From NCBI RefSeq assembly GCF_900177615.1, contig NZ_FXAP01000004.1, forward strand, positions 372,001 to 436,000: DNA of 64,000 bases, given 5' to 3'. The notes below the pieces were generated by a model, which was not told the DNA's origin, ran no database searches, and worked only from the letters and a program-made list of their open reading frames with translations. Positions within the stretch are counted from its first letter, which is position 1, and every line of letters starts with the position of its first letter. The stretch is from Plantibacter flavus. GTDB lineage: Bacteria; Actinomycetota; Actinomycetes; Actinomycetales; Microbacteriaceae. Made by a program: the position numbers and the translations under genes. This document shows, piece after piece, positions 1 to 64,000 of the stretch.

Positions 1-18
1 CGCCAACAAATGGCCGCC

Positions 19-84
19 GGCGCGAGGACAGGAGATCCGCGTCGCAACAGGACGATCCTGGTGGGAGTGTCCTGCCCTCGCGCC
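19..84. repeat. long imperfect inverted repeat near left edge
   Basis: The 15-base arms at 19-33 and 70-84 are complementary at 14 positions (one A/C mismatch) around a 36-base centre. It lies just beyond the stop of the leftmost minus-strand gene, so it may act as a terminator or be one more of the palindromic elements seen elsewhere in the window. Nothing else is supportable in the first 110 bases. Confidence 0.5.
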
Positions 85-110
85 GATCGCCTGCCGAAGG
101 TCGGCCGAGC

Positions 111-722
111 TCACGCCGGCTGGCGGACCGTGGTGACGATGTCGACGAGGTGCGGGTCGGCCGGCGCGGAACCGAAGCCGAAGCGCACGGGTGGGTCCAG
201 ACGGGCGAGGGTGCCGAGGTCCGCGCCGGACCAACTCGCGGTGGCGGCGGTGATGCGGCGAGCGCCGGTCACGCCGTAGTACTCGCGACGACCGTTGCCG
301 GCGGAGCCCGCCGTGCGGGCGCCGGGCTGGAGCACCCGGGCGAGGGGGTCGATCGTCTGCAGCCAGACGGGGTTGACGGCCACCGGCTTGGGGACGACCC
401 GGAGCGCACGACCGAGCGGAGAGCTCCCACCGATGCGGAGCGTCGTGTCGAGCGGACCGCCCACGAAGCGGAGCCCCGTCGGCAGGCGTGTCCAGCCGAC
501 CGTGCCGATCTCGACGTCGTCGAAGGTGTACGTGGAGGAGATGAAGTCGGCGATCTCCTGCGTCGGCGCGAGCAGCAGGCGCTTGCCGCGGGAGTCCTCG
601 ATCATCGCGTCGGCGAACGAGCCGAACGGCGAGGTGGACCAGAGTCCGAGGACGATGCGGACGCCGCCCGTGGTGCCGTAGCCGGCGATCCTCCCGGAGA
701 AACGAAGGTCGGTTGCTGGCAT
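111..722 (-). CDS. conserved hypothetical protein
   Basis: I do not recognise the family. The 203-residue product has no signal peptide and no membrane segment; it is glycine-rich and beta-prone, with a pattern such as VRIVLGLWSTSPFGSFADAM near the N-terminus that suggests a small soluble protein. An AGGGTG sequence about six bases before the ATG is a reasonable ribosome site. It is transcribed divergently from the phosphoesterase across 151 bp that contain a relic of the interspersed repeat. Codon choice is strongly GC3 and matches its neighbours, which supports it as a real gene. Function unknown. Confidence 0.75.
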   Translation of the reverse strand: MPATDLRFSGRIAGYGTTGGVRIVLGLWSTSPFGSFADAMIEDSRGKRLLLAPTQEIADFISSTYTFDDVEIGTVGWTRLPTGLRFVGGPLDTTLRIGGSSPLGRALRVVPKPVAVNPVWLQTIDPLARVLQPGARTAGSAGNGRREYYGVTGARRITAATASWSGADLGTLARLDPPVRFGFGSAPADPHLVDIVTTVRQPA

Positions 723-777
723 GGGATCACCCTAGTCGCCCATGCTGCGGGAGTATCCGTGAACGGGCGGGCCGCGG

Positions 778-826
778 CCCGGTCCCTGAGCCGCGCCCGG
801 TCCCTGTGCCTGTCGAACGGCACGGG
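778..826. repeat. relic of the GGTCACTGAGCCTGTCGAAG-type interspersed repeat
   Basis: Two GGTCCCTG-type units followed by CCTGTCGAACGGCAC resemble the unit repeated many times at 11.95-13.09 kb (GGTCACTGAGCCTGTCGAAG, then GCCAC). The tail can fold (GTGCCTGTCGAACGGCAC). It occupies the divergent intergenic space before the phosphoesterase. Confidence 0.45.
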
Positions 827-873
827 AGCACCACCCGGTTGACGGCGTCGGCGCGATCCGCTTCCGTTGGAGC

Positions 874-1392
874 ATGCCGACCTCGCTGCTCCTGCTCGCC
901 GACACCCACCTGCCGAAGCGGGCGAAGGTCCTGCCGGACGCGGTCTGGGCCGCCGTCGACACGGCGGACCTCGTCGTCCACGCGGGTGACTGGGTCGACG
1001 AGGCGACCCTCGACGCCCTCGAGGCCCGGGCCGCCCGCCTCGTCGGCGTCTTCGGCAACAACGACGGCCCCGGACTCCGCGCGCGTCTCCCCGAGGTCGC
1101 TCGCTTCGAGCTCGACGGGCTGCGGTTCGCCGTCGTCCACGAGACCGGGGCGGCGACCGGGCGCGAGCGACGGGCCGACGAGGCCTTCCCCGACACCGAC
1201 GTCCTGGTCTTCGGGCACAGCCACATCCCGTGGGACTCGGTCTCGCCCGCCGGTCTGCGCCTGCTGAACCCCGGGTCGCCGACGGACCGCCGTCGTCAAC
1301 CGGAGTGCACGATGATGACCGCGCGGGTCACCGACGCCACCCTCACTGACCTCCACCTGCTTCCGGTCCCGCGAACTGTCGCTCGGCGCTAG
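874..1392 (+). CDS. YfcE/MJ0936-type metallophosphoesterase
   Basis: Predicted small cytosolic metal-dependent phosphodiesterase of the calcineurin-like superfamily; the substrate cannot be told. At 172 residues it is the usual single-domain length. All metal-site motifs are in order: D10-x-H12, HAGD, GNND, a lone VVH and the C-terminal GHSH. A GGAG sits too close to the ATG to be a good ribosome site, so the start is only probable. Its last codons and TAG stop are contributed by a 65-bp palindromic element, and the CTAG at the end also provides the stop of the converging dehydrogenase, so the two genes share four bases. Confidence 0.9.
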   Translation: MPTSLLLLADTHLPKRAKVLPDAVWAAVDTADLVVHAGDWVDEATLDALEARAARLVGVFGNNDGPGLRARLPEVARFELDGLRFAVVHETGAATGRERRADEAFPDTDVLVFGHSHIPWDSVSPAGLRLLNPGSPTDRRRQPECTMMTARVTDATLTDLHLLPVPRTVARR

Positions 1393-1432
1393 TCCGAGCG
1401 GCTGTAACTGTGCCGGAGTGACAGTTCGCGGG
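1368..1432. repeat. 65-bp palindromic element, family alpha, copy 1
   Basis: Terminal arms of 17 bases begin CCCGCGAACTGTC and pair with one G/T position; the 13 outermost pairs are perfect. The same 65-bp sequence occurs in the opposite orientation at 7873-7937 with only a few changes. It contains the ends of two converging genes and supplies both stop codons. It may also act as a bidirectional terminator. Confidence 0.85.
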
Positions 1433-2543
1433 CCACCGGTGCCGGACGGTCAACCGTGCTGGTCAGGTCCACGACGCGGTGCTCACGACCGGCGACGATG
1501 ATCGCCTCCATGATCTCCAACACGTGGAACGCGAGGTCGCCCGAGGCCCGATGCGGGCGGTCCTGTTCGATCGCCTCGGCCAGGTCGGACAGGCCCACCC
1601 CGCGCCCGGCGTCGACGAAGCCGGCGCTGTCGGGGACGGCACGCCAGGTGCGGTCGTCGGCCGTCGCGATCTCCACCGGGTCCGAGAACCGGTTCGGGTC
1701 GGGCACGGCGACCGTCCCACCCGTCCCGTAGACCTCGAAGAGCGGCACGCGGCTCGCCCACACCTCGAACGAGACCGTCACGGTCGAGACCACCCCGTTC
1801 GCGTGCTCGAGGATCGCGGTGACGTGCGTGTCGACCTCCTCGTGCACCGGGATCGGCGTCCCGGCAAGCGGTCCCGTCGCCACCGACCGCTCACGATCCG
1901 ACCGCGCGACCGCCCCCGACACCCGCACGACGGGACCGAAGAACGACACCAGGCTCGTCAGGTAGTACGGCCCCATGTCGAGGAGCGGTCCGCCACCCGG
2001 CTGGTAGTAGAACGCGGGGGCCGGGTGCCACAGCTCATGGCCCGGGGCGCTCCAGGCGACCGCCGCGGCGATCGGCCGACCGATGGCGCCGCTGTCGAGC
2101 ACGGCGAGCGCCGTCTGAACCCCCGACCCGAGGACGGTGTCCGGTGCGCTGCCGACGCGGAGGCCCTTCGCCGCCGCGAGCTCGAGCACCGGTCGCGCCT
2201 CGGCGGTCGACAGGGCCAGGGGCTTCTCCCCGTAGACGTGCTTGCCGGCCTCGAGGGCTCGGAGCGCGACCTCGGCGTGCGCGGCCGGGATGGTGAGGTT
2301 CAGGACGACGTCGACCTCGGGGTCGGCGAGCAGCTCGTCGACGCTCGACGACCGCACGCCCTGTTCGGCGGCGACCTCCGCGGCGCGGACGAGGTCGAGG
2401 TCCGCGACGACGACGAGCTCGAGGTTCGGCAGCTCCGGGAACTCGGCGAAGTACTGCTTCGAGATGTTGCCGACGCCGATGACGCCGACCCTGAGGACGG
2501 ATCCCCCGGCGGTCTCCGATGCCCCGTTCAGCGTGCTGCCCAC
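1389..2543 (-). CDS. Gfo/Idh/MocA-family NAD(P)-dependent sugar dehydrogenase (ThuB-like position)
   Basis: Predicted cytosolic oxidoreductase acting on a sugar or polyol. After a short leader it opens with the Rossmann motif VGVIGVGNIS, has the EKPLAL motif (the Lys is the usual catalytic residue) and a C-terminal GFO_IDH_MocA alpha/beta domain. I chose the GTG that overlaps the end of the ThuA-like gene by 16 bp: AAAGGGG lies seven bases upstream, and the product is then 384 residues, normal for the family. It is the last gene of the ABC operon. Its C-terminal tail (about 14 residues ending SYSRSD) is encoded by the alpha palindrome rather than by family sequence. Confidence 0.9.
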   Translation of the reverse strand: MGSTLNGASETAGGSVLRVGVIGVGNISKQYFAEFPELPNLELVVVADLDLVRAAEVAAEQGVRSSSVDELLADPEVDVVLNLTIPAAHAEVALRALEAGKHVYGEKPLALSTAEARPVLELAAAKGLRVGSAPDTVLGSGVQTALAVLDSGAIGRPIAAAVAWSAPGHELWHPAPAFYYQPGGGPLLDMGPYYLTSLVSFFGPVVRVSGAVARSDRERSVATGPLAGTPIPVHEEVDTHVTAILEHANGVVSTVTVSFEVWASRVPLFEVYGTGGTVAVPDPNRFSDPVEIATADDRTWRAVPDSAGFVDAGRGVGLSDLAEAIEQDRPHRASGDLAFHVLEIMEAIIVAGREHRVVDLTSTVDRPAPVARELSLRHSYSRSD

Positions 2544-3223
2544 AGCAGGCCCCTTTCGATGATGGTCCGGACGTTCGGATCTTCGACGATCTCGATGCGG
2601 TGGCCGGGAGCGGACACGAAGATCCTGCCCTTCCCCCACTGCCGCGTCCAGATGGCGGGCGCCGTGACGGGTCGGTTCCACGCGTCCCAGGGCCGCACCT
2701 CCTGCGTCGTCGTCGCGAGGACGTCGTTGTACTCGTCGCTCAGCACCCAGTACTGCTCGGTGACGAGGTCGAAGTCCTCGATCCCCTCCGTGATGGGGTG
2801 GGTCCGGCCGTACTCGGTGATGTGGACGGTGTAGGGGATGTAGTTGTCGGACTGTTCCCCCGTCCGCTCGGCCGGGTCCTTGCCGGCGTGGTGCGCGAAC
2901 TGGCCACCGATCATGTGGAGGTAGTCGGCGTTGTTGCGGTACGAGTCCGCGATCCCGCCGTGCCAACCGGCCATGCCCGTCCCGTTCAGGACGGCGCGTT
3001 GCAGGCCGGCGAACTCCTCCGGCTCGATGGTGTTCATCGTGTTGATCTGCACGATGAGGTCGACCGTGTCGAGGTAGTCGGTGTCCGTGTAGACGGTGGT
3101 CCCGTCCTCGACGCGGACGGTGAACCCGTTCGCCTCCAGGAAGGGGATGAAGGCCGCGGTCGTCTCGACGGGCATGTGCCCGTCCCAGCCGCCTCGCACC
3201 ACGAGCGCCTGCTTGTCAGTCAT
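2528..3223 (-). CDS. ThuA-domain protein
   Basis: A 231-residue ThuA-like protein with the class I glutamine-amidotransferase-like fold but no nucleophilic Cys triad. The family patterns GWDGHMPVETT near the N-terminus, NGTGMAGWHGGIADSYR in the middle, HHAG and HPIT are all visible. In Sinorhizobium ThuA works with a Gfo/Idh/MocA dehydrogenase (ThuB) on 3-keto glucosides derived from trehalose-type disaccharides. Here it overlaps such a dehydrogenase by 16 bp and follows two sugar permeases by about 50 bp, so a role in processing an oxidised glycoside is a reasonable inference. No signal peptide, so it should be cytosolic. Confidence 0.88.
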   Translation of the reverse strand: MTDKQALVVRGGWDGHMPVETTAAFIPFLEANGFTVRVEDGTTVYTDTDYLDTVDLIVQINTMNTIEPEEFAGLQRAVLNGTGMAGWHGGIADSYRNNADYLHMIGGQFAHHAGKDPAERTGEQSDNYIPYTVHITEYGRTHPITEGIEDFDLVTEQYWVLSDEYNDVLATTTQEVRPWDAWNRPVTAPAIWTRQWGKGRIFVSAPGHRIEIVEDPNVRTIIERGLLWAAR

Positions 3224-3272
3224 GTGTTCCTCTCAGGGGATGGTTCGGTCATTGGTCGGCTCGCGATCAGCA

Positions 3273-4226
3273 CTACTTGCTGAAGCCGGCGGTCATGCCA
3301 CTGATCAACTGGCGTCGGCCGAACAGGTACAGGATGAAGATCGGCAGGGTCGACAGCACCACGGCGGCGAGCACGGCGGGCACGTTCACGCTGAACGACC
3401 CCTGGAACGTCCACAGCGACAGCGGCAGCACCCGGTTGCTCGGCGACTGCGTGAGCACCAGTGGGAACAGGAACCCGTTCCACACGTTGAGTGCGTTGTA
3501 GAGCGCGACGGTGACGATCGCTGGCCGGGCGAGCGGGAGGACGAGCGAGACGAGGGTCCGCCAGCTCGACGCCCCGTCGACGGTCATCGACTCGAACAGC
3601 TCCTTGGGGATGTCGCGGATGAAGTTCGACAGGATGAGCACGGTGACGGGCACCGCGAAGCCGATCGACGGCAGGATCAGCGCCAGGAGGGTGTCGTAGA
3701 GCCCCGCCTTGCTGAGCATGTAGAACAGCGGGATGATCGTCGCCTGCAGCGGGATCGCGAGGCCGAGCAGCAAGAACGAGAACGCTCCCCGCGTGAACCG
3801 GGAGTTGGTGCGCACGATGGCGAACGACGCCATCAGGCAGACGAACACGGTGACGGCGACGCTCGCGACGGTGATGATGACGCTGTTGCCGAGGTAGAGG
3901 AAGAAGTCGCTCTGCAGGACGAGGGCGTAGCCGTCGAGGGTCGGATCGGTGGGCGGGATGAGCTGGTTGCTCGAGAAGAACCCGGCCTGCGGGCGCACGC
4001 TCGTGATGACGATGTAGTAGATCGGCAGCACGATGATGAGCAGCCAGATCCAGGCGCCGATACCGCCGATGATGTTCGGCTTGCGGCGCGCGCCGCGGGG
4101 GCGCCTACCTCGCGTCTCGTGCTCGCCGGGGCGTCCGCGCTTCGAGCCGGCGGTCGAGACGCTGACCGTGTCGAGGCTCCCGGTCGGGAGCGCGCCGGGC
4201 TTCGTGAGTCGGTTGGTCGCTGACAT
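3273..4226 (-). CDS. carbohydrate ABC transporter permease, MalG type
   Basis: Inner-membrane permease of a CUT1-type sugar importer. About six hydrophobic segments follow a 50-residue basic N-terminal tail, and the EAA loop (ELFESMTVDGASSWRTLVSLVLP) that docks on the ATPase is present. Length of 317 residues assumes the ATG whose A is also the last base of the upstream permease's TGA. The C-terminus GMTAGFSK is typical of MalG proteins. No ATP-binding subunit gene is in the operon, so a shared MsiK/MalK-like ATPase elsewhere is expected, as is common in Actinomycetota. Confidence 0.93.
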   Translation of the reverse strand: MSATNRLTKPGALPTGSLDTVSVSTAGSKRGRPGEHETRGRRPRGARRKPNIIGGIGAWIWLLIIVLPIYYIVITSVRPQAGFFSSNQLIPPTDPTLDGYALVLQSDFFLYLGNSVIITVASVAVTVFVCLMASFAIVRTNSRFTRGAFSFLLLGLAIPLQATIIPLFYMLSKAGLYDTLLALILPSIGFAVPVTVLILSNFIRDIPKELFESMTVDGASSWRTLVSLVLPLARPAIVTVALYNALNVWNGFLFPLVLTQSPSNRVLPLSLWTFQGSFSVNVPAVLAAVVLSTLPIFILYLFGRRQLISGMTAGFSK

Positions 4227-5152
4227 CAGAGGCCCTCCTGCTGACTGTCCATCTTGGCGAAGCCGCTCAGCTTGGTGAGCAGCAGGGCGATGGCGAGACC
4301 GATGACGGCCAGGATGATCGCCATGACGCTCGCCTGCCCGAACTGGCTCGCGGAGAAGCCCGTCACGTACATGAGGATCGGGAGGATGCGGGTGCCGGCG
4401 CTCGGAACACCGCCGGTGAGCACGAAGATCACGTCGAAGTAGGTGAGCGAACCGATGATCATGAGCGTGGACGACGTCACGAGCGTGTACCGCAGCTGCG
4501 GGAGCGTGATGTGGAAGAACTGCTTGACCGTCCCAGCGCCGTCGATCTCGGCCGCCTCGTAGAGCGACGCCGGGATCTGCCGCACGCCGCCCTGGAACAG
4601 GAGCGTGTGGAAGGGCACGAACTGCCACGCGATGATGAAGATCACGACGAAGAGCACGAGCTGCTGGTTGCCGAGCCAGTCCTGCTTGAGGAACGGGATG
4701 CCGAGCGACGCCGACAGACCGAAGTTCGGGTCGAGGATCGCCTTGAACGCGATGGCCGTCGCCGCCGACGACAGCAGGAGCGGCAGGAAGAAGATCGCGC
4801 CGAGGACGGCCCGGTTGCGCTGTTTGCCGGCGGTCCACGTCCCGAGCAGCAGGCTGATCGGCGTCTGGACGATCCAGGAGATCACGATGACCTTGAGGGT
4901 CAGGACGAGGGCGTCGATGGCGACCGGGTCGACGAGGACCGAGGCCCAGTTGTCGAGGCCGACCCACGCGGGGTCGGTGATCGCGTCCCAGCGGGTGAAG
5001 CTCAGGTACAGGGCGACGATGAGCGGGATGATCGCGAAGACGAGGAAGAAGCCCAGCGCCGGCGCGACCATCCAGCCACTGGGGCCGGTGCGGCGGCGCA
5101 TCGCTGCCGCACCGGCCCCTCGGGCCCCGTTCAATGGACGGGTGACGGTCAT
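4226..5152 (-). CDS. carbohydrate ABC transporter permease, MalF type
   Basis: Partner permease of the same importer: 308 residues, six predicted membrane segments, and an EAA loop (SLYEAAEIDGAGTVKQFFHITLPQ). The N-terminus is short and basic, followed by SGWMVAPALGFFLVFAIIPL as the first membrane helix. It starts seven bases after the binding-protein gene and its stop overlaps the next permease start by one base, so the three transport genes are translationally linked. The substrate is unknown; the linked dehydrogenases and ThuA suggest a glycoside or polyol. Confidence 0.93.
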   Translation of the reverse strand: MTVTRPLNGARGAGAAAMRRRTGPSGWMVAPALGFFLVFAIIPLIVALYLSFTRWDAITDPAWVGLDNWASVLVDPVAIDALVLTLKVIVISWIVQTPISLLLGTWTAGKQRNRAVLGAIFFLPLLLSSAATAIAFKAILDPNFGLSASLGIPFLKQDWLGNQQLVLFVVIFIIAWQFVPFHTLLFQGGVRQIPASLYEAAEIDGAGTVKQFFHITLPQLRYTLVTSSTLMIIGSLTYFDVIFVLTGGVPSAGTRILPILMYVTGFSASQFGQASVMAIILAVIGLAIALLLTKLSGFAKMDSQQEGL

Positions 5153-5159
5153 CGGGAGA

Positions 5160-6470
5160 TCACTGTCCGATCGTCTTGTTCATGTTGTCGGAGAACTCCT
5201 GCGGGGTGATCTGCAGGTTGAACAGCTGGTCGAGGTTCGTCAGCAGCGCGGTCGCCTGTGCGGGCGGGAGCGCCTGGTCCCACGACATCTGGAAGTTCTT
5301 CGCGTTCTTCGTGAGGTCGTAGACGGTCGTGCCGAAGTCGCCGCCGGCGTCCGCGATCTCCGCGTCGATGTCGGTGATGGGCGGCACCTGGCCGGCCTTC
5401 ACCATGCGGTCGATGTAGCCCTTGTCGAACACGCCCTCGGTGAGGTACTTCAGCGCGCTGGCCTGCTGTTCCTTCGTCGCCGAGGCGGAGATGGAGAAGT
5501 ACCCGGACGGGTTGCCGACGATGTTCGACGGGTCGCCCTTGCCACCGGTGACGGCGGGGAAGGTCGTGTAGCCGAGACCCTTCTCGGCGAACTCGGCCGC
5601 CTGCTGCTTGAAGGTCGTCATGACCCAGGCGCCCTGGAGCATCATCGCGGCCTTACCCGTGTAGAGCAGGGCGACGTCGGCGTTGCTGTCGGCGGTGACC
5701 GAGGCGTAGCCGTCGACGAACGCACCGGCCTTCACGAGCTCCTGGATCTTCTCGTTCGCCTCGATGATGCCGGGGTCGCTCCACGCGTCGGCCTCACCGG
5801 CCATGATCTTGTTGAAGGCCTCGGGTCCGGCGACGCGGTCGACGAGGTACTCCTCCCACATGAGCGACGGCCACTTGGAGGCACCGGCGAGCGAGAACGG
5901 GGCCACGCCTGCGGCCTTGAGCTTGGGGATGGCGTCGACGATCTCATCGAAGTTCGTCGGGACCTCGACGCCGGCGGCCTTCAGGACGTCCTTGTTGTAA
6001 TAGAACATGATCGGCGTGGTGGCGTTCATCGGCACCGCGTAGACCTTGTCGTCGATGACGCCCTGGTTCCAGACGGACTCGAGGAACTTGCCCTTGGCGT
6101 CCGCGGTCTCCGAGGTGATGTCGGCGACCTTGCCGGCGTCCACGTAGGAGTTCAGCGTGCCGCCCGCCCAGCTGTAGATGATGGTCGGAGCGCTGCCCGC
6201 GCCGACCGCCGTGCGGATCTTGGTCTTGTAGGCGTCGTTCTGGAAGTAGGTCGCGGCGACCTGGCCGTCGGCGTTGGCGCCGTTCCACTCCTTGAGCGAC
6301 GGGCCGAGGACGGTGTCCTCGTCGGTGCCGGTGAGGCCCCAGAGGGTGGCGCTGCCACTCGGGGCACCACCGCCGCTGGAGCAGGCGGTCGCGCCGAGCA
6401 TGAGGGCCGAGACGCCGAGGGCGACTGCGGCCAGTCGGGTCCGACGGCGGGATGAAGTACGAAGCGTCAT
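5160..6470 (-). CDS. extracellular sugar-binding lipoprotein of ABC importer
   Basis: Family 1 solute-binding protein that captures the sugar outside the membrane. The 436-residue product has a twin-basic N-terminus, a hydrophobic stretch and a lipobox ending in GATAC with the lipidated Cys at residue 30, followed by a Ser/Gly-rich linker. The ATG was chosen because AGGAGAG lies eight bases upstream; longer readings upstream have no signal peptide. Gene order dehydrogenase, binding protein, permease, permease is usual for CUT1 loci. Confidence 0.93.
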   Translation of the reverse strand: MTLRTSSRRRTRLAAVALGVSALMLGATACSSGGGAPSGSATLWGLTGTDEDTVLGPSLKEWNGANADGQVAATYFQNDAYKTKIRTAVGAGSAPTIIYSWAGGTLNSYVDAGKVADITSETADAKGKFLESVWNQGVIDDKVYAVPMNATTPIMFYYNKDVLKAAGVEVPTNFDEIVDAIPKLKAAGVAPFSLAGASKWPSLMWEEYLVDRVAGPEAFNKIMAGEADAWSDPGIIEANEKIQELVKAGAFVDGYASVTADSNADVALLYTGKAAMMLQGAWVMTTFKQQAAEFAEKGLGYTTFPAVTGGKGDPSNIVGNPSGYFSISASATKEQQASALKYLTEGVFDKGYIDRMVKAGQVPPITDIDAEIADAGGDFGTTVYDLTKNAKNFQMSWDQALPPAQATALLTNLDQLFNLQITPQEFSDNMNKTIGQ

Positions 6471-6520
6471 TGCGTTCTCTCCTTGGTGGGTGCTGCTGCT
6501 GATGGTGCGATGTGGTCGGG

Positions 6521-7711
6521 TCAATCGGTGGGTGTCCAGGCGCTGCCGTTCGCGGCGCTGGACTCGACGGCGTGCAGGACCCGCTGGACCTGCAGCCCCT
6601 CGGCGAAGGACGGCTCGGGATCGGTGCCGGCGGTGATGGCCTGGACGAGGTCCCGCACCTGGTGCGAGAACGGGTGCTCGTAGCCGATGCCGTGGCCGGT
6701 CGGCCACCAGGCGGCCATGTACGGGTGCTCCGGCTCGGTGACGACGATGCGCGTGAAGCCCTGCTTGCCGGCGGGAGCGGTGGCGTCGTACACCTCGAGC
6801 TCGTTCATCCGCTCGAGGTCGAAGGCGATGGCTCCGCGGGAGCCGCTCAGCTCGATGCGGAGCGCGTTCTTCCGGCCGGTCGCGTAGCGGGTGGCCTCGA
6901 ACGCGCCGATCGCGCCGTCCGCGAGTCCGCCCGTCAGCTTCGCGGTGAACCAGGCGGCGTCGTCGACGGTGACCGCGCCGCGTTCCTCCGAGGCGGTCCC
7001 GCTCAGGCCGACGGTCTCGCCGAGGAGCGGTCGCTCGGTGACGAAGGTGGCGAGCGTCCCGCTGACGGTGTCGAGTCGGGCACCGGTCAGGTGCTGCACG
7101 AGGTCGATGGCGTGCGCGCCGATGTCGCCGAGGGAGCCGGAGCCGGCCTGGTCCTTGTCGAGGCGCCAGGTCATCGGACCCTCTTCGTCACTCAGCCAGT
7201 CCTGGAGGTACAGCGCGCGGATCTGGCGGACGTCGCCGAGTGCGCCCTCCGCGATGAGCTGGCGGGCGTAGCCGATGGCGGGCACACGACGATAGCTGAA
7301 GCCGACCATGGAGCGGACGCCGCGAGCCCTCGCCGCCTCGGCCGCGGCGACCATCAGCTCCGCCTCCTCGACGCTGTTGGCGAGCGGCTTCTCGCAGAGG
7401 ACGTGCTTGCCGGCTTCGAGGGCGGCGATCGCGATCTCGACGTGCGATGAGCCGGGCGTGCAGACGTCGACGATGTCGATGGACGGGTCGGCGATGACAC
7501 GCCGCCAGTCGGTCGAGGCCGACTCCCAGCCGAACTTCACGCGGGCCGCTTCGAGTGCCTCGGCGTTGCGGCCGACGATCGTCGCCATGACCGGTTCCGC
7601 GTCGAGGTCGAAGAAGCGCGGTGCGGTGCGCCAGGCCTGCGAATGTGCGGCTCCCATGAAGCCGTATCCGATCATCGCGACCCGGAGTTCCGGCCGTCCG
7701 CTTCCCGCCAT
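6521..7711 (-). CDS. Gfo/Idh/MocA-family dehydrogenase
   Basis: Predicted NAD(P)-dependent sugar or inositol dehydrogenase, 396 residues. Rossmann motif VAMIGYGFMG at the N-terminus, EKPLAN catalytic motif, then the DIGAHAIDLVQHLTG segment carrying the usual active-site His of this family. A TTG two codons upstream is possible, but GGGAG is spaced eight bases from the ATG used here and only two from the TTG. First gene of the ABC operon, 50 bp before the binding protein. It is distinct in sequence from the dehydrogenase at the distal end of the same operon, so the pathway may have two oxidation steps or two substrates. Confidence 0.92.
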   Translation of the reverse strand: MAGSGRPELRVAMIGYGFMGAAHSQAWRTAPRFFDLDAEPVMATIVGRNAEALEAARVKFGWESASTDWRRVIADPSIDIVDVCTPGSSHVEIAIAALEAGKHVLCEKPLANSVEEAELMVAAAEAARARGVRSMVGFSYRRVPAIGYARQLIAEGALGDVRQIRALYLQDWLSDEEGPMTWRLDKDQAGSGSLGDIGAHAIDLVQHLTGARLDTVSGTLATFVTERPLLGETVGLSGTASEERGAVTVDDAAWFTAKLTGGLADGAIGAFEATRYATGRKNALRIELSGSRGAIAFDLERMNELEVYDATAPAGKQGFTRIVVTEPEHPYMAAWWPTGHGIGYEHPFSHQVRDLVQAITAGTDPEPSFAEGLQVQRVLHAVESSAANGSAWTPTD

Positions 7712-7828
7712 GTCCAACGCTCCCGAGATGCTCGCGCAGCTGCGGCCCCGGGGTTCCGGATCGCTTCGCTGCGGTGCCCTGAAGCTAGCCCCGCCGCCTG
7801 TCCCCCCGCAACTTCCCTATCCCTCATT

Positions 7829-7840
7829 GGAAACTTTTCG
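7829..7840. promoter_or_regulatory. candidate LacI-type operator before the ABC operon
   Basis: GGAAACTTTTCG is a near-palindrome in the 226-bp gap upstream of the dehydrogenase that heads the operon. Read on the minus strand as CGAAAAGTTTCC it shares CGAAA-nn-TTTC with the perfect palindrome next to the neighbouring lacI gene. Assignment is inference. Confidence 0.35.
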
Positions 7841-7872
7841 CACACCCCCCTTCCCGCCCCTGCCCGCCCCTG

Positions 7873-7937
7873 CCCGCGAACTGTCACTCCGACACAGTCC
7901 CGGCCGCTCGGACTAGCAGCGAGTGACAGTTCGCGGG
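7873..7937. repeat. 65-bp palindromic element, family alpha, copy 2
   Basis: Perfect 17-bp terminal inverted repeats (starting CCCGCGAACTGTCACTC) enclose a 31-bp centre. It is the reverse complement of the element at 1368-1432 with few differences and exactly the same length. It abuts the TAG stop of the LacI-family gene and ends about 35 bp from the candidate operator. Confidence 0.85.
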
Positions 7938-8984
7938 CTAGGGGGTGGGCGGGGCTGCGGTCGAACCGCGGACGACGAGGGAGGTGGCGAGGTCGAGGCG
8001 GATGTTGTCGACCGTCTCGGACCGCAGCTTCAGCACCAGGCGGGTGGCCTCCTCGGCCATCTCGATGAGCGGTTGCCGGATGGTCGTAAGGGCCGGACCG
8101 ACCCATTTGGCCGGCGGGACATCGTCGTACCCGACGACCGACAGCTGCTCCGGGATCGAGATCCCGAGCGAGCGCGCCGCCTCGTAGACACCGAACGCCT
8201 GCATGTCGTTGCCGGCGAAGATCGCGGTCGGACGGTCGTCGAGCTGCAGCAGTTCGAGCGCCAGGACGCGCCCGGCCTCCGGGATGAACTCACCGCGCCG
8301 CAGGATCGTCTCGTCGAGCGGGATCCCGGCCTCCTCGAGCGCGGACCGGTAGCCCGAGACCCGCGCCCGCGAACACATGAGGTCCTGCGGGCCTGAGATC
8401 AGGCCGATCCTGCGGTGTCCGAGCTCGATCAGGTGGCGCGTCGCGGCCATCCCACCTGACCAGTTCGTGGAGCCGATGGCGGCGACCTCCGGGCCCGGGT
8501 CCCCCGCCGGGTCGACCACGACGACCGGGATGTTGCGCGTGTGGAGCTGGCGCCGGTACGCCGGGTCGATGTCCGAGAACACGAGGATGACCCCGACCGG
8601 CTTCCGCGAGATGATGCTCTCGACCCAGCCCTCGCCGGTCGAACGCCGGGCGCCCGTCTCGGTCAGGGTGACGCTCATGCCATGCTGGCGCGCGACCTTC
8701 TCGACACCGCGGATGATCTCGAGCGACCAGGAGCTGTCGATGTACTCGAAGACGAGCTCGATGAGCGAACCCTGCGCGAGCTCGGCACCGCGGCGACTGT
8801 AGCCGTGGCGGTCCAGCAGTCGCTCGACGATCTCCCGGGTGTCCGGCGAGACCCCCGGTCGCCCGTTGAGTACCTTCGAGGCGGTCGACACCGACACGGA
8901 GGCCTCCCTGGCGATGCGCGACAGGGTGGCCCGCCCGCCGACGGCACCGGGTCCAGCGGTCTGCACCGCGAGGTCGTCGCTCAT
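7938..8984 (-). CDS. LacI-family transcriptional regulator, probably of xylose genes
   Basis: 348-residue repressor-type protein. The LacI helix-turn-helix with hinge (TLSRIAREASVSVSTASKVLNG) occupies residues about 19-60, followed by a periplasmic-binding-protein-like effector domain ending with the family pattern VVGYDDVPPAKWVGPALTTIRQP. It is divergent from xylA across 187 bp that contain two palindromes, so control of xylAB is likely. It is also upstream of and co-oriented with the ABC operon, separated by an alpha palindrome. Some related LacI-type XylR proteins sense xylose; that ligand is inferred from position only. Confidence 0.92.
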   Translation of the reverse strand: MSDDLAVQTAGPGAVGGRATLSRIAREASVSVSTASKVLNGRPGVSPDTREIVERLLDRHGYSRRGAELAQGSLIELVFEYIDSSWSLEIIRGVEKVARQHGMSVTLTETGARRSTGEGWVESIISRKPVGVILVFSDIDPAYRRQLHTRNIPVVVVDPAGDPGPEVAAIGSTNWSGGMAATRHLIELGHRRIGLISGPQDLMCSRARVSGYRSALEEAGIPLDETILRRGEFIPEAGRVLALELLQLDDRPTAIFAGNDMQAFGVYEAARSLGISIPEQLSVVGYDDVPPAKWVGPALTTIRQPLIEMAEEATRLVLKLRSETVDNIRLDLATSLVVRGSTAAPPTP

Positions 8985-9054
8985 CCGAGTCCTCCGATCC
9001 CCCTCGGTCTGGCCGGACGGCCGTCTCTGCAGCGAGAAGTTCTGCCCATGCTAA

Positions 9055-9066
9055 CGAAATATTTCG
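9055..9066. promoter_or_regulatory. perfect 12-bp palindrome, candidate LacI-family operator
   Basis: CGAAATATTTCG is perfectly self-complementary with the central AT step; it lies 70 bp upstream of the lacI start and 105 bp before xylA in the divergent region. It is unusually AT-rich for this DNA. A role as operator for the neighbouring LacI protein is inferred. Confidence 0.5.
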
Positions 9067-9112
9067 CGACACTCGACCGGTGACGCGAGGCCGACGATCT
9101 GCTACTCTGGAC

Positions 9113-9134
9113 TATAAGTTGTGGTTAACAACAA
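9113..9134 (+). promoter_or_regulatory. xylA -10 region and adjoining palindrome
   Basis: TATAAG at 9113-9118 is a fair -10 element with no clear -35. It is followed directly by TTGTGGTTAACAACAA (9119-9134), a near-perfect palindrome around GTTAAC, where a bound repressor would block initiation. Start codon of xylA is 38 bases further on. Confidence 0.5.
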
Positions 9135-9171
9135 ATCATCCGCTCACCAACGACGTTGAAGGACTGCACGC

Positions 9172-10362
9172 ATGAGCCTCACCCCCACCAAAGCCGATCG
9201 GTTCTCCTTCGGCCTCTGGACGATCGGCTACAACGGGACCGACCCGTTCGGTGGCCCCACCCGCCCCGACCTCGACGTGGTCGAGGCCGTCACCCGCCTG
9301 AACGACCTCGGCGCCTACGGCCTCACCTTCCACGACGACGACCTCTTCGCCTTCGGCTCGACCGACGCCGAACGCCAGAAGCAGATCGACCGTCTCAAGC
9401 AGGCACTCGCCGACACCGGCGTCATCGTGCCGATGGTCACCACCAACCTGTTCAGCGCGCCCGTCTTCAAGGACGGCGGCTTCACCTCGAACGACCGCGC
9501 CGTCCGCCGCTTCGCCCTGCGCAAGGTGCTCCGCAACCTCGACCTCGCCGCCGAGCTCGGCGCCAAGACCTTCGTCATGTGGGGCGGCCGTGAGGGCGCC
9601 GAGTACGACTCCGCGAAGGACGTGCAGGCGGCCCTCGAGCGCTACCGCGAGGCCGTCAACTTCCTCGGCGACTACGTGACCGACAAGGGCTACGACATCC
9701 GCTTCGCGATCGAGCCGAAGCCCAACGAGCCCCGCGGCGACATCCTGCTCCCGACGCTCGGCCACGCGATGGCGTTCATCGAGACCCTCGAGCGCCCGGA
9801 GCTCGTCGGCATCAACCCCGAGGTCGGCCACGAGCAGATGGCGGGCCTCAACTTCACCGCCGGCATCGCCCAGGCGCTCTACCAGGGCAAGCTCTACCAC
9901 ATCGACCTCAACGGCCAGCGGGGCATCAAGTACGACCAGGACCTCGTCTTCGGTCACGGCGACCTGCAGAACGCGTTCTCGCTCGTCGACCTCCTCGAGC
10001 ACGGTGGAGTGAACGGCGGCCCCGCGTACGACGGCCCGCGTCACTTCGACTACAAGCCGAGCCGCACCGAGGACATCATGGGCGTATGGGACTCCGCCGC
10101 CGCCAACATGCGCATGTACCTGCTGCTCAAGGAGCGCGCCGAGGCGTTCCGCGCCGACCCCGAGGTGCAGGAGGCGCTGGCCGCTGCCCGCGTGCCCGAG
10201 CTGCGGGAGCCGACGCTCAACCCCGGTGAGACCGTCGAGCAGCTGCTCGCCGACCGCTCGTCGTACGAGGACTTCGACGCCGACGCCTACTTCGGCGGCA
10301 AGGGCTTCGGGTTCGTCCGCCTGCAGCAGCTGGCCGTCGACCACCTCATGGGTGCGCGCTAG
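9172..10362 (+). CDS. xylA: xylose isomerase
   Basis: Converts D-xylose to D-xylulose in the cytosol. The 396-residue TIM-barrel protein is the short actinobacterial class I type. Active-site residues are visible: H54 and D57 in TFHDDDLF, E181 and K183 in [12 protein letters not shown]217 and H220 in NPEVGHEQ, and metal ligands D245, D255 and D257 in HIDLNGQRG...YDQD. The ATG follows a GAAGGA-type site. xylB follows after 130 bp containing a strong hairpin. Control is probably by the divergent LacI-family gene. Confidence 0.98.
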
Positions 10363-10379
10363 CCGACACCCGTGAACCT

Positions 10380-10422
10380 GGCGTTCCGTCTCCTGATCCG
10401 AGAGGATCGGGGGCGGAACGCC
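10380..10422. terminator. hairpin between xylA and xylB
   Basis: A nine-base outer stem (GGCGTTCCG / CGGAACGCC) continues inward through GATCC-type pairs to a GAGA loop. No U-tract follows. It may partly terminate transcription or stabilise the xylA message, lowering xylB expression. Confidence 0.6.
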
Positions 10423-10492
10423 GTTCCGCGTTCCACCCCCACAGCAGACCCGGCGGTCAACCGACCGCCCACCACCGAGAACAGGGAGAGCG

Positions 10493-11926
10493 ATGACGCT
10501 CGTCGCCGGCATCGATTCGTCCACCCAGAGCTGCAAGGTCGTCATCCGCGACGCCGAGACCGGAGCGCTCGTCCGCGAAGGACGCGCGGCGCACCCCGCC
10601 GGCACCGAGGTCGCCCCGGCCGCGTGGTGGCAGGCGCTGCAGGAGGCGGCCTCCGCCGCCGGAGGGTTGGCCGATGTCGCCGCGGTGTCGGTCGCGGCCC
10701 AGCAGCACGGCATGGTCGCGCTCGACGTCGACGGACGCGTCATCCGTCCGGCACTCCTGTGGAACGACACCCGGAGCGCGCAGGCCGCGACGGATCTCAT
10801 CACCGAGTTCGGCGCTGCGGAGCTCGCCCAGCGGACCGGGTGCGTCCCCGTCGCCTCCTTCACGATCACGAAGCTGCGCTGGCTGCGCGACGCCGAACCC
10901 GCGAACGCCGCCGAGGTCGCCGCCGTCGCGCTCCCCCACGACTGGCTGAGCTGGCGTCTGCGCGGCTTCGGTCCGGCCGACGAGAGCCCACTCGGCGCGG
11001 ACCTCGCCGAACTGACGACCGACCGCTCCGACGCGTCCGGCACCGGGTACTGGTCCCCCACCGACGGCGAGTACGACCGCGAGCTGCTCGTCGCGGCTCT
11101 CGGCCACGATGCGATCCTGCCGCGCGTGCTCGCGCCCGAGGAGTCCGCCGGGACCGGTGTCGACGGCGGCCTCATCGGGCCGGACACGGTCATCGGGGCG
11201 GGTGCCGGAGACAACGCGGGAGCCGCCCTCGGGCTCGGGGCGACGGCCGGCGACGTCGTCGTGTCGATCGGCACGAGCGGGACGGTGTTCGCCGTGACGC
11301 CGGCCGTGGTCCGTGACAGCTCGGGCACCGTCGCCGGGTTCGCCTCCGCCGACGGCGCGTTCCTGCCGCTCATCGCGACGCTCAACGCCGCCCGGATCCT
11401 CGACGCGGTGGCCGCGCTGCTCGGCGTCGACCACACGGAACTCGGTCGACTCGCGCTCGAGGCCCCGGCCGGGGCACGCGGTCTCGTGCTCCAGCCGTAC
11501 TTCGAGGGCGAGCGCACGCCGAACCGGCCGGACGCGACGGCGACCCTCTTCGGCATGACCCTGGAGTCGACGACGCGCGAGGGCCTCGCCCGGGCGGCGA
11601 TCGAGGGGTTGCTCTGCGGACTCGCCGACGGCCTCGAAGCAGTGCTCGCGCAGGGAGTCACGGCGGAGCGGGTCCTCCTCATCGGCGGTGCGGCGCAGAA
11701 CCCGGCGGTGCAGGTGATCGCGCGCGAGGTCTTCGACGTGCCGGTCGTCGTGCCGGCCCCCGGGGAGTACGTCGCCGACGGCGCCGCGGTGCAGGCGGCC
11801 TGGGCACTCAGCGGCACTCGCCCGTCGTGGGCTGCGGTGGGGGCCGGCGACGGCGCCGACCAGGCGGACGCGGTCGATGCAGACGCCTCCGGCATCGCGC
11901 GGGAGCAGTACGCCGCCCGAGCCTGA
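10493..11926 (+). CDS. xylB: xylulokinase
   Basis: Phosphorylates D-xylulose to xylulose 5-phosphate, feeding the pentose phosphate pathway. FGGY-family sugar kinase of 477 residues with [10 protein letters not shown] phosphate-binding loop at the N-terminus, QQHGMVALD substrate motif, [21 protein letters not shown] and [11 protein letters not shown], all characteristic of XylB. Ribosome site GGGAGAG precedes the ATG. Probably in one transcription unit with xylA despite the intervening hairpin. The interspersed-repeat array begins soon after its stop. Confidence 0.96.
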
Positions 11927-11949
11927 GGCGGTGCCCGGGCCTCCCCGGC

Positions 11950-13085
11950 CGCCGAGCAGCCCCGGTCACCGAGCCGACCCCTGCCGGTCACCGAGCCGCC
12001 CCTCCCGGTCACTGAGCCGCCCCTCCCGGTCACCGAGCCGCCCTCTCCCCGTCACCGAGCAACCCGCACCGGTCACTGAGCCTGTCGAAGTGCCACACAC
12101 CGAAGCCCCCAGACCCACAACGCTCCCCGGGGGCCCTTCGACAAGCTCAGGGAACGAGTACCCCCACCCCGGTCACGCGAGCCAGCCCCGCTCACCGAGC
12201 AACCCGCCCCGGTCACCGAGCAACCCGCACCGGTCACTGAGCTTGTCGAAGTGCCACACCCCGAAGCCTCCCGCCCCGCAACGCTCCCCGGGGGCCCTTC
12301 GACACTTCGACAAGCTCAGTGCGGCGAAGCTCAGGGAACGGACATCCCTCCCCCGGTCACCGATCCGCCCCTCCCGGTCACTGAGCTTGTCGAAGTGCCA
12401 CACACCGAAGCCCCCAGACCCGCGACGTCACCCCGGGGGCCCTTCGACACTTCGACAAGCTCAGTGCGGCGCAGCTCAGGGAACGGACATCCCTCCCCCG
12501 GTCACTGAGCAGACCGCCCCCGGTCACTGAGCCGACCTCTCCCGGTCACTGAGCCGCCCCTCCCGGTCACTGAGCCTGTCGAAGTGCCACACACCGAAGC
12601 CCCCAAACCCGCGACGTCACCCCGGGGGCCCTTCGACACTTCGACAAGCTCAGTGCGGCGCAGCTCAGGGAACGGACATCCCTCCCCCGGTCACTGAGCA
12701 GACCGCCCCCGGTCACTGAGCCGACCTCTCCCGGTCACTGAGCAGACCCCTCCCGGTCACTGAGCCTGTCGAAGTGCCACACCCCGAAGCCTCCCGCCCC
12801 GCAACGCCTCCCCGGGGGCCCTTCGACAAGCTCAGGGAACGGACAGACCTCTCCCGGTCACTGAGCAGACCTCTCCCGGTCACCGATCCGCCCCTCCCGG
12901 TCACTGAGCCGCCCCTCCCGGTCACTGAGCCTGTCGAAGTGCCACACACCGAAGCCCCCAGACCCGCGACGTCACCCCGGGGGCCCTTCGACAAGCTCAG
13001 GGAACGCGTACCCCCACCCCGGTCACGCGAGCCAGCCCCGGTCACCGAGCACGCCGCACCGGTCACTGAGCCTGTCGAAGTGCCA
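11950..13085. repeat. 1.1-kb array of interspersed REP-like repeats, no gene
   Basis: Two interleaved repeat types fill the space between xylB and the oxidoreductase gene. Type 1 is a unit of about 18-20 bases, GGTCACTGAG(C) plus a short spacer, in runs of one to five. Type 2 begins (C)CTGTCGAAGTGCCAC and occurs seven times, starting at 12081, 12242, 12386, 12575, 12765, 12930 and 13071 (spacing 141-190 bp). After most of these comes the inverted partner CCTTCGACAAGCTCAGGGAA, giving fold-back units with a GC-rich centre CCCCGGGGGCCC. Three partners carry a small duplication (CTTCGACACTTCGACAAGC). No reading frame here resembles a protein; frames simply repeat motifs such as VTEPVEVPHTEAP. Confidence 0.95.
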
Positions 13086-13124
13086 CCGCGGAATCTTCCG
13101 CGGGGCGGAGACGTTGGCCCCGGT

Positions 13125-14168
13125 ATGCGATCGATCGTCTACTCCACCAACGGTGACCCGTCCGTCCTCCACCTCGTCGAGCGCGAGCTCCCCGAGCCCG
13201 GCCCCGGCGAGGTCCGGGTCAAGCTCGCGTTCTCCGGAGTCAACCCGACCGACTGGAAGACCAGGCGCGGCGGCGGCCCCTCGGGTGGCATGCCCTTCCC
13301 CGAGGTCGTCCCGAACCTCGACGGCGCCGGCGTGATCGACGCGGTCGGCCCCGCCACCGGCGACGCGGCGACCACGACCACCTTCACCGTCGGCGACCGC
13401 GTCTGGGTGTACCTCGCGGCGCACGAGAGCCCGCTGGGCACGGCCCAGGAGTTCACGGTGCAGCCCGTCTCCCGTGTGGTCCCCCTACCCGACGCCGCGT
13501 CGTTCGAGCTCGGCGCCAGCCTCGGCGTCCCCGCGATGACCGCGCACCGCGCCCTCACCGTCGCGCAGGACGGCCCGACCCGACTCTCCCCCGGTGCCCT
13601 CGACGGCCGGACGGTCCTCGTCCAGGGCGGCGCCGGCGCCGTCGGCAACGCCGCGATCCAGCTCGCCCGCTGGGCCGGCGCGACGGTGATCAGCACCATC
13701 AGCAGCGACGAGAAGGCCCGCCTCGCGACCGCCGCGGGAGCACACCACGTCGTGAACTACCGCGAGGGTGACACCGCCGCGGCGATCCGCGAGGTGGCAC
13801 CCGACGGCGTCGACCTCGTCGTGGAGGTCGCGATCGCGCAGAACCTCCCCCTCGACCAGGCGGTCCTCGCCCCGCGCGGCACGGTGGTCAGCTACGCGAA
13901 CAACGGCGGTGACTCGATCACGCTCGACATCCGGCCGCACATGGGGCTCAACACGCGGCTCCAGTTCATGCTGCTCTACACGGTCGGCGACGCCGCACTC
14001 CACGCCGCCGCTGAGGACATCACCGCAGCGATCGAGGACGGCGCGCTCCACGTCGGCGAAGACCACGGTCTGGCGCTGACGGTGTTCCCGCTCGCCGAGA
14101 CGGCTGCGGCCCACACCGCCGTCGAGGACGACACGGTCGGGAAGGTCCTCATCGACGTCACCGCGTGA
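13125..14168 (+). CDS. zinc-independent quinone oxidoreductase-like MDR protein
   Basis: Medium-chain dehydrogenase/reductase of the NADPH:quinone reductase group; likely reduces quinones or enones using NADPH. The 347-residue product has the GroES-like domain (LPEPGPGEVRVKLAFSGVNPTDWK) and the nucleotide-binding motif VLVQGGAGAVGNAAIQLA; the Cys ligands of zinc alcohol dehydrogenases are absent. Start is the ATG after the repeat array: the frame is open further upstream, but only because the repeats are translated. Ribosome site GGCGGAG is 14 bases away, rather far. It is a lone gene converging on the glycerate kinase gene across 25 bp. Confidence 0.92.
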   Translation: MRSIVYSTNGDPSVLHLVERELPEPGPGEVRVKLAFSGVNPTDWKTRRGGGPSGGMPFPEVVPNLDGAGVIDAVGPATGDAATTTTFTVGDRVWVYLAAHESPLGTAQEFTVQPVSRVVPLPDAASFELGASLGVPAMTAHRALTVAQDGPTRLSPGALDGRTVLVQGGAGAVGNAAIQLARWAGATVISTISSDEKARLATAAGAHHVVNYREGDTAAAIREVAPDGVDLVVEVAIAQNLPLDQAVLAPRGTVVSYANNGGDSITLDIRPHMGLNTRLQFMLLYTVGDAALHAAAEDITAAIEDGALHVGEDHGLALTVFPLAETAAAHTAVEDDTVGKVLIDVTA

Positions 14169-14193
14169 CCGGCGGCGCGTCGACGTGACGTGA

Positions 14194-15306
14194 TCAGGGG
14201 CGGTACTGGGTGGCCAGTGCCGCCCCTGCCGCACGCAGGTGGACGAGCGGTTCGGCCATCGCCGCCTCGACGCCGCCGGCCAGCTCCGTGAGCGAGGCCG
14301 CCGCGAGGAAGATCCCCTCGGTGGGCGCCTGGATCGCTCCGGCCACGAGCATGGTCCGGTCCGCCGCGAGCCCGGCGACCCAGGAGGCGACCTTGCCGTC
14401 GGCCGTCTGGTCGTCGAAACGGCCCTCTCCCGTGATCACGATCGACGCCGCGGCGGCCGCTTCCGGGAGGGCGATCGCCTCACCGACGCCGCGCGCGCCC
14501 GAGGTGGCGGTGGCGCCCCACAGCAGGAGGCCGTAGCCCGCACCGCCCGCAGCACCGGCACCGGGCTCGACCACTGCGCGTTCCGCATGGTCCCGCCCGA
14601 ACGCCTCCGCAGCGCGGCTCGCGAACCGTGCGAGATTCGCGTCGAGGACGGCGACGTCCACAGTGGTCGCACCCTTCTGCGGACCGAAGACCGCAGCGGC
14701 ACCGCGGTCGCCGAGCAGCGGGTTGGTCACGTCGCTGAGGATGACCGCGCCGTCCGGCGGCAGCGCGCGGAGTCCGGCGGTGTCGATGTCGCGGATCGTC
14801 GCGAGCCCGGCGTTGCCGGTGGCAACCGGTCCCCCGTCGACGTCCACCAGCCGCGCTCCGAGCGCGGTGAGCAGCCCGGCTCCGCCGTCCGTACTGGAGC
14901 TTCCGCCGATCGCGAGCAGCAGTCGTCGCACGCCATGGTCGAGCGCGGCCTCGATGGCCTCACCGAAGCCGACGGTGTGCGCCGCGAACGGTTGCAGGGG
15001 GTCGAGGAGTGTCAGCCCGCTCGTCTGCGCGAGTTCCACGACCGCCGAACCGTCAGGCAGCTCGAGCCACTCGGCGTCCACCGGGTCGCCGACCGGGCCG
15101 GTGACCGTGATCTGGTGCCGACGCGCGCCGGGAACGGCTGCCGCGAACGCGTCGAGCGTGCCCTCGCCGCCGTCAGCCATGGGGAGCGACTGCAGGAGGT
15201 CATCGGGCCGTAGAGTGCGCCACCCGTCGGCGATCGCCTCGGCGACCTCCGCGGCGGTGGCGGTGCCTTTGAACGAGTCGGGTGCGATGACGATGTGCTG
15301 GGTCAT
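14194..15306 (-). CDS. glycerate kinase, GlxK/GarK family
   Basis: Phosphorylates D-glycerate (to 2-phosphoglycerate in the GarK/GlxK family). The 370-residue sequence has the family start IVIAPDSFKGTATAAEVA, the MADGGEGT motif and the GGSSSTDGGAG phosphate-binding loop. In other bacteria this enzyme ends the glucarate/galactarate or glyoxylate route through tartronate semialdehyde. Here it is the last gene of an operon whose regulator is divergent from aldarate-type genes, so a link to sugar-acid breakdown is plausible, although no tartronate semialdehyde reductase or GarL aldolase is in view. Confidence 0.95.
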   Translation of the reverse strand: MTQHIVIAPDSFKGTATAAEVAEAIADGWRTLRPDDLLQSLPMADGGEGTLDAFAAAVPGARRHQITVTGPVGDPVDAEWLELPDGSAVVELAQTSGLTLLDPLQPFAAHTVGFGEAIEAALDHGVRRLLLAIGGSSSTDGGAGLLTALGARLVDVDGGPVATGNAGLATIRDIDTAGLRALPPDGAVILSDVTNPLLGDRGAAAVFGPQKGATTVDVAVLDANLARFASRAAEAFGRDHAERAVVEPGAGAAGGAGYGLLLWGATATSGARGVGEAIALPEAAAAASIVITGEGRFDDQTADGKVASWVAGLAADRTMLVAGAIQAPTEGIFLAAASLTELAGGVEAAMAEPLVHLRAAGAALATQYRP

Positions 15307-15310
15307 GCCT

Positions 15311-16363
15311 TCAGCCTCCCACGGTGGACGGGGTCGGGTGGGTCGAGGGCGCGCTCGTCGTCAGCACCTCGACACCGTCCGGTGTGATCACGACGGTGTC
15401 CTCGACCTTCACGCCGGGGGCGGTCGGATTCCAGGCGAAGGCCTGCCACGGCTGGACGACGTCGGTCGCCTCAGGCATGGCACGCGGATCGCGTCCCGCG
15501 TAACCGGCCGCACCGCCCTGATGGTGCCTCGTCCACTCGTCGGCGTCGAAGCCCTGCTCCGCGTAGGCCGCACTCCCCGTCCGCAGGATGTCGGCGAGCG
15601 AGGCGCCCGGCACGGTGGCGTCGAGATAGGCGTGTTCGACGGCGCGGATGCGCTGCATGTCCGTGGCGAACGGCTCCGCCGGGGTGCCGCCATCGTCGAA
15701 CCACCGCGTGAGGTTCACGATGAGCCCGTCGCGGCGGCCGCAGGCGACGACCATCGCCCGGGAACCGAGTCGCCCCTCGGTCGGCAGCGGGTGCCGGTGG
15801 GCGAGTCTGCCCTCCCCGGCGACGAGGAGGACGAGCGGGTCGATCCCGGCTGCGACGAGGCGCCCGGCGAGGTCGGCCGCGACCGCGCGTTCCGTCCGGG
15901 CAGGGTCGAGCTCGTCGACGAGCGCCTCGACCGCCGACGTCGTCTCCCGACCGAGCGAACGGAAGCGCGCGAGTTCGGCCGGGAGGAGCGACGCACGCGC
16001 CGCCCGCAGCTCGGCGGCGACGTCGGCCTCCTGCAGCACCCCGTCCCCACTCGGCAGCACCGCGTCGATCGGCGTGTGCCACGGCACCGTCCGCACCCGG
16101 ATGTCGGGCAGCTCCTCGGCCTGCAGCCGGTCCACCTCGTTGGAGGTCGCGACGAGCCACGCGTCGCCCGGCGAGACGACGACCGCGACGATCGGGTCGG
16201 CCGCGAGGCTCACGTGGACGCGCGAGCCGTCGAGGTACCAGCCGACCGCGGCGGCGGACCGCAGCACGATCGTGCCTGCTCCGCGGGCCTCCAGGAGCGA
16301 CACCAATCGGGCGTGCTTGCGACGGCGGTCGACCTCGTCCGGCCCGGGCCGCTCGTGGTTCAT
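15311..16363 (-). CDS. M24 (creatinase/aminopeptidase P)-like protein with degenerate metal site
   Basis: Pita-bread-fold family protein of 350 residues. N-terminal creatinase-like half and C-terminal M24-like half are recognisable, but the metal ligands expected of a peptidase are not: the D-x-T-R position reads NLTR, the GHGIG position reads QGGAAGYAGRDP, and only the terminal Glu in VKVEDTVVI is in place. A non-peptidase or non-metal role is therefore likely. The ATG used overlaps the upstream stop as ATGA; an ATG four codons earlier is less likely. It lies four bases before glycerate kinase, inside a sugar operon. Confidence 0.8.
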   Translation of the reverse strand: MNHERPGPDEVDRRRKHARLVSLLEARGAGTIVLRSAAAVGWYLDGSRVHVSLAADPIVAVVVSPGDAWLVATSNEVDRLQAEELPDIRVRTVPWHTPIDAVLPSGDGVLQEADVAAELRAARASLLPAELARFRSLGRETTSAVEALVDELDPARTERAVAADLAGRLVAAGIDPLVLLVAGEGRLAHRHPLPTEGRLGSRAMVVACGRRDGLIVNLTRWFDDGGTPAEPFATDMQRIRAVEHAYLDATVPGASLADILRTGSAAYAEQGFDADEWTRHHQGGAAGYAGRDPRAMPEATDVVQPWQAFAWNPTAPGVKVEDTVVITPDGVEVLTTSAPSTHPTPSTVGG

Positions 16364-17520
16364 CGCCGGGCCCAATCGATCCCGAGCTCGGCGAAGGTGC
16401 TGCCGGTGGCGGCCGCTTCGGCGACGAGCTCCTCGATCCTCGGGATGACCGGGCGGCGCTCGTCGCCCGTCCCGAGCCAGTCGACGAGATCAGCGGGGAT
16501 GCGGTGTGGCGCCGGGGCCGACCGGACCGCGTCGAGGACGGCGGTGAAGGCGGACGCGTCGGCCAGGGAGCTGACGAGTGCGGCATCCTCACCCGCCAGG
16601 ACCGCCTCGCGCGCGCGGAGGAGGTCGGGGAGCAGGTCGGTCCGGCCCGTCGTCCAGCGTCGCAGGGTGACGCCGTCGACGACCACCTCGACCTCGTCGC
16701 GCGTGTAGTGGAACCGGATCGAACCGAGCTCACCGTGGACGGTGACCACCGGGTCGGTCGTCTCCTGTGCGCACAGGGTGAGCGCCGCGGTCATGATCGG
16801 GCCGCGCCGTGGGGTGATGCGGACGACCGAGGTGTCGTCGGCCTCGATGTCGTTCGCCCGGTACTGATCGAGGTCGATGGTGGCGATCCCCGCGCGGTCG
16901 GTCGTGCCGCCAAGCCGGAGCATGGTCTGGACCGCGTGCGCGAACGGGTTGGTGACGACGCCGTCCACGACCGGTGTGCCGTCGAGCGTGCGCCGGCCCG
17001 ACCACGCGGCACGCGTCCAATACCCGACGGTGCGGACCCAGGTGCCCCTCGCCTCGAGTGCCGTCACGGCCCCGATCTCCCCGCTGTCGACGACGTCCGC
17101 GATCTCGCCGATCGCGTGCGACCCGAGGCTCTGGAACCCCACCTGCACGAGCCCGCCGGTCAGGGCGGCGGTGGCCTGCAGCCGATCGAGTTCGTCGTTC
17201 GAGGTCACCGGGGGCTTCTCGAGCAGGACGTCGGCGCCGTGCTCGAGCGCGGCGACGGCGAGGTCCAGGTGCGTGTGGATCGGGGTCGAGAGGATGACGA
17301 TGTCCACCTGCCCGGCGGCGAAGCACTCCTCGAGCGAGTCGCGGAGCGGAGCGTCCCCGGCTGCGCGGTCCTCCTCGGTGAACGTCCGGTCGACGAGGCC
17401 GACGAGGCGGATCGCGCCGGTCGCGGCGAGCGCCCTGGCCGCCGCCACGTGGCTGGCGCCATGGCCGTGGATCCCGACGACCACGACGGTCGGGGCGGTG
17501 GGGTGGTCGGTGCTGGTCAT
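16360..17520 (-). CDS. Gfo/Idh/MocA-family dehydrogenase
   Basis: Predicted NAD(P)-linked sugar oxidoreductase, 386 residues. The nucleotide site is VVVVGIHGHGASH, a His-rich variant of the usual GxGxxG, and the catalytic motif is EKPPVTS. The C-terminal half is the normal family domain. Both ends overlap the neighbouring genes by ATGA, so it is translated together with the upstream LacI-PmoA regulator and the M24-like protein. Substrate unknown. Confidence 0.9.
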   Translation of the reverse strand: MTSTDHPTAPTVVVVGIHGHGASHVAAARALAATGAIRLVGLVDRTFTEEDRAAGDAPLRDSLEECFAAGQVDIVILSTPIHTHLDLAVAALEHGADVLLEKPPVTSNDELDRLQATAALTGGLVQVGFQSLGSHAIGEIADVVDSGEIGAVTALEARGTWVRTVGYWTRAAWSGRRTLDGTPVVDGVVTNPFAHAVQTMLRLGGTTDRAGIATIDLDQYRANDIEADDTSVVRITPRRGPIMTAALTLCAQETTDPVVTVHGELGSIRFHYTRDEVEVVVDGVTLRRWTTGRTDLLPDLLRAREAVLAGEDAALVSSLADASAFTAVLDAVRSAPAPHRIPADLVDWLGTGDERRPVIPRIEELVAEAAATGSTFAELGIDWARR

Positions 17521-19526
17521 GCGTCACTCCCTGTGCTGCGCGGTTCGGTGCGGCGTTCCTCAGCGATGAGGAGCGCGCGGTGGATGGCCTCCGCCTGCTG
17601 CGCGTCCAGAGCGCCGTCGATGACGACCGCCTCCAGACCGGTGACGAGCGGGGTGTCGGCGGTGATGGTGGTGCGGGTGGTGGCGGCGAGCGAGACCCCG
17701 ACACCCGGGTACTCGGCCGCGCGGAGGAACCAGGGGAAGGCGTTCGCTGCGGGCTGTCGGAACAGGACCGTGGTGGGGCGTCGAGCCGGCGTCGGGGCGG
17801 GCTCGGTGGTGTCACCCGCATCCGGGTCGGCACCTCCGTCGGCGTCCAGAACGAAGGCGACCCAGGCCGCACGGGAGCCGTGCGCGGTCGACTCCCCCGG
17901 TCCGTCCGCGCTGAGGACGGACCGGTGGGCGTCCGCGGGCAATCGCCAGAACCATCCGCCGTAGCCGGCACCTTCGCGGCCGTTCGTGGCCGGCGACCCG
18001 ATCGTCGCCGTCGATCCCGTCGTCCGGAGGACGCTGGAGACGGCGACGCGGAGCGCCGACCTCCCGCTCCCGACGCCAGGCACGGCGAACTCCTCGACGA
18101 CCGTCCTGCGCGACTCCCGCAGCTGCGTCGTCCCGTCGCGCCCGATCCAGTCGAGCGACTGACGCAGCACACCGGCGTCCACCTCGGTCTCGGTGACGCG
18201 CTGGACACCGTGGTTGTCGAGCATCGTCGACCCCTGCCCGGCGACGTAGGTGCGACCGCCCCAGTACGAGACGCCGTCGACGTCGGCGACGGCCATCGAG
18301 AGTCCGACATGGTGGGGGTGGTCGTCGGGAGCGGATTCCGTGACGACGGTCCCGTCGAGCGAGGTGACGGGGTGCGCGAACGGTCGCGGGGCGTCGGCCG
18401 GTTCGAGGCCGCTGCCGTCGTGGAGGATGAGGACCTCTCGGTCGCCGAGCCGGGCGGTCAGCTCCGGTGACGTGGGGTGCTGCTCGGTTCCGCGCCAGAC
18501 CGGTGGACTCGCGGCCGGGCGCGCTGCGGTGCTCTCCCGGGCGACGAACCGGGGCCGGAAGACGAGCGGGTGTCCACCCTCCGCGCCGCCGATGGTGTCG
18601 CGCAGTCTGGTCCACGCCTCGGCGCCGAGCTCGCGTCGCGGGACGGACACCGTACTGAGCGCCGGCACCGCGAACGCCGCGAACGGGATGTCGTCGAAGC
18701 CGACCACACTGAGCGCCGAGGGGACGGACACACCGGCGCCGCGGAGCGCCGAGACGAGCCCGAGGGCGACGAGGTCGTTGAAGGCGACCACGGCGGTCGC
18801 GTCGTGCTGCACCACCGTCTCGACGACCGCGGCGCCGTCCACCAGCGCTGACCCGGCCGGCACGATGTCGACGGAGAGGTCGTCGTGGTCCGAGCGCGCG
18901 CGGGCGATGCCGACCCGTCGGAGGCGATCGCCCTGGCTCGCGGTGGGCCCCGCGAGGTACAGGATGCGCCGGTGCCCGAGCGCGTGCAGCTCGGCGAGCA
19001 CCTGCTCCATGCCGCTGGCGTAGTCGATGGACACCGACGGCACGGGCGAGTCGGCGAGCTCGCGGTTGACGAGCACGACCGGGTGGAGTTCGGCGAGCAG
19101 CGCTCGAAGCTCCGGTTCGGCCAGACGGGGTGAGCAGAGGACGATCGCGTCGCAGCGACGACGGGCTTCGCGGGCCGCCGCAGCCTCGTCGGCCGGGTCC
19201 TCCTCGGTGTCGGTCACGAGGACGCGGTAGCCGTCGGCCGCCGCGGCCCGGGTGACCCCGCGCAGGATCTCCTGGAACATCGGGTTCTCGAGGTCGGGCA
19301 CGACGACCCCGATGGTGTTCGTGCGGCCGAGCGACAGGCTTCGGGCCAGCATGCTCGGGCGGTAGCCGAGGGCGTCCACCGCGGCGAGGACGCGGTCGGC
19401 GATCGCCGCGTCGACGGTCGCCTTGCCGTTGAGCACACGTGACACGGTGGCCTTCGAGACGCCCGCCTGCACGGCGACGTCGGAGATCGTCGGTGTCGGT
19501 CCAGCGCTGGGGAACCGGTTGCTCAT
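17517..19526 (-). CDS. LacI-family regulator fused to a PmoA-like (DUF6807) domain
   Basis: A 669-residue fusion, about twice normal LacI length. Residues about 13-60 are a LacI HTH plus hinge (TISDVAVQAGVSKATVSRVLNG); the effector-binding domain follows to about 338 with VVGFDDIPFAAFAVPALSTV. The C-terminal 320 residues are a DUF6807 domain, recognisable by HPVTSLDGTVVTESAPDDHPHH, YWGGRTY, GSPATNGREGAGYGGWFWR and HGSRAAWVAF, all matched in the free-standing homologue at 27344-28354. There is no stop or frameshift at the junction. The domain could sense a sugar or be an enzyme tethered to the repressor. It faces the uronate operon across a 16-bp palindrome that is its probable operator. Confidence 0.93.
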   Translation of the reverse strand: MSNRFPSAGPTPTISDVAVQAGVSKATVSRVLNGKATVDAAIADRVLAAVDALGYRPSMLARSLSLGRTNTIGVVVPDLENPMFQEILRGVTRAAAADGYRVLVTDTEEDPADEAAAAREARRRCDAIVLCSPRLAEPELRALLAELHPVVLVNRELADSPVPSVSIDYASGMEQVLAELHALGHRRILYLAGPTASQGDRLRRVGIARARSDHDDLSVDIVPAGSALVDGAAVVETVVQHDATAVVAFNDLVALGLVSALRGAGVSVPSALSVVGFDDIPFAAFAVPALSTVSVPRRELGAEAWTRLRDTIGGAEGGHPLVFRPRFVARESTAARPAASPPVWRGTEQHPTSPELTARLGDREVLILHDGSGLEPADAPRPFAHPVTSLDGTVVTESAPDDHPHHVGLSMAVADVDGVSYWGGRTYVAGQGSTMLDNHGVQRVTETEVDAGVLRQSLDWIGRDGTTQLRESRRTVVEEFAVPGVGSGRSALRVAVSSVLRTTGSTATIGSPATNGREGAGYGGWFWRLPADAHRSVLSADGPGESTAHGSRAAWVAFVLDADGGADPDAGDTTEPAPTPARRPTTVLFRQPAANAFPWFLRAAEYPGVGVSLAATTRTTITADTPLVTGLEAVVIDGALDAQQAEAIHRALLIAEERRTEPRSTGSDA

Positions 19527-19586
19527 ACGTCCTCGTTCGACTCGTCACGGGTGGTGCCGTCCTCAATCATCCTATAGGCTCACGTT

Positions 19587-19602
19587 GAGAAACCGGTTTC
19601 TC
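19587..19602. promoter_or_regulatory. perfect 16-bp LacI-family operator
   Basis: GAGAAACCGGTTTCTC is perfectly palindromic with the central CG step typical of LacI-family sites. It lies in the 127-bp gap between the lacI-pmoA gene and the uronate operon, nine bases from TATAGG (19573-19578), which could serve as a -10. It is the best candidate for autoregulation and control of both operons. Confidence 0.75.
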
Positions 19603-19653
19603 GGTTTTGCCTGGTCGACCTGGTCGACCCGGACGTGGTCAGAGAGGACACCG

Positions 19654-20622
19654 ATGCGCATCATCGTCACCGGCGGCGCAGGACGACTCGGGCGGAGCGT
19701 CGCGAGCGCCCTCGCCGAAGCAGGCCACGAGGTCGTCTCCGTCGATCGGACCGACCCCGGACTGCCCGGCGTCGAGGGCCGGACCGCCGACCTCCTCGAC
19801 CACGACGCCACCCACGAGCTCTTCGCCACCCTGCGGCCCGACGCCGTCGTGCACCTGGCGGCGATCGCCGTGCCCTTCAGCGCGCCGGAGCACGTCATCC
19901 TGTCCACCAACCAGACGCTCGCCTTCACCGCCCTCACCGCCGGGATCGCCGCCGGGGCGACCAGGCTGCTGGCCGCGAGCAGCCCGACCGTCATCGGCTA
20001 CGGCGCCCCGCACGGGTGGACGCCCGAGGCGCTCCCCATCACCGAGGAGCACCGGGTTGCCCCGTGGAACGCCTACGCACTGTCGAAGGTCGCGATCGAG
20101 TCGACGGTCGCGATGCTCGCCCGAGCCCACGGCGACACCGTCGTCACCGGCGCGTTCCGGCCGTGCTTCGTCGTCTCCCCGGAGGAATGGGAGGGGGCGC
20201 CGACGCAGCAGGGGCACACCATCGTCGACCGGCTCGCCGATCCCGCACTCGCCGCCGTCTCGCTCTACAACTACGTCGACGCGCGTGACGCCGGCCGGTT
20301 CGTCGCCGCCTGGATCGATCGTGCGGACGCCCGGCACTCCGGTGAGGTGTACTTCGTCGGCGCCGACGACGCCCTGGCCCTCGCTCCCTTGTCCACCCTG
20401 CTGCCCGCGCACGTACCGAGCACCGCCGGATTCGCCGACGGACTCATCGATCGAGCCGCCGCCTTCAGCAGTGCGAAGGCTACCGCCCACCTCGGGTGGC
20501 GCCCGGAGCACGACTGGCGGTCCGCGCTCAGCCCCGCCGAGGCGGCCCGGCTCACCGATCTACTCGCCGCCGACAGCGGCCGGCCGGCCACCACTCCAGC
20601 CCCAGCCCCAGCCCCACGATGA
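19654..20622 (+). CDS. NAD-dependent epimerase/dehydratase, probable uronate dehydrogenase
   Basis: Extended short-chain dehydrogenase, 322 residues, with TGGAGRLG at the N-terminus and the Y141-x-x-x-K145 catalytic pair (YALSK). Uronate dehydrogenases share this size and fold and oxidise galacturonate or glucuronate to the aldaro-lactone; the gene order with kdgD and a semialdehyde dehydrogenase supports that job, but sugar epimerase activity cannot be excluded. ATG chosen because AGAGAGGA is five to six bases upstream; the open frame further upstream crosses the operator and is not coding. The C-terminus is a short Pro/Ala tail. Confidence 0.85.
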   Translation: MRIIVTGGAGRLGRSVASALAEAGHEVVSVDRTDPGLPGVEGRTADLLDHDATHELFATLRPDAVVHLAAIAVPFSAPEHVILSTNQTLAFTALTAGIAAGATRLLAASSPTVIGYGAPHGWTPEALPITEEHRVAPWNAYALSKVAIESTVAMLARAHGDTVVTGAFRPCFVVSPEEWEGAPTQQGHTIVDRLADPALAAVSLYNYVDARDAGRFVAAWIDRADARHSGEVYFVGADDALALAPLSTLLPAHVPSTAGFADGLIDRAAAFSSAKATAHLGWRPEHDWRSALSPAEAARLTDLLAADSGRPATTPAPAPAPR

Positions 20623-20636
20623 CGAGGACCTCCACC

Positions 20637-21578
20637 ATGCCAGCACCACTCGCCTTCGACGGCGTCCTGTACTTCCCGATCACCCCCTTCGACGCCGCAG
20701 GCGAGGTCGACCTGGGGCTCCTCGGCACCCACCTCGAGTCGCGACTCGAACACCGGCCAGGTGGGGTGTTCCCCGCCTGCGGCACCGGCGAGCTGCACGC
20801 GATGTCGCCGTCGGAGGCCGCCCGCGTCGTCCGGCGCACCGTCGAGGTCGTCGACGGCGCCGTCCCGGTCATCGGCGGCGCCGGCGGGGGCGTGGCGACC
20901 GCCAAGGAACTCGCCGTGGCAGCCGAAGAGGCGGGGGCCGACGCGATCCTGCTCATGCCGCCGTACCTCGTCTCCGGGCCGGCAGCCGGTCTGCAGGCGT
21001 ACGTCGAGGACGTCCTCTCGGCGACGAGCCTCCCGGCGATCGTCTACCACCGGAACAACGCCCGGTACACGACGGCGACGATGCGCCACCTCGCGCGCAA
21101 CCCCCAGGTCGTCGGTTTCAAGGACGGCGTCGGCGACGTCGCGGCCGCCCAGGACATCGTGCTGGCGGTGCACGAGGAGGGACGCTGCGACTTCGCCTTC
21201 TTCAACGGCCTCCTCACCGCCGAGCTCACGCAGGCCGCCTACCGCGGCATCGGCATCCCGCTCTACTCCTCGGCCGTCTTCGCCATGCTGCCCGAGCTCG
21301 CGACGCTGTTCTACCGCGCGTACACCGAGCACGACGAACCGCTGCGCGAGCGCCTGCTCCGCGATTTCTACCGGCCGCTGGTCGCCCTCCGCGACGAGAC
21401 CCCCGGCTTCGCCGTGTCGCTCATCAAGGCCGGCGTCCGGCTCGGCGGTCTGCCGGTCGGTTCCGTGCGGTCGCCCTTCGTCGATCCGACCCCCGAGCAG
21501 ACCGACCGCCTGGACGCACTCCTCGCGACCGGCGCCGACCTCGTCGCCGAGCACGCGACCCTGGCCGCAGGGCGTTGA
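20637..21578 (+). CDS. kdgD: 5-dehydro-4-deoxyglucarate dehydratase-like protein
   Basis: Class I aldolase-fold enzyme of the DapA superfamily, 313 residues, predicted to dehydrate and decarboxylate 5-keto-4-deoxyglucarate to 2-oxoglutarate semialdehyde. KdgD hallmarks are YFPITPFDAAGEVD, FPACGTGE, LLMPPYL, IVYHRNN (Tyr137) and VVGFKDGVGD with Schiff-base Lys162. The ATG used has GAGGA eight bases before it; another ATG 18 bases upstream overlaps the previous stop but lacks a ribosome site. Second gene of the uronate-type operon. Confidence 0.9.
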   Translation: MPAPLAFDGVLYFPITPFDAAGEVDLGLLGTHLESRLEHRPGGVFPACGTGELHAMSPSEAARVVRRTVEVVDGAVPVIGGAGGGVATAKELAVAAEEAGADAILLMPPYLVSGPAAGLQAYVEDVLSATSLPAIVYHRNNARYTTATMRHLARNPQVVGFKDGVGDVAAAQDIVLAVHEEGRCDFAFFNGLLTAELTQAAYRGIGIPLYSSAVFAMLPELATLFYRAYTEHDEPLRERLLRDFYRPLVALRDETPGFAVSLIKAGVRLGGLPVGSVRSPFVDPTPEQTDRLDALLATGADLVAEHATLAAGR

Positions 21579-21580
21579 CG

Positions 21581-22675
21581 ATGCCCGGGATCGCCTCCAT
21601 CACCACCTCGCTCGGCCGATTCGCCATGCCGCGCCCCTGGGTGCCCGAGGCGCCGTGGCTCCATCTCATCCGCGTGGACGTCGTCGACGACGAGGGCGCG
21701 ACCGGCTCGGGCTTCACCTGGACACCGACGATCGGAGCCACGGCCGTCCGGGCGCTGCTCGACGACGACATCACGGCCGCCGCCCTCGGAGCGACGACCG
21801 ACCCCGAAACGCTCTGGCCGCGGCTGTGGGCGCATCTGCACGAGGCCGGTGGTGGCGGGATCACCACGATCGCGCTCGCCGGGCTCGACACCGCGCTCTG
21901 GGACCTCCGCGGGCGACGGGCCGGTCTCGGGCTCGCCGACCTCCTCGGCCGTCGACGCGACACGGTCCGGGCGTACGGCAGTGGCGTGAACCTCCACCTC
22001 GACGCCGCCTCGCTCGCCGCGCAGGTCGAGCGGTGGATCGCGGCGGGCTACGACGCCGTCAAGATCAAGGTCGGCAAGCCCGACCTCGCCGAGGACGTCG
22101 ACCGCGTGACGATGGTGCGCGAACTGCTCGGACCGGACCGCCGGCTCATGATCGACGCGAACCAGCGCTGGGACGTCGACCAAGCGGTCTCGTCCCTGGA
22201 ACGGCTCGGCGTCGTCGACCCGGCCTGGATCGAGGAGCCGCTGCGCTCGGACGACACCGCGGGGTACGAACGGCTGCGTCAGGCGACCGACCTCCCGATC
22301 GCACTGGGCGAGAACGTGCACACGATCCACCGGTTCCGCGACCTCGTCGACCGTGGCGTCGCCGACGTCCTGCAACCGAACGTGGTCCGCGTCGGCGGCA
22401 TCACCCCCTTCCTCGCGATCGCCGCGCTCGTCGACGACGCCGGACTCACGCTCGCGCCGCACCTGCTCCCCGACCTCTCCGGGCAGCTCGCCCTCGCCCT
22501 CCCGCAGCTCACCGAGGTCGAGGACGTCGAGGATGCGGGCTTCGTCGCGATCGGCGCCATCGACCCGCCCGGGCCGGTCACCATCGCGGCGGGCCTGGTG
22601 CAGGTCGAGCAGCGACCGGGCCTCGGCTTCGTCATCCGCGACCGGATCGCCGAGACCGCTGCCGTCGGGCGCTGA
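21581..22675 (+). CDS. enolase-superfamily acid-sugar dehydratase, mandelate racemase subgroup
   Basis: Predicted to dehydrate an aldarate or aldonate, supplying the keto-deoxy acid used by KdgD. The 364-residue barrel has the base motif K161-I-K163, metal ligands D192 (DANQRW), E218 (IEEPL) and E244 (GENVH), and His294 in APHLLP. The Asp expected as partner of that His in the mandelate racemase group reads Asn267 (LQPNVVRVGG), which is unusual. The start follows the kdgD stop by two bases. Closest recognisable roles are galactarate, talarate or glucarate dehydratase; the exact one cannot be read from sequence. Confidence 0.87.
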   Translation: MPGIASITTSLGRFAMPRPWVPEAPWLHLIRVDVVDDEGATGSGFTWTPTIGATAVRALLDDDITAAALGATTDPETLWPRLWAHLHEAGGGGITTIALAGLDTALWDLRGRRAGLGLADLLGRRRDTVRAYGSGVNLHLDAASLAAQVERWIAAGYDAVKIKVGKPDLAEDVDRVTMVRELLGPDRRLMIDANQRWDVDQAVSSLERLGVVDPAWIEEPLRSDDTAGYERLRQATDLPIALGENVHTIHRFRDLVDRGVADVLQPNVVRVGGITPFLAIAALVDDAGLTLAPHLLPDLSGQLALALPQLTEVEDVEDAGFVAIGAIDPPGPVTIAAGLVQVEQRPGLGFVIRDRIAETAAVGR

Positions 22676-22756
22676 CCCGTCCGCTCGGCCTTCCGCAGGC
22701 CGGCCACACGCCCCGATCATCACCAGCCGTACCCGCATCCTCGAGGAGTCATCGCC

Positions 22757-24382
22757 ATGCACGACACCGACCACAGCACCGGCACGATCGACCGCACCGA
22801 GGCCGACTTGCAGGGCGCCACCGCCAGGACCGCCGGCCCCGACGCCGGCAGCGGCAGCGGCAGCGGCAGCGGACGCACCGGAAGCTCGGCCGCCAGCGCC
22901 GCGGGAACCGCAGCCATCACCTCCGACGCGGGCCGTGCCGCCGTTCCGACCGTCGACGAGGTCGCCGCGGCAGCAGCCGCGTCCTCCTCCGAGCTCGCAT
23001 CCACCGCGCCCTGGACCCGCGCCGCCTGGCTCGAGGCCGCCGCCGACGCACTCGACGCCCGGGTCGACGAGCTCGTCGCACTCGCCGACGAGGAGTCCCA
23101 CCTCGGGACCGCGCGCCTCACGGGCGAGGTCGCGCGGACGACGGGCCAGCTGCGGCTGTTCGCCGCCGTCCTCCGCGACGGCGCATTCCTCGAAGTCGTC
23201 ATCGACCACGCCGACGCCTCCGCCACCCCGCCCAAGCCGGAGCTGCGACGGATGCTCCGGCCGACGGGGCCGGTCGCGGTCTTCAGTGCCTCGAACTTCC
23301 CGTTCGCGTTCTCGGTCGCCGGCGGCGACACGGCGTCGGCGCTGGCTGCCGGGTGCCCGGTCATCGTGAAGGCGCACTCCGGCCACCCGCGACTCTCCCG
23401 GCTGACCGCGGCGATCGTCACCGAGGCGTTGCGCTCGGCCGGAGCCCCGGACGGCACCTTCGCGCTCGTCGAGGGTCGTGAGCAGGGCACCGCCCTCGTG
23501 CAGCACCCGGCGATCACCGCGGTCGGGTTCACGGGCTCGCTCGCCGGCGGGCGCGCACTGTTCGACCTGGCGTCGCAGCGGCCGGCCCCGATCCCCTTCT
23601 ACGGCGAGCTCGGCAGCACGAATCCGGTCGTCATCACCGAGGCCGCGCTGCAGGGTGAGGCGGCGGGTGACCTCGCTCGCGGGCTGGCGGCATCCTTCAC
23701 GCTCGGCGTGGGGCAGTTCTGCACGAACCCCGGCCTGGTCCTCGTGCCGAGCGGCAGCGGGTTCGCCGAGCTCGTCGCGCAGGCCGCGGCGGACACCGTC
23801 GCCGGGCGCATGCTGACGCCGGGCATCGCCCAGGCCTATGCCGCGGGTACCGCTCGCGCCGCCGGCCATCCCGGGGTGCGGACGCTCCTCGGCGGCGAGA
23901 CGGCGGCTGCGGATTCCGGCGTTCCGACCGTCCTCGCGACCACCGCCGCGACAGTGCTCGACGCCCCCGAGGTCCTGCTCGAGGAGATCTTCGGGCCGGC
24001 GACGCTCGTCATCGAGGTCGCGGACGACGCCGAGCTGCTCGCGGTCCTGGCCGAGGTCGGTGGCGCGCTCACCGCGACCGTGCACGCGGCGCCCGGTGAG
24101 GACATCGCCGGTCTCGTGTCGCGGCTCGAGCCGATCGCCGGCCGGGTGCTCTTCGGCGGCTGGCCGACGGGTGTCGCTGTGGGTTGGGCGCAGCACCATG
24201 GCGGACCGTGGCCGGCGACGACCTCGCTCCACACCTCGGTGGGTGCGTCGGCGGTGCGCCGCTTCCAGCGTCCGATCGTCTACCAGGACGCACCCGAGCG
24301 TGCGCTCCCCGAGGCCCTGCACGAGGCGAACCCGCTCCGTCTCCCCCGCCGCGTCGACGGCGTCCTGGAGCTCCCCGCCTGA
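22757..24382 (+). CDS. aldehyde dehydrogenase, probable 2-oxoglutarate semialdehyde dehydrogenase
   Basis: Oxidises 2-oxoglutarate semialdehyde to 2-oxoglutarate with NAD(P)+, the last step of oxidative uronate, aldarate or pentose routes. Catalytic C322 lies in GQFCTNPG and E284 in GELGSTNP, the pattern of this ALDH subgroup; SASNFPFAFSVAGGDTASALAAGCPV is also diagnostic. At 541 residues it is slightly long because of a low-complexity Gly/Ser/Ala insert at residues about 26-53. It follows the dehydratase gene by 81 bp and closes the operon; a palindromic element lies beyond its stop. Confidence 0.92.
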   Translation: MHDTDHSTGTIDRTEADLQGATARTAGPDAGSGSGSGSGRTGSSAASAAGTAAITSDAGRAAVPTVDEVAAAAAASSSELASTAPWTRAAWLEAAADALDARVDELVALADEESHLGTARLTGEVARTTGQLRLFAAVLRDGAFLEVVIDHADASATPPKPELRRMLRPTGPVAVFSASNFPFAFSVAGGDTASALAAGCPVIVKAHSGHPRLSRLTAAIVTEALRSAGAPDGTFALVEGREQGTALVQHPAITAVGFTGSLAGGRALFDLASQRPAPIPFYGELGSTNPVVITEAALQGEAAGDLARGLAASFTLGVGQFCTNPGLVLVPSGSGFAELVAQAAADTVAGRMLTPGIAQAYAAGTARAAGHPGVRTLLGGETAAADSGVPTVLATTAATVLDAPEVLLEEIFGPATLVIEVADDAELLAVLAEVGGALTATVHAAPGEDIAGLVSRLEPIAGRVLFGGWPTGVAVGWAQHHGGPWPATTSLHTSVGASAVRRFQRPIVYQDAPERALPEALHEANPLRLPRRVDGVLELPA

Positions 24383-24400
24383 CCGCCGCTCCCGTTCATC

Positions 24401-24480
24401 CCCAACTCAGGAGCTCTCCGGCGCGTCACCCACCTGAGGGTCCGCAAAGACCCGACACACCGCACTTCTCCTGAGTTGGG
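24401..24480. repeat. 80-bp palindromic element, family beta, copy 1
   Basis: Perfect 13-bp terminal inverted repeats (CCCAACTCAGGAG / CTCCTGAGTTGGG) with homologous inner sequence, notably AGACCCGACAC near the right end. It sits between two converging genes, where it could terminate both. Three relatives are at 40111, 62669 and 63804. Confidence 0.85.
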
Positions 24481-24501
24481 ACAGAACCGGCGGATGACGG
24501 G

Positions 24502-25989
24502 TCAGGCGAGGGCGGCGGCGAGCCAGGCGCGCAGCTCGGCCTGCATCGGTACGGACCAGCTGTGCGGTTCGTCGTGGAAGGTGCCCGTGTAGGCCGAGCG
24601 CTCGGCACCGATCCGGTACCGCTCGGCGAGGATCGCGTGGGCATCGCGCATCCCGGCCGGCTCGAAGAGTTCGTCGCGCTCGGCGTACTGGACGAGCAGC
24701 GGCAGCCCGGGGCGCAGGGAGGCGAGCTCCGGCCAGTCGCCGACCCGCGACAGTCCCGGTGAGAGGAACGACCACGAGTGCTGATCGGCGTGCCCGTCGA
24801 GCACCCCGTCGAACGTCGACATCATCGCGACCACGCCCGCAGCACGGATCCGGTCGTCCATGGCAGAGAGCAGGACGGCCCGGGCACCGCCACCGGAGAG
24901 GCCGAAGCACGCGACGGCTCCGGAACGGACCCCGGGCGCGGCCGCCAGCTGGTCGAGCGCGATGAGGTCGTCGCGGAGGACGAGACCGGCGAGCGAGGTG
25001 CCCAGGACGCCCAGCTCTTTCGCGAGCTGCGGCTCGTTGGCCGCCGCGAGGAGCTCGGACCGCTGCCCGGGCGACACCACCGCGACCTCCATTCCGCGTC
25101 GGATCGACTCAGCCCGACGGCCGGCGAGCTGCAGGTCGACGGTCCGATGGAAGCGTTCGGCGACGGCCTCGTCCGGGATCCGCCGGGATCCCCACCCGAA
25201 CGCATCGTGCACGAGCACGGCGAACCCGTCGCGCGCGAGGTCGGACGCGACGGCGCGGCCTCCGTAGTAGCGGTCGCGGAACGCCTGCAGCTCCTCGCAC
25301 GAGACGGACGTCGTGGCGGGCACGCCATCGGGCCCGTCCGCGAGTTTCTCCCGCCCGACGCGCGTGAACCCACCGTGGTCGTGCAGGGCCAGCGCACCCG
25401 GGAGCACGCCCGTCTCGCCGGCCGGCCGCAACAGCCACGCCGACGTCGGCGCACCGAAACCGGTCGACCAGCGGAGTCCGACCCCGTCGACGCCGTCACG
25501 GGTCCAGCTGCCGAGCTCCTCGGGCGGCTCGGGCGGCGCCGGTCGTGGGAAGAGACCGAGGACCTCGGCGAGGCGCGTTCGCGTGGCGTCGAGCGACCAG
25601 TCTGCGGCACTGACGCCCCGGATCGACTCCCGGAACCGGGCGGCGAGCGCCCGCAGACCGGGGTCGCGCGCAGGTGGAGGTATGACCGGTCGGGACCGCA
25701 CCTCGACGGGCTCGGTGACCGCGACATGGTCCACGACCGGGACGTGGCCGGCGACCGGGACGCCGACCGATACGGGACCATCCCGCAAGGCAGCATCCGG
25801 GACCGGGACCGACCCTGTCCGGGACCGGACCTCGACAGGCTCGGCGACCGGGACAGACTCGGCGACCGGAACAGACTCAGCGGCCGGAACAGACTCGGTG
25901 ATCTGGGCGGGCTCGGTCATCGGCTCAGCGGCCGAGGTCGACCCGACGTCCGGGTCGGCGCCGGCGCCGGCCTCCGAGCCGCTGCTCAC
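24502..25989 (-). CDS. alpha/beta hydrolase (dienelactone hydrolase/acetyl-esterase-like)
   Basis: Predicted serine esterase. The C-terminal 380 residues form the hydrolase domain with nucleophile motif GLSGGG, candidate acid in YAERDELFEP and His in FHDEPHSW; HDHGGFTRVG is the probable oxyanion region. I start at the GTG overlapping the dehydrogenase stop (GTGA); an ATG 23 codons in is possible. The first 100 residues are low complexity, and much of that (about 25691-25900) is translated interspersed repeat giving repeats of VAESVPVAEPVEVRSR. It is the last gene of the second ABC operon; a role in removing acyl groups from an imported glycoside is inferred. Confidence 0.82.
   Translation of the reverse strand: MSSGSEAGAGADPDVGSTSAAEPMTEPAQITESVPAAESVPVAESVPVAEPVEVRSRTGSVPVPDAALRDGPVSVGVPVAGHVPVVDHVAVTEPVEVRSRPVIPPPARDPGLRALAARFRESIRGVSAADWSLDATRTRLAEVLGLFPRPAPPEPPEELGSWTRDGVDGVGLRWSTGFGAPTSAWLLRPAGETGVLPGALALHDHGGFTRVGREKLADGPDGVPATTSVSCEELQAFRDRYYGGRAVASDLARDGFAVLVHDAFGWGSRRIPDEAVAERFHRTVDLQLAGRRAESIRRGMEVAVVSPGQRSELLAAANEPQLAKELGVLGTSLAGLVLRDDLIALDQLAAAPGVRSGAVACFGLSGGGARAVLLSAMDDRIRAAGVVAMMSTFDGVLDGHADQHSWSFLSPGLSRVGDWPELASLRPGLPLLVQYAERDELFEPAGMRDAHAILAERYRIGAERSAYTGTFHDEPHSWSVPMQAELRAWLAAALA
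25691..25900. repeat. interspersed repeat units inside the hydrolase gene
   Basis: On the minus strand, units such as GTCGCCGAGCCTGTCGAGG and GTCACCGAGCCCGTCGAGG match the intergenic array at 11.95-13.09 kb, here kept in frame and read as VAEPVEVRSR and VTEPVEVRSR, with shorter GTTCCGGTCGCCGAGTCT units between them. Confidence 0.7.
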
Positions 25990-27347
25990 GGCGCGATCGT
26001 CGCGACCGGACGCCCGGTCAGCAGCGACTCGTTCCCGGCGATGCCCACCGAGATCGCCCGCACGCCGTCGTCGTAGCCGGCGGGCCGTCCCAGTTCGTCC
26101 TCGGTGACGCGGTCGAAGAGGTGCCGCAGCAGGAACGCGTCGCCGCCGCCGTGTCCGCCGACGCCCTCGGGGATCTCGACCTCCCGGGCCTCCTCCCAGT
26201 GGCGTTGCAGCACGAGGCGTTCCCCGCGCGAGCGGACCGGTGCGGCGGAGGCAGCGCCGTCGGCGGTCTCGCCGTCGCCGCTCAGGCTCGGGTCGAGGAC
26301 GACGCGCCCGTCGGCCCCCACGAGCACGGCGGCGCGCTCCACGACCTCGAGCTCGACCCGGCCCTCCGTCCCGTTGACGGCGACGCGATACCCCTCCCAC
26401 GGCGCGTGGGCGTTCAGGGAGTAGCTGAGCGAGGCGCCGCCGTCGTACGCGACGAGGACGGACAGGTTGTCCTCGATGTCGATCCCGGGCGAGAAGACGT
26501 CGCGGTCGCGCAGGTACCCGTCGTGCTGCTCCGCCCGCAGGTAGAGCGACTCGAGCCGCGGGTCGTCACGCAGGTCGAGGGCGAACGGGTCGTTCGAGCG
26601 CCCGCGAGCCGCCGCCTCGGCGTCGTCCGGCACCGATCCACGCCCTGGACGCGCCGCGAGCCCGCGCTCGGCCGCGTTGGCATCACCGTAGAAGCGGAGG
26701 CCTCCGGTGGCGTAGACGGAGGCCGGCCGCGCACCGATCCACCAGTTGACGAGGTCGAAGTGGTGCGACGCCTTGTGGATGAGGAGCCCGCCGGAGTGCT
26801 CCTTCTCGCGGTGCCAGCGGCGGAAGTAGTCGGCGCCGTGCACGGTGTCGAGCACCCACTCGAAGTGCACGCTCGTCACCCGTCCGATCCCACCGTCCTG
26901 CACGATGCGGCGCAGCTCCGAGTTCCGCGGGCTGTAGCGGTAGTTGAAGGTCGTCACGACGTTCCGGCCACTCTCGGCGACGGCCGCCGCGATGCGCTCG
27001 ACGCCCTCGCGATCGATGGTGAGCGGCTTCTCGACGACGACGTCGGCGCCTGCGAGGAGCGCGCGCGAGACGATCTCGGCGTGCGTGAAGTCGGGGGTCG
27101 TCACGATCACCCGGTCCACGCGTTCCTCGGCGATGAGCCGCTCGACGTCGTCCGGGCCGTACCGAGCCGGCAGCGGGACCCCCTGCTCGGCGAGGACCGC
27201 CTCGTAGTGGTCGAGCCGGCCGGGGTTGCTGTCGCTCCAGGCGACGAGCTCGGCGACGTCGGCGTGCGGGCCGGCGATGGCGTCGAGGTACATCTGCGAG
27301 CGGTGTCCGGTGCCGATGAGGGCGTAGCGTTCGCGGGTCGTGGTCAT
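25986..27347 (-). CDS. Gfo/Idh/MocA-family dehydrogenase, long form
   Basis: Predicted NAD(P)-dependent glycoside or sugar oxidoreductase, 453 residues, some 70 longer than usual because of a loop (residues about 215-265) rich in charged residues. Rossmann motif YALIGTGHRSQMY, catalytic EKPLTIDREG, NYRYSPRN and the HKASHHFDLVNWWIG segment of this subfamily are visible. It overlaps the PmoA-like gene by ATGA upstream and the hydrolase by GTGA downstream. Proteins with this N-terminus often occur in rhamnose, rhamnogalacturonan or glycoside loci; that is background, not proof. Confidence 0.9.
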   Translation of the reverse strand: MTTTRERYALIGTGHRSQMYLDAIAGPHADVAELVAWSDSNPGRLDHYEAVLAEQGVPLPARYGPDDVERLIAEERVDRVIVTTPDFTHAEIVSRALLAGADVVVEKPLTIDREGVERIAAAVAESGRNVVTTFNYRYSPRNSELRRIVQDGGIGRVTSVHFEWVLDTVHGADYFRRWHREKEHSGGLLIHKASHHFDLVNWWIGARPASVYATGGLRFYGDANAAERGLAARPGRGSVPDDAEAAARGRSNDPFALDLRDDPRLESLYLRAEQHDGYLRDRDVFSPGIDIEDNLSVLVAYDGGASLSYSLNAHAPWEGYRVAVNGTEGRVELEVVERAAVLVGADGRVVLDPSLSGDGETADGAASAAPVRSRGERLVLQRHWEEAREVEIPEGVGGHGGGDAFLLRHLFDRVTEDELGRPAGYDDGVRAISVGIAGNESLLTGRPVATIAP

Positions 27348-28354
27348 GCGTGTGGGTCCTTCCGGGTCGGTGCGGCGGGCGCTATTGTGGGCGCGCTGTC
27401 GTGGTGATCGGCACGGCCAGAACGCGACCGTTCGAGCGCGTCTCGACCGGATGCGGCGAGCGCAGCGGCCCGGCCGTCCCCGGCTGCACCGTCGGCGACG
27501 ACGACGGCGTAGCGGAACTCGAGGGTCTCGTCGACTCCGAAGGGCAGTTCCTCGCTGAAGAACGGCGCCGGGCAGAGGCCGGCGAACTCCTCGGTGCGCG
27601 CGAACCACTGCGGCGGGTGCGCGGGGTTCCGCAGGTCGTCGACGATGACGATGCTCGACGCCGCGGCCGTTCCGTCGTGGAGGCCGGTGAAGCCCATCCA
27701 CGCGTGGCGGGTGCCGCGGAACTCCTCGCCGCCGCTCCCGTCGGGGGTGTGCAGGGTGCCGCCGGTGAAGGATCGCGGGCCGCGCCAGAAGAGCCCGCCG
27801 TAGCCGGCGTTCTCCCGCCCCTTCGTCGTGGGCGACCCGATCGACAGGTCCCGGCCGGAGACGTTGCGCATCCGGGTCTCGAAGGTCAGCGTCCAGTCGC
27901 CGGCGGCCGGTCGCACCGTGAGCGCGCGCTCCTCGTCGACGAGGTGCCGACCGTCCTCCGCGGTCCACGCGAGCGTATGCGCGAACCGCACCTCGTCCGG
28001 GTCGGCGCGGAGGTCCGTGACGGCGACGTGTTCGGAGCGGCCGTTGTTCGCGAGTTGTTCGTAGGCGGTCCCGGTGAAGGTCGGGCCGCCCCAGAAGTTG
28101 TCGTCGCCGACGTGCGGGAGGGCCCAGGCGATCCCGGTGTGCCAGACGTGGTCGTGCGGTCTGGCCAGCGTCACGAGCGCGCCACCTGCCGTGCGCACCG
28201 GATGGAGGTACGGCTTCGGCGATTCGCGCTGGACCGTGTCCGGTCGGTAGGTGTACCGCAGGATGGCGATCCCGTCGAGGTGCACGGTGATGGCCGAACC
28301 GACCTCGTGCGTCAGCGCGAGACCGGTCGGACGGGGGCGGTGGTCGGTGGTCAC
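27344..28354 (-). CDS. PmoA-like protein (DUF6807)
   Basis: A 336-residue free-standing DUF6807 protein, predicted cytosolic beta-sandwich without signal peptide. Family motifs are KPYLHPVRT, PHDHVWHTG with several His, NFWGGPTF, GSPTTKGRENAGYGGLFWRG and GTRHAWMGF. The family name comes from a supposed methane-oxygenase link, but its genomic company is nearly always sugar dehydrogenases and transporters, as here. It shares motifs with the C-terminal half of the LacI fusion at 17517-19526. Follows the binding-protein gene by 95 bp containing a hairpin. Confidence 0.88.
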   Translation of the reverse strand: MTTDHRPRPTGLALTHEVGSAITVHLDGIAILRYTYRPDTVQRESPKPYLHPVRTAGGALVTLARPHDHVWHTGIAWALPHVGDDNFWGGPTFTGTAYEQLANNGRSEHVAVTDLRADPDEVRFAHTLAWTAEDGRHLVDEERALTVRPAAGDWTLTFETRMRNVSGRDLSIGSPTTKGRENAGYGGLFWRGPRSFTGGTLHTPDGSGGEEFRGTRHAWMGFTGLHDGTAAASSIVIVDDLRNPAHPPQWFARTEEFAGLCPAPFFSEELPFGVDETLEFRYAVVVADGAAGDGRAAALAASGRDALERSRSGRADHHDSAPTIAPAAPTRKDPHA

Positions 28355-28393
28355 GGGATCCCCTCGGATGAAGCGGTGGTGGAGCTGCCGATC

Positions 28394-28432
28394 GACCGGC
28401 CCGGGGAACGGACGTCGTTCCCCGAGCCGGTC
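28394..28432. terminator. hairpin between binding-protein gene and pmoA-like gene
   Basis: GACCGGC-x-CGGGGAACG pairs with CGTTCCCCG-x-GCCGGTC around a GACGT loop (16 pairs, one mismatch). Such hairpins behind binding-protein genes usually raise their mRNA level relative to downstream genes; full termination is uncertain. Confidence 0.6.
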
Positions 28433-28449
28433 GAGAGGCGGTGGCAGGA

Positions 28450-29763
28450 TCAGCCGGCTGCGACGGCGGCCTTGAGGTCCTTGATGAACCCCTCGGCGGC
28501 CTGGTCGGGCGTGTTCTTGCCGAAGAGGACCTGCTCGGTGTACTGCTTCACGAGCGCCTCGATCGCGCTGCCACCGGCGGGCGTGACGGTCGGCGGCTCA
28601 CCGATGTCGTCGGCGAGCCCGTCGAGGAACTCGACGACCGCCTGGTCGGTCTCGGCCAGCTTCGGCGTGATGTACTCACGGATCTTCGTGTTGGCCGGGA
28701 CGCCGCGCTCGGTGAGGAGCGAGTCGGCCGCGGTCTCGCTGTTGGCGAGGAAGTCGATGAACAGCGCGGCCTCGGCGGGGTGCTCGGTCCGGGCGGACGC
28801 CGACCAGTACATCGACGGCTTGTAGTACGCGGAACCATCGGCGCCGCCGTCCACCGTCGGCACCCGCAGGAGCTCGAGCGGCGACCCGCTCGCCTCGGTC
28901 AGGGCCGTCAGCTGGCTGTTCCACCAGGGGGCGAACGCGGCCGAGTTGGTCGCGGTGAACGACTCGGCGAGGCCACCGGCCTGCTTCTCGATGATCGCGG
29001 ACGGCGACGGCGTCGCTCCCGCATTCACGAGGTCGAGGAGGTACGCCCACCAGGAGGACAGGGTCTCCGGCTTGATGGAGACCTCACCCTTGTCGTTGTA
29101 CAGCTCGTCGCCGTGCTGACGGGCCCAGTTGTTCAGGCCGCCGTCCTCGAAGCCGAAGGGCTGGAAGCCGTAGATCGATCCGCCACCGGCTGCCGAGACC
29201 TGCTCGCTCAGCTCGGTGAAGTCGTCCCACGTCCAGGTCTCGTCATCGGGCATCTCGATGCCGGCCGAGGCGAGCAGGTCGGGGTTCACGACGAAGGAGT
29301 AGCTCGTGATGCCCGAGGGGACGCCGTAGAGCGAGTCGTTGACCGTGCCGGACGTCAGCGTCTCCTTGGGGAAGTCGCCGAGGTCGAGCTGGTCGGTGAC
29401 CGTGTTCAGATCGAGGAGCGCGCCCCGGTCGCCGTAGGTGGCGATGTACTTCTCGTCCATCTGGATGATGTCGGGGGTGTCGTTCGCCGCCGTCTCGGTG
29501 GCGAGCTTGTCCCAGTAGCCGGCCCAGTCCGTGAACTGCGGCTCGATGGTGATGTTCGGGTGCTCCTTCTCGAAGGCCGCGATGACCTCCTGGGTCGCCG
29601 CCGTGCGGGCGTCGTTGCCCCACCAGGTGAAGCGGAGGGTGACGGGCTCGTCGGACAGTTCGGTGGCGGCGTCGCCCCCGGCGCTGCAGCCGGCGAGGAG
29701 GAGGGCTGCGACGGCTCCCGTCGCGATGAAGCCGGCGGCTCTGCCGTGCTTGCTGATGCTCAT
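28450..29763 (-). CDS. extracellular sugar-binding lipoprotein of second ABC importer
   Basis: 437-residue family 1 solute-binding protein. Signal peptide with lipobox LLAGC, lipidated Cys at residue 26. The LRFTWWGNDARTAATQEVIAAFEKEHPNI start is typical of CUT1 sugar binders. It should deliver an oligosaccharide or glycoside to the two permeases upstream in the same operon. The order permease, permease, binding protein differs from the first importer, so the two systems are not simple duplicates. Confidence 0.94.
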   Translation of the reverse strand: MSISKHGRAAGFIATGAVAALLLAGCSAGGDAATELSDEPVTLRFTWWGNDARTAATQEVIAAFEKEHPNITIEPQFTDWAGYWDKLATETAANDTPDIIQMDEKYIATYGDRGALLDLNTVTDQLDLGDFPKETLTSGTVNDSLYGVPSGITSYSFVVNPDLLASAGIEMPDDETWTWDDFTELSEQVSAAGGGSIYGFQPFGFEDGGLNNWARQHGDELYNDKGEVSIKPETLSSWWAYLLDLVNAGATPSPSAIIEKQAGGLAESFTATNSAAFAPWWNSQLTALTEASGSPLELLRVPTVDGGADGSAYYKPSMYWSASARTEHPAEAALFIDFLANSETAADSLLTERGVPANTKIREYITPKLAETDQAVVEFLDGLADDIGEPPTVTPAGGSAIEALVKQYTEQVLFGKNTPDQAAEGFIKDLKAAVAAG

Positions 29764-29880
29764 GCTGTTCCCTTTCGAATCGATCGATCCGGATCCGGAG
29801 CTGCTGGATCCGGTGGTGCTGGGTGTGGTGCTGGTGGTCTGGTGCGGGTGCTGCGGAGGTGCTGGTCGGTGGGTCGGCCC

Positions 29881-30807
29881 TCACTTGCCGCCGGTCGTCG
29901 CGATGCCCTTCAACAGGAACCGCTGACCGAACAGGAAGACGAGGAAGATCGGCAGGAGCGAGACGACACTCATCGCGAACATCGGCCCCCACGAGGTGGA
30001 CGATTGCGCGTCCATGAACGCCCGCAGGGCGAGCGGCACCGTGTACATCTCCGGTTTCGTCAGGTACAGGAGCTGACTGAAGAAGTCGTTCCAGGTCCAG
30101 ATGAAGGTGAAGATGGCGGTCGTCGCGAGCGCCGGCACCATGAGCGGCAGGATGATGACCCCGAAGATGCGCGGGTGGCCGCAGCCGTCGATGCGTGCCG
30201 CCTCGTCGAGTTCCTTCGGGATGCCGCGGATGAACTGCACCATGAGGAAGACGAAGAACGCGTCGGTCGCGAGGATCTTCGGCAGGATCAGCGGCAGGTA
30301 CGTGTTCACGAAACCGAGCTGGGAGAACATGATGTACTGCGGCACGATGATCACGTGGATCGGCAGCATGAGCGTCATGAGCATCGCCGCGAACCACCAG
30401 CGCTTGCCGCTGAACTTCAGCCGGGCGAAGGCGTAGGCGGCCATCGAGCAGGACACGAGGTTGCCGACGATGCAGCCGAGGACGATGAGCACGGAGTTCA
30501 GCAGGAACACGTGGAACGGCTCGGAGAGGGTGTTCCAGCCCTCGCTGTAGTTGCTCACCTCGAAGCTGTCGAGGACGATGCCGGGGTTCCGGAAGATCTC
30601 CTCCGTCGGGCGGAGCGAGGAGACGACGAGCCAGATCACCGGGTAGAGCATGATGAAGCCGACGAGGATGAGGCCGATGTGCTTCAGGACCGACTTCCAG
30701 GGCGACCAGCCACGAGCGCGGCGGTACTGCCGTTCGGCCTCCTTGGCCTCGCGACTGCGGTTCTTGCTGTCCGTCGTGATGGACCGTGTGGTCAGCGTGT
30801 CAGTCAT
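29881..30807 (-). CDS. carbohydrate ABC transporter permease, MalG type
   Basis: 308 residues, six predicted membrane segments, basic N-terminus, EAA loop ELDEAARIDGCGHPRIFGVIILP and C-terminus GIATTGGK as in MalG/LacG proteins. Its start overlaps the end of the partner permease by 8 bp. The 117-bp gap to the binding-protein gene contains GGATCC-rich short repeats but no gene. No ATPase gene is present in the operon. Confidence 0.93.
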   Translation of the reverse strand: MTDTLTTRSITTDSKNRSREAKEAERQYRRARGWSPWKSVLKHIGLILVGFIMLYPVIWLVVSSLRPTEEIFRNPGIVLDSFEVSNYSEGWNTLSEPFHVFLLNSVLIVLGCIVGNLVSCSMAAYAFARLKFSGKRWWFAAMLMTLMLPIHVIIVPQYIMFSQLGFVNTYLPLILPKILATDAFFVFLMVQFIRGIPKELDEAARIDGCGHPRIFGVIILPLMVPALATTAIFTFIWTWNDFFSQLLYLTKPEMYTVPLALRAFMDAQSSTSWGPMFAMSVVSLLPIFLVFLFGQRFLLKGIATTGGK

Positions 30808-31756
30808 CGTAGTTCACCCAGTATTTCGAGGCCCAGAAGTTGATCGCGGTGAAGACTCCGATGATGAGGAGCAGGAACCAGGCCATGGCCGAGGCGTAGC
30901 CCATGTCGAAGTTCGAGAAGCCGCGGTTGTAGAGGTACAGCGTGTAGAACAGCGTCGAGTCGGCTGGGCCGCCCGTTCCGCCCGACACGATGAAGGCCTG
31001 CGTGAAGGCCTGGAACGCGTGGATGATCTGCAGCACGAGGTTGAAGAAGATGATCGGGGTGAGCAGCGGCAGGGTGATCTTGGTGAACCGCTGCCACTTC
31101 GTCGCGCCGTCCATCTGCGCCGCCTCGTGGTACATGACGGGGATCTGCCGCAGGCCGGCGAGGAAGATCACCATCGGTGCGCCGAAGGTCCACACGTTCA
31201 GCGTGATCAGTGTGGAGAGGGCGGTGGACGGGTCGGCGATCCAGCTGCGGCCCTCGATCCCGAAGATCGCGATGAACTGGTTCACGAGGCCTTCGCCGCC
31301 GAACACCTGCTTCCACAGCACCGCGATGGCGACGGAGGAGCCGAGGAGCGACGGCAGGTAGTACACGGACCGGTAGATCGCGAGGCCGCGGAGACCGCGG
31401 TCGAGCAGGGCGGCCAGCGCCAGGGCCGCGGCGAGCTGGAGCGGCACCGACACGAAGACGTACACGAACGTGACGCCGAGCGAGTTGTGGAGCCGCTCGT
31501 CGCCGATCATGCGGATGAAGTTGTCGAGGCCGATGAACTTGGGCGCCTGCAGCAGGTTGTACTTCGTGAAGGACAGCGCGAGCGAGGCGACCATCGGGCC
31601 GACGGTGATGACGGCGAGTCCGATGAGCCACGGGAGGAGGAACAGGTAGGCGGCCTTGTTGTCGCGGCGGTTGTCCTTCTTGATGAAGGCCTTCTCGGCC
31701 GCCGTCTGCGGGCGTTTGCCGGCGCTGAGCTTGCGGAGCTCGCCGAGCGCGCTCAC
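30800..31756 (-). CDS. carbohydrate ABC transporter permease, MalF type
   Basis: First gene of the second ABC operon, 318 residues, six predicted membrane segments and EAA loop MYHEAAQMDGATKWQRFTKITLP. I use the GTG with AGGGG six bases upstream. An ATG 40 codons earlier is open but would place the promoter-proximal operator inside the coding sequence and would lie at or before the predicted -10 region, so it is rejected. Regulation probably by the LacI protein at 35442 through the adjacent operator. Confidence 0.92.
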   Translation of the reverse strand: MSALGELRKLSAGKRPQTAAEKAFIKKDNRRDNKAAYLFLLPWLIGLAVITVGPMVASLALSFTKYNLLQAPKFIGLDNFIRMIGDERLHNSLGVTFVYVFVSVPLQLAAALALAALLDRGLRGLAIYRSVYYLPSLLGSSVAIAVLWKQVFGGEGLVNQFIAIFGIEGRSWIADPSTALSTLITLNVWTFGAPMVIFLAGLRQIPVMYHEAAQMDGATKWQRFTKITLPLLTPIIFFNLVLQIIHAFQAFTQAFIVSGGTGGPADSTLFYTLYLYNRGFSNFDMGYASAMAWFLLLIIGVFTAINFWASKYWVNYDD

Positions 31757-31843
31757 CGAACACCCCTCGCGAGTGTCGTCCTGGGCGCTCCTGGAGTTGC
31801 ACGGACCACGTCGGACCTCCTTGTCGATCGTCGTTGATGACTT

Positions 31844-31862
31844 CCCGGAAAGCGTTTCCCGG
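31844..31862. promoter_or_regulatory. LacI-family operator O1
   Basis: CCCGGAAAGCGTTTCCCGG contains the palindrome GGAAAGCGTTTCC. It lies downstream of the predicted minus-strand promoter and upstream of the permease start. It shares its core with O2 at 32000-32017. Confidence 0.75.
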
Positions 31863-31876
31863 CTGAGCTGCATCAA

Positions 31877-31906
31877 GTTCTATCACGGCCCCGTCGGACG
31901 ATGCAA
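31877..31906 (-). promoter_or_regulatory. promoter of the second ABC operon
   Basis: On the minus strand TTGCAT (31901-31906) and TAGAAC (31877-31882) are separated by 18 bp, a reasonable sigma-70-type promoter. Operator O1 lies about 15 bp downstream, where a repressor would block elongation or initiation. Confidence 0.55.
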
Positions 31907-31966
31907 CGATTCAATCCGCATCCGTGTCCGATATGTGATCACCTGTGACCGAATCGGTTCGAACGC

Positions 31967-31996
31967 TTGCCACGGCCCTGCACGTCGTTCTACAGT
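31967..31996 (+). promoter_or_regulatory. promoter of the dehydrogenase/DUF993/isomerase/lacI operon
   Basis: TTGCCA (31967-31972) and TACAGT (31991-31996) are separated by 18 bp. Operator O2 begins four bases after the -10, at the likely transcription start. Confidence 0.65.
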
Positions 31997-31999
31997 GAC

Positions 32000-32017
32000 C
32001 CGGTAAACGCTTTCCGG
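32000..32017. promoter_or_regulatory. LacI-family operator O2
   Basis: CCGGTAAACGCTTTCCGG is an imperfect palindrome around CG with one mismatched pair of positions per half; its core AAACGCTTTCC is the reverse complement of the O1 core GGAAAGCGTTT. The pair of sites explains joint control of the divergent operons by the LacI gene that ends the plus-strand operon. Confidence 0.75.
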
Positions 32018-32066
32018 ACGGCCCGAGGCCGCCGGGACCGGAACACGAACCAGAGGAAGAGCCACC

Positions 32067-33284
32067 GTGTCAGAGCAGACCATCGGGATCATCGTCAACG
32101 GCGCCACCGGGCGCATGGGCTACCGGCAGCACCTCGTGCGCTCGCTGCTGGCCATCCAGGAGCAGGGCGGCGTGCAGCTGTCCGACGGCACCCGCCGCCA
32201 GATCGAGTTGATCCTCGTCGGCCGCAACCAGGTGACCCTCGACGAGCTCGCCGCGCGGCACGGCATCGAACACACCTCGACCGACCTCGACGCGGTCCTC
32301 GCCGACCCCCGCTGGGACATCTACGCCGACTTCCTCGTCACCAAGGCCCGCGCCACCGCACTGCGCAAGGCGATCGCCGCCGGCAAGACCATCTACACGG
32401 AGAAGCCGACGGCGGAGTCCTTCGAGGAGGCGCTGGAGCTCGCACGCCTCGCCGCCGAGGCGGGCGTGAAGAACGGCGTCGTGCACGACAAGCTCTACCT
32501 GCCGGGGCTGCGCAAGCTCAAGCGCCTCATCGACTCGGGCTTCTTCGGTCGGATCCTCTCCGTCCGCGGTGAGTTCGGCTACTGGGTGTTCGAGGGCGAC
32601 TGGCAGCCGGCGCAGCGCCCGAGCTGGAACTATCGGGCCGAGGACGGCGGCGGCATCGTCGTCGACATGTTCCCGCACTGGAGCTACGTGCTCGAGAACC
32701 TCTTCGGTCGGGTCGAGTCCGTGTACGCGAAGGCGACGACGCACATCCCCGAGCGCTTCGACGAACGGGGCGAGGCCTACGCGGCCACCGCCGACGACGC
32801 CGCCTACGGGGTCTTCGAGCTCGAGGGCGGCGTCATCGCCCAGCTCAACTCCAGCTGGACGGTGCGCGTCGACCGCGACGAGCTCGTGCAGTTCCAGGTC
32901 GACGGCACGCATGGCTCCGCCGTCGCCGGCCTCTTCGGCTGCAAGGTGCAGCCGCGGAACGTCACCCCGAAGCCGGTGTGGAACCCCGACCTCGCCGACG
33001 ACCACGACTACGCGGGCGACTGGCAGGACGTGCCGACGAACGACGTGTTCGAGAACGGCTTCAAGACGCAGTGGGAGGAGTTCCTCCGCCACGTCGTCGA
33101 GGACGGCCCCTACGAGTACGACCTGCTCGCCGGCGCGCGCGGCGTCCTGCTCGCGGAACTCGGCCTCGAGAGTTCGCGCACCGGCCGCCGCCTCGACCTT
33201 CCCGAGGTGACGCTCGGAAGCCCGGGCGACACCGCCGGCGCGGACGAGGAGCTGGCGTCGCTCGAGGCCTCGGTCGCACGATGA
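32067..33284 (+). CDS. Gfo/Idh/MocA-family dehydrogenase
   Basis: 405-residue predicted NAD(P)-dependent sugar dehydrogenase. The N-terminus GIIVNGATGRMGYRQHLVRS is an atypical Rossmann loop, the catalytic motif is EKPTAESFEEA, and DMFPHWSYVLENLFG replaces the usual His helix. GTG start with AGAGGAAGAG upstream. It heads a four-gene operon and overlaps DUF993 by ATGA. The unusual NGATGRMG site makes it the most divergent of the five family members in the window. Confidence 0.9.
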   Translation: MSEQTIGIIVNGATGRMGYRQHLVRSLLAIQEQGGVQLSDGTRRQIELILVGRNQVTLDELAARHGIEHTSTDLDAVLADPRWDIYADFLVTKARATALRKAIAAGKTIYTEKPTAESFEEALELARLAAEAGVKNGVVHDKLYLPGLRKLKRLIDSGFFGRILSVRGEFGYWVFEGDWQPAQRPSWNYRAEDGGGIVVDMFPHWSYVLENLFGRVESVYAKATTHIPERFDERGEAYAATADDAAYGVFELEGGVIAQLNSSWTVRVDRDELVQFQVDGTHGSAVAGLFGCKVQPRNVTPKPVWNPDLADDHDYAGDWQDVPTNDVFENGFKTQWEEFLRHVVEDGPYEYDLLAGARGVLLAELGLESSRTGRRLDLPEVTLGSPGDTAGADEELASLEASVAR

Positions 33285-34468
33285 CGTCCGTCCCGCTGCT
33301 CTCGACCGACGGCACGGTCACCGCGCTGGAGCTCCGCGAGCCCGTCGTGGCCGAGCGCCCGAGCACTCCCCTGACGAGCCGCACCGCCTACGCCGCGGCA
33401 CACGTCGTACCGACGGCCTGGGGCGACAACGTGCCGGGCGCGCCCGCCGAGCTCGACTGGGACGCGACGCTCGCCTACCGCCACCACGTATGGTCGTACG
33501 GCCTCGGCGTCGCGGACGCGATGGACACCGCCCAGCGGAACATGGGGCTCGACACCGCCGCCACGCGCGAGCTGATCACCCGGAGCGCCGCGGAGGCCGC
33601 CTCCGTCGGCGGCGCGCTCGTCGTGGGCGTCAACACCGACCACCTCACCGATGAGACCGTCTCGCTCGACGCGGTCGCCGACGCCTACCTCGAACAACTC
33701 GCGTTCGCCGAGGACGCGGGCGCCGGGACCGTGCTCATGGCCAGCCGACACCTGGCGAGGGCGGCGCAGTCCGCCGACGACTACCGTCGCGTCTACGACC
33801 GGGTCCTGTCGGCCGCGCAGTCGCCCGTGGTCCTGCACTGGCTCGGCACGGCGTTCGACCCGAGCCTCGAGGGGTACTTCGGTTCGACCGACGTCGCCGA
33901 GGCCTCCGACACGCTGCTGCGCATCATGACCGACCACGTCGACCACGTCGCCGGGGTCAAGATGAGCCTCCTCGACGCCGACGCGGAGATCGCCGTCCGA
34001 CGTCGCCTCCCGGCCGGCACGACGATGTTCACCGGTGACGACTTCAACTACGTCGACCTCATCGCCGGTGACGCCGTCGGACACTCCGACGCCCTGCTCG
34101 GAGCGTTCACCGCGATCGCTCCGGCCGCGTCCGCCGCGATCCGAGCGCTCGACGCCGGCGACCCGGCCGCCTACGAGCGGATCCTCCGACCGACCGAGGC
34201 CCTGTCGCGGCAGATCTTCGCCGCGCCGACGTACTACTACAAGACGGGCATCGCCTTCCTCAGCTGGTTGAACGGCCACCAGCCGGCGTTCTCGATGGTC
34301 GGCGGCTTGCACGCGGCCCGGAGCCTGCCGCACCTGTCGGAGATCGTGCGCCTCGCCGACGCGGCCGGCGCACTCGAGCACCCGGAGCTCGCCGCCGAAC
34401 GTTGGACGGGCCTGCTGCGCACGGCCGGCGTCGTCGGCACGCTGACCACTGCGGGAGGAACCCGATGA
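33281..34468 (+). CDS. DUF993 family protein (TIM-barrel, DapA-like)
   Basis: 395-residue DUF993 protein, a family related to dihydrodipicolinate synthase-type aldolases. Patterns typical of it are VPTAWGDNVPGAPAELDWDATLAYRHHVWSYGLGVADAMDTAQRNMG and MTDHVDHVAGVKMSLLDA, where the Lys of GVKMS is at the position of the Schiff-base Lys in the superfamily. It overlaps genes on both sides by ATGA and is always found, as far as I know, with Gfo-type dehydrogenases and sugar isomerase-like proteins. A retro-aldol step on an oxidised sugar is an inference. Confidence 0.88.
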   Translation: MTSVPLLSTDGTVTALELREPVVAERPSTPLTSRTAYAAAHVVPTAWGDNVPGAPAELDWDATLAYRHHVWSYGLGVADAMDTAQRNMGLDTAATRELITRSAAEAASVGGALVVGVNTDHLTDETVSLDAVADAYLEQLAFAEDAGAGTVLMASRHLARAAQSADDYRRVYDRVLSAAQSPVVLHWLGTAFDPSLEGYFGSTDVAEASDTLLRIMTDHVDHVAGVKMSLLDADAEIAVRRRLPAGTTMFTGDDFNYVDLIAGDAVGHSDALLGAFTAIAPAASAAIRALDAGDPAAYERILRPTEALSRQIFAAPTYYYKTGIAFLSWLNGHQPAFSMVGGLHAARSLPHLSEIVRLADAAGALEHPELAAERWTGLLRTAGVVGTLTTAGGTR

Positions 34469-35382
34469 GCGCCACCACCCACACCCCGGTCCCCGAGCCT
34501 GTCGAGGGGCGCACCACCCCGCACCCGCGACTCTCGGTCAACCAGGCCACGATCAAGTACGCCACCCTCCCGGAGGCGGTCGCGGCCGTCACCGCGGCCG
34601 GCGTCACGAGCTTCGGCGCCTGGCGCGAGCCCGTTCAGGAGTACGGCGTCGCAGCCTCGGCGAGCCTCCTCACGGACAGCGGCCTGCGCGTCTCGAGCCT
34701 GTGCCGTGGTGGTTTCTTCACCATGCCCGAGGGACCGGCTCGCCGGACGTCGATCGACGACAACCGGGCCGCGATCGACGAGGCCGCAGCCCTGGGCGCC
34801 CCGGCACTCGTCCTCGTGGTCGGCGGCCTCCCTGCCGGGTCCCGCGACCTCATCGGCGCCCGCGAACTCGTCCGTGACGCGATCGGTGAACTCACCGACC
34901 ACGCGCTCGAATCCGGCGTGCAGCTCGCCATCGAGCCGCTGCACCCGATGTACGCGTCGGACCGCGCGGTCGTCTCGACGCTCGGTCAGGCCCTCGACAT
35001 CTCCGAGCAGTTCGCTCCGGAGTCCGTCGGAGTGGTCGTCGACACCTTCCACATCTGGTGGGACCCGCAGGTGCTCGAGCAGATCGCCCGCGCGGGTGCG
35101 ACCGGTCGGATCTCCAGCTACCAGGCGTGCGATTGGGTGACGCCGCTCGCCGCGGACGTCCTCCTCTCCCGGCACTATCCGGGCGACGGCGTCGTCGACT
35201 TCGGCTCGCTCACCCGTGCCGTCGAGGCGGCGGGGTACACGGGCGACATCGAGGTCGAGCTCTTCAACCAGGACATCTGGGACAGCCCGTTCCAGCAGGT
35301 GGTCGATCGCACCGTCGACGCGTTCCAGGCGACGGTCGTCCCGCACCTCGACCACGACGACGACGCGATCCACCACCCCTGA
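34465..35382 (+). CDS. sugar phosphate isomerase/epimerase family protein (AP endonuclease 2-type barrel)
   Basis: 305-residue metal-dependent TIM barrel of the xylose-isomerase-like superfamily. ATG with GGGAGGA upstream, overlapping the DUF993 stop. Expected metal-site residues are visible in LAIEPLHPMY, VVDTFHIWWDP and GDIEVELFNQD. Such proteins isomerise, epimerise or eliminate keto-sugars. Codons 7-15 (TPVPEPVEG) come from an interspersed-repeat unit inserted near the start; the family sequence begins after it. Confidence 0.88.
   Translation: MSATTHTPVPEPVEGRTTPHPRLSVNQATIKYATLPEAVAAVTAAGVTSFGAWREPVQEYGVAASASLLTDSGLRVSSLCRGGFFTMPEGPARRTSIDDNRAAIDEAAALGAPALVLVVGGLPAGSRDLIGARELVRDAIGELTDHALESGVQLAIEPLHPMYASDRAVVSTLGQALDISEQFAPESVGVVVDTFHIWWDPQVLEQIARAGATGRISSYQACDWVTPLAADVLLSRHYPGDGVVDFGSLTRAVEAAGYTGDIEVELFNQDIWDSPFQQVVDRTVDAFQATVVPHLDHDDDAIHHP
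34484..34510. repeat. interspersed repeat unit at the start of the isomerase gene
   Basis: CCCCGGTCCCCGAGCCTGTC followed by GAGGGGC matches the GGTCACTGAGCCTGTCGAAG family and is read in frame as PVPEPVEG. Confidence 0.6.
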
Positions 35383-35441
35383 TCGCCGCGGCCGCCCTGT
35401 GGCAGAGTGTGTCTCAGCAGCCGCCAGTACGAAGGAGCGCC

Positions 35442-36491
35442 ATGTCGGTCGACGAGCACCGGGCGACGCCGGTCCCACCGACGCTGCACGACGTCGCCCG
35501 TGAGGCGGGGGTCTCCCTCGCCACCGCGTCGCGCGCGCTCAACGGGAGCACCCGGACGGTCAACGAGACGTTCCGCCGGCGGGTCCTCGACGCCGCGCTC
35601 CGCCTGAACTACACGCCGAACCTGTCGGCCCAGGCGGTCGCGAAGGGGCTGTCGTCGACGATCTCGCTCCTCGTGAGCGACATCGCCGACCCGTACTTCT
35701 CGTCCATCGCGGCCGGGGCCATCCGCGCGGCCGACGAGCAGCGCATCGCCACGACGATGGCGGTCACGCACCGCGACCACGAGCGCGAACTCGAACTCGT
35801 GCGGGTGCTCCGCGGGCAACGGCCACGTGCCATCATCCTGACGGGCAGCCGCTGGGACGGGGTCGCGTCGGAGCACCGACTGTCGGATGAGCTCGCGGCC
35901 TACGAGTCGACGGGTGGACGCGTCGTCCTCGTCTCGCAGCGGACGCTGCCGTTCGCCACGGTGCAGCTCGGCAACGCGACCGGCGCCCGCGAGCTGGCCC
36001 GGGAGCTCGTCGGTGCCGGGTACCGCCGGTTCGCCGTCATCGCCGGCGACGATCGCCTGCTGACCTCCCGCGAGCGCGTGAGCGGGTTCGCCGAGGGCTT
36101 GGCCGAGCACGGTATCGCGATCCATCCGTCGAGGATCGTCCGGGCCGAGTTCACCCGCGACGGCGGGCGCCAGGGTGCCGCCGAACTCCTGCAGCTGGGA
36201 CTCGACGACGTCGACCTGGTCTTCGCCGTCAACGACGTGATGGCGATCGGCGCGATGTCGGCGTTCCGCGCGGCCGGGCTCCGCCTTCCCGAGGACCTCG
36301 CGGTCGCCGGCTACGACGACATCGCGACCTCCCGCGACGTCACCCCGGCGCTCACCACGGTCGCCGTGCCGCTCGAGGCGGTCGGTGAGCACGCGGTGCG
36401 ACTGGCGCTGGACCCGGCGACGGACAGCACGACGACGGAGCCCGTCGGCGCGACCGTCCTCCTCCGCGAGAGCACGCCGCCGCGCGCCTGA
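35442..36491 (+). CDS. LacI-family transcriptional regulator
   Basis: 349 residues: HTH and hinge LHDVAREAGVSLATASRALNGS at about residues 16-60, effector domain ending VAGYDDIATSRDVTPALTTVAVP. GAAGGAG is four bases before the ATG. It lies 59 bp after the isomerase gene at the end of the operon. The two similar operators O1 and O2 between the divergent promoters 3.5 kb upstream are its most likely targets, giving negative autoregulation. The ligand is unknown. Confidence 0.92.
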   Translation: MSVDEHRATPVPPTLHDVAREAGVSLATASRALNGSTRTVNETFRRRVLDAALRLNYTPNLSAQAVAKGLSSTISLLVSDIADPYFSSIAAGAIRAADEQRIATTMAVTHRDHERELELVRVLRGQRPRAIILTGSRWDGVASEHRLSDELAAYESTGGRVVLVSQRTLPFATVQLGNATGARELARELVGAGYRRFAVIAGDDRLLTSRERVSGFAEGLAEHGIAIHPSRIVRAEFTRDGGRQGAAELLQLGLDDVDLVFAVNDVMAIGAMSAFRAAGLRLPEDLAVAGYDDIATSRDVTPALTTVAVPLEAVGEHAVRLALDPATDSTTTEPVGATVLLRESTPPRA

Positions 36492-36539
36492 CCAGTCCCG
36501 TCCTGTCCCGTCCCCTCCCCCGGGGCGTTCATCCGTGCA

Positions 36540-36614
36540 CAACTCCTGCAGCTCGCCCCGATCCGGCCTTTCCGCGTCCGGCGCGGTGGTCCTGGGGCCA
36601 TGCAGCAGGAGTTG
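36540..36614. repeat. palindromic element, family gamma, copy 1
   Basis: Ten-base arms CAACTCCTGC / GCAGGAGTTG, 75 bp overall. With copy 2 it makes up most of the 304-bp gap between lacI and the DarT-like gene; no gene is visible in that gap. GCAGCTCGCCC just inside the left arm recurs just after the right arm. Confidence 0.7.
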
Positions 36615-36698
36615 CGGACAGCAGCTCGCCCTGAGTCCGGTGCCCTCGGACGGGGACGCGTCACCTCCGCGCGGCCGAGGTGCGCACTCGTTCCCGCG

Positions 36699-36777
36699 CA
36701 CAACTCCTGCTGAGGGCGGCTGGACCGCCCGACACGGCGCCGGCAGTCGGTTCCGGCACCGCACACCAGGAGTTGTG
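36699..36777. repeat. palindromic element, family gamma, copy 2
   Basis: Eleven-base perfect arms CACAACTCCTG / CAGGAGTTGTG, 79 bp overall, sharing the terminal sequence of copy 1 but a different centre (contains GACACGGCGCCGGC). It ends 19 bp from the stop of the DarT-like gene. Confidence 0.7.
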
Positions 36778-36795
36778 AACGCGGTGAGGCTTCGC

Positions 36796-37683
36796 CTACT
36801 CGGCGACGTGCTCCTGGAACCAGGGGGTGTAGGCGGCGACCTTGGTGCGGTGGCCGGCGCCGGCGACCAGTCGCTTGACGTGCTCGCGGACGTTGACCGT
36901 CGCGACACCGATCACCGTGACTCGGTCGAACGGCACGGCGTCGGCGACGAGCACCTCGGCGCGTCGGAGGGCCGCAGGGTCCTCGTCGGTCGCGAATCGC
37001 TGCACCATGCGGTCGGCGGTCATCGCGTTGGCGCCGATGCTCGTGAGCACGTGGGAGGCGTCACCGTCGGCGACCACGACGCGTGCCCGGGAGGGCCGGC
37101 CGGTGTCGGCGTCGAACTCACCCGGGTGCACGGCGGCGCCGTCGATCGTGGTGACGAGCACGACGTAGTCGTTGACCGATGATGCGAACGCCTCGGCGGA
37201 CAGGCGGACGTCGTGCTCGCCCGCGCGGATGCCCGCCCAGAGGTCGGCGTCCGGGGTGAGGAAGAACGGGACGAAGTCGGCCGGCGTGAGGTCGTCGGTG
37301 CCGGCGAGCACCATCGTGCGTCGCGCCTCGCGGTGGCTCGCAGCGGCGATGTCGACGACCGGCCCGTCGGGGAGCGCCGGTGACGCCACCGGTAGGATGC
37401 TGCCGGTCTCGAGGATGCGCTCGAGGTTGCGGATGTGGGTGACGTGGTACAGCCGCTGCTCGCCGACGCGCACGACGGGCAGGGCGGCTGCCGCCTTCGT
37501 CACCGTCTTCGTGGTGGCGGCGGTCCGCACGCGGGTCGGGGCCGGCTCGCGGAGCGAGGGAGCGACCGTCGACCGACGGACCTTGGGAGCGGGTGGTTCA
37601 GCGACCGGCACCTCGCGAGGCGGCGGCGGGAAGCAGGTCGCGCAGAGGCCGTTGTCGAAACCGTGTTTGCATTCGTCGCTCAA
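36796..37683 (-). CDS. DarT-like (DUF4433) ADP-ribosyltransferase, no DarG nearby
   Basis: 295 residues. The C-terminal 215 residues match the DarT single-stranded-DNA thymidine ADP-ribosyltransferase fold: LYHVTHIRNLERILETGSIL, FVPFFLTPDADLW and RRAEVLVADAVPFDRVTVIGV, where the Glu of AEVLV aligns with the catalytic Glu. The N-terminus carries a CKHGFDNGLCATCF Cys/His cluster that may bind zinc, then a basic disordered linker. TTG start with GAAGGA six bases upstream. No macrodomain antitoxin (DarG) lies beside it, so toxin, phage-defence or repair roles are open. Confidence 0.75.
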   Translation of the reverse strand: MSDECKHGFDNGLCATCFPPPPREVPVAEPPAPKVRRSTVAPSLREPAPTRVRTAATTKTVTKAAAALPVVRVGEQRLYHVTHIRNLERILETGSILPVASPALPDGPVVDIAAASHREARRTMVLAGTDDLTPADFVPFFLTPDADLWAGIRAGEHDVRLSAEAFASSVNDYVVLVTTIDGAAVHPGEFDADTGRPSRARVVVADGDASHVLTSIGANAMTADRMVQRFATDEDPAALRRAEVLVADAVPFDRVTVIGVATVNVREHVKRLVAGAGHRTKVAAYTPWFQEHVAE

Positions 37684-37799
37684 GAGAGTCCTTCTGCAGT
37701 CCGGCTCCGAGACACGAGGAGCGGGTCACTGGGGGGACGAGCCGAGACGTACGCATCAAGGGTACGCGGCTTCGGCACCCCTCGTGAACGCGGGCGCCG

Positions 37800-38366
37800 T
37801 CAACCGAGCCCGCGCTGCGCCCGGAACACCCGGACGCACGACACGGCGAGTGATCCGAAGAACATCGCCAGGAGCACCGGGAGCAGCCAGGGCGCCATCC
37901 ACGCGGGCACGCCGAGCCAGGTGGTGAGTGCGACGACCGCGATGAGCGCGGCGGTCGCGATCGACATGTCGCCCAGCAGCCGCATCGTGGCCGCCGTCGT
38001 GGCCGCTGTCACCTCGGGACGAGGCGACAGTTGCGTGGACCACGTCGATGCAGTGGCCGATGGGTGTGGGCCGTCGTCCGACCGGGTCGTTCCAGCGAGC
38101 GGCGTGCAGGCGGCGATGATCCAGAAGACCGCCACGACCGCGGTGCCGATGATGACCGGCAGCAGGAACCCGCCGAGGCTCTTGGCCGCCCAGGTGTCCG
38201 GCTGGAGTGCGGCGTCGAAGTGCACCGGCATCGGATCCGGTGCAGACGGATACACCGCCAGGCCGACGACCAGCGTCGCCGCGACGATGACGAGTGCGAC
38301 GAGATGCGGCCAGACCGGCGTCCGGCGAACGGTTTGCTCCGGGCGAGTGGTCGTCGGGTCCTGCAT
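37800..38366 (-). CDS. DUF1648 membrane protein
   Basis: 188-residue membrane protein with about four hydrophobic segments. The DUF1648 signature is seen as YPSAPDPMPVHFDAALQPDTWAAKS after the first segment. I use the ATG with GAGGAG five bases upstream rather than one 66 bases earlier. DUF1648 proteins include relatives of SdpI-type immunity proteins; nothing here indicates a toxin partner. It lies 116 bp after the DarT-like gene start and is otherwise alone. Confidence 0.78.
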   Translation of the reverse strand: MQDPTTTRPEQTVRRTPVWPHLVALVIVAATLVVGLAVYPSAPDPMPVHFDAALQPDTWAAKSLGGFLLPVIIGTAVVAVFWIIAACTPLAGTTRSDDGPHPSATASTWSTQLSPRPEVTAATTAATMRLLGDMSIATAALIAVVALTTWLGVPAWMAPWLLPVLLAMFFGSLAVSCVRVFRAQRGLG

Positions 38367-38478
38367 GGCGCTCCTCGTCTGGGCGAGCGCCACCGATGAC
38401 GCATGTCGTGGCCCGCGGAATATCTGCATCAATCATACCCGGTGCGCGGCGCTCGAGCGCGAGTCCGCCGCCTGGACA

Positions 38479-38520
38479 CTGCAGCGATGCGTGGGCGACG
38501 CTACCCCCCACGCACCGCAG
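38479..38520. terminator. probable terminator hairpin after the MFS gene
   Basis: CTGCAGCGATGCGTGGG and CCCACGCACCGCAG pair imperfectly around a short loop in the 180-bp gap between the MFS gene and the DUF1648 gene. Nothing else is recognisable there. Confidence 0.45.
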
Positions 38521-38546
38521 CACTACCCAGGCGACGGCGTCTCGGC

Positions 38547-40052
38547 TCACCCGGTCGCGCCTGCCTCAGCTGATCGGCTCACCCGACGCGCGACGACGAC
38601 CGCTCCGACACCGGCGACCAGCGCGATGGCGAAGCATCCGGCGAACGCGATCCCGCCGGGAGCGATCCAGCCCAACCCCGCGAACACGCGAGAGCCGTCG
38701 AGTGCCGTGAACGCCAGCCCGGTCGCCGCGAGCGCGAGGGCCCCGCCGATCGCGTCGCCGATCGACATCGCCGCGCTGTTGAACCCCTGCGAGCGCTCGT
38801 CGGAGTAGGCGAGCGTCATCACGCTGAGTCGCGGGAACATGAGTCCCATCCCGCCGCCGCTCACCACCCAGGCGACGACCGGCACCGCCGGCGGCAGGCC
38901 GACGAGGGCTGCGGAGAGGGCGATCGCGACGGCGACCGTGACGAGTGACGACCCGATCTGCACGGCGTTCGCATTCGACAGCCGGTCCCCGAGGCGCCCC
39001 TGCAACCAGGATGAGAGCGACCACGCGATCGCCCCACCGGTGAGCGCGAGTCCGGCGAGCGCTGGCGTGAGCCCGTGCTCGCGGGTCAGCAGGTACGGCA
39101 CGTACACTTCGGCGCCGAAGAACGCGGCGGAGGTGAGTCCGCGCACCAGGATGACCGTCGGGAGCCCGCGGCGTGCGGTGAGCGTGCCGAGCGGGATGAG
39201 TGGTCGGAGGGCGAGGATCGCGACGATCGCACCGACGACCGGGAGCGCCCAGGCGGTCCATCCCGAGAACTCCGTCGAGAGGTTGACCGCGAGGACCGCC
39301 GCCGCGACGAGCACCGCCCACCCGAGTCGACGCAGCTCCGCGCCCGTCCGCGCGACGGTGGCCGCCTCGCCGCTGCCCTCCGCCGACTCCTGCTCGGCGG
39401 CCTGCCGCTCGGCTCGTTCGGTTGCGGAGGCGCGCAGCATCCGGAGGGCCGGCAGGAGGAGGATCGTCGCGACGACCACGAGCCCGACCACACCGAGGAA
39501 GACCCAGTGCCAGCTGAACCGCTCGGCGACCACCCCGGCGAGGAACGGTCCGATCAGGGACGGGACCACCCAGGCGGCCGCGAAGCCGGCGAAGATCCGC
39601 GGGTGCAGGGCCGGTGGGTAGATGCGTGCGACGAGGACGTACAGGGCGACGGTCATCGCTCCCGAACCGAGGCTCTGGACGAGGCGTCCGGCGACGACGG
39701 CCCACATGGTGGTCGCGGTTCCGGCCAGGAGGAGACCGACGAGGAACAGGACGACGGACGCGAGCAGCGGCTGGACCGGGCCGAGGCGGTCGGCGACCGA
39801 GCCGGCCGCGACCATGCCGATGACACTCACGGCGAGCGGGCCGGCGAAGGCGAGCGCGTAGAGCTGCTCGCCGCCGAGCTCGCCACTCACGAGCGGCATG
39901 ATCGTCGTGACGGCGAGGGACTCGAAGGCGCCGAGGAACACGAGCGCGCACGCACCGATGGTGACGAGGACGAAGCGGCGGCTGAAGATCCCGCGGTCGC
40001 GGGGCGTCGGGTCGGCTCCGGTCGCGGGCTCGGGGGTCGTCGCTGTGGTCAC
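38547..40052 (-). CDS. MFS transporter, multidrug-efflux type
   Basis: 501-residue drug:proton antiporter-like protein with 14 or so hydrophobic segments (DHA2-like). FESLAVTTIMPLVSGELGG in the first segment and GRLVQSLGSGAMTVALYVLVARIYPP (motif C region) support efflux function. GTG start placed directly at the predicted transcription start, so the message is probably leaderless. Its promoter has the 19-bp spacer and dyad of a MerR/SoxR-activated gene, suggesting induction by redox-active compounds or drugs. No MerR-family gene is in the window. Confidence 0.9.
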   Translation of the reverse strand: MTTATTPEPATGADPTPRDRGIFSRRFVLVTIGACALVFLGAFESLAVTTIMPLVSGELGGEQLYALAFAGPLAVSVIGMVAAGSVADRLGPVQPLLASVVLFLVGLLLAGTATTMWAVVAGRLVQSLGSGAMTVALYVLVARIYPPALHPRIFAGFAAAWVVPSLIGPFLAGVVAERFSWHWVFLGVVGLVVVATILLLPALRMLRASATERAERQAAEQESAEGSGEAATVARTGAELRRLGWAVLVAAAVLAVNLSTEFSGWTAWALPVVGAIVAILALRPLIPLGTLTARRGLPTVILVRGLTSAAFFGAEVYVPYLLTREHGLTPALAGLALTGGAIAWSLSSWLQGRLGDRLSNANAVQIGSSLVTVAVAIALSAALVGLPPAVPVVAWVVSGGGMGLMFPRLSVMTLAYSDERSQGFNSAAMSIGDAIGGALALAATGLAFTALDGSRVFAGLGWIAPGGIAFAGCFAIALVAGVGAVVVARRVSRSAEAGATG

Positions 40053-40059
40053 GATTCCG

Positions 40060-40090
40060 AGCCTAGAACCTCAACGTGACTTGAGGTCAA
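40060..40090 (-). promoter_or_regulatory. MerR/SoxR-type promoter of the MFS gene
   Basis: On the minus strand -35 TTGACC and -10 TAGGCT are separated by 19 bp, too far for unaided initiation and typical of MerR-family activation. The spacer region holds ACCTCAA-n6-TTGAGGT (40068-40087), close to the E. coli SoxR dyad CCTCAAGTTAACTTGAGG. The GTG start codon follows the -10 by seven bases. Confidence 0.8.
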
Positions 40091-40110
40091 GCGCCCGCCA
40101 CCCCGCACCC

Positions 40111-40196
40111 CTCCCCAACTCAGGACGGCCCCGGCGCGTCGCCGGCCGACGTCGGCCTCAGCGCGCGACACGCCGCGGGCGTCCTGAGTTAGGGAG
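40111..40196. repeat. 86-bp palindromic element, family beta, copy 2
   Basis: Sixteen-base arms CTCCCCAACTCAGGAC / GTCCTGAGTTAGGGAG with one mismatch; inner GGCGCGTCG and CGCGACACGCCGC match the other beta copies. It lies between the metB stop and the MFS promoter. Confidence 0.85.
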
Positions 40197-40235
40197 GGGC
40201 AGGAGGATGAATTGCGAACGAGCCGGAACGGCCCG

Positions 40236-41414
40236 CTAGTGCTTGGCGCTCGCCTTCAGGACCTTCGCGAGCGCGCGGTCGAGGTCGGCGATGAGGTCGG
40301 CGACGTCCTCGATGCCGACCGACAGCCGGACGACGTTCTCGGGGACGGCCAACTCCGTGCCCTTCACCGAGGCGTGCGTCATCTGCGCCGGCAGGCCGAT
40401 GAGCGACTCGACGCCGCCGAGCGACTCGGCGAGCGCGAAGAGCTTCGTCTTCTCGACGAGGCGCGTGGCCGCAGCCGGGCCACCGACGAGCGCGAGCGAC
40501 AGCATGCCGCCGAACCCGGACATCTGGCGGGCGGCGAGCTCGTGACCGGGGTGGCTCTCGAGACCCGGGTAGTAGACGCGCTCGACGGCGGCGTGGCCGT
40601 CGAGGAACTCGGCGATCGCCTGCGCGTTCGCACTGTGCTGACGCATGCGCACCGCGAGGGTCTTGATGCCACGCGTCGTGAGCCACGCGTCGAGCGGGGC
40701 CGAGACCGCGCCGGCAGCGAACTGCACGAAGCCGAGCTGCTCGGCGAGCTCGTCGTCGTTCATGATGATGGCGCCACCGAGGACGTCGGAGTGACCACCG
40801 AGGTACTTCGTCGTGGAGTGCACGACGATGTCGGCCCCGAGCGAGAGCGGCTGCTGCAGCGCCGGCGAGGCGAAGGTGTTGTCCACCACGGAGAGCACCT
40901 CGTGGCGATGCGCGAGGGCCGCGAGCGCCGCGATGTCGCTGATCTTCATGAGCGGGTTGCTCGGCGTCTCGACCCACAGCAGCTTCGTGCGGCCCGGGAT
41001 GATCGCCGCTTCGACGGCCGCGAGGTCGCCGAGGTCCACGACCGTGTGCTCGATCCCCCAGGCGCCGTGCACCCGGTTGATCAGCCGGTAGGTGCCGCCG
41101 TAGACGTCGTTGCCGATGACGATGTGGTCGCCGGGGCGGAGCGCCGTGCGGATGAGCGCGTCCTCGGCGGCGAGGCCGGAGGCGAAGGAGAAGCCGTGCT
41201 TCGCACCCTCGAGGGCGGCGAGCTGCGTCTCGAGCGCCGTGCGGGTCGGGTTGGCGGAGCGGCTGTACTCGTAGCCGCCGCGGAGCCCGCCCACGCCGTC
41301 CTGGACGAAGGTCGACGTCTGGTAGATCGGCGGGATGATCGCCCCGGTGGTGGGGTCGAACTCCTGTCCGGCGTGGATGCTGCGGGTGGCGAAGCCGTGG
41401 TCGTGCTTGCTCAT
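40236..41414 (-). CDS. metB: cystathionine gamma-synthase
   Basis: PLP enzyme joining an O-acylhomoserine with cysteine to form cystathionine, or a close relative with gamma-lyase activity. The 392-residue sequence has SIHAGQEFDPTTGAIIPPIYQTSTF, YEYSRSANPTR, the cofactor Tyr/Asp motifs and PLP Lys203 in HSTTKYLGGH. It follows the beta-synthase gene by 129 bp on the same strand, so forward and reverse transsulfuration steps are paired, as in many Actinomycetota. From sequence alone synthase and lyase cannot be separated with certainty. Confidence 0.93.
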   Translation of the reverse strand: MSKHDHGFATRSIHAGQEFDPTTGAIIPPIYQTSTFVQDGVGGLRGGYEYSRSANPTRTALETQLAALEGAKHGFSFASGLAAEDALIRTALRPGDHIVIGNDVYGGTYRLINRVHGAWGIEHTVVDLGDLAAVEAAIIPGRTKLLWVETPSNPLMKISDIAALAALAHRHEVLSVVDNTFASPALQQPLSLGADIVVHSTTKYLGGHSDVLGGAIIMNDDELAEQLGFVQFAAGAVSAPLDAWLTTRGIKTLAVRMRQHSANAQAIAEFLDGHAAVERVYYPGLESHPGHELAARQMSGFGGMLSLALVGGPAAATRLVEKTKLFALAESLGGVESLIGLPAQMTHASVKGTELAVPENVVRLSVGIEDVADLIADLDRALAKVLKASAKH

Positions 41415-41543
41415 GGGTGACTCTTTCGGTTCAGGATTCGAGGAGGTGTCTGGGTGGGCGACCGGTCGGACGGCGTCACCTGGGTCGGGCGTGGTCGGGA
41501 CATCGCCCCGAATCCGCCCAGACGACCTGCATGCCGCCCACGC

Positions 41544-42908
41544 TCAACCCGCCAGGTACGTGAGGAGGTCGTGCCGCGTGATGACGCCGATCGGCTTGCC
41601 GCCGTCGGTGACGAGGAAGGCCGGAGCGGAGCCGAGCGCCGCGCGCGCCGCCGGGATGGACTCACCGAGACCGATGAGCGGCAGCGGGTCGCCGACGAAC
41701 GCGCTCGCGGCGTCGTTCATCTTGGCCGCGCCACTGAAGACGGCGTCCATGAGGCTCGCCTCGTCGATCGCACCGACGACCTCGCCCATCACCACGGGCG
41801 GCTCGGCGCTCAGCACCGGGAGCTGCGAGACGCCGTACTCGGTCATGATGTCGACGACGTCGCGGACGGTGTCGCTCGGGTGCACGTGCACGAGGTCCGG
41901 CATCTCCGAGCCCTTGCCACGGAGGATGTCGCCCACGGTGCGGTCGTCGGCGACCTCACTGAACCCGTAGGACTGCAGCCAGGAGTCGTTGAAGATCTTG
42001 CCGAGGTAACCACGCCCGCCGTCGGGCAGGAGGACGACGACCACGGCGGACGCCGGGAGGTCGCGGGCCGCGACGAGAGCGGCCTGGACCGCCATGCCGC
42101 TGGAGCCGCCCACGAGCAGTCCTTCTTCGCGGGCGAGGCGACGCGTCATCGCGAACGACTCGGCGTCGGTGACGGCGATGATCTCGTCGGGGATGGACGG
42201 GTCGTACGCGGTCGGCCAGAAGTCCTCGCCGACGCCCTCGACGAGGTACGGGCGCCCGGTGCCGCCCGAGTAGACCGAGCCCTCCGGATCTGCACCGATG
42301 ACGCGAACGCCGCCCTCGGAGACCTCCTTGAGGTACTTGCCCGTCCCGGAGATGGTTCCTCCGGTGCCGACGCCCGCGACGAAGTGGGTGATCTCGCCCT
42401 CGGTGTCGCGCCAGATCTCGGGACCGGTCGACTCGTAGTGGCTGCGCGGTCCGTTCGGGTTCGCGTACTGGTTGGGCTTGAACGCGCCCGGGATCTCGGC
42501 GGTGAGGCGGTCGGACACGCTGTAGTACGAGTCGGGGCTGTCGGGAGCGACGGAGGTGGGCGTGACGACGATCTCCGCACCGTAGGCGGTGAGCACGTTC
42601 CGCTTGTCCTCGCCGACCTTGTCGGGCAGGACGAACACGCAGCGGTACCCGCGCTGCTGGGCGACGAGGGCGAGGCCGACACCGGTGTTGCCGGAGGTGG
42701 GCTCGACGATCGTGCCGCCCGGCTTGAGGTCGCCCGACGCCTCGGCGGCGTCGATGATGCGCGTCGCGATGCGGTCCTTCGAGGAGCCGCCCGGGTTGAG
42801 GTACTCGACCTTGACGAGCACGGTGGCCGCGATGCCCTCGGTGACCCGGTTGAGCTTGACGAGGGGCGTGTTCCCGATGAGATCGAGGACGGAGTCTGCG
42901 TAGTTCAT
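41544..42908 (-). CDS. cbs: cystathionine beta-synthase with CBS-domain pair
   Basis: Condenses serine (or O-acetylserine) with homocysteine or sulfide, PLP-dependent. 454 residues: fold II catalytic domain with PLP Lys44 in NPGGSSKDR, EPTSGNTG substrate loop and GTGGTISGTG phosphate site; two CBS domains from about residue 335 to the end, possibly binding an adenosine ligand. No heme-binding N-terminal extension. The 228 bp upstream contain no S-adenosylmethionine riboswitch that I can recognise. Forms a sulfur-amino-acid pair with metB. Confidence 0.94.
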   Translation of the reverse strand: MNYADSVLDLIGNTPLVKLNRVTEGIAATVLVKVEYLNPGGSSKDRIATRIIDAAEASGDLKPGGTIVEPTSGNTGVGLALVAQQRGYRCVFVLPDKVGEDKRNVLTAYGAEIVVTPTSVAPDSPDSYYSVSDRLTAEIPGAFKPNQYANPNGPRSHYESTGPEIWRDTEGEITHFVAGVGTGGTISGTGKYLKEVSEGGVRVIGADPEGSVYSGGTGRPYLVEGVGEDFWPTAYDPSIPDEIIAVTDAESFAMTRRLAREEGLLVGGSSGMAVQAALVAARDLPASAVVVVLLPDGGRGYLGKIFNDSWLQSYGFSEVADDRTVGDILRGKGSEMPDLVHVHPSDTVRDVVDIMTEYGVSQLPVLSAEPPVVMGEVVGAIDEASLMDAVFSGAAKMNDAASAFVGDPLPLIGLGESIPAARAALGSAPAFLVTDGGKPIGVITRHDLLTYLAG

Positions 42909-43136
42909 GTCTGCAATCTGTTCCTGTGGTGCGTCACCGCACGACTCTCGCGTGCGTCACCGGATGGCTGGGGCGGCTGAGGCGGCATCCCGGCGGGGAC
43001 GGTTCAGCGGGGACAGCAGGAACACGACAGGCGGAGACGCATACAGACCACCCTACCCGGCGAGTGCGGGGAACGCAGCCGGATGACGGGGCCGCGCGGT
43101 GGTGGTGGGGAGCGTCACCGCGCCCTCGCCGCCCGC

Positions 43137-43499
43137 TCAGCGGATCGCGAGGTGCTGCCGACGCTGATCGACCGCACCGAGCACGGCCGCGACGCCGGTG
43201 CCGATCGCGGCGATGACGAACAGCGTCCCGATGGCCGTCAGGACGATGAGACCGAGCAGGAGGACGACGACGACCGCCGGGAGGCGACGCACCGAGACCT
43301 CGACCGGGCGGCCGCGACCGGCGCCCGACCGTTCGGCCGCATCACGGTGTCCCTCACCCGCGAGCGCTGCCGCCATGAGCTCGAGCGTCGCGCGCGCACC
43401 GGAGGAGAGCCGCTGCGTGAGCGTGGAACCTGGGTGCGGTGTGGTGCCTGCTTCGAGCACGGTGTGCCGATCGGTCGGATGGACGAGTGCCCCCAGCAT
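43137..43499 (-). CDS. small predicted membrane protein, unknown
   Basis: 120 residues with one long hydrophobic region near the C-terminus (LPAVVVVLLLGLIVLTAIGT and on) that could form one or two membrane helices, and a polar N-terminal half. No family recognised. No clear ribosome site before the ATG, so the start is uncertain and a later ATG at about codon 42 is possible. The 228-bp space between its end and cbs shows no gene. Confidence 0.5.
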   Translation of the reverse strand: MLGALVHPTDRHTVLEAGTTPHPGSTLTQRLSSGARATLELMAAALAGEGHRDAAERSGAGRGRPVEVSVRRLPAVVVVLLLGLIVLTAIGTLFVIAAIGTGVAAVLGAVDQRRQHLAIR

Positions 43500-43553
43500 A
43501 GGGGGCAGAGTTGAACGATGTGCGTCTGCGGCCGGGCAGGCTCGTGAACGGTT

Positions 43554-44255
43554 TCAGCGGACGATTCCGCGGTCGACGATCCGGGCGCCGAATCCGGCGA
43601 GGAACGGCAGCACGCCACCACGCATCGAGCACCCCTGCGCGAACAGATCAGCGGGCCGGATACGCAGGACTCCCACGAACTCGACGAACGCCGCGGGGAT
43701 CTCCCCCGCCACCCCCTCGCTGAGGGTGCGGCCGAAGTCGGATCCCAGCTCGTCCGTCCCGGCGAGGCTCACCGGACGCAAGACCCTGGTGTAGAGCGTG
43801 GTCGTCTCCGGCCATGCCCGACGAGCGCCGCCGGCGACCGACTTGATGCCCTCGACGATCCGCCAGCGGGCCTCGTTCCCAGCGCCGCCGTCGACGAGCA
43901 TCCGGTAGGAGAAGCGCCGGCCCGTACGCGCCCGGAGGAGCAGATCGGCGAAGCCGGCGACGATCGGACCGTCGAGTCCTGCGCCGAGCCCGGTGGCGCG
44001 TCCGCCGACGATCTCGGCGCGGTATCCGTCGTAGCGGTCGGGTGCCGGGTCGACGACGAGTTCGAGCGCGTCCAGATCGAGCGTCCGGGTGGGCGCCCCG
44101 GTGCCGACGGCGTCGGCGAGGTACGACTCGGCCTGCGCACGGACACCGTCACCGCACCGAGGTCCGCGCGCCGGCAGGGTCACGGGCACCGCCCAGTCGA
44201 CCGCGGTGACCGGTCCGACCATCCGCTCGGTGAAGCTCGTCGGTCGTGCCGTCAT
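43554..44255 (-). CDS. conserved protein associated with GMC oxidoreductase/hydrolase operon
   Basis: 233-residue soluble protein. The stretch RFSYRMLVDGG...WRIVEGIKSVAG...PETTTLYTRVL...GVLRIRPADL resembles the accessory domain that in large actinobacterial GMC-oxidoreductase/alpha-beta-hydrolase fusion proteins follows the catalytic domains; I know of no biochemical role. Its ATG overlaps the hydrolase stop (ATGA), making it the last of five coupled genes. Lipid-like substrate handling is a guess from context. Confidence 0.75.
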   Translation of the reverse strand: MTARPTSFTERMVGPVTAVDWAVPVTLPARGPRCGDGVRAQAESYLADAVGTGAPTRTLDLDALELVVDPAPDRYDGYRAEIVGGRATGLGAGLDGPIVAGFADLLLRARTGRRFSYRMLVDGGAGNEARWRIVEGIKSVAGGARRAWPETTTLYTRVLRPVSLAGTDELGSDFGRTLSEGVAGEIPAAFVEFVGVLRIRPADLFAQGCSMRGGVLPFLAGFGARIVDRGIVR

Positions 44256-45313
44256 TCGCAGGCTCCGCTCTCGTGGGTGGCGGTGGTGCGTCCGGTCGCG
44301 ACCTCGACCGCGAAGTCACCGACGGCCTGCCCGACCGCCTCGCCGATCGGCCACGACTCCAGGTCGAGGCCGTGGCGGGCTCCATCGCAGGAGAGGACAC
44401 GCACGGGCGCACCGTCCCCGCCGGCGGTCGTCCGCGCCCAGTCGTCCACGGCGGCGACGTCGATGTAGCGGTCGAGTGCCGGATCGCCCAGCACCACGAG
44501 CGCCGGGACGTCCGACGGCAACGGGGTGATCGCCGCGAGCTGCGCCTGGGCGAGGAGCCTGACGGCGAACAGCGGGTCCTGGAACGGCGATGCCGGACTC
44601 GGTGGTCCGGCCACGGGGGCACGGAGATCGTGGGTGAGGGTGCGCAGCTTCGAGACGCCGTCACCGCCGGAGAAGGCGAGGGGCACGATCGCCGGCGCCT
44701 CGAGCGCGAGGCCGGCGATCGGACGGCTGAAGGCCGCGCGCCGTTCGGGTGACTGCACGATGGTCGTCTCGAGGAGTCCGCCGAACGACCAACCGACCAG
44801 GACGAATGGCCGGTTCCGGTCCTCGGTGGTCGCGCGTTCGACCCGTCCGGCGAGCGCCGCGACGTCGTCGAAGGACCACGCGTCGATGAGGCCGGCGTCC
44901 GTCTCGCCGTGGGACGGTAGGTCGAACGAGATCACGCGGAGCCCCCGCGCGGCGAGGTGTTCGAACAGTGCGGGGTGGTTGTCGAGACGGTCGGCGTGTC
45001 CGTGCAGGAAGAGTACGTCGGCGACTGCTTCGCCTGCTGGTTCCATCACCCCGACGCGCACGCGGTGCTCGCCGCCGGCGATCCCCGGCGGCGCGAGGTC
45101 CGAGACGTCGAGCCAGCCGGTCGCGAGGCCGACGACCGGACCCGTCGGGTCGATGCTGAGGTCGAGGCCGGTGTCGGTCACGGTCTGCGCCACCGTCGCA
45201 GCGGCGACGCCTTCGGTCTCGAAGCCGGTCACCATGGGTACCAGGACACTCACGACGGCTGCGGCGGCGAGGACACCGCCGAAGAGACGGCCGCGGGGCC
45301 GAGCCGCGGTCAT
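44252..45313 (-). CDS. alpha/beta hydrolase, membrane-anchored or exported
   Basis: 353-residue hydrolase with nucleophile Ser176 in GWSFGG, oxyanion HGHADRLDNHP, and candidate His in ARHGLDLESW. Residues about 10-30 are a hydrophobic signal or anchor after a basic start, so the catalytic part probably lies outside the membrane. Both ends overlap neighbours by ATGA. A lipase or esterase acting on the product or substrate of the two GMC oxidoreductases is the simplest reading. Confidence 0.85.
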   Translation of the reverse strand: MTAARPRGRLFGGVLAAAAVVSVLVPMVTGFETEGVAAATVAQTVTDTGLDLSIDPTGPVVGLATGWLDVSDLAPPGIAGGEHRVRVGVMEPAGEAVADVLFLHGHADRLDNHPALFEHLAARGLRVISFDLPSHGETDAGLIDAWSFDDVAALAGRVERATTEDRNRPFVLVGWSFGGLLETTIVQSPERRAAFSRPIAGLALEAPAIVPLAFSGGDGVSKLRTLTHDLRAPVAGPPSPASPFQDPLFAVRLLAQAQLAAITPLPSDVPALVVLGDPALDRYIDVAAVDDWARTTAGGDGAPVRVLSCDGARHGLDLESWPIGEAVGQAVGDFAVEVATGRTTATHESGACE

Positions 45314-47175
45314 GGGCTGACCGTCGACGGGTCGGCCACCGGGTTCGTGGTGGCGGGACGAAGCCGGGTGAGCGCCGCCAGGCGACCGTTCAGCAGCGTC
45401 GAGGCGATCCGTTCCGCGAGCGCGGCGATCGTCAGTGCGGGGTTCGCACCGGTGGCACTCGGGCAGCCGGAGCCGTCGGCGACGTAGAGGCCCTCGTGGC
45501 GAGAGCCGTCCGCCCGGTACACGCGTCCGTCGGCGTCGCACGCACCGGTCGCCGGATCGTCCGACATCGCTGCTCCGCCGAGCGGGTGCACGGTGATCGG
45601 CGTGTACGAGGGGATGCCGCCGCTGAGGAGAGCGTGCCGCGGATTGCTGACGTGCGTCGCCCCGGCACCGTCCGACAGCTGCGCGAGGTCGGCGGCTTCC
45701 TGGGCGTAGATCGACTGCTTTCCGGAGCCGACCCACCGCACCCGGGGCTCGCCACGTCGGTCGAGCCCGACGGTGCCCTCGGCGGAATCGGATCCCATCG
45801 CCAGCCACACCTGCGAATGCTCGATCGCTCCGCATCCGGGAGGGCAGCCACCTGGGCGGAGATCGCACCAGATCCTGCGATCACCGGAGAACGCGAAGCG
45901 GAGTGCGAGGATGCGTCGGAGCGCTTCGGTGAGGGCGTTGGGCATCGCGCCGTCCTGGAGCAGGTATCCGCCTTCCGGGGTGCGACGGTCGAGCTCAGTG
46001 GTGATGGTCGGACCGGGCTCAGGGTCCGGCTGGTGCTCGTCGGGAGCACCGGTGCCGCTCTGTCGCCACGCGGAGTTGTAGGACACGGCGAGGGCGTCGG
46101 CATTGCCGGAGAAGCGTCGCCCGAGCCCTGCGGCGACCGGGAGACCGGCCGCTGCGCTGCGCAGCAGGATGCCGGTGGTGCCGAGTGCACCCGCTCCGAG
46201 CACGGCGACGTCGCAGTGCAGCTCGAAACCGACCGCTCTGCGTCGTCCGCCTGTTTCGAGCCAGCGCCGTCCACGGAGCATCCATCGCCGGTCGGGACGC
46301 GTGGACGGGACGATGGTGCGCACCTCCACAGCCGTCACGATCCGGGCACCCGCTGTACGGGCCACCCTCAGGTAGCTCGCCCACATCGTGGTCTTCGCGC
46401 CCACGTTGCATCCCGTGACGCAGTTGCCGCACATCGTGCACTTCGGCTGCCCGACACCGTGGGCGTTGCGCTCAGCGGGCGAGGTGAGGTTGATCGCGAC
46501 GGGGACGCGCATCGCGACGGCGCCACGCTTCTCGGCCAGTCCGGAGAGCGCCCGCACCTTGCCGAGCACCCGGCGCTGGTCGAACGTCCGCCCTGCCCAG
46601 TCGGTGCGTCCGGTGGCGTTCGGATCGTCGAGCACTCGTTCGAAAGCCGAACCACGAAGCGCCCCTCGGGTCACGACCGGCCCGCCGTCGCGGACGTCCT
46701 GCTCGTCGACGTAGACCTCCGGCTGCAGCATCGACCGCACCCGGTCGTAGTACGGAGCGAGTGTGTCGAGATCGATCTGCGACGGCCAGGAGTCGTCGAA
46801 GACCTCGGGCCGAGGCTCGAGGAGCACGTTCGCGTAGATGAGCGATCCGCCTCCGAGCCCGCAGGCGGTCAGACGATCGACGTCGCGTCCCAAGTGCAGC
46901 TCGAAGAGCCCGAACGGATTGCGTCGTGTCCTGATCGACGACCGCATGCTCGCGAACGAGTTGGGGAACTCCCCCGGCACCCGCTCGATCCCGCGTTCGA
47001 GAACCACGAGCTCACCGTCGGGCACGGCGCCGGCGAGCCTCGCGGCGATGACCGAGCCGCCGAAGCCCGATCCGATCACGGCGACGCCGCACTCCTCGGG
47101 CAGGTCGTCGGTCGCGAGCCGGGCACGACCGGAGGCCGTTCCCTCCGCACTGCTGGTCGAACGCTCCACGCTCAT
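45310..47175 (-). CDS. GMC oxidoreductase, cholesterol-oxidase-like
   Basis: 621-residue FAD enzyme. Dinucleotide motif VAVIGSGFGGSVIAARLA, then CGLGGGSLIYANVLLEP as in bacterial cholesterol-oxidase-type GMC proteins, and the C-terminal TVHPLGGAAM and GLYVADGSGCPSATGANPALTI. A Cys cluster C246-x2-C249-x2-C252-x3-C256 (CTMCGNCVTGC) is of the kind that could hold an iron-sulfur centre. No signal peptide, unlike the second GMC enzyme. Likely oxidises a sterol, terpenoid or other alcohol. Overlaps by ATGA on both sides. Confidence 0.88.
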   Translation of the reverse strand: MSVERSTSSAEGTASGRARLATDDLPEECGVAVIGSGFGGSVIAARLAGAVPDGELVVLERGIERVPGEFPNSFASMRSSIRTRRNPFGLFELHLGRDVDRLTACGLGGGSLIYANVLLEPRPEVFDDSWPSQIDLDTLAPYYDRVRSMLQPEVYVDEQDVRDGGPVVTRGALRGSAFERVLDDPNATGRTDWAGRTFDQRRVLGKVRALSGLAEKRGAVAMRVPVAINLTSPAERNAHGVGQPKCTMCGNCVTGCNVGAKTTMWASYLRVARTAGARIVTAVEVRTIVPSTRPDRRWMLRGRRWLETGGRRRAVGFELHCDVAVLGAGALGTTGILLRSAAAGLPVAAGLGRRFSGNADALAVSYNSAWRQSGTGAPDEHQPDPEPGPTITTELDRRTPEGGYLLQDGAMPNALTEALRRILALRFAFSGDRRIWCDLRPGGCPPGCGAIEHSQVWLAMGSDSAEGTVGLDRRGEPRVRWVGSGKQSIYAQEAADLAQLSDGAGATHVSNPRHALLSGGIPSYTPITVHPLGGAAMSDDPATGACDADGRVYRADGSRHEGLYVADGSGCPSATGANPALTIAALAERIASTLLNGRLAALTRLRPATTNPVADPSTVSP

Positions 47176-49127
47176 CCTCGTCTCGCATCGTCGATCATGG
47201 TGGCTGCAGCTCGTTCCGACATCGCGAAGATCGTCATGAGGGGGAAGAGCGCTGGGATCTTCGGGAACACCGAGGCGTCCACGACCCGTAAGCCGGCGAC
47301 TCCACGCACCCTGAAGCGTGAGTCGAGCACCGCCATCGGATCACCGTCCGACCCCATCGGGGCGGAGCAGCTCGCGTGGTGCCCCCACGCCTCCCGGCGG
47401 ATCTCCTCATCGAGTCGTGCGTCCGAGACGACATCAGGCCCGGGAAAGGTCTCGACGTCGGTCGCGGCGTCGGCGAAGCGCAGACGTCTTGCCGTTTCGT
47501 TGATGCTCCGGGCACGGCTGAGGCCTTCGCGCATCGCTTCGAGATCACGGTCGCTCCCCGGGCCGCCTGCGCCGTCGTCGAAGTACCGGAAGTTGATCTC
47601 CGGCGTCCGGGTCGGGTCGGCGGATCGGAGACGCACCGTCCCGCGCTGACTCTCCTCGTATCCGCGCAGCACGGCCCAGCTGAAGTGGTTCGCACCCGCC
47701 AGGCCGTCTTCCGCGAAACCGGGTCGGTAGCCGGTGAAGTTCGACGGCGCACCGAAGACGAAGAGCTCGGGATGCTCGCTGCCGCGGCTGTAGCGGTGTT
47801 TGAGCCCGACGAGCAGTCCGTTCGAACGGTAGAGGGCGTTGGGGTCGCCCGAGCGCCATTCGGCGAGTCCGGGGTCGCGTCGGTTGCCGTAGGTCTTCCC
47901 CTCCAGCACGCCGAACGGCCGGTCGAATTCGGTGACGACGGTCATCTCGTAGCGGTCTTGCAGATTGCCACCGACACCCTCGGATGCGGCGACGACGTCG
48001 ATGCCGTGCTCGCGCAGGTGCTCCTCGGGCCCGATGCCGGAGAGCATGAGCAGTTGCGGGGTGTTGAAGGCCCCACCGGCGAGCACGACCTCGCGCCGTG
48101 CGGTGACCCGCCGGCGGATGCGCTCCCGCTCGTCCGGATCGCTCGGTCGCCGGAGCGGACTCGCGCCGTACAGGTAGGGGGCGACGAGCACCTCGACGCC
48201 GCTCGCCCGCGGTGTTCCGTCGTCCGAAGCGGTGAAGACCACCTGCTCGGCGAGCGCATCGGTCTGGAGGAAGAGGTTTCCGACGAGACCCGGCGCCGCA
48301 TCGAGCAGACGCTCGCGGGTGCCGTAGCGGCGACCGTCGCGCGAGGACTGCGGTACGAGGGTGACGCCCTCGCGGTACGCCTCGATGTTCGCCGGGTCGT
48401 TGGGATCGATGAGGGTGCCGTCGAACCGACCCCGGTTGAGGTCGACCGCGCTGATCGGCGCGGACTCGGCTCCGGTGTCGATGAGGGCCGCAGCGACGAG
48501 GCGGGCGAGCGTCTCATCCTGGGCGAGGATCGATGCGGGTGACGTCTCGATCGGCAACCACTCGAGCACCCGGCGCTCGTACTCGGCCATCGTGAGCGCG
48601 TTCCAACTGGGGTCGCCGGTGATCCGTCCGATCCGATCCCAGTCGTCCGACTCGGGCGCGAGCATGAGGAGCGCGTGGTGCGCGGTGCATCCGCCGAGCG
48701 TCGACGCGCGCGGGTACAACATGCCGTCCTCAGCGTCGACGAAGCGGCTGCCGTGCAGTGCTCGGTCGGAGTAGTGCCGGGGGTAGAAGTCCCAGCTCAT
48801 CTCCGGGTCGCTGGAGGCGAACAAGTGGAACGCGGGCACCGAATACGTGTCGGCGTCCGTCTTCGCAGGGCCTGCTTCGAGCACGAGTACCTCGTAGCCC
48901 GCTTCGGCGAGCCTGACGGCGAGCGGTCCACCACCCGCGCCGGCGCCGACGATCACGTAGTCGTACTCGTCCTTGCTCTCCAGCGCGTCGGTGTCGATCA
49001 CGGGACGCCTCGGACCCTCCGGGTCGAACGCCACTCGTCCGGGGACGGCTGCTGCGATCGCTCCGACGGCCGCTGCTGCGGCTCCAGCGGCGAGACCCGT
49101 GATGAGCCCGCGTCTGGTCACGTCCAT
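47172..49127 (-). CDS. GMC oxidoreductase with Tat signal
   Basis: 651 residues. The start MDVTRRGLITGLAAGAAAAA is a twin-arginine signal, so a folded FAD enzyme should be exported. YDYVIVGAGAGGGPLAVRLAEAGYEVLVLEAG is the FAD site, and PRASTLGGCTAHHALLM, GAFNTPQLLMLSGIG and WGHHASCSAPMGSD (active-site HH region) are glucose-methanol-choline family motifs of the choline/alcohol dehydrogenase branch. It begins 10 bp inside the end of the membrane-protein gene. Pairing an exported and a cytosolic GMC enzyme in one operon is unusual. Confidence 0.9.
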   Translation of the reverse strand: MDVTRRGLITGLAAGAAAAAVGAIAAAVPGRVAFDPEGPRRPVIDTDALESKDEYDYVIVGAGAGGGPLAVRLAEAGYEVLVLEAGPAKTDADTYSVPAFHLFASSDPEMSWDFYPRHYSDRALHGSRFVDAEDGMLYPRASTLGGCTAHHALLMLAPESDDWDRIGRITGDPSWNALTMAEYERRVLEWLPIETSPASILAQDETLARLVAAALIDTGAESAPISAVDLNRGRFDGTLIDPNDPANIEAYREGVTLVPQSSRDGRRYGTRERLLDAAPGLVGNLFLQTDALAEQVVFTASDDGTPRASGVEVLVAPYLYGASPLRRPSDPDERERIRRRVTARREVVLAGGAFNTPQLLMLSGIGPEEHLREHGIDVVAASEGVGGNLQDRYEMTVVTEFDRPFGVLEGKTYGNRRDPGLAEWRSGDPNALYRSNGLLVGLKHRYSRGSEHPELFVFGAPSNFTGYRPGFAEDGLAGANHFSWAVLRGYEESQRGTVRLRSADPTRTPEINFRYFDDGAGGPGSDRDLEAMREGLSRARSINETARRLRFADAATDVETFPGPDVVSDARLDEEIRREAWGHHASCSAPMGSDGDPMAVLDSRFRVRGVAGLRVVDASVFPKIPALFPLMTIFAMSERAAATMIDDARRG

Positions 49128-50326
49128 GTCAGCCTCCCGACGACGATGATCAGACCGACGCCCACGACGATGAGCACGGGGATGACGACGGACACGCCGG
49201 CAGACGTCCCGACGAGCGCGAACCCCACCAGCAGCGCGATCCCGAGCGTCGGGAGCACCACGCCGCGCCCGTCGGAGGAGACCCCGCCGAGGATCCCGCA
49301 CGGTGCGCCGGCCAGGAGTCGACAGCCGAGCGGCACAGCCAGCGCGACTGCGGCGATGATCGTCGGCCAGGGCCCGCCGAACCAGACCGAGGAGGCGATG
49401 ACGGCCCACAGGACGGCGGGGTACGTGAGTGCACTCGCGATGCCCGGTCTCGTCGGGACGGCAGTGGCGACGAGCGCCGCGACGAACCAGGCGGCGAGCG
49501 CTCCGAGCAGGGACGGGAGCGGGTCCACCGGTTCGAACACGGCTGCGACGGCGGGGGTCCCGGCGAGGAGGATCTGCAGGACGAGGAAGACGATCGCCGT
49601 CACGCGCATGGTCGGCCAGAACGACGCGTACTGCTCCCGCCGGCCGATGACGGCCCCGATCAGGAGGGCGAGCGCGGTCAGCCCGGCCGCGGTGGCGATG
49701 TCCCCGCCGTCGATCGCCAAGCCGTCATGGGTCACCGGGTGGAGGGCCAGTGCGAGTGTCAGCGGGATGAGCAGCGTGGTCGACGCGACGACCGCACGGG
49801 ACATGCCGATCCGCCCGACCCACCACAGTCCGGCCAGCGCGAGCACGATCGCGGCCCAAGGTCCGACGCCGTACAGGTAGGCGACCACCGCCCATCCGAA
49901 GCCGAGCCATTGCACGATCGCGGCATGGACACCCGAACGGAACCAGAGCGCGATGAGCGCGTTGACGACGATCACGACGAGGAGGATGGAGACGAGGGCT
50001 CCGCCGAGCCCGACGAGGTTGATGGCCGCGAAGACGACGACGGAGGCCGTGAGACCGGCCCATCCGGCCCAGAGGCGGGCGGTCGCCGTGCGCGCGCGGG
50101 CTGCGGCGCGTCGCCCGAAGACGAGGAGCGCGATCGTGACCGCACCGATGACGACGGGGTACACCCAGCCATCGACGAACGGCAGGATCTGGGCAACGAA
50201 GAGGACGATGCCGACGGCGAGCGTGAGCACCCCGACGGTGCTCGCCGCGAGACGATCGGTCCCGCTGTCGCCGGTGGCGTGTCGGCGGGGGCGACCTTGC
50301 GTCCCCGCGTGATCGGAATTCGACAT
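49118..50326 (-). CDS. polytopic membrane protein, unknown
   Basis: 402 residues with about 11-12 hydrophobic segments and a polar N-terminus, giving an integral membrane protein rich in Val, Ala and Ile. No family recognised. It heads the GMC operon, so it may anchor, transport for or accept electrons near the exported enzyme, but no cofactor ligands stand out. The divergent gap to the dtxR-type gene is 119 bp and contains GATATATATC (50344-50353), AT-rich for this genome and possibly part of its promoter. Confidence 0.75.
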   Translation of the reverse strand: MSNSDHAGTQGRPRRHATGDSGTDRLAASTVGVLTLAVGIVLFVAQILPFVDGWVYPVVIGAVTIALLVFGRRAAARARTATARLWAGWAGLTASVVVFAAINLVGLGGALVSILLVVIVVNALIALWFRSGVHAAIVQWLGFGWAVVAYLYGVGPWAAIVLALAGLWWVGRIGMSRAVVASTTLLIPLTLALALHPVTHDGLAIDGGDIATAAGLTALALLIGAVIGRREQYASFWPTMRVTAIVFLVLQILLAGTPAVAAVFEPVDPLPSLLGALAAWFVAALVATAVPTRPGIASALTYPAVLWAVIASSVWFGGPWPTIIAAVALAVPLGCRLLAGAPCGILGGVSSDGRGVVLPTLGIALLVGFALVGTSAGVSVVIPVLIVVGVGLIIVVGRLTWT

Positions 50327-50433
50327 GAGTCAAATGTACCGATGATATATATCCTGTGTGTATTTCAAACCGGTGACAACAGCGTCGGTGCGACGCTCGG
50401 AACACGCCGTCGGCTCAGCCCGACGGGCATCCG

Positions 50434-50439
50434 TACAAT
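50434..50439 (+). promoter_or_regulatory. -10 element of the mntR-type gene, leaderless
   Basis: TACAAT is a near-consensus -10 ending six bases before the ATG, so transcription should start at or next to the start codon. No ribosome site is present. No -35 is obvious. Confidence 0.6.
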
Positions 50440-50445
50440 CGAAAC

Positions 50446-51123
50446 ATGACCGTCTCCGGCCTCTCCGCCGTCTCCCAGGATTACCTCAAGACGATCTGGA
50501 CGACCTCCGAGTGGGCCGACGAGTCGGCCACCGTCAAGCTGCTCGCGGATCGCATGGGTGTCCGTCCCGCGACCGCCTCCGACGCCGTGAAGCGACTCGC
50601 CGCCCAGGGACTCGTCGTGCACGAGCCCTACGGCAGCATCGAGCTCACCCCTGCCGGGCAGGCGCACGCGGTCGCGATGGTGCGGCGGCACCGGCTCATC
50701 GAGACCTTCCTCGTCGAGATGCTCGGCTACGGCTGGGACGAGGTCCACGATGAGGCGGAGATCCTCGAGCACGCGGCGAGCGACACGATGATCGAGCGCA
50801 TCGACGCCGCGCTCGGCCACCCGATCCGCGACCCGCACGGCGATCCGATCCCCTCTGCCGACGGAACCCCGCACCGCCCGGACGCGGTCCGGTTGAACGA
50901 GGCGCCGTCGGACAGCCCGCTGACGGTGTGCCGCATCTCGGACGCCGACCCGGAGACCCTCCGCCACCTGAGCACCCTCGGCATCGTCCTCGACACCGAG
51001 CTCAGCGTGGACGACCACCGTGCGTTCGCGGGCGAACTGGAACTCCGGCTCACCGCCACCGGCACCCGCCTCACGCTCGGTCGCCTCGCCGCCGATGCCG
51101 TCTGGGTGACGGTCATCGCCTGA
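50446..51123 (+). CDS. mntR: DtxR/MntR-family metal-dependent regulator
   Basis: 225-residue repressor with DNA-binding domain (VKLLADRMGVRPATASDAVKRLAAQGLV), metal-binding dimerisation domain with HRLIETFLVEMLGYGWDEVHDEAE and a C-terminal SH3-like (FeoA-type) domain. Convergent with mntH, whose promoter has a matching palindrome, so Mn(II) is the probable corepressor, though an iron-sensing IdeR role cannot be excluded from sequence. Probably translated from a leaderless mRNA. Confidence 0.88.
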   Translation: MTVSGLSAVSQDYLKTIWTTSEWADESATVKLLADRMGVRPATASDAVKRLAAQGLVVHEPYGSIELTPAGQAHAVAMVRRHRLIETFLVEMLGYGWDEVHDEAEILEHAASDTMIERIDAALGHPIRDPHGDPIPSADGTPHRPDAVRLNEAPSDSPLTVCRISDADPETLRHLSTLGIVLDTELSVDDHRAFAGELELRLTATGTRLTLGRLAADAVWVTVIA

Positions 51124-51138
51124 TCGCGGCCCGTCTCA

Positions 51139-51190
51139 TTCGCCCAGGTTTGGGCGAACGGGCGTTCGTTCGCCCAAGGATGGGCGAACG
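51139..51190. terminator. twin hairpins between converging mntR and mntH
   Basis: TTCGCCCA-n4-TGGGCGAA occurs twice (51139-51158 and 51169-51188) in tandem with different loops (GGTT, AGGA); the second extends to CGTTCGCCCA / TGGGCGAACG. Works as a bidirectional terminator candidate. The near-identity of the two stems suggests duplication. Confidence 0.7.
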
Positions 51191-51204
51191 AACCGCCGGG
51201 CTGA

Positions 51205-52458
51205 TCAGCCGAAGAACGTCAGCACGATGAGCGCGACGTTCAGCGTGACGATGAGCGCGACCACGATCCAGGCGAACACCCGGGTGGCGGGCCGGTCGAC
51301 GTGGACACCCATGATCCGCCGGTCGCCCGTGTAGCGCACGAGCGGGATGAGCGCGAAGGGGATGCCGAGGCTGAGGAACACCTGGCTGAGCACGAGCGCG
51401 GTCGTCGGATCGATGCCCGCCGCCAGGATGACGAGTGCCGGGATGAGGGTGATCACGCGTCGGGCGAGCAACGGGATGCGCACCTTGAGGAGCCCACCCA
51501 TGATCGCCGCTCCCGCGTAGGCGCCCACCGAGGTCGAGGCGAGCCCCGAGGCGAGCAGACCGATGGCGAAGATCACGCCGATGACCGGTCCGAGCGCAGC
51601 GGTGATCGCCGCGTGCGCCCCCTCGATCGAGTCCGTCCCCTCGACGCCGCCGAGCGACGCGGCCGCGAGCAGCAGCATCGCGATGTTCACCGCTCCGGCG
51701 AGGACGAGTGCCGCCGCGACGTCCCAGCGGGTCGCCACGATGAGCCGACGGATGGCGCCGTCGTTCGTCTGGACGCCGTGCCGGTCCCGACTGAGCGAGG
51801 AGTGGAGGTAGATCGCGTGCGGCATGACCGTCGCGCCCAGCATGCTCGCGGCGAGGAGGACCGTCGCCGTGCCCTCGAACCGCGGAACGAGGCCACCGGC
51901 CGCGGCACCCCAGTCGACGGGGCTGACGAACAGGCCGGCGAGGAAGCCGACGGCGATGACGGCGAGGAGCGTCAGGATCGCGAACTCGAAGTGCCGCTGG
52001 CCGTACCGGTTCTGCACGGCGAGGAGCCCGATCGAGAAGACCCCGACGATGACGCCGCCGAGCACGAGCGGGATCCCGAACAGCAGGTAGAGCGCCACGG
52101 CACCGCCGATCACCTCGGCGAGGTCGGTCGCGGCGGCGACGAGCTCCGCCTGCACCCAGTAGAGCCGACGCGGCCCGGTGCGCAGTCGCGAGCCGAGCAG
52201 CTCGGGCAGGCTCTGCCCGGTGACGAGGCCGAGCTTGGCGGAGAGGTACTGGACGAGCACGGCCATCGCGTTCGCGGCGACGAGCACCCAGACGAGCAGG
52301 TAGCCGTACTGGGCTCCCGCCGTGAGGTTGGCCGCGACGTTCCCTGGATCGACGTAGGCGATCGCCGCCACGAAGGCGGGCCCGAGGAGGAACAGGAGTC
52401 GTGGTCCGCGGGGCGCGCGGGTCGTCGGAGCGGCGAGGTCAGTGGTCACGTCGGCCAT
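51205..52458 (-). CDS. mntH: NRAMP-family Mn(II)/divalent metal transporter
   Basis: Proton-coupled importer for Mn(II) and related ions, 417 residues, 11 predicted membrane helices. Metal-binding signatures are intact: DPGN in YVDPGNVAANL (helix 1) and MPH in ATVMPHAIYLHSS (helix 6). The ATG is preceded by a palindrome that matches a DtxR-type box; the divergent side of the same gap precedes the DUF3105 gene. Expected to be repressed by the convergent MntR when manganese is plentiful. Confidence 0.95.
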   Translation of the reverse strand: MADVTTDLAAPTTRAPRGPRLLFLLGPAFVAAIAYVDPGNVAANLTAGAQYGYLLVWVLVAANAMAVLVQYLSAKLGLVTGQSLPELLGSRLRTGPRRLYWVQAELVAAATDLAEVIGGAVALYLLFGIPLVLGGVIVGVFSIGLLAVQNRYGQRHFEFAILTLLAVIAVGFLAGLFVSPVDWGAAAGGLVPRFEGTATVLLAASMLGATVMPHAIYLHSSLSRDRHGVQTNDGAIRRLIVATRWDVAAALVLAGAVNIAMLLLAAASLGGVEGTDSIEGAHAAITAALGPVIGVIFAIGLLASGLASTSVGAYAGAAIMGGLLKVRIPLLARRVITLIPALVILAAGIDPTTALVLSQVFLSLGIPFALIPLVRYTGDRRIMGVHVDRPATRVFAWIVVALIVTLNVALIVLTFFG

Positions 52459-52481
52459 GTTAGCAAGACCGCGCTACATTT

Positions 52482-52497
52482 GTTAGACGAGTCTAAC
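52482..52497. promoter_or_regulatory. MntR/DtxR-type operator before mntH
   Basis: GTTAGACGAGTCTAAC has perfect 7-bp arms with a 2-bp centre and lies 24 bp upstream of the mntH start. Size and TTAG/CTAA ends fit DtxR-family boxes. Confidence 0.7.
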
Positions 52498-52624
52498 TCT
52501 TGGATTCACCCGCCGTCTGCTTGGATGAGCCTGAGAATCGACTGCGCATCGTCAGGCGCCGGAACGGCCCCCGGAAGCACATCTGGTTCGATAGTTACGC
52601 ATACAACTTTTTCGAGAGGCCCCC

Positions 52625-53329
52625 GTGACCCCCGCAGCAGATCGCCCCAAGAACACCCCCGTCCCGCCCGCCGTCAAGCAGCAGAGCGTGAAGCAGGAGC
52701 GCGAAGTCCAGCGTCAGGCCAAGGTCGCGGCGTTCAAGCAGGCGCAGAAGCGGAAGAACCGCAACCGCCGCATCGGGATCTGGGCCGGCGTCGTGGGCGG
52801 CGTGGCCGTCATCGCGGTCCTCATCACGAGCGTCGTCCTCACCCTGCCGAAGAACGCCAGCTACCCCGGCGGTGGCACCGGCACCGGCCAGGACATCGCG
52901 GGCGTGGAACTGTTCCAGAACACCTCGGAGCACGTCGAGGGCACGGTCGACTACCCGCAGAACCCGCCGGCCGGTGGCCCGCACAACCAGTACTGGCTGA
53001 ACTGCGGCGTCTACACCGAGGAGCAGACCAACGAGAACGCGGTCCACTCCCTCGAGCACGGCGCGATCTGGGTCACCTACGACCCGTCGCTCAGCGACGC
53101 GGAGCTCACGAAGCTCAAGGAGATCCTCCCCACCACGTACGTCGTCCTGTCGCCGAAGTCCGACCTCCCCTCGCCGATCGTGCTGAGCGGCTGGAACTCG
53201 CAGCTGCAGGTCAACAACGCGAGCGACGCGCGCATCGCCGACTTCTTCGAGGAGTTCTGGAAGAGCAACAACGTCCCGGAGCCCGGCGCGGCCTGCACCG
53301 GCGCGATCGACGGCCCCGGCAAGGTCTGA
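52625..53329 (+). CDS. DUF3105 membrane-anchored protein
   Basis: 234 residues: basic coiled-coil-like N-terminus (KQEREVQRQAKVAAFKQAQKRK), one membrane helix at about 50-72, then an extracytoplasmic DUF3105 domain with GPHNQYWLNCGVYTEEQTNENAVHSLEHGAIWVTY; the conserved His and Cys residues suggest metal binding. GTG start with GAGAGGC upstream. Only four bases separate it from the DUF305 gene, a pairing common in Actinomycetota and thought to relate to metal or redox handling outside the cell. Confidence 0.9.
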   Translation: MTPAADRPKNTPVPPAVKQQSVKQEREVQRQAKVAAFKQAQKRKNRNRRIGIWAGVVGGVAVIAVLITSVVLTLPKNASYPGGGTGTGQDIAGVELFQNTSEHVEGTVDYPQNPPAGGPHNQYWLNCGVYTEEQTNENAVHSLEHGAIWVTYDPSLSDAELTKLKEILPTTYVVLSPKSDLPSPIVLSGWNSQLQVNNASDARIADFFEEFWKSNNVPEPGAACTGAIDGPGKV

Positions 53330-53333
53330 TCCG

Positions 53334-54122
53334 TTGACCCCGGCGAGCACACCCGACGCCCCGGCGACCGGTGAACCGTCCGACGGCGGCGTGACCGACG
53401 AGGAACTCGCCGCCTGGGAGGCGCAAGGCTCCCCCGACGGCTCCAGCCGGACCCGCGTCGTCATCGCCGCGATGGCGGTCGTCGCGATCATGGTCGCCGC
53501 GGCGATCGGTTTCTCGGTCGGCCGGCTCAGCACCCTCGCCGACCCGACACCGACCACGACGAGTGCCGAGGCGGGCTTCTCGCGCGACATGCAGGTGCAC
53601 CACAACCAGGGCGTGGAGCTCGCCATGATCATCCGCGACCGGACGGACGCGGTCGACGTGCGCACCCTCGCGTACGACATCGCGACCACCCAGGCGCAGC
53701 AGTCGGGCCAGTTGTACGACTGGCTCGTCCAGTGGAACCTGCCGCAGGGTTCGCGGCAGCCGGACATGACGTGGATGACGCTGCCCACGCTCACGGGTGC
53801 GAGCGGCCATGCACATGGCGGCGACACGGCGACGCCGGGGTCCACCCACACCCCGGGCGAACCGATGCCGGGCCTCGCCACACCCGCCCAGATCGACCAG
53901 CTGACGGCGGCGTCCGGTCTCCAGGCGGAGCGCGTGTTCCTCACCCTGATGATCGCCCACCATCAGGGCGCGGTCGAGATGGCCGAGGCGCTGCAGCCGC
54001 GGACCACGAACGCGACCGCGCTGGCCTTCACGCGCGCGGTGATCGCGAGCCAGCAGGCGGAGATCGAGCTCATGACCCGCATGCTCGACGACCGCGGCGG
54101 ACCGGTCGACCTCGTCGACTGA
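53334..54122 (+). CDS. DUF305 family protein
   Basis: 262 residues with one membrane helix at about 42-64 and an extracytoplasmic DUF305 ferritin-like helical domain containing the two hallmark motifs FSRDMQVHHNQGVELAMI and LMIAHHQGAVEMAEAL, His-rich sites probably binding copper or another metal. A His/Gly-rich insert (HAHGGD) lies between them. Start is the TTG just after the DUF3105 stop, supported by tight coupling and lack of an earlier ATG; a downstream GTG is possible. Confidence 0.88.
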   Translation: MTPASTPDAPATGEPSDGGVTDEELAAWEAQGSPDGSSRTRVVIAAMAVVAIMVAAAIGFSVGRLSTLADPTPTTTSAEAGFSRDMQVHHNQGVELAMIIRDRTDAVDVRTLAYDIATTQAQQSGQLYDWLVQWNLPQGSRQPDMTWMTLPTLTGASGHAHGGDTATPGSTHTPGEPMPGLATPAQIDQLTAASGLQAERVFLTLMIAHHQGAVEMAEALQPRTTNATALAFTRAVIASQQAEIELMTRMLDDRGGPVDLVD

Positions 54123-54240
54123 CGCCTCCCGTCGACCGCCCGGTCGATCTACCGGCACCGACAAGGGGCTAGCCAGAACACCACTCGACGGCGAAGAATG
54201 ATCCCGACGCCCGAACGGGCCCGATGAACAGGAGCGACGA

Positions 54241-54450
54241 ATGGCACTCGACGACATCACCAAGAAGGCTCAGGAATTCCTGAAGGACAACAAGGTCAAG
54301 GACGCACTGAAGAGCGAACAGGCCGAGGACATCAGCGACAAGCTCCTCGGCAGCGTGGCCGACGCGGCCAAGAAGGTCACCGGCGGCAAGTTCGACGAGC
54401 AGATCGACGGCGCCCGCGACGCGGCGGACAAGGCCGTCGGCAACGAGTAG
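54241..54450 (+). CDS. small MT0933/Rv0909-type antitoxin-like protein
   Basis: 69 residues, highly charged and helical, matching the short actinobacterial family annotated as MT0933-like antitoxin (start MALDDITKKAQEFL, C-terminal DEQIDGARDAADKAVG). AGGAG eight bases before the ATG. No toxin gene adjoins it; the same family is also found as a solitary stress-type protein, so antitoxin function here is doubtful. A hairpin follows its stop. Confidence 0.8.
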   Translation: MALDDITKKAQEFLKDNKVKDALKSEQAEDISDKLLGSVADAAKKVTGGKFDEQIDGARDAADKAVGNE

Positions 54451-54470
54451 TCCCCCGGCTCGAGACGTGG

Positions 54471-54498
54471 CGGCCGGGTCCCGATGGGAGCCCGGCCG
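54471..54498. terminator. hairpin terminator after the MT0933-like gene
   Basis: CGGCCGGGTCCC pairs with GGGA(G)CCCGGCCG around a GAT loop, with one bulged base. Placed between converging genes. Confidence 0.65.
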
Positions 54499-54542
54499 TT
54501 CGCGTCTGCGACGGTCAGCGGTCGATCGTCACTCCGTGCCGG

Positions 54543-55046
54543 TCAGCGCCCGTCGACGTCGGCGTCGACGGGGTTGCTCCGGAACCGGTCGAGTGCGATG
54601 GCCACGAGTTCGGGAGCGGACAGGTGCGTGTCCTGCATCAGGTCCGAGAGGACTTCCGACGCGCGTCCGCTGAGCGTCAGTTGCACGGTCGTGGAGCGGT
54701 CTTCATCAACACCGCTCAGCGCGCGACGACGTTCACCCAGGCTGAGGATCGCCGACCGCAGATAGGTGCGGCTCGCGACGGTGTCGATCTCCCATCGGCC
54801 GGCGCGACGGTTCGCGACGACATTGCCACGACGGATGTTGGTCATGAGGGACGCTCGGCTCACATGGAGCCGCGCGGCGAGTTCCGCCGTCCGGACCGGA
54901 CGTGGGAGGTCGTCGATGAAGTCCTCGACGAGCGCCTCCCGGAGGAGCTCCCAGGCGACGTCCGGTGGGAGCGGCGCATCGGGCACGCTGCCGCCATCCT
55001 GCAGCGGACCCACCCACGCGGTCGTGGGGGCGTCGCGTTCGGTCAT
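54543..55046 (-). CDS. helix-turn-helix DNA-binding protein
   Basis: 167 residues. The middle part, VRTAELAARLHVSRASLMTNIRRGNVVANRRAGRWEIDT, looks like an excisionase/MerR-type winged HTH. A C-terminal segment (TTVQLTLSGRASEVLSDLMQDTHLSAPELVAIALDRF) resembles a ribbon-helix-helix or RHH-like dimer region. The ATG chosen has GAGGGG nine bases upstream; two earlier in-frame ATGs are too close to it or lack a site. It is alone, with hairpins on both sides. Targets unknown. Confidence 0.7.
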   Translation of the reverse strand: MTERDAPTTAWVGPLQDGGSVPDAPLPPDVAWELLREALVEDFIDDLPRPVRTAELAARLHVSRASLMTNIRRGNVVANRRAGRWEIDTVASRTYLRSAILSLGERRRALSGVDEDRSTTVQLTLSGRASEVLSDLMQDTHLSAPELVAIALDRFRSNPVDADVDGR

Positions 55047-55160
55047 CGTCATCGCCCCTCCAAGGTTCCGGCGCTCGAACGTCAAGCATGCTCGGTGTCC
55101 GTGGAAAGCGCGTCCCCCAATGCGGGTTGCCCGCGTTCGCGGGGTGCCGACCCGAAACGA

Positions 55161-55192
55161 CGCACCCCGTCCGCCAGGGCGGACGGGGTGCG
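55161..55192. terminator. strong hairpin downstream of the aquaporin gene
   Basis: CGCACCCCGTCCGCC and GGCGGACGGGGTGCG pair perfectly over 15 bp with a minimal loop; it begins 18 bp past the aquaporin stop. Confidence 0.75.
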
Positions 55193-55209
55193 GGCGAGGC
55201 CCGGACGAC

Positions 55210-56001
55210 TCAGCTGCGGTTCGCGACCGGTCGGGAACCCACCGGGCGGGTCCCCTCGAACAGGATCCGGTAGCTGAATCCGGCGATCAGCGCGCCGATG
55301 ATCGGGAACACGATGAACACCCAGACCTGCGCGAGCCAGTCGCCTCCGCCGAAGATCGCGGTCGCGATGGAGCGCGCCGGGTTGATCGAGCCGTTGTCGA
55401 TCGGGATCGCGATCAACAGGAACAGCGTGAGGGTGCCGCCGATGGCGATCGGCGCGAAGCCCGCGGCCGCCCGCGTGTGCGTGACGCCGAGGATGACGTA
55501 GAGGAAGAGTGCGGTGATGACGACCTCGATCACGATCGCCGAGACGAGTCCGAATCCGCCGGGCGAGAGCTCGCCGAAGCCGTTCGAGACGAAGCCGCTC
55601 GCGACGGCCTTGTCGAGGAAGCCCGCCGGGCCGCCGGCAGCGAGGCCGAACACCGCGAGCGCACCGAGGAACGCTCCGACGAGCTGCGCGAGGATGAACG
55701 TCCACGTCGCACGCCAGGGGAACCGACCGGCCGCGGCCAACCCGAGCGTCACCGCGGGGTTGAAGTGCCCGCCCGAGATGGGGCCGAACGCGTAGGCGGC
55801 GATGGTCACCGAGAGGCCGAGGGCGATCGCCACTCCGAGGAAACCGACGCCCAGGGGGTTGGACGTCTCCTCGCCGAAGAATGCGGAGAAGGTCGCCGTC
55901 CCGACGAGACCGAAGACGAGCAGGAAGGTGCCCGCGACCTCGGCGAGCAGCTGCGACGCGGTCGTCGGTTCGACGGAGGGTGGGACTTCCGGGGAGGACA
56001 T
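55210..56001 (-). CDS. aqpZ: aquaporin (MIP family)
   Basis: Water (possibly glycerol) channel, 263 residues, six membrane helices and two half-helices with NPA motifs: GGHFNPAVTLG in the first half and GSINPARSIATA in the second. The length and residues around the second NPA fit AqpZ-type water channels better than glycerol facilitators. Single-gene unit with its own strong terminator; it lies among osmotic-response candidates (the MscS-type channel is 0.8 kb upstream). Confidence 0.93.
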   Translation of the reverse strand: MSSPEVPPSVEPTTASQLLAEVAGTFLLVFGLVGTATFSAFFGEETSNPLGVGFLGVAIALGLSVTIAAYAFGPISGGHFNPAVTLGLAAAGRFPWRATWTFILAQLVGAFLGALAVFGLAAGGPAGFLDKAVASGFVSNGFGELSPGGFGLVSAIVIEVVITALFLYVILGVTHTRAAAGFAPIAIGGTLTLFLLIAIPIDNGSINPARSIATAIFGGGDWLAQVWVFIVFPIIGALIAGFSYRILFEGTRPVGSRPVANRS

Positions 56002-56122
56002 CTGGGCTCTTCTCGCTCGTGGTGACGACGTGGACGTGGTCGGCTGGCGGCCACCGCGTCACCAGCAGACTATTGCCAGGCGTTCCACCGGCGACAGCCC
56101 GCGGTCCGCATGTCGCCGTCCG

Positions 56123-56791
56123 TCAGTGCACCTCCAGGTCGTGGAGCGGGACCTGGAGCCGGAAGACGTGCTCGATCGCGAGCTCCGCGCCGACGGCGTC
56201 GCCCGAGGCGATCGCTGAGCGGAGGTGCGGGTAGCCGACGCGCAGATCCGACCAGTCCACCGTCTCAGCCGACCGCGTCGCAGCGACGCGGTAGATCAGG
56301 GCGCCGATCACGTCCTTCGTCGCCCTGACGAGGACCGGGTTCTCGCAGTGCTTCAGGAACCGGTCCACGAGCCCCCAGACGCAGCGGCCGTGCGCATCCG
56401 CGTCCTCCGCCGCCACCGTCGTCATGGTGTGCTCGACGAACGCCAGCAGTTCGGCCCGTTGTCCTGCGGTCAACGTCGGGACGGTGACCCGGACGACGCC
56501 GCTGACGAGCGCTCCGAGGGTCTGCAGGACGGCTGTCCGGTCCTCGGCCCGTGGCTGAGCGACGCGGGTGTGCCGTTGCGGTGCCGTCTCGACCAGTCCG
56601 ACGCGCTCGAGTTCCCGGAGTGCTGCGACGATCGCATCGGTCGGCGCGCCGAGCCACACCCGCAGCTCCTCCTCGATGAGCAGCTCGCCGGAGGCGAGCG
56701 TCCCGTCGTAGATCGCGTTGCGGATCCGCTCGGTCACGGACTCACCGACGGGAGACGGGCGAGACCTGGACGGTCCATCGGGGTTCGTCAT
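56123..56791 (-). CDS. GntR-family (FadR-type) transcriptional regulator
   Basis: 222 residues: winged helix at residues about 12-75 (VTERIRNAIYDGTLASGELLIEEELRVWLGAPTDAIVAALRELERVGLVE) and an all-helical FCD-like effector domain with few of the usual metal-binding His. ATG with GAGGAA upstream. It follows the channel gene by 32 bp on the same strand, so it may be cotranscribed with the cyclase-channel pair. Ligand unknown. Confidence 0.85.
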   Translation of the reverse strand: MTNPDGPSRSRPSPVGESVTERIRNAIYDGTLASGELLIEEELRVWLGAPTDAIVAALRELERVGLVETAPQRHTRVAQPRAEDRTAVLQTLGALVSGVVRVTVPTLTAGQRAELLAFVEHTMTTVAAEDADAHGRCVWGLVDRFLKHCENPVLVRATKDVIGALIYRVAATRSAETVDWSDLRVGYPHLRSAIASGDAVGAELAIEHVFRLQVPLHDLEVH

Positions 56792-56823
56792 CGGTTCCTC
56801 GCTCGGCTGGGGACGGCTGCTGG

Positions 56824-58245
56824 CTACCGGCCGATCGTACCGCGGACGATCCCCGCCTCGGCGAGCGCCGCCTGCGCCTGCCGGTGCTTGTTGTCGATCG
56901 AGGCGCCGATCTCCTGGGCCAGTCGGGGTTTGCTCCGCACGAGCTGGTCGATGGTGGACAGCGGCATCCGCAGGACCAGGGTCGTCCCGTCGGCGATCGC
57001 GGCGGCCATGGCGACCTCCCTCGTCAGCGCCGTCTGGCCGATGAAGTCGCCGACGCCGAGTCGTTGGAACGTGATGAGCCCGTCCGTCGTCGGCACGGCG
57101 AGATGGACGCCACCCTCGACGAGGAACCGCATCGCGCCGGGGATGATCCCCGCCTGTTGGATGGTCTCCCCCGGCCCGTACCGCTCGAGCGCGCAGGTCC
57201 GGGCGAGGTCGTCGTAGTCCTCCTCCCGCGCGTGGAGGGTCGGTGCCAAGGCCGCGATCGCACTGCGCAATCGCTCCGGCGTCGCGATCGGGTCGGAGCC
57301 GTCGCCGTCGAGCGCGAGACCGCGGCGCCGCGAGGCGTACCAGAGCCAGGCGCGGAACAGGGCGACGGCGGCGTCGGCGGTGGAGGGCCCGGACACGGGC
57401 AGGGTGACGGAGAACCGCGCGGAACCGAGGTAGGAGGCGGACACCACGTCCCCCGGTTCCAGCATCGGGAGGCCCGATCCGACCTCGCGGAGCAGCCGGA
57501 GCACGTCGTCGGGCGGGTCGTCGGTCGAGAAGGTCACCTCGACGCTCGCGGTGTACGCACCGGCCGGCTGACTGAGGTTCGTGAACGACGCCCCGGCGAG
57601 CGAGGAGTTCGGCACGATCTGGATGCCGTTGCCGGTGTCGAGGTGCACGGCGCGCCAGTTCACCTCGACCACGCGACCGCGGACGCTTCCCGTGTCGAGC
57701 CAGTCGCCGAGCCGGAACGGCTGCTCGAACAGCAGCAGCAGCCCGGAGATGACCCCACCGACCGCGTTCTGCAGGGCGAGGCCGATCACGATCGACGTCA
57801 CGCCGAGCGCGGTGACGAGGCCACCGATGTCGGCTCCCCACACCCAGGAGAACAGGATCGCCAGGCTGATGAGGATGAGGGCCAACCGCGCGAGGTCGAC
57901 GAAGATCGACGGGATCCGGTCCCGCCACGACCCTTCCTCGGCGTTCGCGAACAGGGCGACGTTGAAGGCGGAGAGGATGAGCAGGATCACGAGGAACCCG
58001 AGGAGGGTGCCGACGATCCGCACCCAGGTGATGTCGTCCGCCCGTGCCGTGGCGAACACCAGGAGCGCGAACACCGCGCCGACCGGCACCACATAGTTGC
58101 GCAGCAGACGGATCGGTTTCGCCGCCGCGTGCTTCCGGCGGTTGAGCGCACCGAGCACTTCGGTCAGGACGATGAGCAGCACAGGGACGCCGACGGCCAG
58201 CGCGACGGCCCAGGGGAACCACGCCTCCTGCCACACCTGCGTCAT
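56824..58245 (-). CDS. MscS-family channel with C-terminal cyclic-nucleotide-binding domain
   Basis: 473 residues. Four to five membrane helices, then the MscS pore helix and beta domain (TALGVTSIVIGLALQNAVGGVISGLLLLFEQPFRLGDWLD; PNSSLAGASFTNLS), and from about residue 335 a Crp-type cyclic-nucleotide-binding domain with YGPGETIQQAGIIPGAMRFLVEGGVHLAV. This is the architecture of bacterial cyclic-nucleotide-gated MscS relatives. It overlaps the cyclase-like gene by ATGA, so the sensor and channel are made together. Confidence 0.92.
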   Translation of the reverse strand: MTQVWQEAWFPWAVALAVGVPVLLIVLTEVLGALNRRKHAAAKPIRLLRNYVVPVGAVFALLVFATARADDITWVRIVGTLLGFLVILLILSAFNVALFANAEEGSWRDRIPSIFVDLARLALILISLAILFSWVWGADIGGLVTALGVTSIVIGLALQNAVGGVISGLLLLFEQPFRLGDWLDTGSVRGRVVEVNWRAVHLDTGNGIQIVPNSSLAGASFTNLSQPAGAYTASVEVTFSTDDPPDDVLRLLREVGSGLPMLEPGDVVSASYLGSARFSVTLPVSGPSTADAAVALFRAWLWYASRRRGLALDGDGSDPIATPERLRSAIAALAPTLHAREEDYDDLARTCALERYGPGETIQQAGIIPGAMRFLVEGGVHLAVPTTDGLITFQRLGVGDFIGQTALTREVAMAAAIADGTTLVLRMPLSTIDQLVRSKPRLAQEIGASIDNKHRQAQAALAEAGIVRGTIGR

Positions 58246-60488
58246 GACTTCGGCCCCGAGACGACCTGCCAGACGGCCTGCGGACCGCCGCGCGTCTCAA
58301 CGGTGCCGGCGGACTCGAAGGAGACCGTGTCCTGCATACGGTCGCGGACCCGCTGGCTGACGAAGATCCCGGCCCGACCGGAGACCGACTGCACCTGGTT
58401 GGCGAGACTGACCGCGTCACCCCACATGTCGTAGGCGAGGCTCGTCCGGCCGACGAGGCCACTCGTCACGACACCGGTGTCCACCCCGATCCGCAGGGTC
58501 AGGTTCGCCTGGTGCTGCGCGTTGAAGCGTTCGACGATGGTCCGCATCTCCAGCGCGAAGTCGAGGGTCCTGCGGACGTTGTCGACGCGGGGCACGATGA
58601 GGCCGCAGCTCGCGAGGTAGCCCTCCCGCAGCGTCCGCACCTGCTCGATCCCGAGTCGTTCCGCCGCCTCGTCGAAGCTGCGGACGAGGGCGTTGAGCAT
58701 CGACAGTTCGCGCTCCGGATCGAGGCCACGGGTGAGGTCGTCGAACCCGACGAGGTCGGCGAAGATGACGGACACGTCCTGGTGGACCTCGGAGATGGTC
58801 TCCTCGCCCTCCTTGTAGCGTTTCGCCACCGTCGCCGGCATGAGCGTCAGCAGGAGCTTCTCGTTCTCGGCCCGCTGCTCGTCGATGAGTTCCTGTTTCA
58901 CCCGGAGGCTGCGACTCATGTCGTTGAAGGCGGCACCCAGGTCGCCGAACTCGTCGCGTCTCGTATTGGGCACCTCGACGCTGTAGTCACCGGCCGCCAC
59001 GCGCCGCACCGCGCCGACCAGCGCCCGCACCGGGCGCGCGAAGACCTGCGCGAGGAGCAAGGAGAGCAACGACACCACGACCACGATCGCGAGGACGGAG
59101 ATGATGAGGTTCCGGGTGAAGTCGGTGACCGGTGCGAAGGCCTCCGACGAGTCGATCCGCGCGACGAGCACCCACTGGAGCCCGTCGATGTCGAGCGGTG
59201 TGTAGGCGGTCAGGTTCTCGCCGCCGAGATAGCCGCGACCGATGAGCGTGCCCGTCTGACCGGCCAGCGCACGTTCGACGGACATCGTGCGCGTCGGTTG
59301 GATCTGGATGGTGCCCGTGACGTCGACGGCGCGCTGCGCGTCCTGCGGCGGCGTCCCGGCGGCGATCGACTGCTTGAGGTACGCCTCGGGGTCCTCGAGG
59401 AGCAGCCGGGAGGTCGAGCGCATCAGCTGGTCGGGTCCGGCGAGATAGGTCTCGCCGGTCTCCCCCAGACCGTCGTCCTTCCACTCGCCACCGCTCGTCA
59501 TGATCGTGTTGATCTGACTGATGGGCACCTGCAACGCCAGGACGCCGTCGATGCGCCCGTCCTGTCCGACCGGCGAGAAGATCCACTGTGTCGGTACATT
59601 GAGCGAGGGCTGGTACCGCTCGAAGTCCGTGATGCCCGTGTAGTCGACCGCGTTGGACCGCAACGCCTTCGTGAAGCCGTCGCCGAGCACACCGCCCTGG
59701 TACGGGCCCGTCAGCACGTTGGTCCCGAGGTCCGGTCCCTTGAACGCGCTGTACACCACATCGCCCTCGTCGTCGATGAGCAGGGCGTCCTCATAGCCGA
59801 AACGGTTGATGATCTCGCGGAAGTAGTCGTTGTAGGTCGCATTGACGGCCGACCAGGTGCTCCCGTCACCGGCGTCGTCGACCGTGATCGCCTGGTCGTA
59901 GTCGAGATCCTCGGGCGTGTAGACGGACTGCAGGTAGGTCTGCGCCGGGTTCGTCGGGATGAACGCCTCCGGATCCGCGGTGTCGCCGGTCTGCTCGTCG
60001 AGCGCGGGGACGAAGGTGTCCGTGTAGAAGCGGTCGACGGCTGCGGCTCGCTCCGGGGCGACCGGCTGCTCCTCCAACTCGTGGAACGCGTCGTGGTACC
60101 GGTTCATCGCGTCGACGACGGTGGTGCCGCGGGTGTACACGACCAGTGAGTCCGCCGTCTGGCGGTAGAAGTTGGTGATCTCCCGAGCACGCGACTCGCG
60201 CAGCTCGGTCAATCGCTCGAACGACGCCTGCCGGAGCGATTCGCTGCCGGAGAGGTAGCCGACGATTCCGGTCACGACCGACGCGCCCACACTGACGAGC
60301 AGCAGCATCACGAGCAGCTTGGATTGGATGCTGAAGCCGGGCCGCCCGAAGCGACCACGTCCGAGGCCGCGGGACCGCGCTGCCGACGACGGCGCGGGTG
60401 GGATCGGCGGACCCGTCGTCGAGGCTTCAGCGGCTGCGGTGCCGTCGTGTGGCGATGGTCCGGATGGTGCGTTCACAGCTGCGGTCAT
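58242..60488 (-). CDS. membrane sensor with HAMP and class III cyclase-like domain, degenerate active site
   Basis: 748 residues: N-terminal low-complexity tail, helix at about 60-85, large extracellular Cache-type sensor to about 400, second helix, HAMP (residues about 455-510) and a class III nucleotide cyclase domain at the C-terminus. The first metal Asp is present (VIFADLVGF), but the K-x-x-G-D motif reads R-T-L-R-E-G, the second metal Asp being Glu and the purine-selecting Lys being Arg, and the transition-state Asn and Arg of V-N-L-A-x-R read Ser and Gln (VSLANQVQ). Activity is therefore doubtful. Coupled by ATGA to a channel with a cyclic-nucleotide-binding domain. Confidence 0.92.
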   Translation of the reverse strand: MTAAVNAPSGPSPHDGTAAAEASTTGPPIPPAPSSAARSRGLGRGRFGRPGFSIQSKLLVMLLLVSVGASVVTGIVGYLSGSESLRQASFERLTELRESRAREITNFYRQTADSLVVYTRGTTVVDAMNRYHDAFHELEEQPVAPERAAAVDRFYTDTFVPALDEQTGDTADPEAFIPTNPAQTYLQSVYTPEDLDYDQAITVDDAGDGSTWSAVNATYNDYFREIINRFGYEDALLIDDEGDVVYSAFKGPDLGTNVLTGPYQGGVLGDGFTKALRSNAVDYTGITDFERYQPSLNVPTQWIFSPVGQDGRIDGVLALQVPISQINTIMTSGGEWKDDGLGETGETYLAGPDQLMRSTSRLLLEDPEAYLKQSIAAGTPPQDAQRAVDVTGTIQIQPTRTMSVERALAGQTGTLIGRGYLGGENLTAYTPLDIDGLQWVLVARIDSSEAFAPVTDFTRNLIISVLAIVVVVSLLSLLLAQVFARPVRALVGAVRRVAAGDYSVEVPNTRRDEFGDLGAAFNDMSRSLRVKQELIDEQRAENEKLLLTLMPATVAKRYKEGEETISEVHQDVSVIFADLVGFDDLTRGLDPERELSMLNALVRSFDEAAERLGIEQVRTLREGYLASCGLIVPRVDNVRRTLDFALEMRTIVERFNAQHQANLTLRIGVDTGVVTSGLVGRTSLAYDMWGDAVSLANQVQSVSGRAGIFVSQRVRDRMQDTVSFESAGTVETRGGPQAVWQVVSGPKS

Positions 60489-60689
60489 CGACGAGTCCCC
60501 TACTCGATCCGGCGGTGCGCGGGCGCCCCTCCTTCGGGGGTCACGATGGCGCTCACTTTAGCCACACTGGTCACGCGCCCACAATGGCTGGACCACAGTT
60601 GTTCGCGGACTGGACACTGCGCGGCGGCGCGGCCGCGCGGCGGCGCGCTGCGTCGTGGCGTGACCGGGAGGGGTGTCCCGCGACCCGGT

Positions 60690-62585
60690 TCAGACGGTGA
60701 CGGCCTGCTGGGCGTAGAGCGTCGCGTACACGCCGCCGGCGGCGAGCAGTTCCTGGTGGGTGCCGCGCTCCACGATGCGCCCGCGATCGAGCACGAAGAT
60801 GACGTCGGCGTGCACGATGGTCGACAGGCGGTGCGCGATCGACACCGTGGTGCGTCCGCGGGTCGCGTCGTCGAGCGCCACTTGCACGACCCGTTCGGAG
60901 ATCGTGTCGAGGGCGCTCGTCGCCTCGTCGAGGATGAGCACCTCCGGGTCCTTCAACAGGACGCGCGCGATGGCGATGCGCTGCTTCTCGCCGCCGGACA
61001 AGCGGTACCCGCGTTCCCCGACGAGCGTGTCGTAGCCGTCCTCGAACCGAGCGATCGTCTCGTGGATGTTCGCCGCGCGGCAGGCGGTCTCGAGCTCGTC
61101 GAGGGTGGCGTCCGGCTTCGCGTAGCGGAGGTTCTCCGCGATCGTCGCGTGGAAGAGGTAGGTCTCCTGGCTGACGATGCCGATGCGGGAGACGAGGGAC
61201 TCCTGCGTGACGTCGCGGACGTCGGCGCCCGCCACCATGACCCGGCCGCCCGACACCTCCTGGAAGCGCGGGATGAGGTACGAGATGGTCGTCTTGCCCG
61301 CTCCTGAGGGGCCGACGAACGCGGCGAACTGTCCGGGTTCGATCGTGAAGGACACGCCGTCGAGGGTGGGTGTCGAGTCGTCCTGGGCGTCGGCGTATCG
61401 GAAGGTGACGTCGTCGAAGCGGATCTGCGGCGCGGCGCTCGGGAGCGGTGCGGCACCTGCGCGGTCGGCGATCGCCGGCTTGAGGTCCAGGTACTCGAAG
61501 ATCCGGGCGAAGAGGGCGCCGGAGGTCTGCAGGTCGAGGGCGACGCGCATGACGCCCATGAGCGGGAACAGCAGGCGGGCCTGGATGGTGGTGAAAGCCA
61601 CGATCGAGCCGGCAGTGACGTCCGCCGCTCCACCGGTGATGAGCCAGCCGGCCACGAGGTACACGATCGCAGGGATGGACGACAGGAAGATGTTCACCAT
61701 CGCGAAGAACCACTGACCGCTCATCGCCTGGCTGACCTGGAGGCGGATCTGGGTGCGGTTCTCGGCGCTGTACCGCTCGACCTCGGTGTCCTGACGGTTG
61801 AAGCTCTTCGCGAGGAGCACGCCGGAGACGCTCAGCGCCTCCTGGGTGATCGCGGTCATCTCCGACAGCGACTCCTGCGTCTTCGTCGCGATCCGTGCCC
61901 GGACCTGACCGACGCGGCGCTGCGCGATCACCAGGATCGGCATGAGGATGAGGGCGACGATCGTCAGCTGCCAGTTGAGGATGAGCATCGCGACGAGCGC
62001 GGAGATGACCGTCACGGTGTTGCCGAGCACGCTCGACACGGTGTTGGTGAGGACGTTCGCGACGCCGCCGACGTCGTTCTGGAGGCGCGACTGGATGATG
62101 CCCGTCTTCGTTCGGGTGAAGAAGCTCAGTTCCATCGCCTGCAGTTGCGAGAACAGCTTGATGCGCAGGGCGCCCATGACACTGTTGCCGACGGTCGCCG
62201 TGAGGTAGGTCTGCCAGACCCCGAGCAGGGCGGCGATGATGAACAGCGCCACCATCGCGCCGACGATCTCCGCGAGGGCGACGAGGTTCGGGCTGCCACC
62301 GTCGGTCGGGAACAGGCCGACGTCGAACGCCTGCTTGACCAGCAGCGGTGGGAGCACCGCGAGGGCCGCGCCGATGACGACGAGCACCATCGTGAGGATG
62401 ATCTTGGCGCGGAAGGGCACGAACAGCGCGACGATGCGCTTGCCCAGGTTCGGGATCCGCGGTGCCTCGGCGTTGAGCGCCTTCTGCGCCGCCATGTCGC
62501 CACCGCTGACGCGGCTACCCGCGCGGGGCCCGCCGCCCCCGGGTGCACCGCCGCGTGGCCCGCCCCGTCCGCCGTGCATGCTCAT
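60690..62585 (-). CDS. ABC exporter, fused membrane and ATPase domains
   Basis: 631-residue half-transporter of the MsbA/LmrA/MDR type. Gly-rich N-terminal tail, six membrane helices (about residues 50-330), then the ATPase with Walker A GPSGAGKT, Q-loop VSQETYLF, signature LSGGEKQR, Walker B VLILDEATSALD and switch His in SIAHRLS. Probably works as a homodimer exporting a lipid or drug; no partner gene adjoins. Divergent from the AbiEi-like gene across 265 bp that include a beta palindrome. Confidence 0.94.
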   Translation of the reverse strand: MSMHGGRGGPRGGAPGGGGPRAGSRVSGGDMAAQKALNAEAPRIPNLGKRIVALFVPFRAKIILTMVLVVIGAALAVLPPLLVKQAFDVGLFPTDGGSPNLVALAEIVGAMVALFIIAALLGVWQTYLTATVGNSVMGALRIKLFSQLQAMELSFFTRTKTGIIQSRLQNDVGGVANVLTNTVSSVLGNTVTVISALVAMLILNWQLTIVALILMPILVIAQRRVGQVRARIATKTQESLSEMTAITQEALSVSGVLLAKSFNRQDTEVERYSAENRTQIRLQVSQAMSGQWFFAMVNIFLSSIPAIVYLVAGWLITGGAADVTAGSIVAFTTIQARLLFPLMGVMRVALDLQTSGALFARIFEYLDLKPAIADRAGAAPLPSAAPQIRFDDVTFRYADAQDDSTPTLDGVSFTIEPGQFAAFVGPSGAGKTTISYLIPRFQEVSGGRVMVAGADVRDVTQESLVSRIGIVSQETYLFHATIAENLRYAKPDATLDELETACRAANIHETIARFEDGYDTLVGERGYRLSGGEKQRIAIARVLLKDPEVLILDEATSALDTISERVVQVALDDATRGRTTVSIAHRLSTIVHADVIFVLDRGRIVERGTHQELLAAGGVYATLYAQQAVTV

Positions 62586-62668
62586 TCCGCCACCCTATCC
62601 CCGCCCACCGTCCTCCCCGCCCCTCTCCCCTCCTCCATCGCCCCGTCCGGTCCCGTCCTTTCTTTCTC

Positions 62669-62748
62669 CCTAACTCAGGAACTCTCCGGCGCGGCGCCCC
62701 GTCACGGGCTACCGCCCGCGCGACACGCCGCCCACTTCCTGAGTTAGG
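62669..62748. repeat. 80-bp palindromic element, family beta, copy 3
   Basis: Perfect 13-bp arms CCTAACTCAGGAA / TTCCTGAGTTAGG; inner CTCCGGCGCG and CGCGACACGCCGC match copies 1 and 2 in the same orientation. Lies between the exporter and the AbiEi-like gene. Confidence 0.85.
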
Positions 62749-62850
62749 CAAGCCAGGCACGACCCTCCACAGCCCGCGTGTGCGCGACACCTTGCACGAC
62801 GGGGGCGCTCGGGTAGGAGGGCGACCAGCCCCGGCGCGCACGATCGGAGG

Positions 62851-63768
62851 ATGACGATTGCGACGACCTTCCTGGAGCCAGCTCATGGGATCGCCACCGT
62901 CCATCAGCTCCGGCGGCTCGGGCACACGAAGGAGACACTTCGGATCTCGGTCGAGACCGGGATGCTGATACGGGTGCGGCGCGGTTGGTACGCGGCGCCG
63001 GACGCGGCGAGTGACCTGGTGAGGGCTGTGCGAGTCGGGGGCCGACTGAGCTGCGTCTCGGCAGCACGTTGGTACGGCTGGGCCGTTCCGTCGACGCCTC
63101 GACTCCATGTCGCGCTACCGCCGAATGCAGCCCGCCTCCGTTCGGCCGATGAGCGGTGGAAACGTCCGCCGGCCGAAGACCGCGACGACGCCGTGCTCCA
63201 CTGGGACGACTGGGCCACAACCCCCACCCGCGGCACCCTCCTCCCGATGCTCGTCGAACCACGGCGACAGGTGATCGGCCACCTGGTCGATTGCCAGCAC
63301 CCTGAGGTCGTCGGGGCGGCTCTGGACTCGTTCACCCACAGAGAACCCGCGCTGTCGACAGCACTCCCCTCCTGGATCGATGCACTTCCGTCGCCACGCG
63401 CCGAGCGGTTACCGCGTGTGGAACCGGGTTGCCACAGTTTTCTCGAGAGCATCGCTCGCATCCGCCTCGAGTCCGCCGGCATTGTCGGCCGTCACCAGGT
63501 CGTCATTCCGGCTGTCGGCCGGGTCGATCAGGTGATCGACGGATGGCTCGTCCTCGAGTGGGATGGCCGTGAGTTCCACGACAATCGCGACGCTCACGAA
63601 GAGGATCGCTGGCGGGACGCCCAGTTGGTCGTGCAGGGGTATCAGGTGTTGAGGTTCACATATCGCATGGTGATGAACGACTGGTACGTCGTCCTGGGTG
63701 CTATCCGGTCGACGTTGGCCGCGGGTCCACTCGGCCCACCTCCACACGTCGCGCAACGCCGCCCCTGA
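62851..63768 (+). CDS. AbiEi-like N-terminus with DUF559 (Vsr-like nuclease-fold) C-terminus
   Basis: 305 residues. The first 100 resemble the winged-helix antitoxin half of AbiEi-type proteins (ATVHQLRRLGHTKETLRISVETGMLIRVRRGWYA). The last 100 look like DUF559, a very-short-patch-repair endonuclease relative: GRVDQVIDGWLVLEWDGREFH...DRWRDAQLVVQGYQVLRFTY, with Asp and Glu at plausible metal positions. No AbiEii-type toxin is nearby. This two-part protein is frequent as a solitary gene in Actinomycetota; its function is not known. Inverted beta elements flank it on both sides. Confidence 0.8.
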   Translation: MTIATTFLEPAHGIATVHQLRRLGHTKETLRISVETGMLIRVRRGWYAAPDAASDLVRAVRVGGRLSCVSAARWYGWAVPSTPRLHVALPPNAARLRSADERWKRPPAEDRDDAVLHWDDWATTPTRGTLLPMLVEPRRQVIGHLVDCQHPEVVGAALDSFTHREPALSTALPSWIDALPSPRAERLPRVEPGCHSFLESIARIRLESAGIVGRHQVVIPAVGRVDQVIDGWLVLEWDGREFHDNRDAHEEDRWRDAQLVVQGYQVLRFTYRMVMNDWYVVLGAIRSTLAAGPLGPPPHVAQRRP

Positions 63769-63803
63769 TCGATCCAACAGCTGCCCGCCCTGGTTCGAAA
63801 CGT

Positions 63804-63887
63804 TCCCTAACTCAGGAGAGGCGCGGCGTGTCGGGTCTGTCACGCCCCTCTTCGGCGAGGCTCGCCGAGACGCTCCTGAGTTAGGGA
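63804..63887. repeat. 84-bp palindromic element, family beta, copy 4 (inverted)
   Basis: Perfect 15-bp arms TCCCTAACTCAGGAG / CTCCTGAGTTAGGGA. Its left inner part is the reverse complement of the right inner part of copy 1 (AGACCCGACAC-n-CCGC), so it lies in the opposite orientation to copies 1-3. Confidence 0.85.
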
Positions 63888-63924
63888 GGGAAACAGCACG
63901 AGAAGGGAACGACCCGCAGACGCA

Positions 63925-63960
63925 CGGACGCCCCGGGAGCGTGAGCTCCCGGGGCGTCCG
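63925..63960. terminator. strong hairpin near the right edge
   Basis: CGGACGCCCCGGGAGC and GCTCCCGGGGCGTCCG pair perfectly over 16 bp around GTGA. Probably a terminator of a gene lying beyond the window or of the upstream gene. The last 40 bases show nothing I can assign. Confidence 0.7.
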
Positions 63961-64000
63961 CGCACCGACGACGCTGTCGATCGGAGGATCGAACCGCGTG

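Follow-up and report, generated by a model that had tools for sequence, protein, structure and literature searches.

In the stretch of 64,000 nucleotides of Plantibacter flavus that was analyzed here (the window; positions 372,001 to 436,000 of contig NZ_FXAP01000004.1), a LacI-type repressor and a DUF6807 domain are encoded in one uninterrupted reading frame beside a putative uronate operon. Evidence at the level of sequence comprises the single frame, its domains, conserved residues, operator-like sites and gene linkage. Our preferred reading, to which we give about an even chance, is that of an autoregulated LacI repressor carrying a predicted working carbohydrate enzyme of the pathway under its control. 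DUF6807 is a large, functionally uncharacterized family; its fusions with LacI, Gfo/Idh and GH43 proteins give it a testable place, namely as a carbohydrate enzyme that works next to a Gfo/Idh dehydrogenase in pathways for plant cell-wall sugars. Should the fused domain prove active, the protein would combine a LacI repressor with an enzyme of the repressor's own pathway, a useful case of metabolic flux and gene control coupled in one chain.

One reading frame for a repressor and a DUF6807 domain

The fusion gene is divided as follows:

17517..19526, minus strand: LacI-DUF6807 fusion gene, 669 amino acids
19353..19490, minus strand: LacI helix-turn-helix, residues 13-58 (PF00356, 59.6 bits)
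18528..19319, minus strand: periplasmic-binding-protein-like effector domain, residues 70-333
18456..18527, minus strand: linker, residues 334-357 (W344 invariant in a 58-row alignment; pLDDT of the block, 57-82)
17583..18455, minus strand: DUF6807 domain, residues 358-648 (PF14100, E value of 1.1e-51)

The first-pass annotation had described a LacI regulator running without a break into a DUF6807 domain of 320 residues. The frame is indeed open over all 669 codons, and a domain search of the full protein located DUF6807 beyond residue 340, with a score (176.5 bits versus the curated cut-off of 27) that places it in the family. Only the length has to be corrected, because the Pfam domain comprises 291 residues and the figure of 320 includes the linker and the tail. 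The N-terminal helix-turn-helix and the binding-protein-like effector domain, of which the Peripla_BP_3 match covers residues 178-333, are those of the LacI family; the best PDB sequence match is 3dbi, an Escherichia coli LacI-family regulator (E value of 2.8e-46), and AscG (3brq) was also matched (3.4e-34). The closest named relatives are from Plantibacter, with identities of 95% (L001) and 96% (P0001), and comparison between Plantibacter genomes indicates purifying selection on both halves. No in-frame ATG, GTG or TTG is present in codons 325-374; a separate C-terminal product from an internal start near the junction is therefore unlikely and was dismissed.

Spread of the fusion and other architectures

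Of the 80 loci kept from a search for related loci, 11 encode LacI and DUF6807 in a single frame, and these span Plantibacter, Demequina, Krasilnikoviella, Paraoerskovia and Isoptericola (locus L142 was not counted as independent of L002). In a survey whose scoring was restricted to the 7,997 candidates with the most shared words, 74 database proteins matched the C-terminal half, 65 of which contain a LacI-type part and DUF6807, with the helix-turn-helix model listed in 62; the Pfam column of the survey carries no domain order, which was seen by aligning 57 of the 65 with the fusion protein of the window. The remaining matches are five Gfo/Idh-DUF6807 proteins, one GH43-DUF6807 protein, two with DUF6807 alone listed, and a single metagenome protein (P0041) that is a candidate triple fusion of a sensor, DUF6807 and Gfo/Idh. 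Named sources among the 74 matches are Plantibacter, Demequina, Agromyces, Cellulosimicrobium, Myceligenerans, Isoptericola, Promicromonospora, Cellulomonas and Microbacterium. Many of the fusion chains are named "DUF6807 family protein" or "PmoA family protein" by NCBI. The architecture is thus already on record in databases, and no paper describing it was found in the open-access literature searched.

In Microbacterium barkeri and M. halophytorum (loci L020 and L042), lacI and duf6807 are separate neighbors with an ATGA stop/start overlap, and in the Demequina locus L051 the two parts lie in different frames. The latter might suggest a sequencing or assembly artefact at the junction, but the junction is open in 11 loci from five genera, and 65 of the 74 database proteins contain both parts. 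Independent genomes thus keep the frame open, and an artefact is hardly conceivable and was rejected.

Gene neighborhood and operator-like sites

The fusion gene is flanked by a gene cluster on either side:

14194..15306, minus strand: glycerate kinase (PF02595)
15311..16375, minus strand: M24 peptidase-like protein, which recurs in related clusters
16360..17520, minus strand: Gfo1, a Gfo/Idh/MocA dehydrogenase (overlaps the stop codon of the fusion gene by 4 bp, ATGA)
19509..19524: weaker operator-like site GGGGAACCGGTTGCTC (plus strand) with 3 mismatches, overlapping the first codons of the fusion gene
19587..19602: perfect 16-bp palindrome GAGAAACCGGTTTCTC, likely operator common to the fusion gene and the divergent operon
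19654..20622, plus strand: NAD-dependent epimerase/dehydratase-family protein, possible uronate dehydrogenase (PF01370)
20496..21578, plus strand: KdgD, 5-dehydro-4-deoxyglucarate dehydratase-like (start codon uncertain)
21575..22675, plus strand: enolase-superfamily protein, likely sugar-acid dehydratase (PF13378/PF02746; start codon uncertain)
22757..24382, plus strand: aldehyde dehydrogenase (best NCBIfam model, 2,5-dioxovalerate dehydrogenase, far below its cut-off)

An epimerase-family protein, KdgD, an enolase-superfamily protein and an aldehyde dehydrogenase fit the oxidative uronate pathway. The individual assignments differ in strength: the PDB matches of the epimerase-family protein are weak and include uronate dehydrogenase (E value of about 1e-6); the KdgD-like protein exceeds the cut-off of the subfamily model NF002958 (382.8 versus 278 bits) and stays below that of the equivalog TIGR03249 (272 versus 374); and the enolase-superfamily protein matches L-talarate/galactarate dehydratase (E value of 1.4e-47), its best PDB match being a putative racemase. 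In Krasilnikoviella and Isoptericola (L007 and L046, which L050 resembles by sequence), the fusion gene lies downstream of a GH43 gene, and sites with one or two mismatches precede pectate lyase and pectinesterase genes. The Demequina fusion has an ABC importer as its divergent neighbor, and no matches to KdgD, the enolase-superfamily protein or the aldehyde dehydrogenase were found in the 18-kb Demequina loci. Pectin and uronate use is therefore the likely theme of the controlled genes, but the sugar may differ. The divergent operon and the pectinolytic sites also speak for uronates, the candidate ligands of the first-pass annotation, as the likely sugar class.

The palindrome, previously proposed as the operator, precedes the start codon of the fusion gene by 61-76 bases and the divergent gene at 19654 by 52-67 bases, and exact copies in the 4.3-Mb genome are limited to this one. 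It is an even palindrome with a central CG, the form described for most LacI-family sites in parts of PMC4052901, and lies near the regulator gene and the likely target genes; related sites in other genera support it as an operator. In L001 and L002, a second site of the GGGGAACCGGTTGCTC type is retained at a distance of 78 bp. At least two sites with up to 4 mismatches to the palindrome were detected in the promoter regions of 13 of 15 loci (the window and 14 fusion or split loci), the region having been set before the upstream GH43 gene in L007, L046 and L050 after the sites had been seen; a stricter palindrome scan near lacI alone was positive in 6 of 14 loci, and a Markov control for the pattern gave 0.013 sites per 600 bp. 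The spacing is 33-35 bp in Demequina, Krasilnikoviella, Paraoerskovia and Isoptericola and 78 bp in Plantibacter. A single site was seen in L042. In L020 the surroundings of lacI are free of sites, and a site with one mismatch at 6422 immediately precedes the GH43 domain encoded by the gene ahead of lacI. Since unfused LacI relatives have related sites as well, the motif is a feature of this LacI branch rather than of the fusion.

The DUF6807 family

The only other PF14100 match in the source genome (4.3 Mb searched) is located about 7.8 kb from the fusion gene within another sugar operon, in agreement with the free-standing homologue announced by the first-pass annotation:

27344..28354, minus strand: stand-alone DUF6807 protein of another clade (262.5 bits, Pfam)
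25986..27347, minus strand: Gfo2, a Gfo/Idh/MocA dehydrogenase (4-bp overlap with the end of the stand-alone DUF6807 gene if its start is 27347)

The adjacent stretch from 24502 to 25989, scanned as a possible hydrolase, matched no Pfam family. The two DUF6807 domains share 32% identity over 238 aligned columns. In a quick tree of 111 rows with flagged long branches, which sampled every fifth of 120 listed stand-alone proteins (24) and four other rows, the LacI-fused, split, GH43-fused and triple-fused forms together with the DUF6807-only protein P0070 constitute a group of 74 rows (SH-aLRT, 98), ten Gfo/Idh-DUF6807 rows a second (93), and the stand-alone protein of the window belongs to a third of 25 rows (97). 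The fused domain therefore is not a copy of the neighbor 8 kb away, and a recent duplication was rejected. The LacI tree, equally quick, with flagged long branches and about half of the fused rows (34) among its 82, placed the fused rows in three clades near each other and would be compatible with a single origin of the fusion; both trees would be compatible with either order, split first or fused first.

The fused domain keeps H403, H406 (95%), G408, W422, E471, R473, W527, R528 and R602 of the stand-alone rows, and H405 and H549 are replaced by Trp and Arg in the stand-alone clade (in this comparison, the group "oth" of nine rows contains one over-long row). For the homologue, a mutarotase-type fold is predicted. 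A mutarotase assignment by sequence was rejected: Pfam gave no match to PF01263 (aldose 1-epimerase, GalM) at an E value of ≤0.001, hhalign of three DUF6807 alignments versus 22 aldose epimerases yielded probabilities of at most 0.5%, and a profile search of the PDB returned chance matches only. The older family name PmoA (methane oxygenase) appears to be misleading here, and, as a test for particulate methane monooxygenase subunit A, a Pfam scan of both proteins (E value of ≤0.001) listed no monooxygenase family besides PF14100. Caution is warranted against reading PF14100 as methane monooxygenase; it was taken as the PmoA model in one study, according to the part consulted (PMC10291797). With the stand-alone protein as query, the family comprises 2,700 proteins at an E value of ≤0.001. 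The open-access passage in which "DUF6807" occurs mentions the number alone. In an excerpt of PMC5342196, two new beta-galactosidases are described as possibly forming an operon with a PF14100 protein, which is context only.

Linkage to Gfo/Idh dehydrogenases

The strongest clue to function is the linkage to dehydrogenases. Gfo1 lies immediately downstream in 10 of the 14 fusion or split loci. Among 150 genomes of Microbacteriaceae, the family to which kinship to Plantibacter assigns the window, 36 contain PF14100 (35 above the cut-off), and a Gfo/Idh gene was detected within about 1.5 kb of DUF6807 in 28 of 31 loci, in seven of them in the same frame (29 loci of other genomes and the two of the window; queries, the two Gfo proteins of the window at an E value of ≤1e-8; loci with about 1.5 kb of flank; 30 of the 46 listed Microbacteriaceae matches and L082 covered). 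The home-made DUF6807 profile included the over-long row P0041, and its matches can spread into LacI or Gfo sequence; the tally of LacI in the same ORF from this profile was unusable and left uncounted.

The same-genus genome L140 has an equivalent cluster with LacI, Gfo2, Udh, KdgD, enolase, aldehyde dehydrogenase, M24, Gfo1-DUF6807 and glycerate kinase, in which LacI is unfused. Because its LacI and the Gfo-fused form of DUF6807 belong to other clades (the domain of L140 itself is outside the DUF6807 tree), this arrangement seems to have arisen independently as a similar solution and not by re-fusion.

Proposed function and alternative readings

In the proposed mechanism, the fusion protein would repress a pectin/uronate catabolic cluster as well as its own gene. 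In the absence of sugar, the LacI half would occupy GAGAAACCGGTTTCTC, the site that separates the fusion gene from the divergent uronate operon, and a uronate-type sugar in the binding-protein pocket would release it. The DUF6807 half, a predicted mutarotase-fold module, would bind and convert the sugar that Gfo1 makes or uses, which would be cyclic and possibly a keto sugar, and so work together with the dehydrogenase of the overlapping next gene. Through the fusion, every repressor chain would come with one enzyme domain, and since both stand under the same promoter, the enzyme would be made upon induction of the pathway. As for the enzyme-regulator hybrid suggested by the first-pass annotation, the fusion itself stands, and the enzyme part is indicated indirectly by conserved polar residues, the predicted fold of the homologue and the Gfo/Idh linkage. 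A more far-reaching version, which we regard as rather unlikely, is a self-metering repressor whose LacI pocket reads a sugar acid and whose DUF6807 site uses up or interconverts that sugar or the next one, so that enzyme flux would directly set the ligand supply of the repressor; in that case, DUF6807 would represent a carbohydrate enzyme family not yet described, acting on Gfo/Idh products in the breakdown of plant cell-wall sugars.

The covalent tie to the effector domain through a short linker with its invariant tryptophan and the conservation of pocket-type polar residues could also be explained if DUF6807 were a second sensor, in which a related sugar in the mutarotase-fold pocket alters operator affinity and the protein is a two-ligand repressor. 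The domain, however, also occurs alone or in one chain with Gfo/Idh or GH43 enzymes, unfused LacI relatives in equivalent clusters do without it, and the structure model (pTM of 0.57) gives no confident packing of the two halves; we consider this explanation improbable. Little probability is likewise given to a mere joint, by which ATGA-overlapping lacI and duf6807 genes merged and the halves kept working as before with nothing but co-production fixed. The separate overlapping genes of the two Microbacterium species and the purifying selection on both halves would agree with such a merger, but an idle link could easily be lost and the fusion has been kept across several genera, with a junction region devoid of internal start codons.

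Very improbable, finally, is a C-terminal domain serving mainly as an oligomerization module that holds two repressor dimers on tandem operators. Tandem sites were found in 12 of 14 fusion or split loci versus 2 of 39 unfused loci, but the search pattern came from the fused loci, many unfused relatives have a different motif, and the two groups are of different descent. Moreover, tandem sites are common in the LacI family, with spacing peaks at 13, 22 and 32 bp, and precede about 20% of regulated operons generally, as stated in parts of PMC4052901, and oligomerization would not require the conservation of polar pocket residues.

Comparison with known systems

With LacI-family sugar repressors of the AscG, CcpA, RbsR and GalR/S type, the fusion protein shares the helix-turn-helix, the binding-protein-like effector domain, the even palindromic operator-like site with a central CG and likely autoregulation; it differs from them by an additional C-terminal domain, about 290 residues long, in which a catalytic or binding pocket is likely. 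Stand-alone DUF6807 proteins (PF14100, "PmoA family") have the same Pfam domain with its D-H-x-x-H-x-G and W-G-G motifs, whereas the domain of the window is fused to LacI, groups with the split, GH43-fused and triple-fused forms and is set apart by H405 and H549. For GalM and other proteins with a supersandwich fold (GH36, PL26 and rhamnogalacturonan lyase domains), no sequence or profile similarity to it was found, and the catalytic residues could not be matched.

The pairing of an oxidoreductase with a second enzyme has a counterpart in oxidative glycoside cleavage, i.e., C3 oxidation followed by elimination or hydrolysis, in which a sugar oxidoreductase acts with a second carbohydrate enzyme such as the DUF1080 3-ketoglycoside hydrolases or AtOGE (parts of PMC10628242 and PMC9007349). 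DUF6807 is absent from the descriptions of these systems in those parts, and the analogy is a lead only. The weak PDB matches of Gfo1 include glucuronide-3-dehydrogenase and DgpA, and by analogy we infer that DUF6807 might be a second-enzyme partner of this kind. Also comparable with the fusion of the window are the Gfo/Idh-DUF6807 proteins of Curtobacterium, Enemella, Microbacterium and Microbispora, in which the same domain family is in frame with a dehydrogenase and for which an equivalent cluster exists in one same-genus genome; they differ in that the domain is carried by the dehydrogenase instead of the repressor and falls into a separate clade. Attachment of DUF6807 to the repressor in some clusters and to the dehydrogenase in others would be expected if it is a pathway enzyme.

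Results and discussion

A search of the whole Plantibacter flavus genome (G000) with the 669-residue LacI-DUF6807 fusion protein returned 47 matches at E <= 1e-5, some of which are pieces of one gene. All but two of these (45 of 47) align with the LacI half, the remaining two being the query itself and the free-standing DUF6807 homologue. Judged from these sequence matches, the LacI repertoire of the genome is very large, with the qualification that some of the 45 LacI-half matches are pieces of one gene.

The clusters that combine LacI-type regulators with putative uronate catabolic genes repeatedly carry an M24 peptidase-like protein, both in the window (15311-16375) and at loci from other genomes (L008, L021, L024, L029, L042, and the same-genus locus L140, in which LacI is unfused); no peptide substrate for it is evident in these clusters. 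Two further genes of the window are possibly another sugar oxidation module (32007-35379):

32007-33281, third Gfo/Idh dehydrogenase of the window
34072-35379, xylose-isomerase-like TIM-barrel protein

A DarT-like single-stranded DNA ADP-ribosyltransferase is encoded at 36799-37725 (PF14487, 62 bits). The intergenic stretch 11934-13079 is densely packed with short direct repeats of the CGGTCACTGAGCC type, often spaced at 22 bp, together with longer copies of 115 and 189 bp, and the open frames within this array look like repeat translations. At 56827-60557, a HAMP-adenylate/guanylate cyclase protein, with a Cache match under its cut-off, adjoins on the same strand an MscS-type channel that carries a cyclic-nucleotide-binding domain; together they may be a cyclic-nucleotide-gated channel pair.

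DUF6807 also occurs fused in a single frame to Gfo/Idh dehydrogenases, namely in seven Microbacteriaceae loci (L101, L103-L106, L108, and L109). In PMC10291797, the Pfam model of this domain, PF14100, is given as the PmoA model alongside PmoB and PmoC, and sugar-pathway proteins may therefore be included in its counts of methane monooxygenase.
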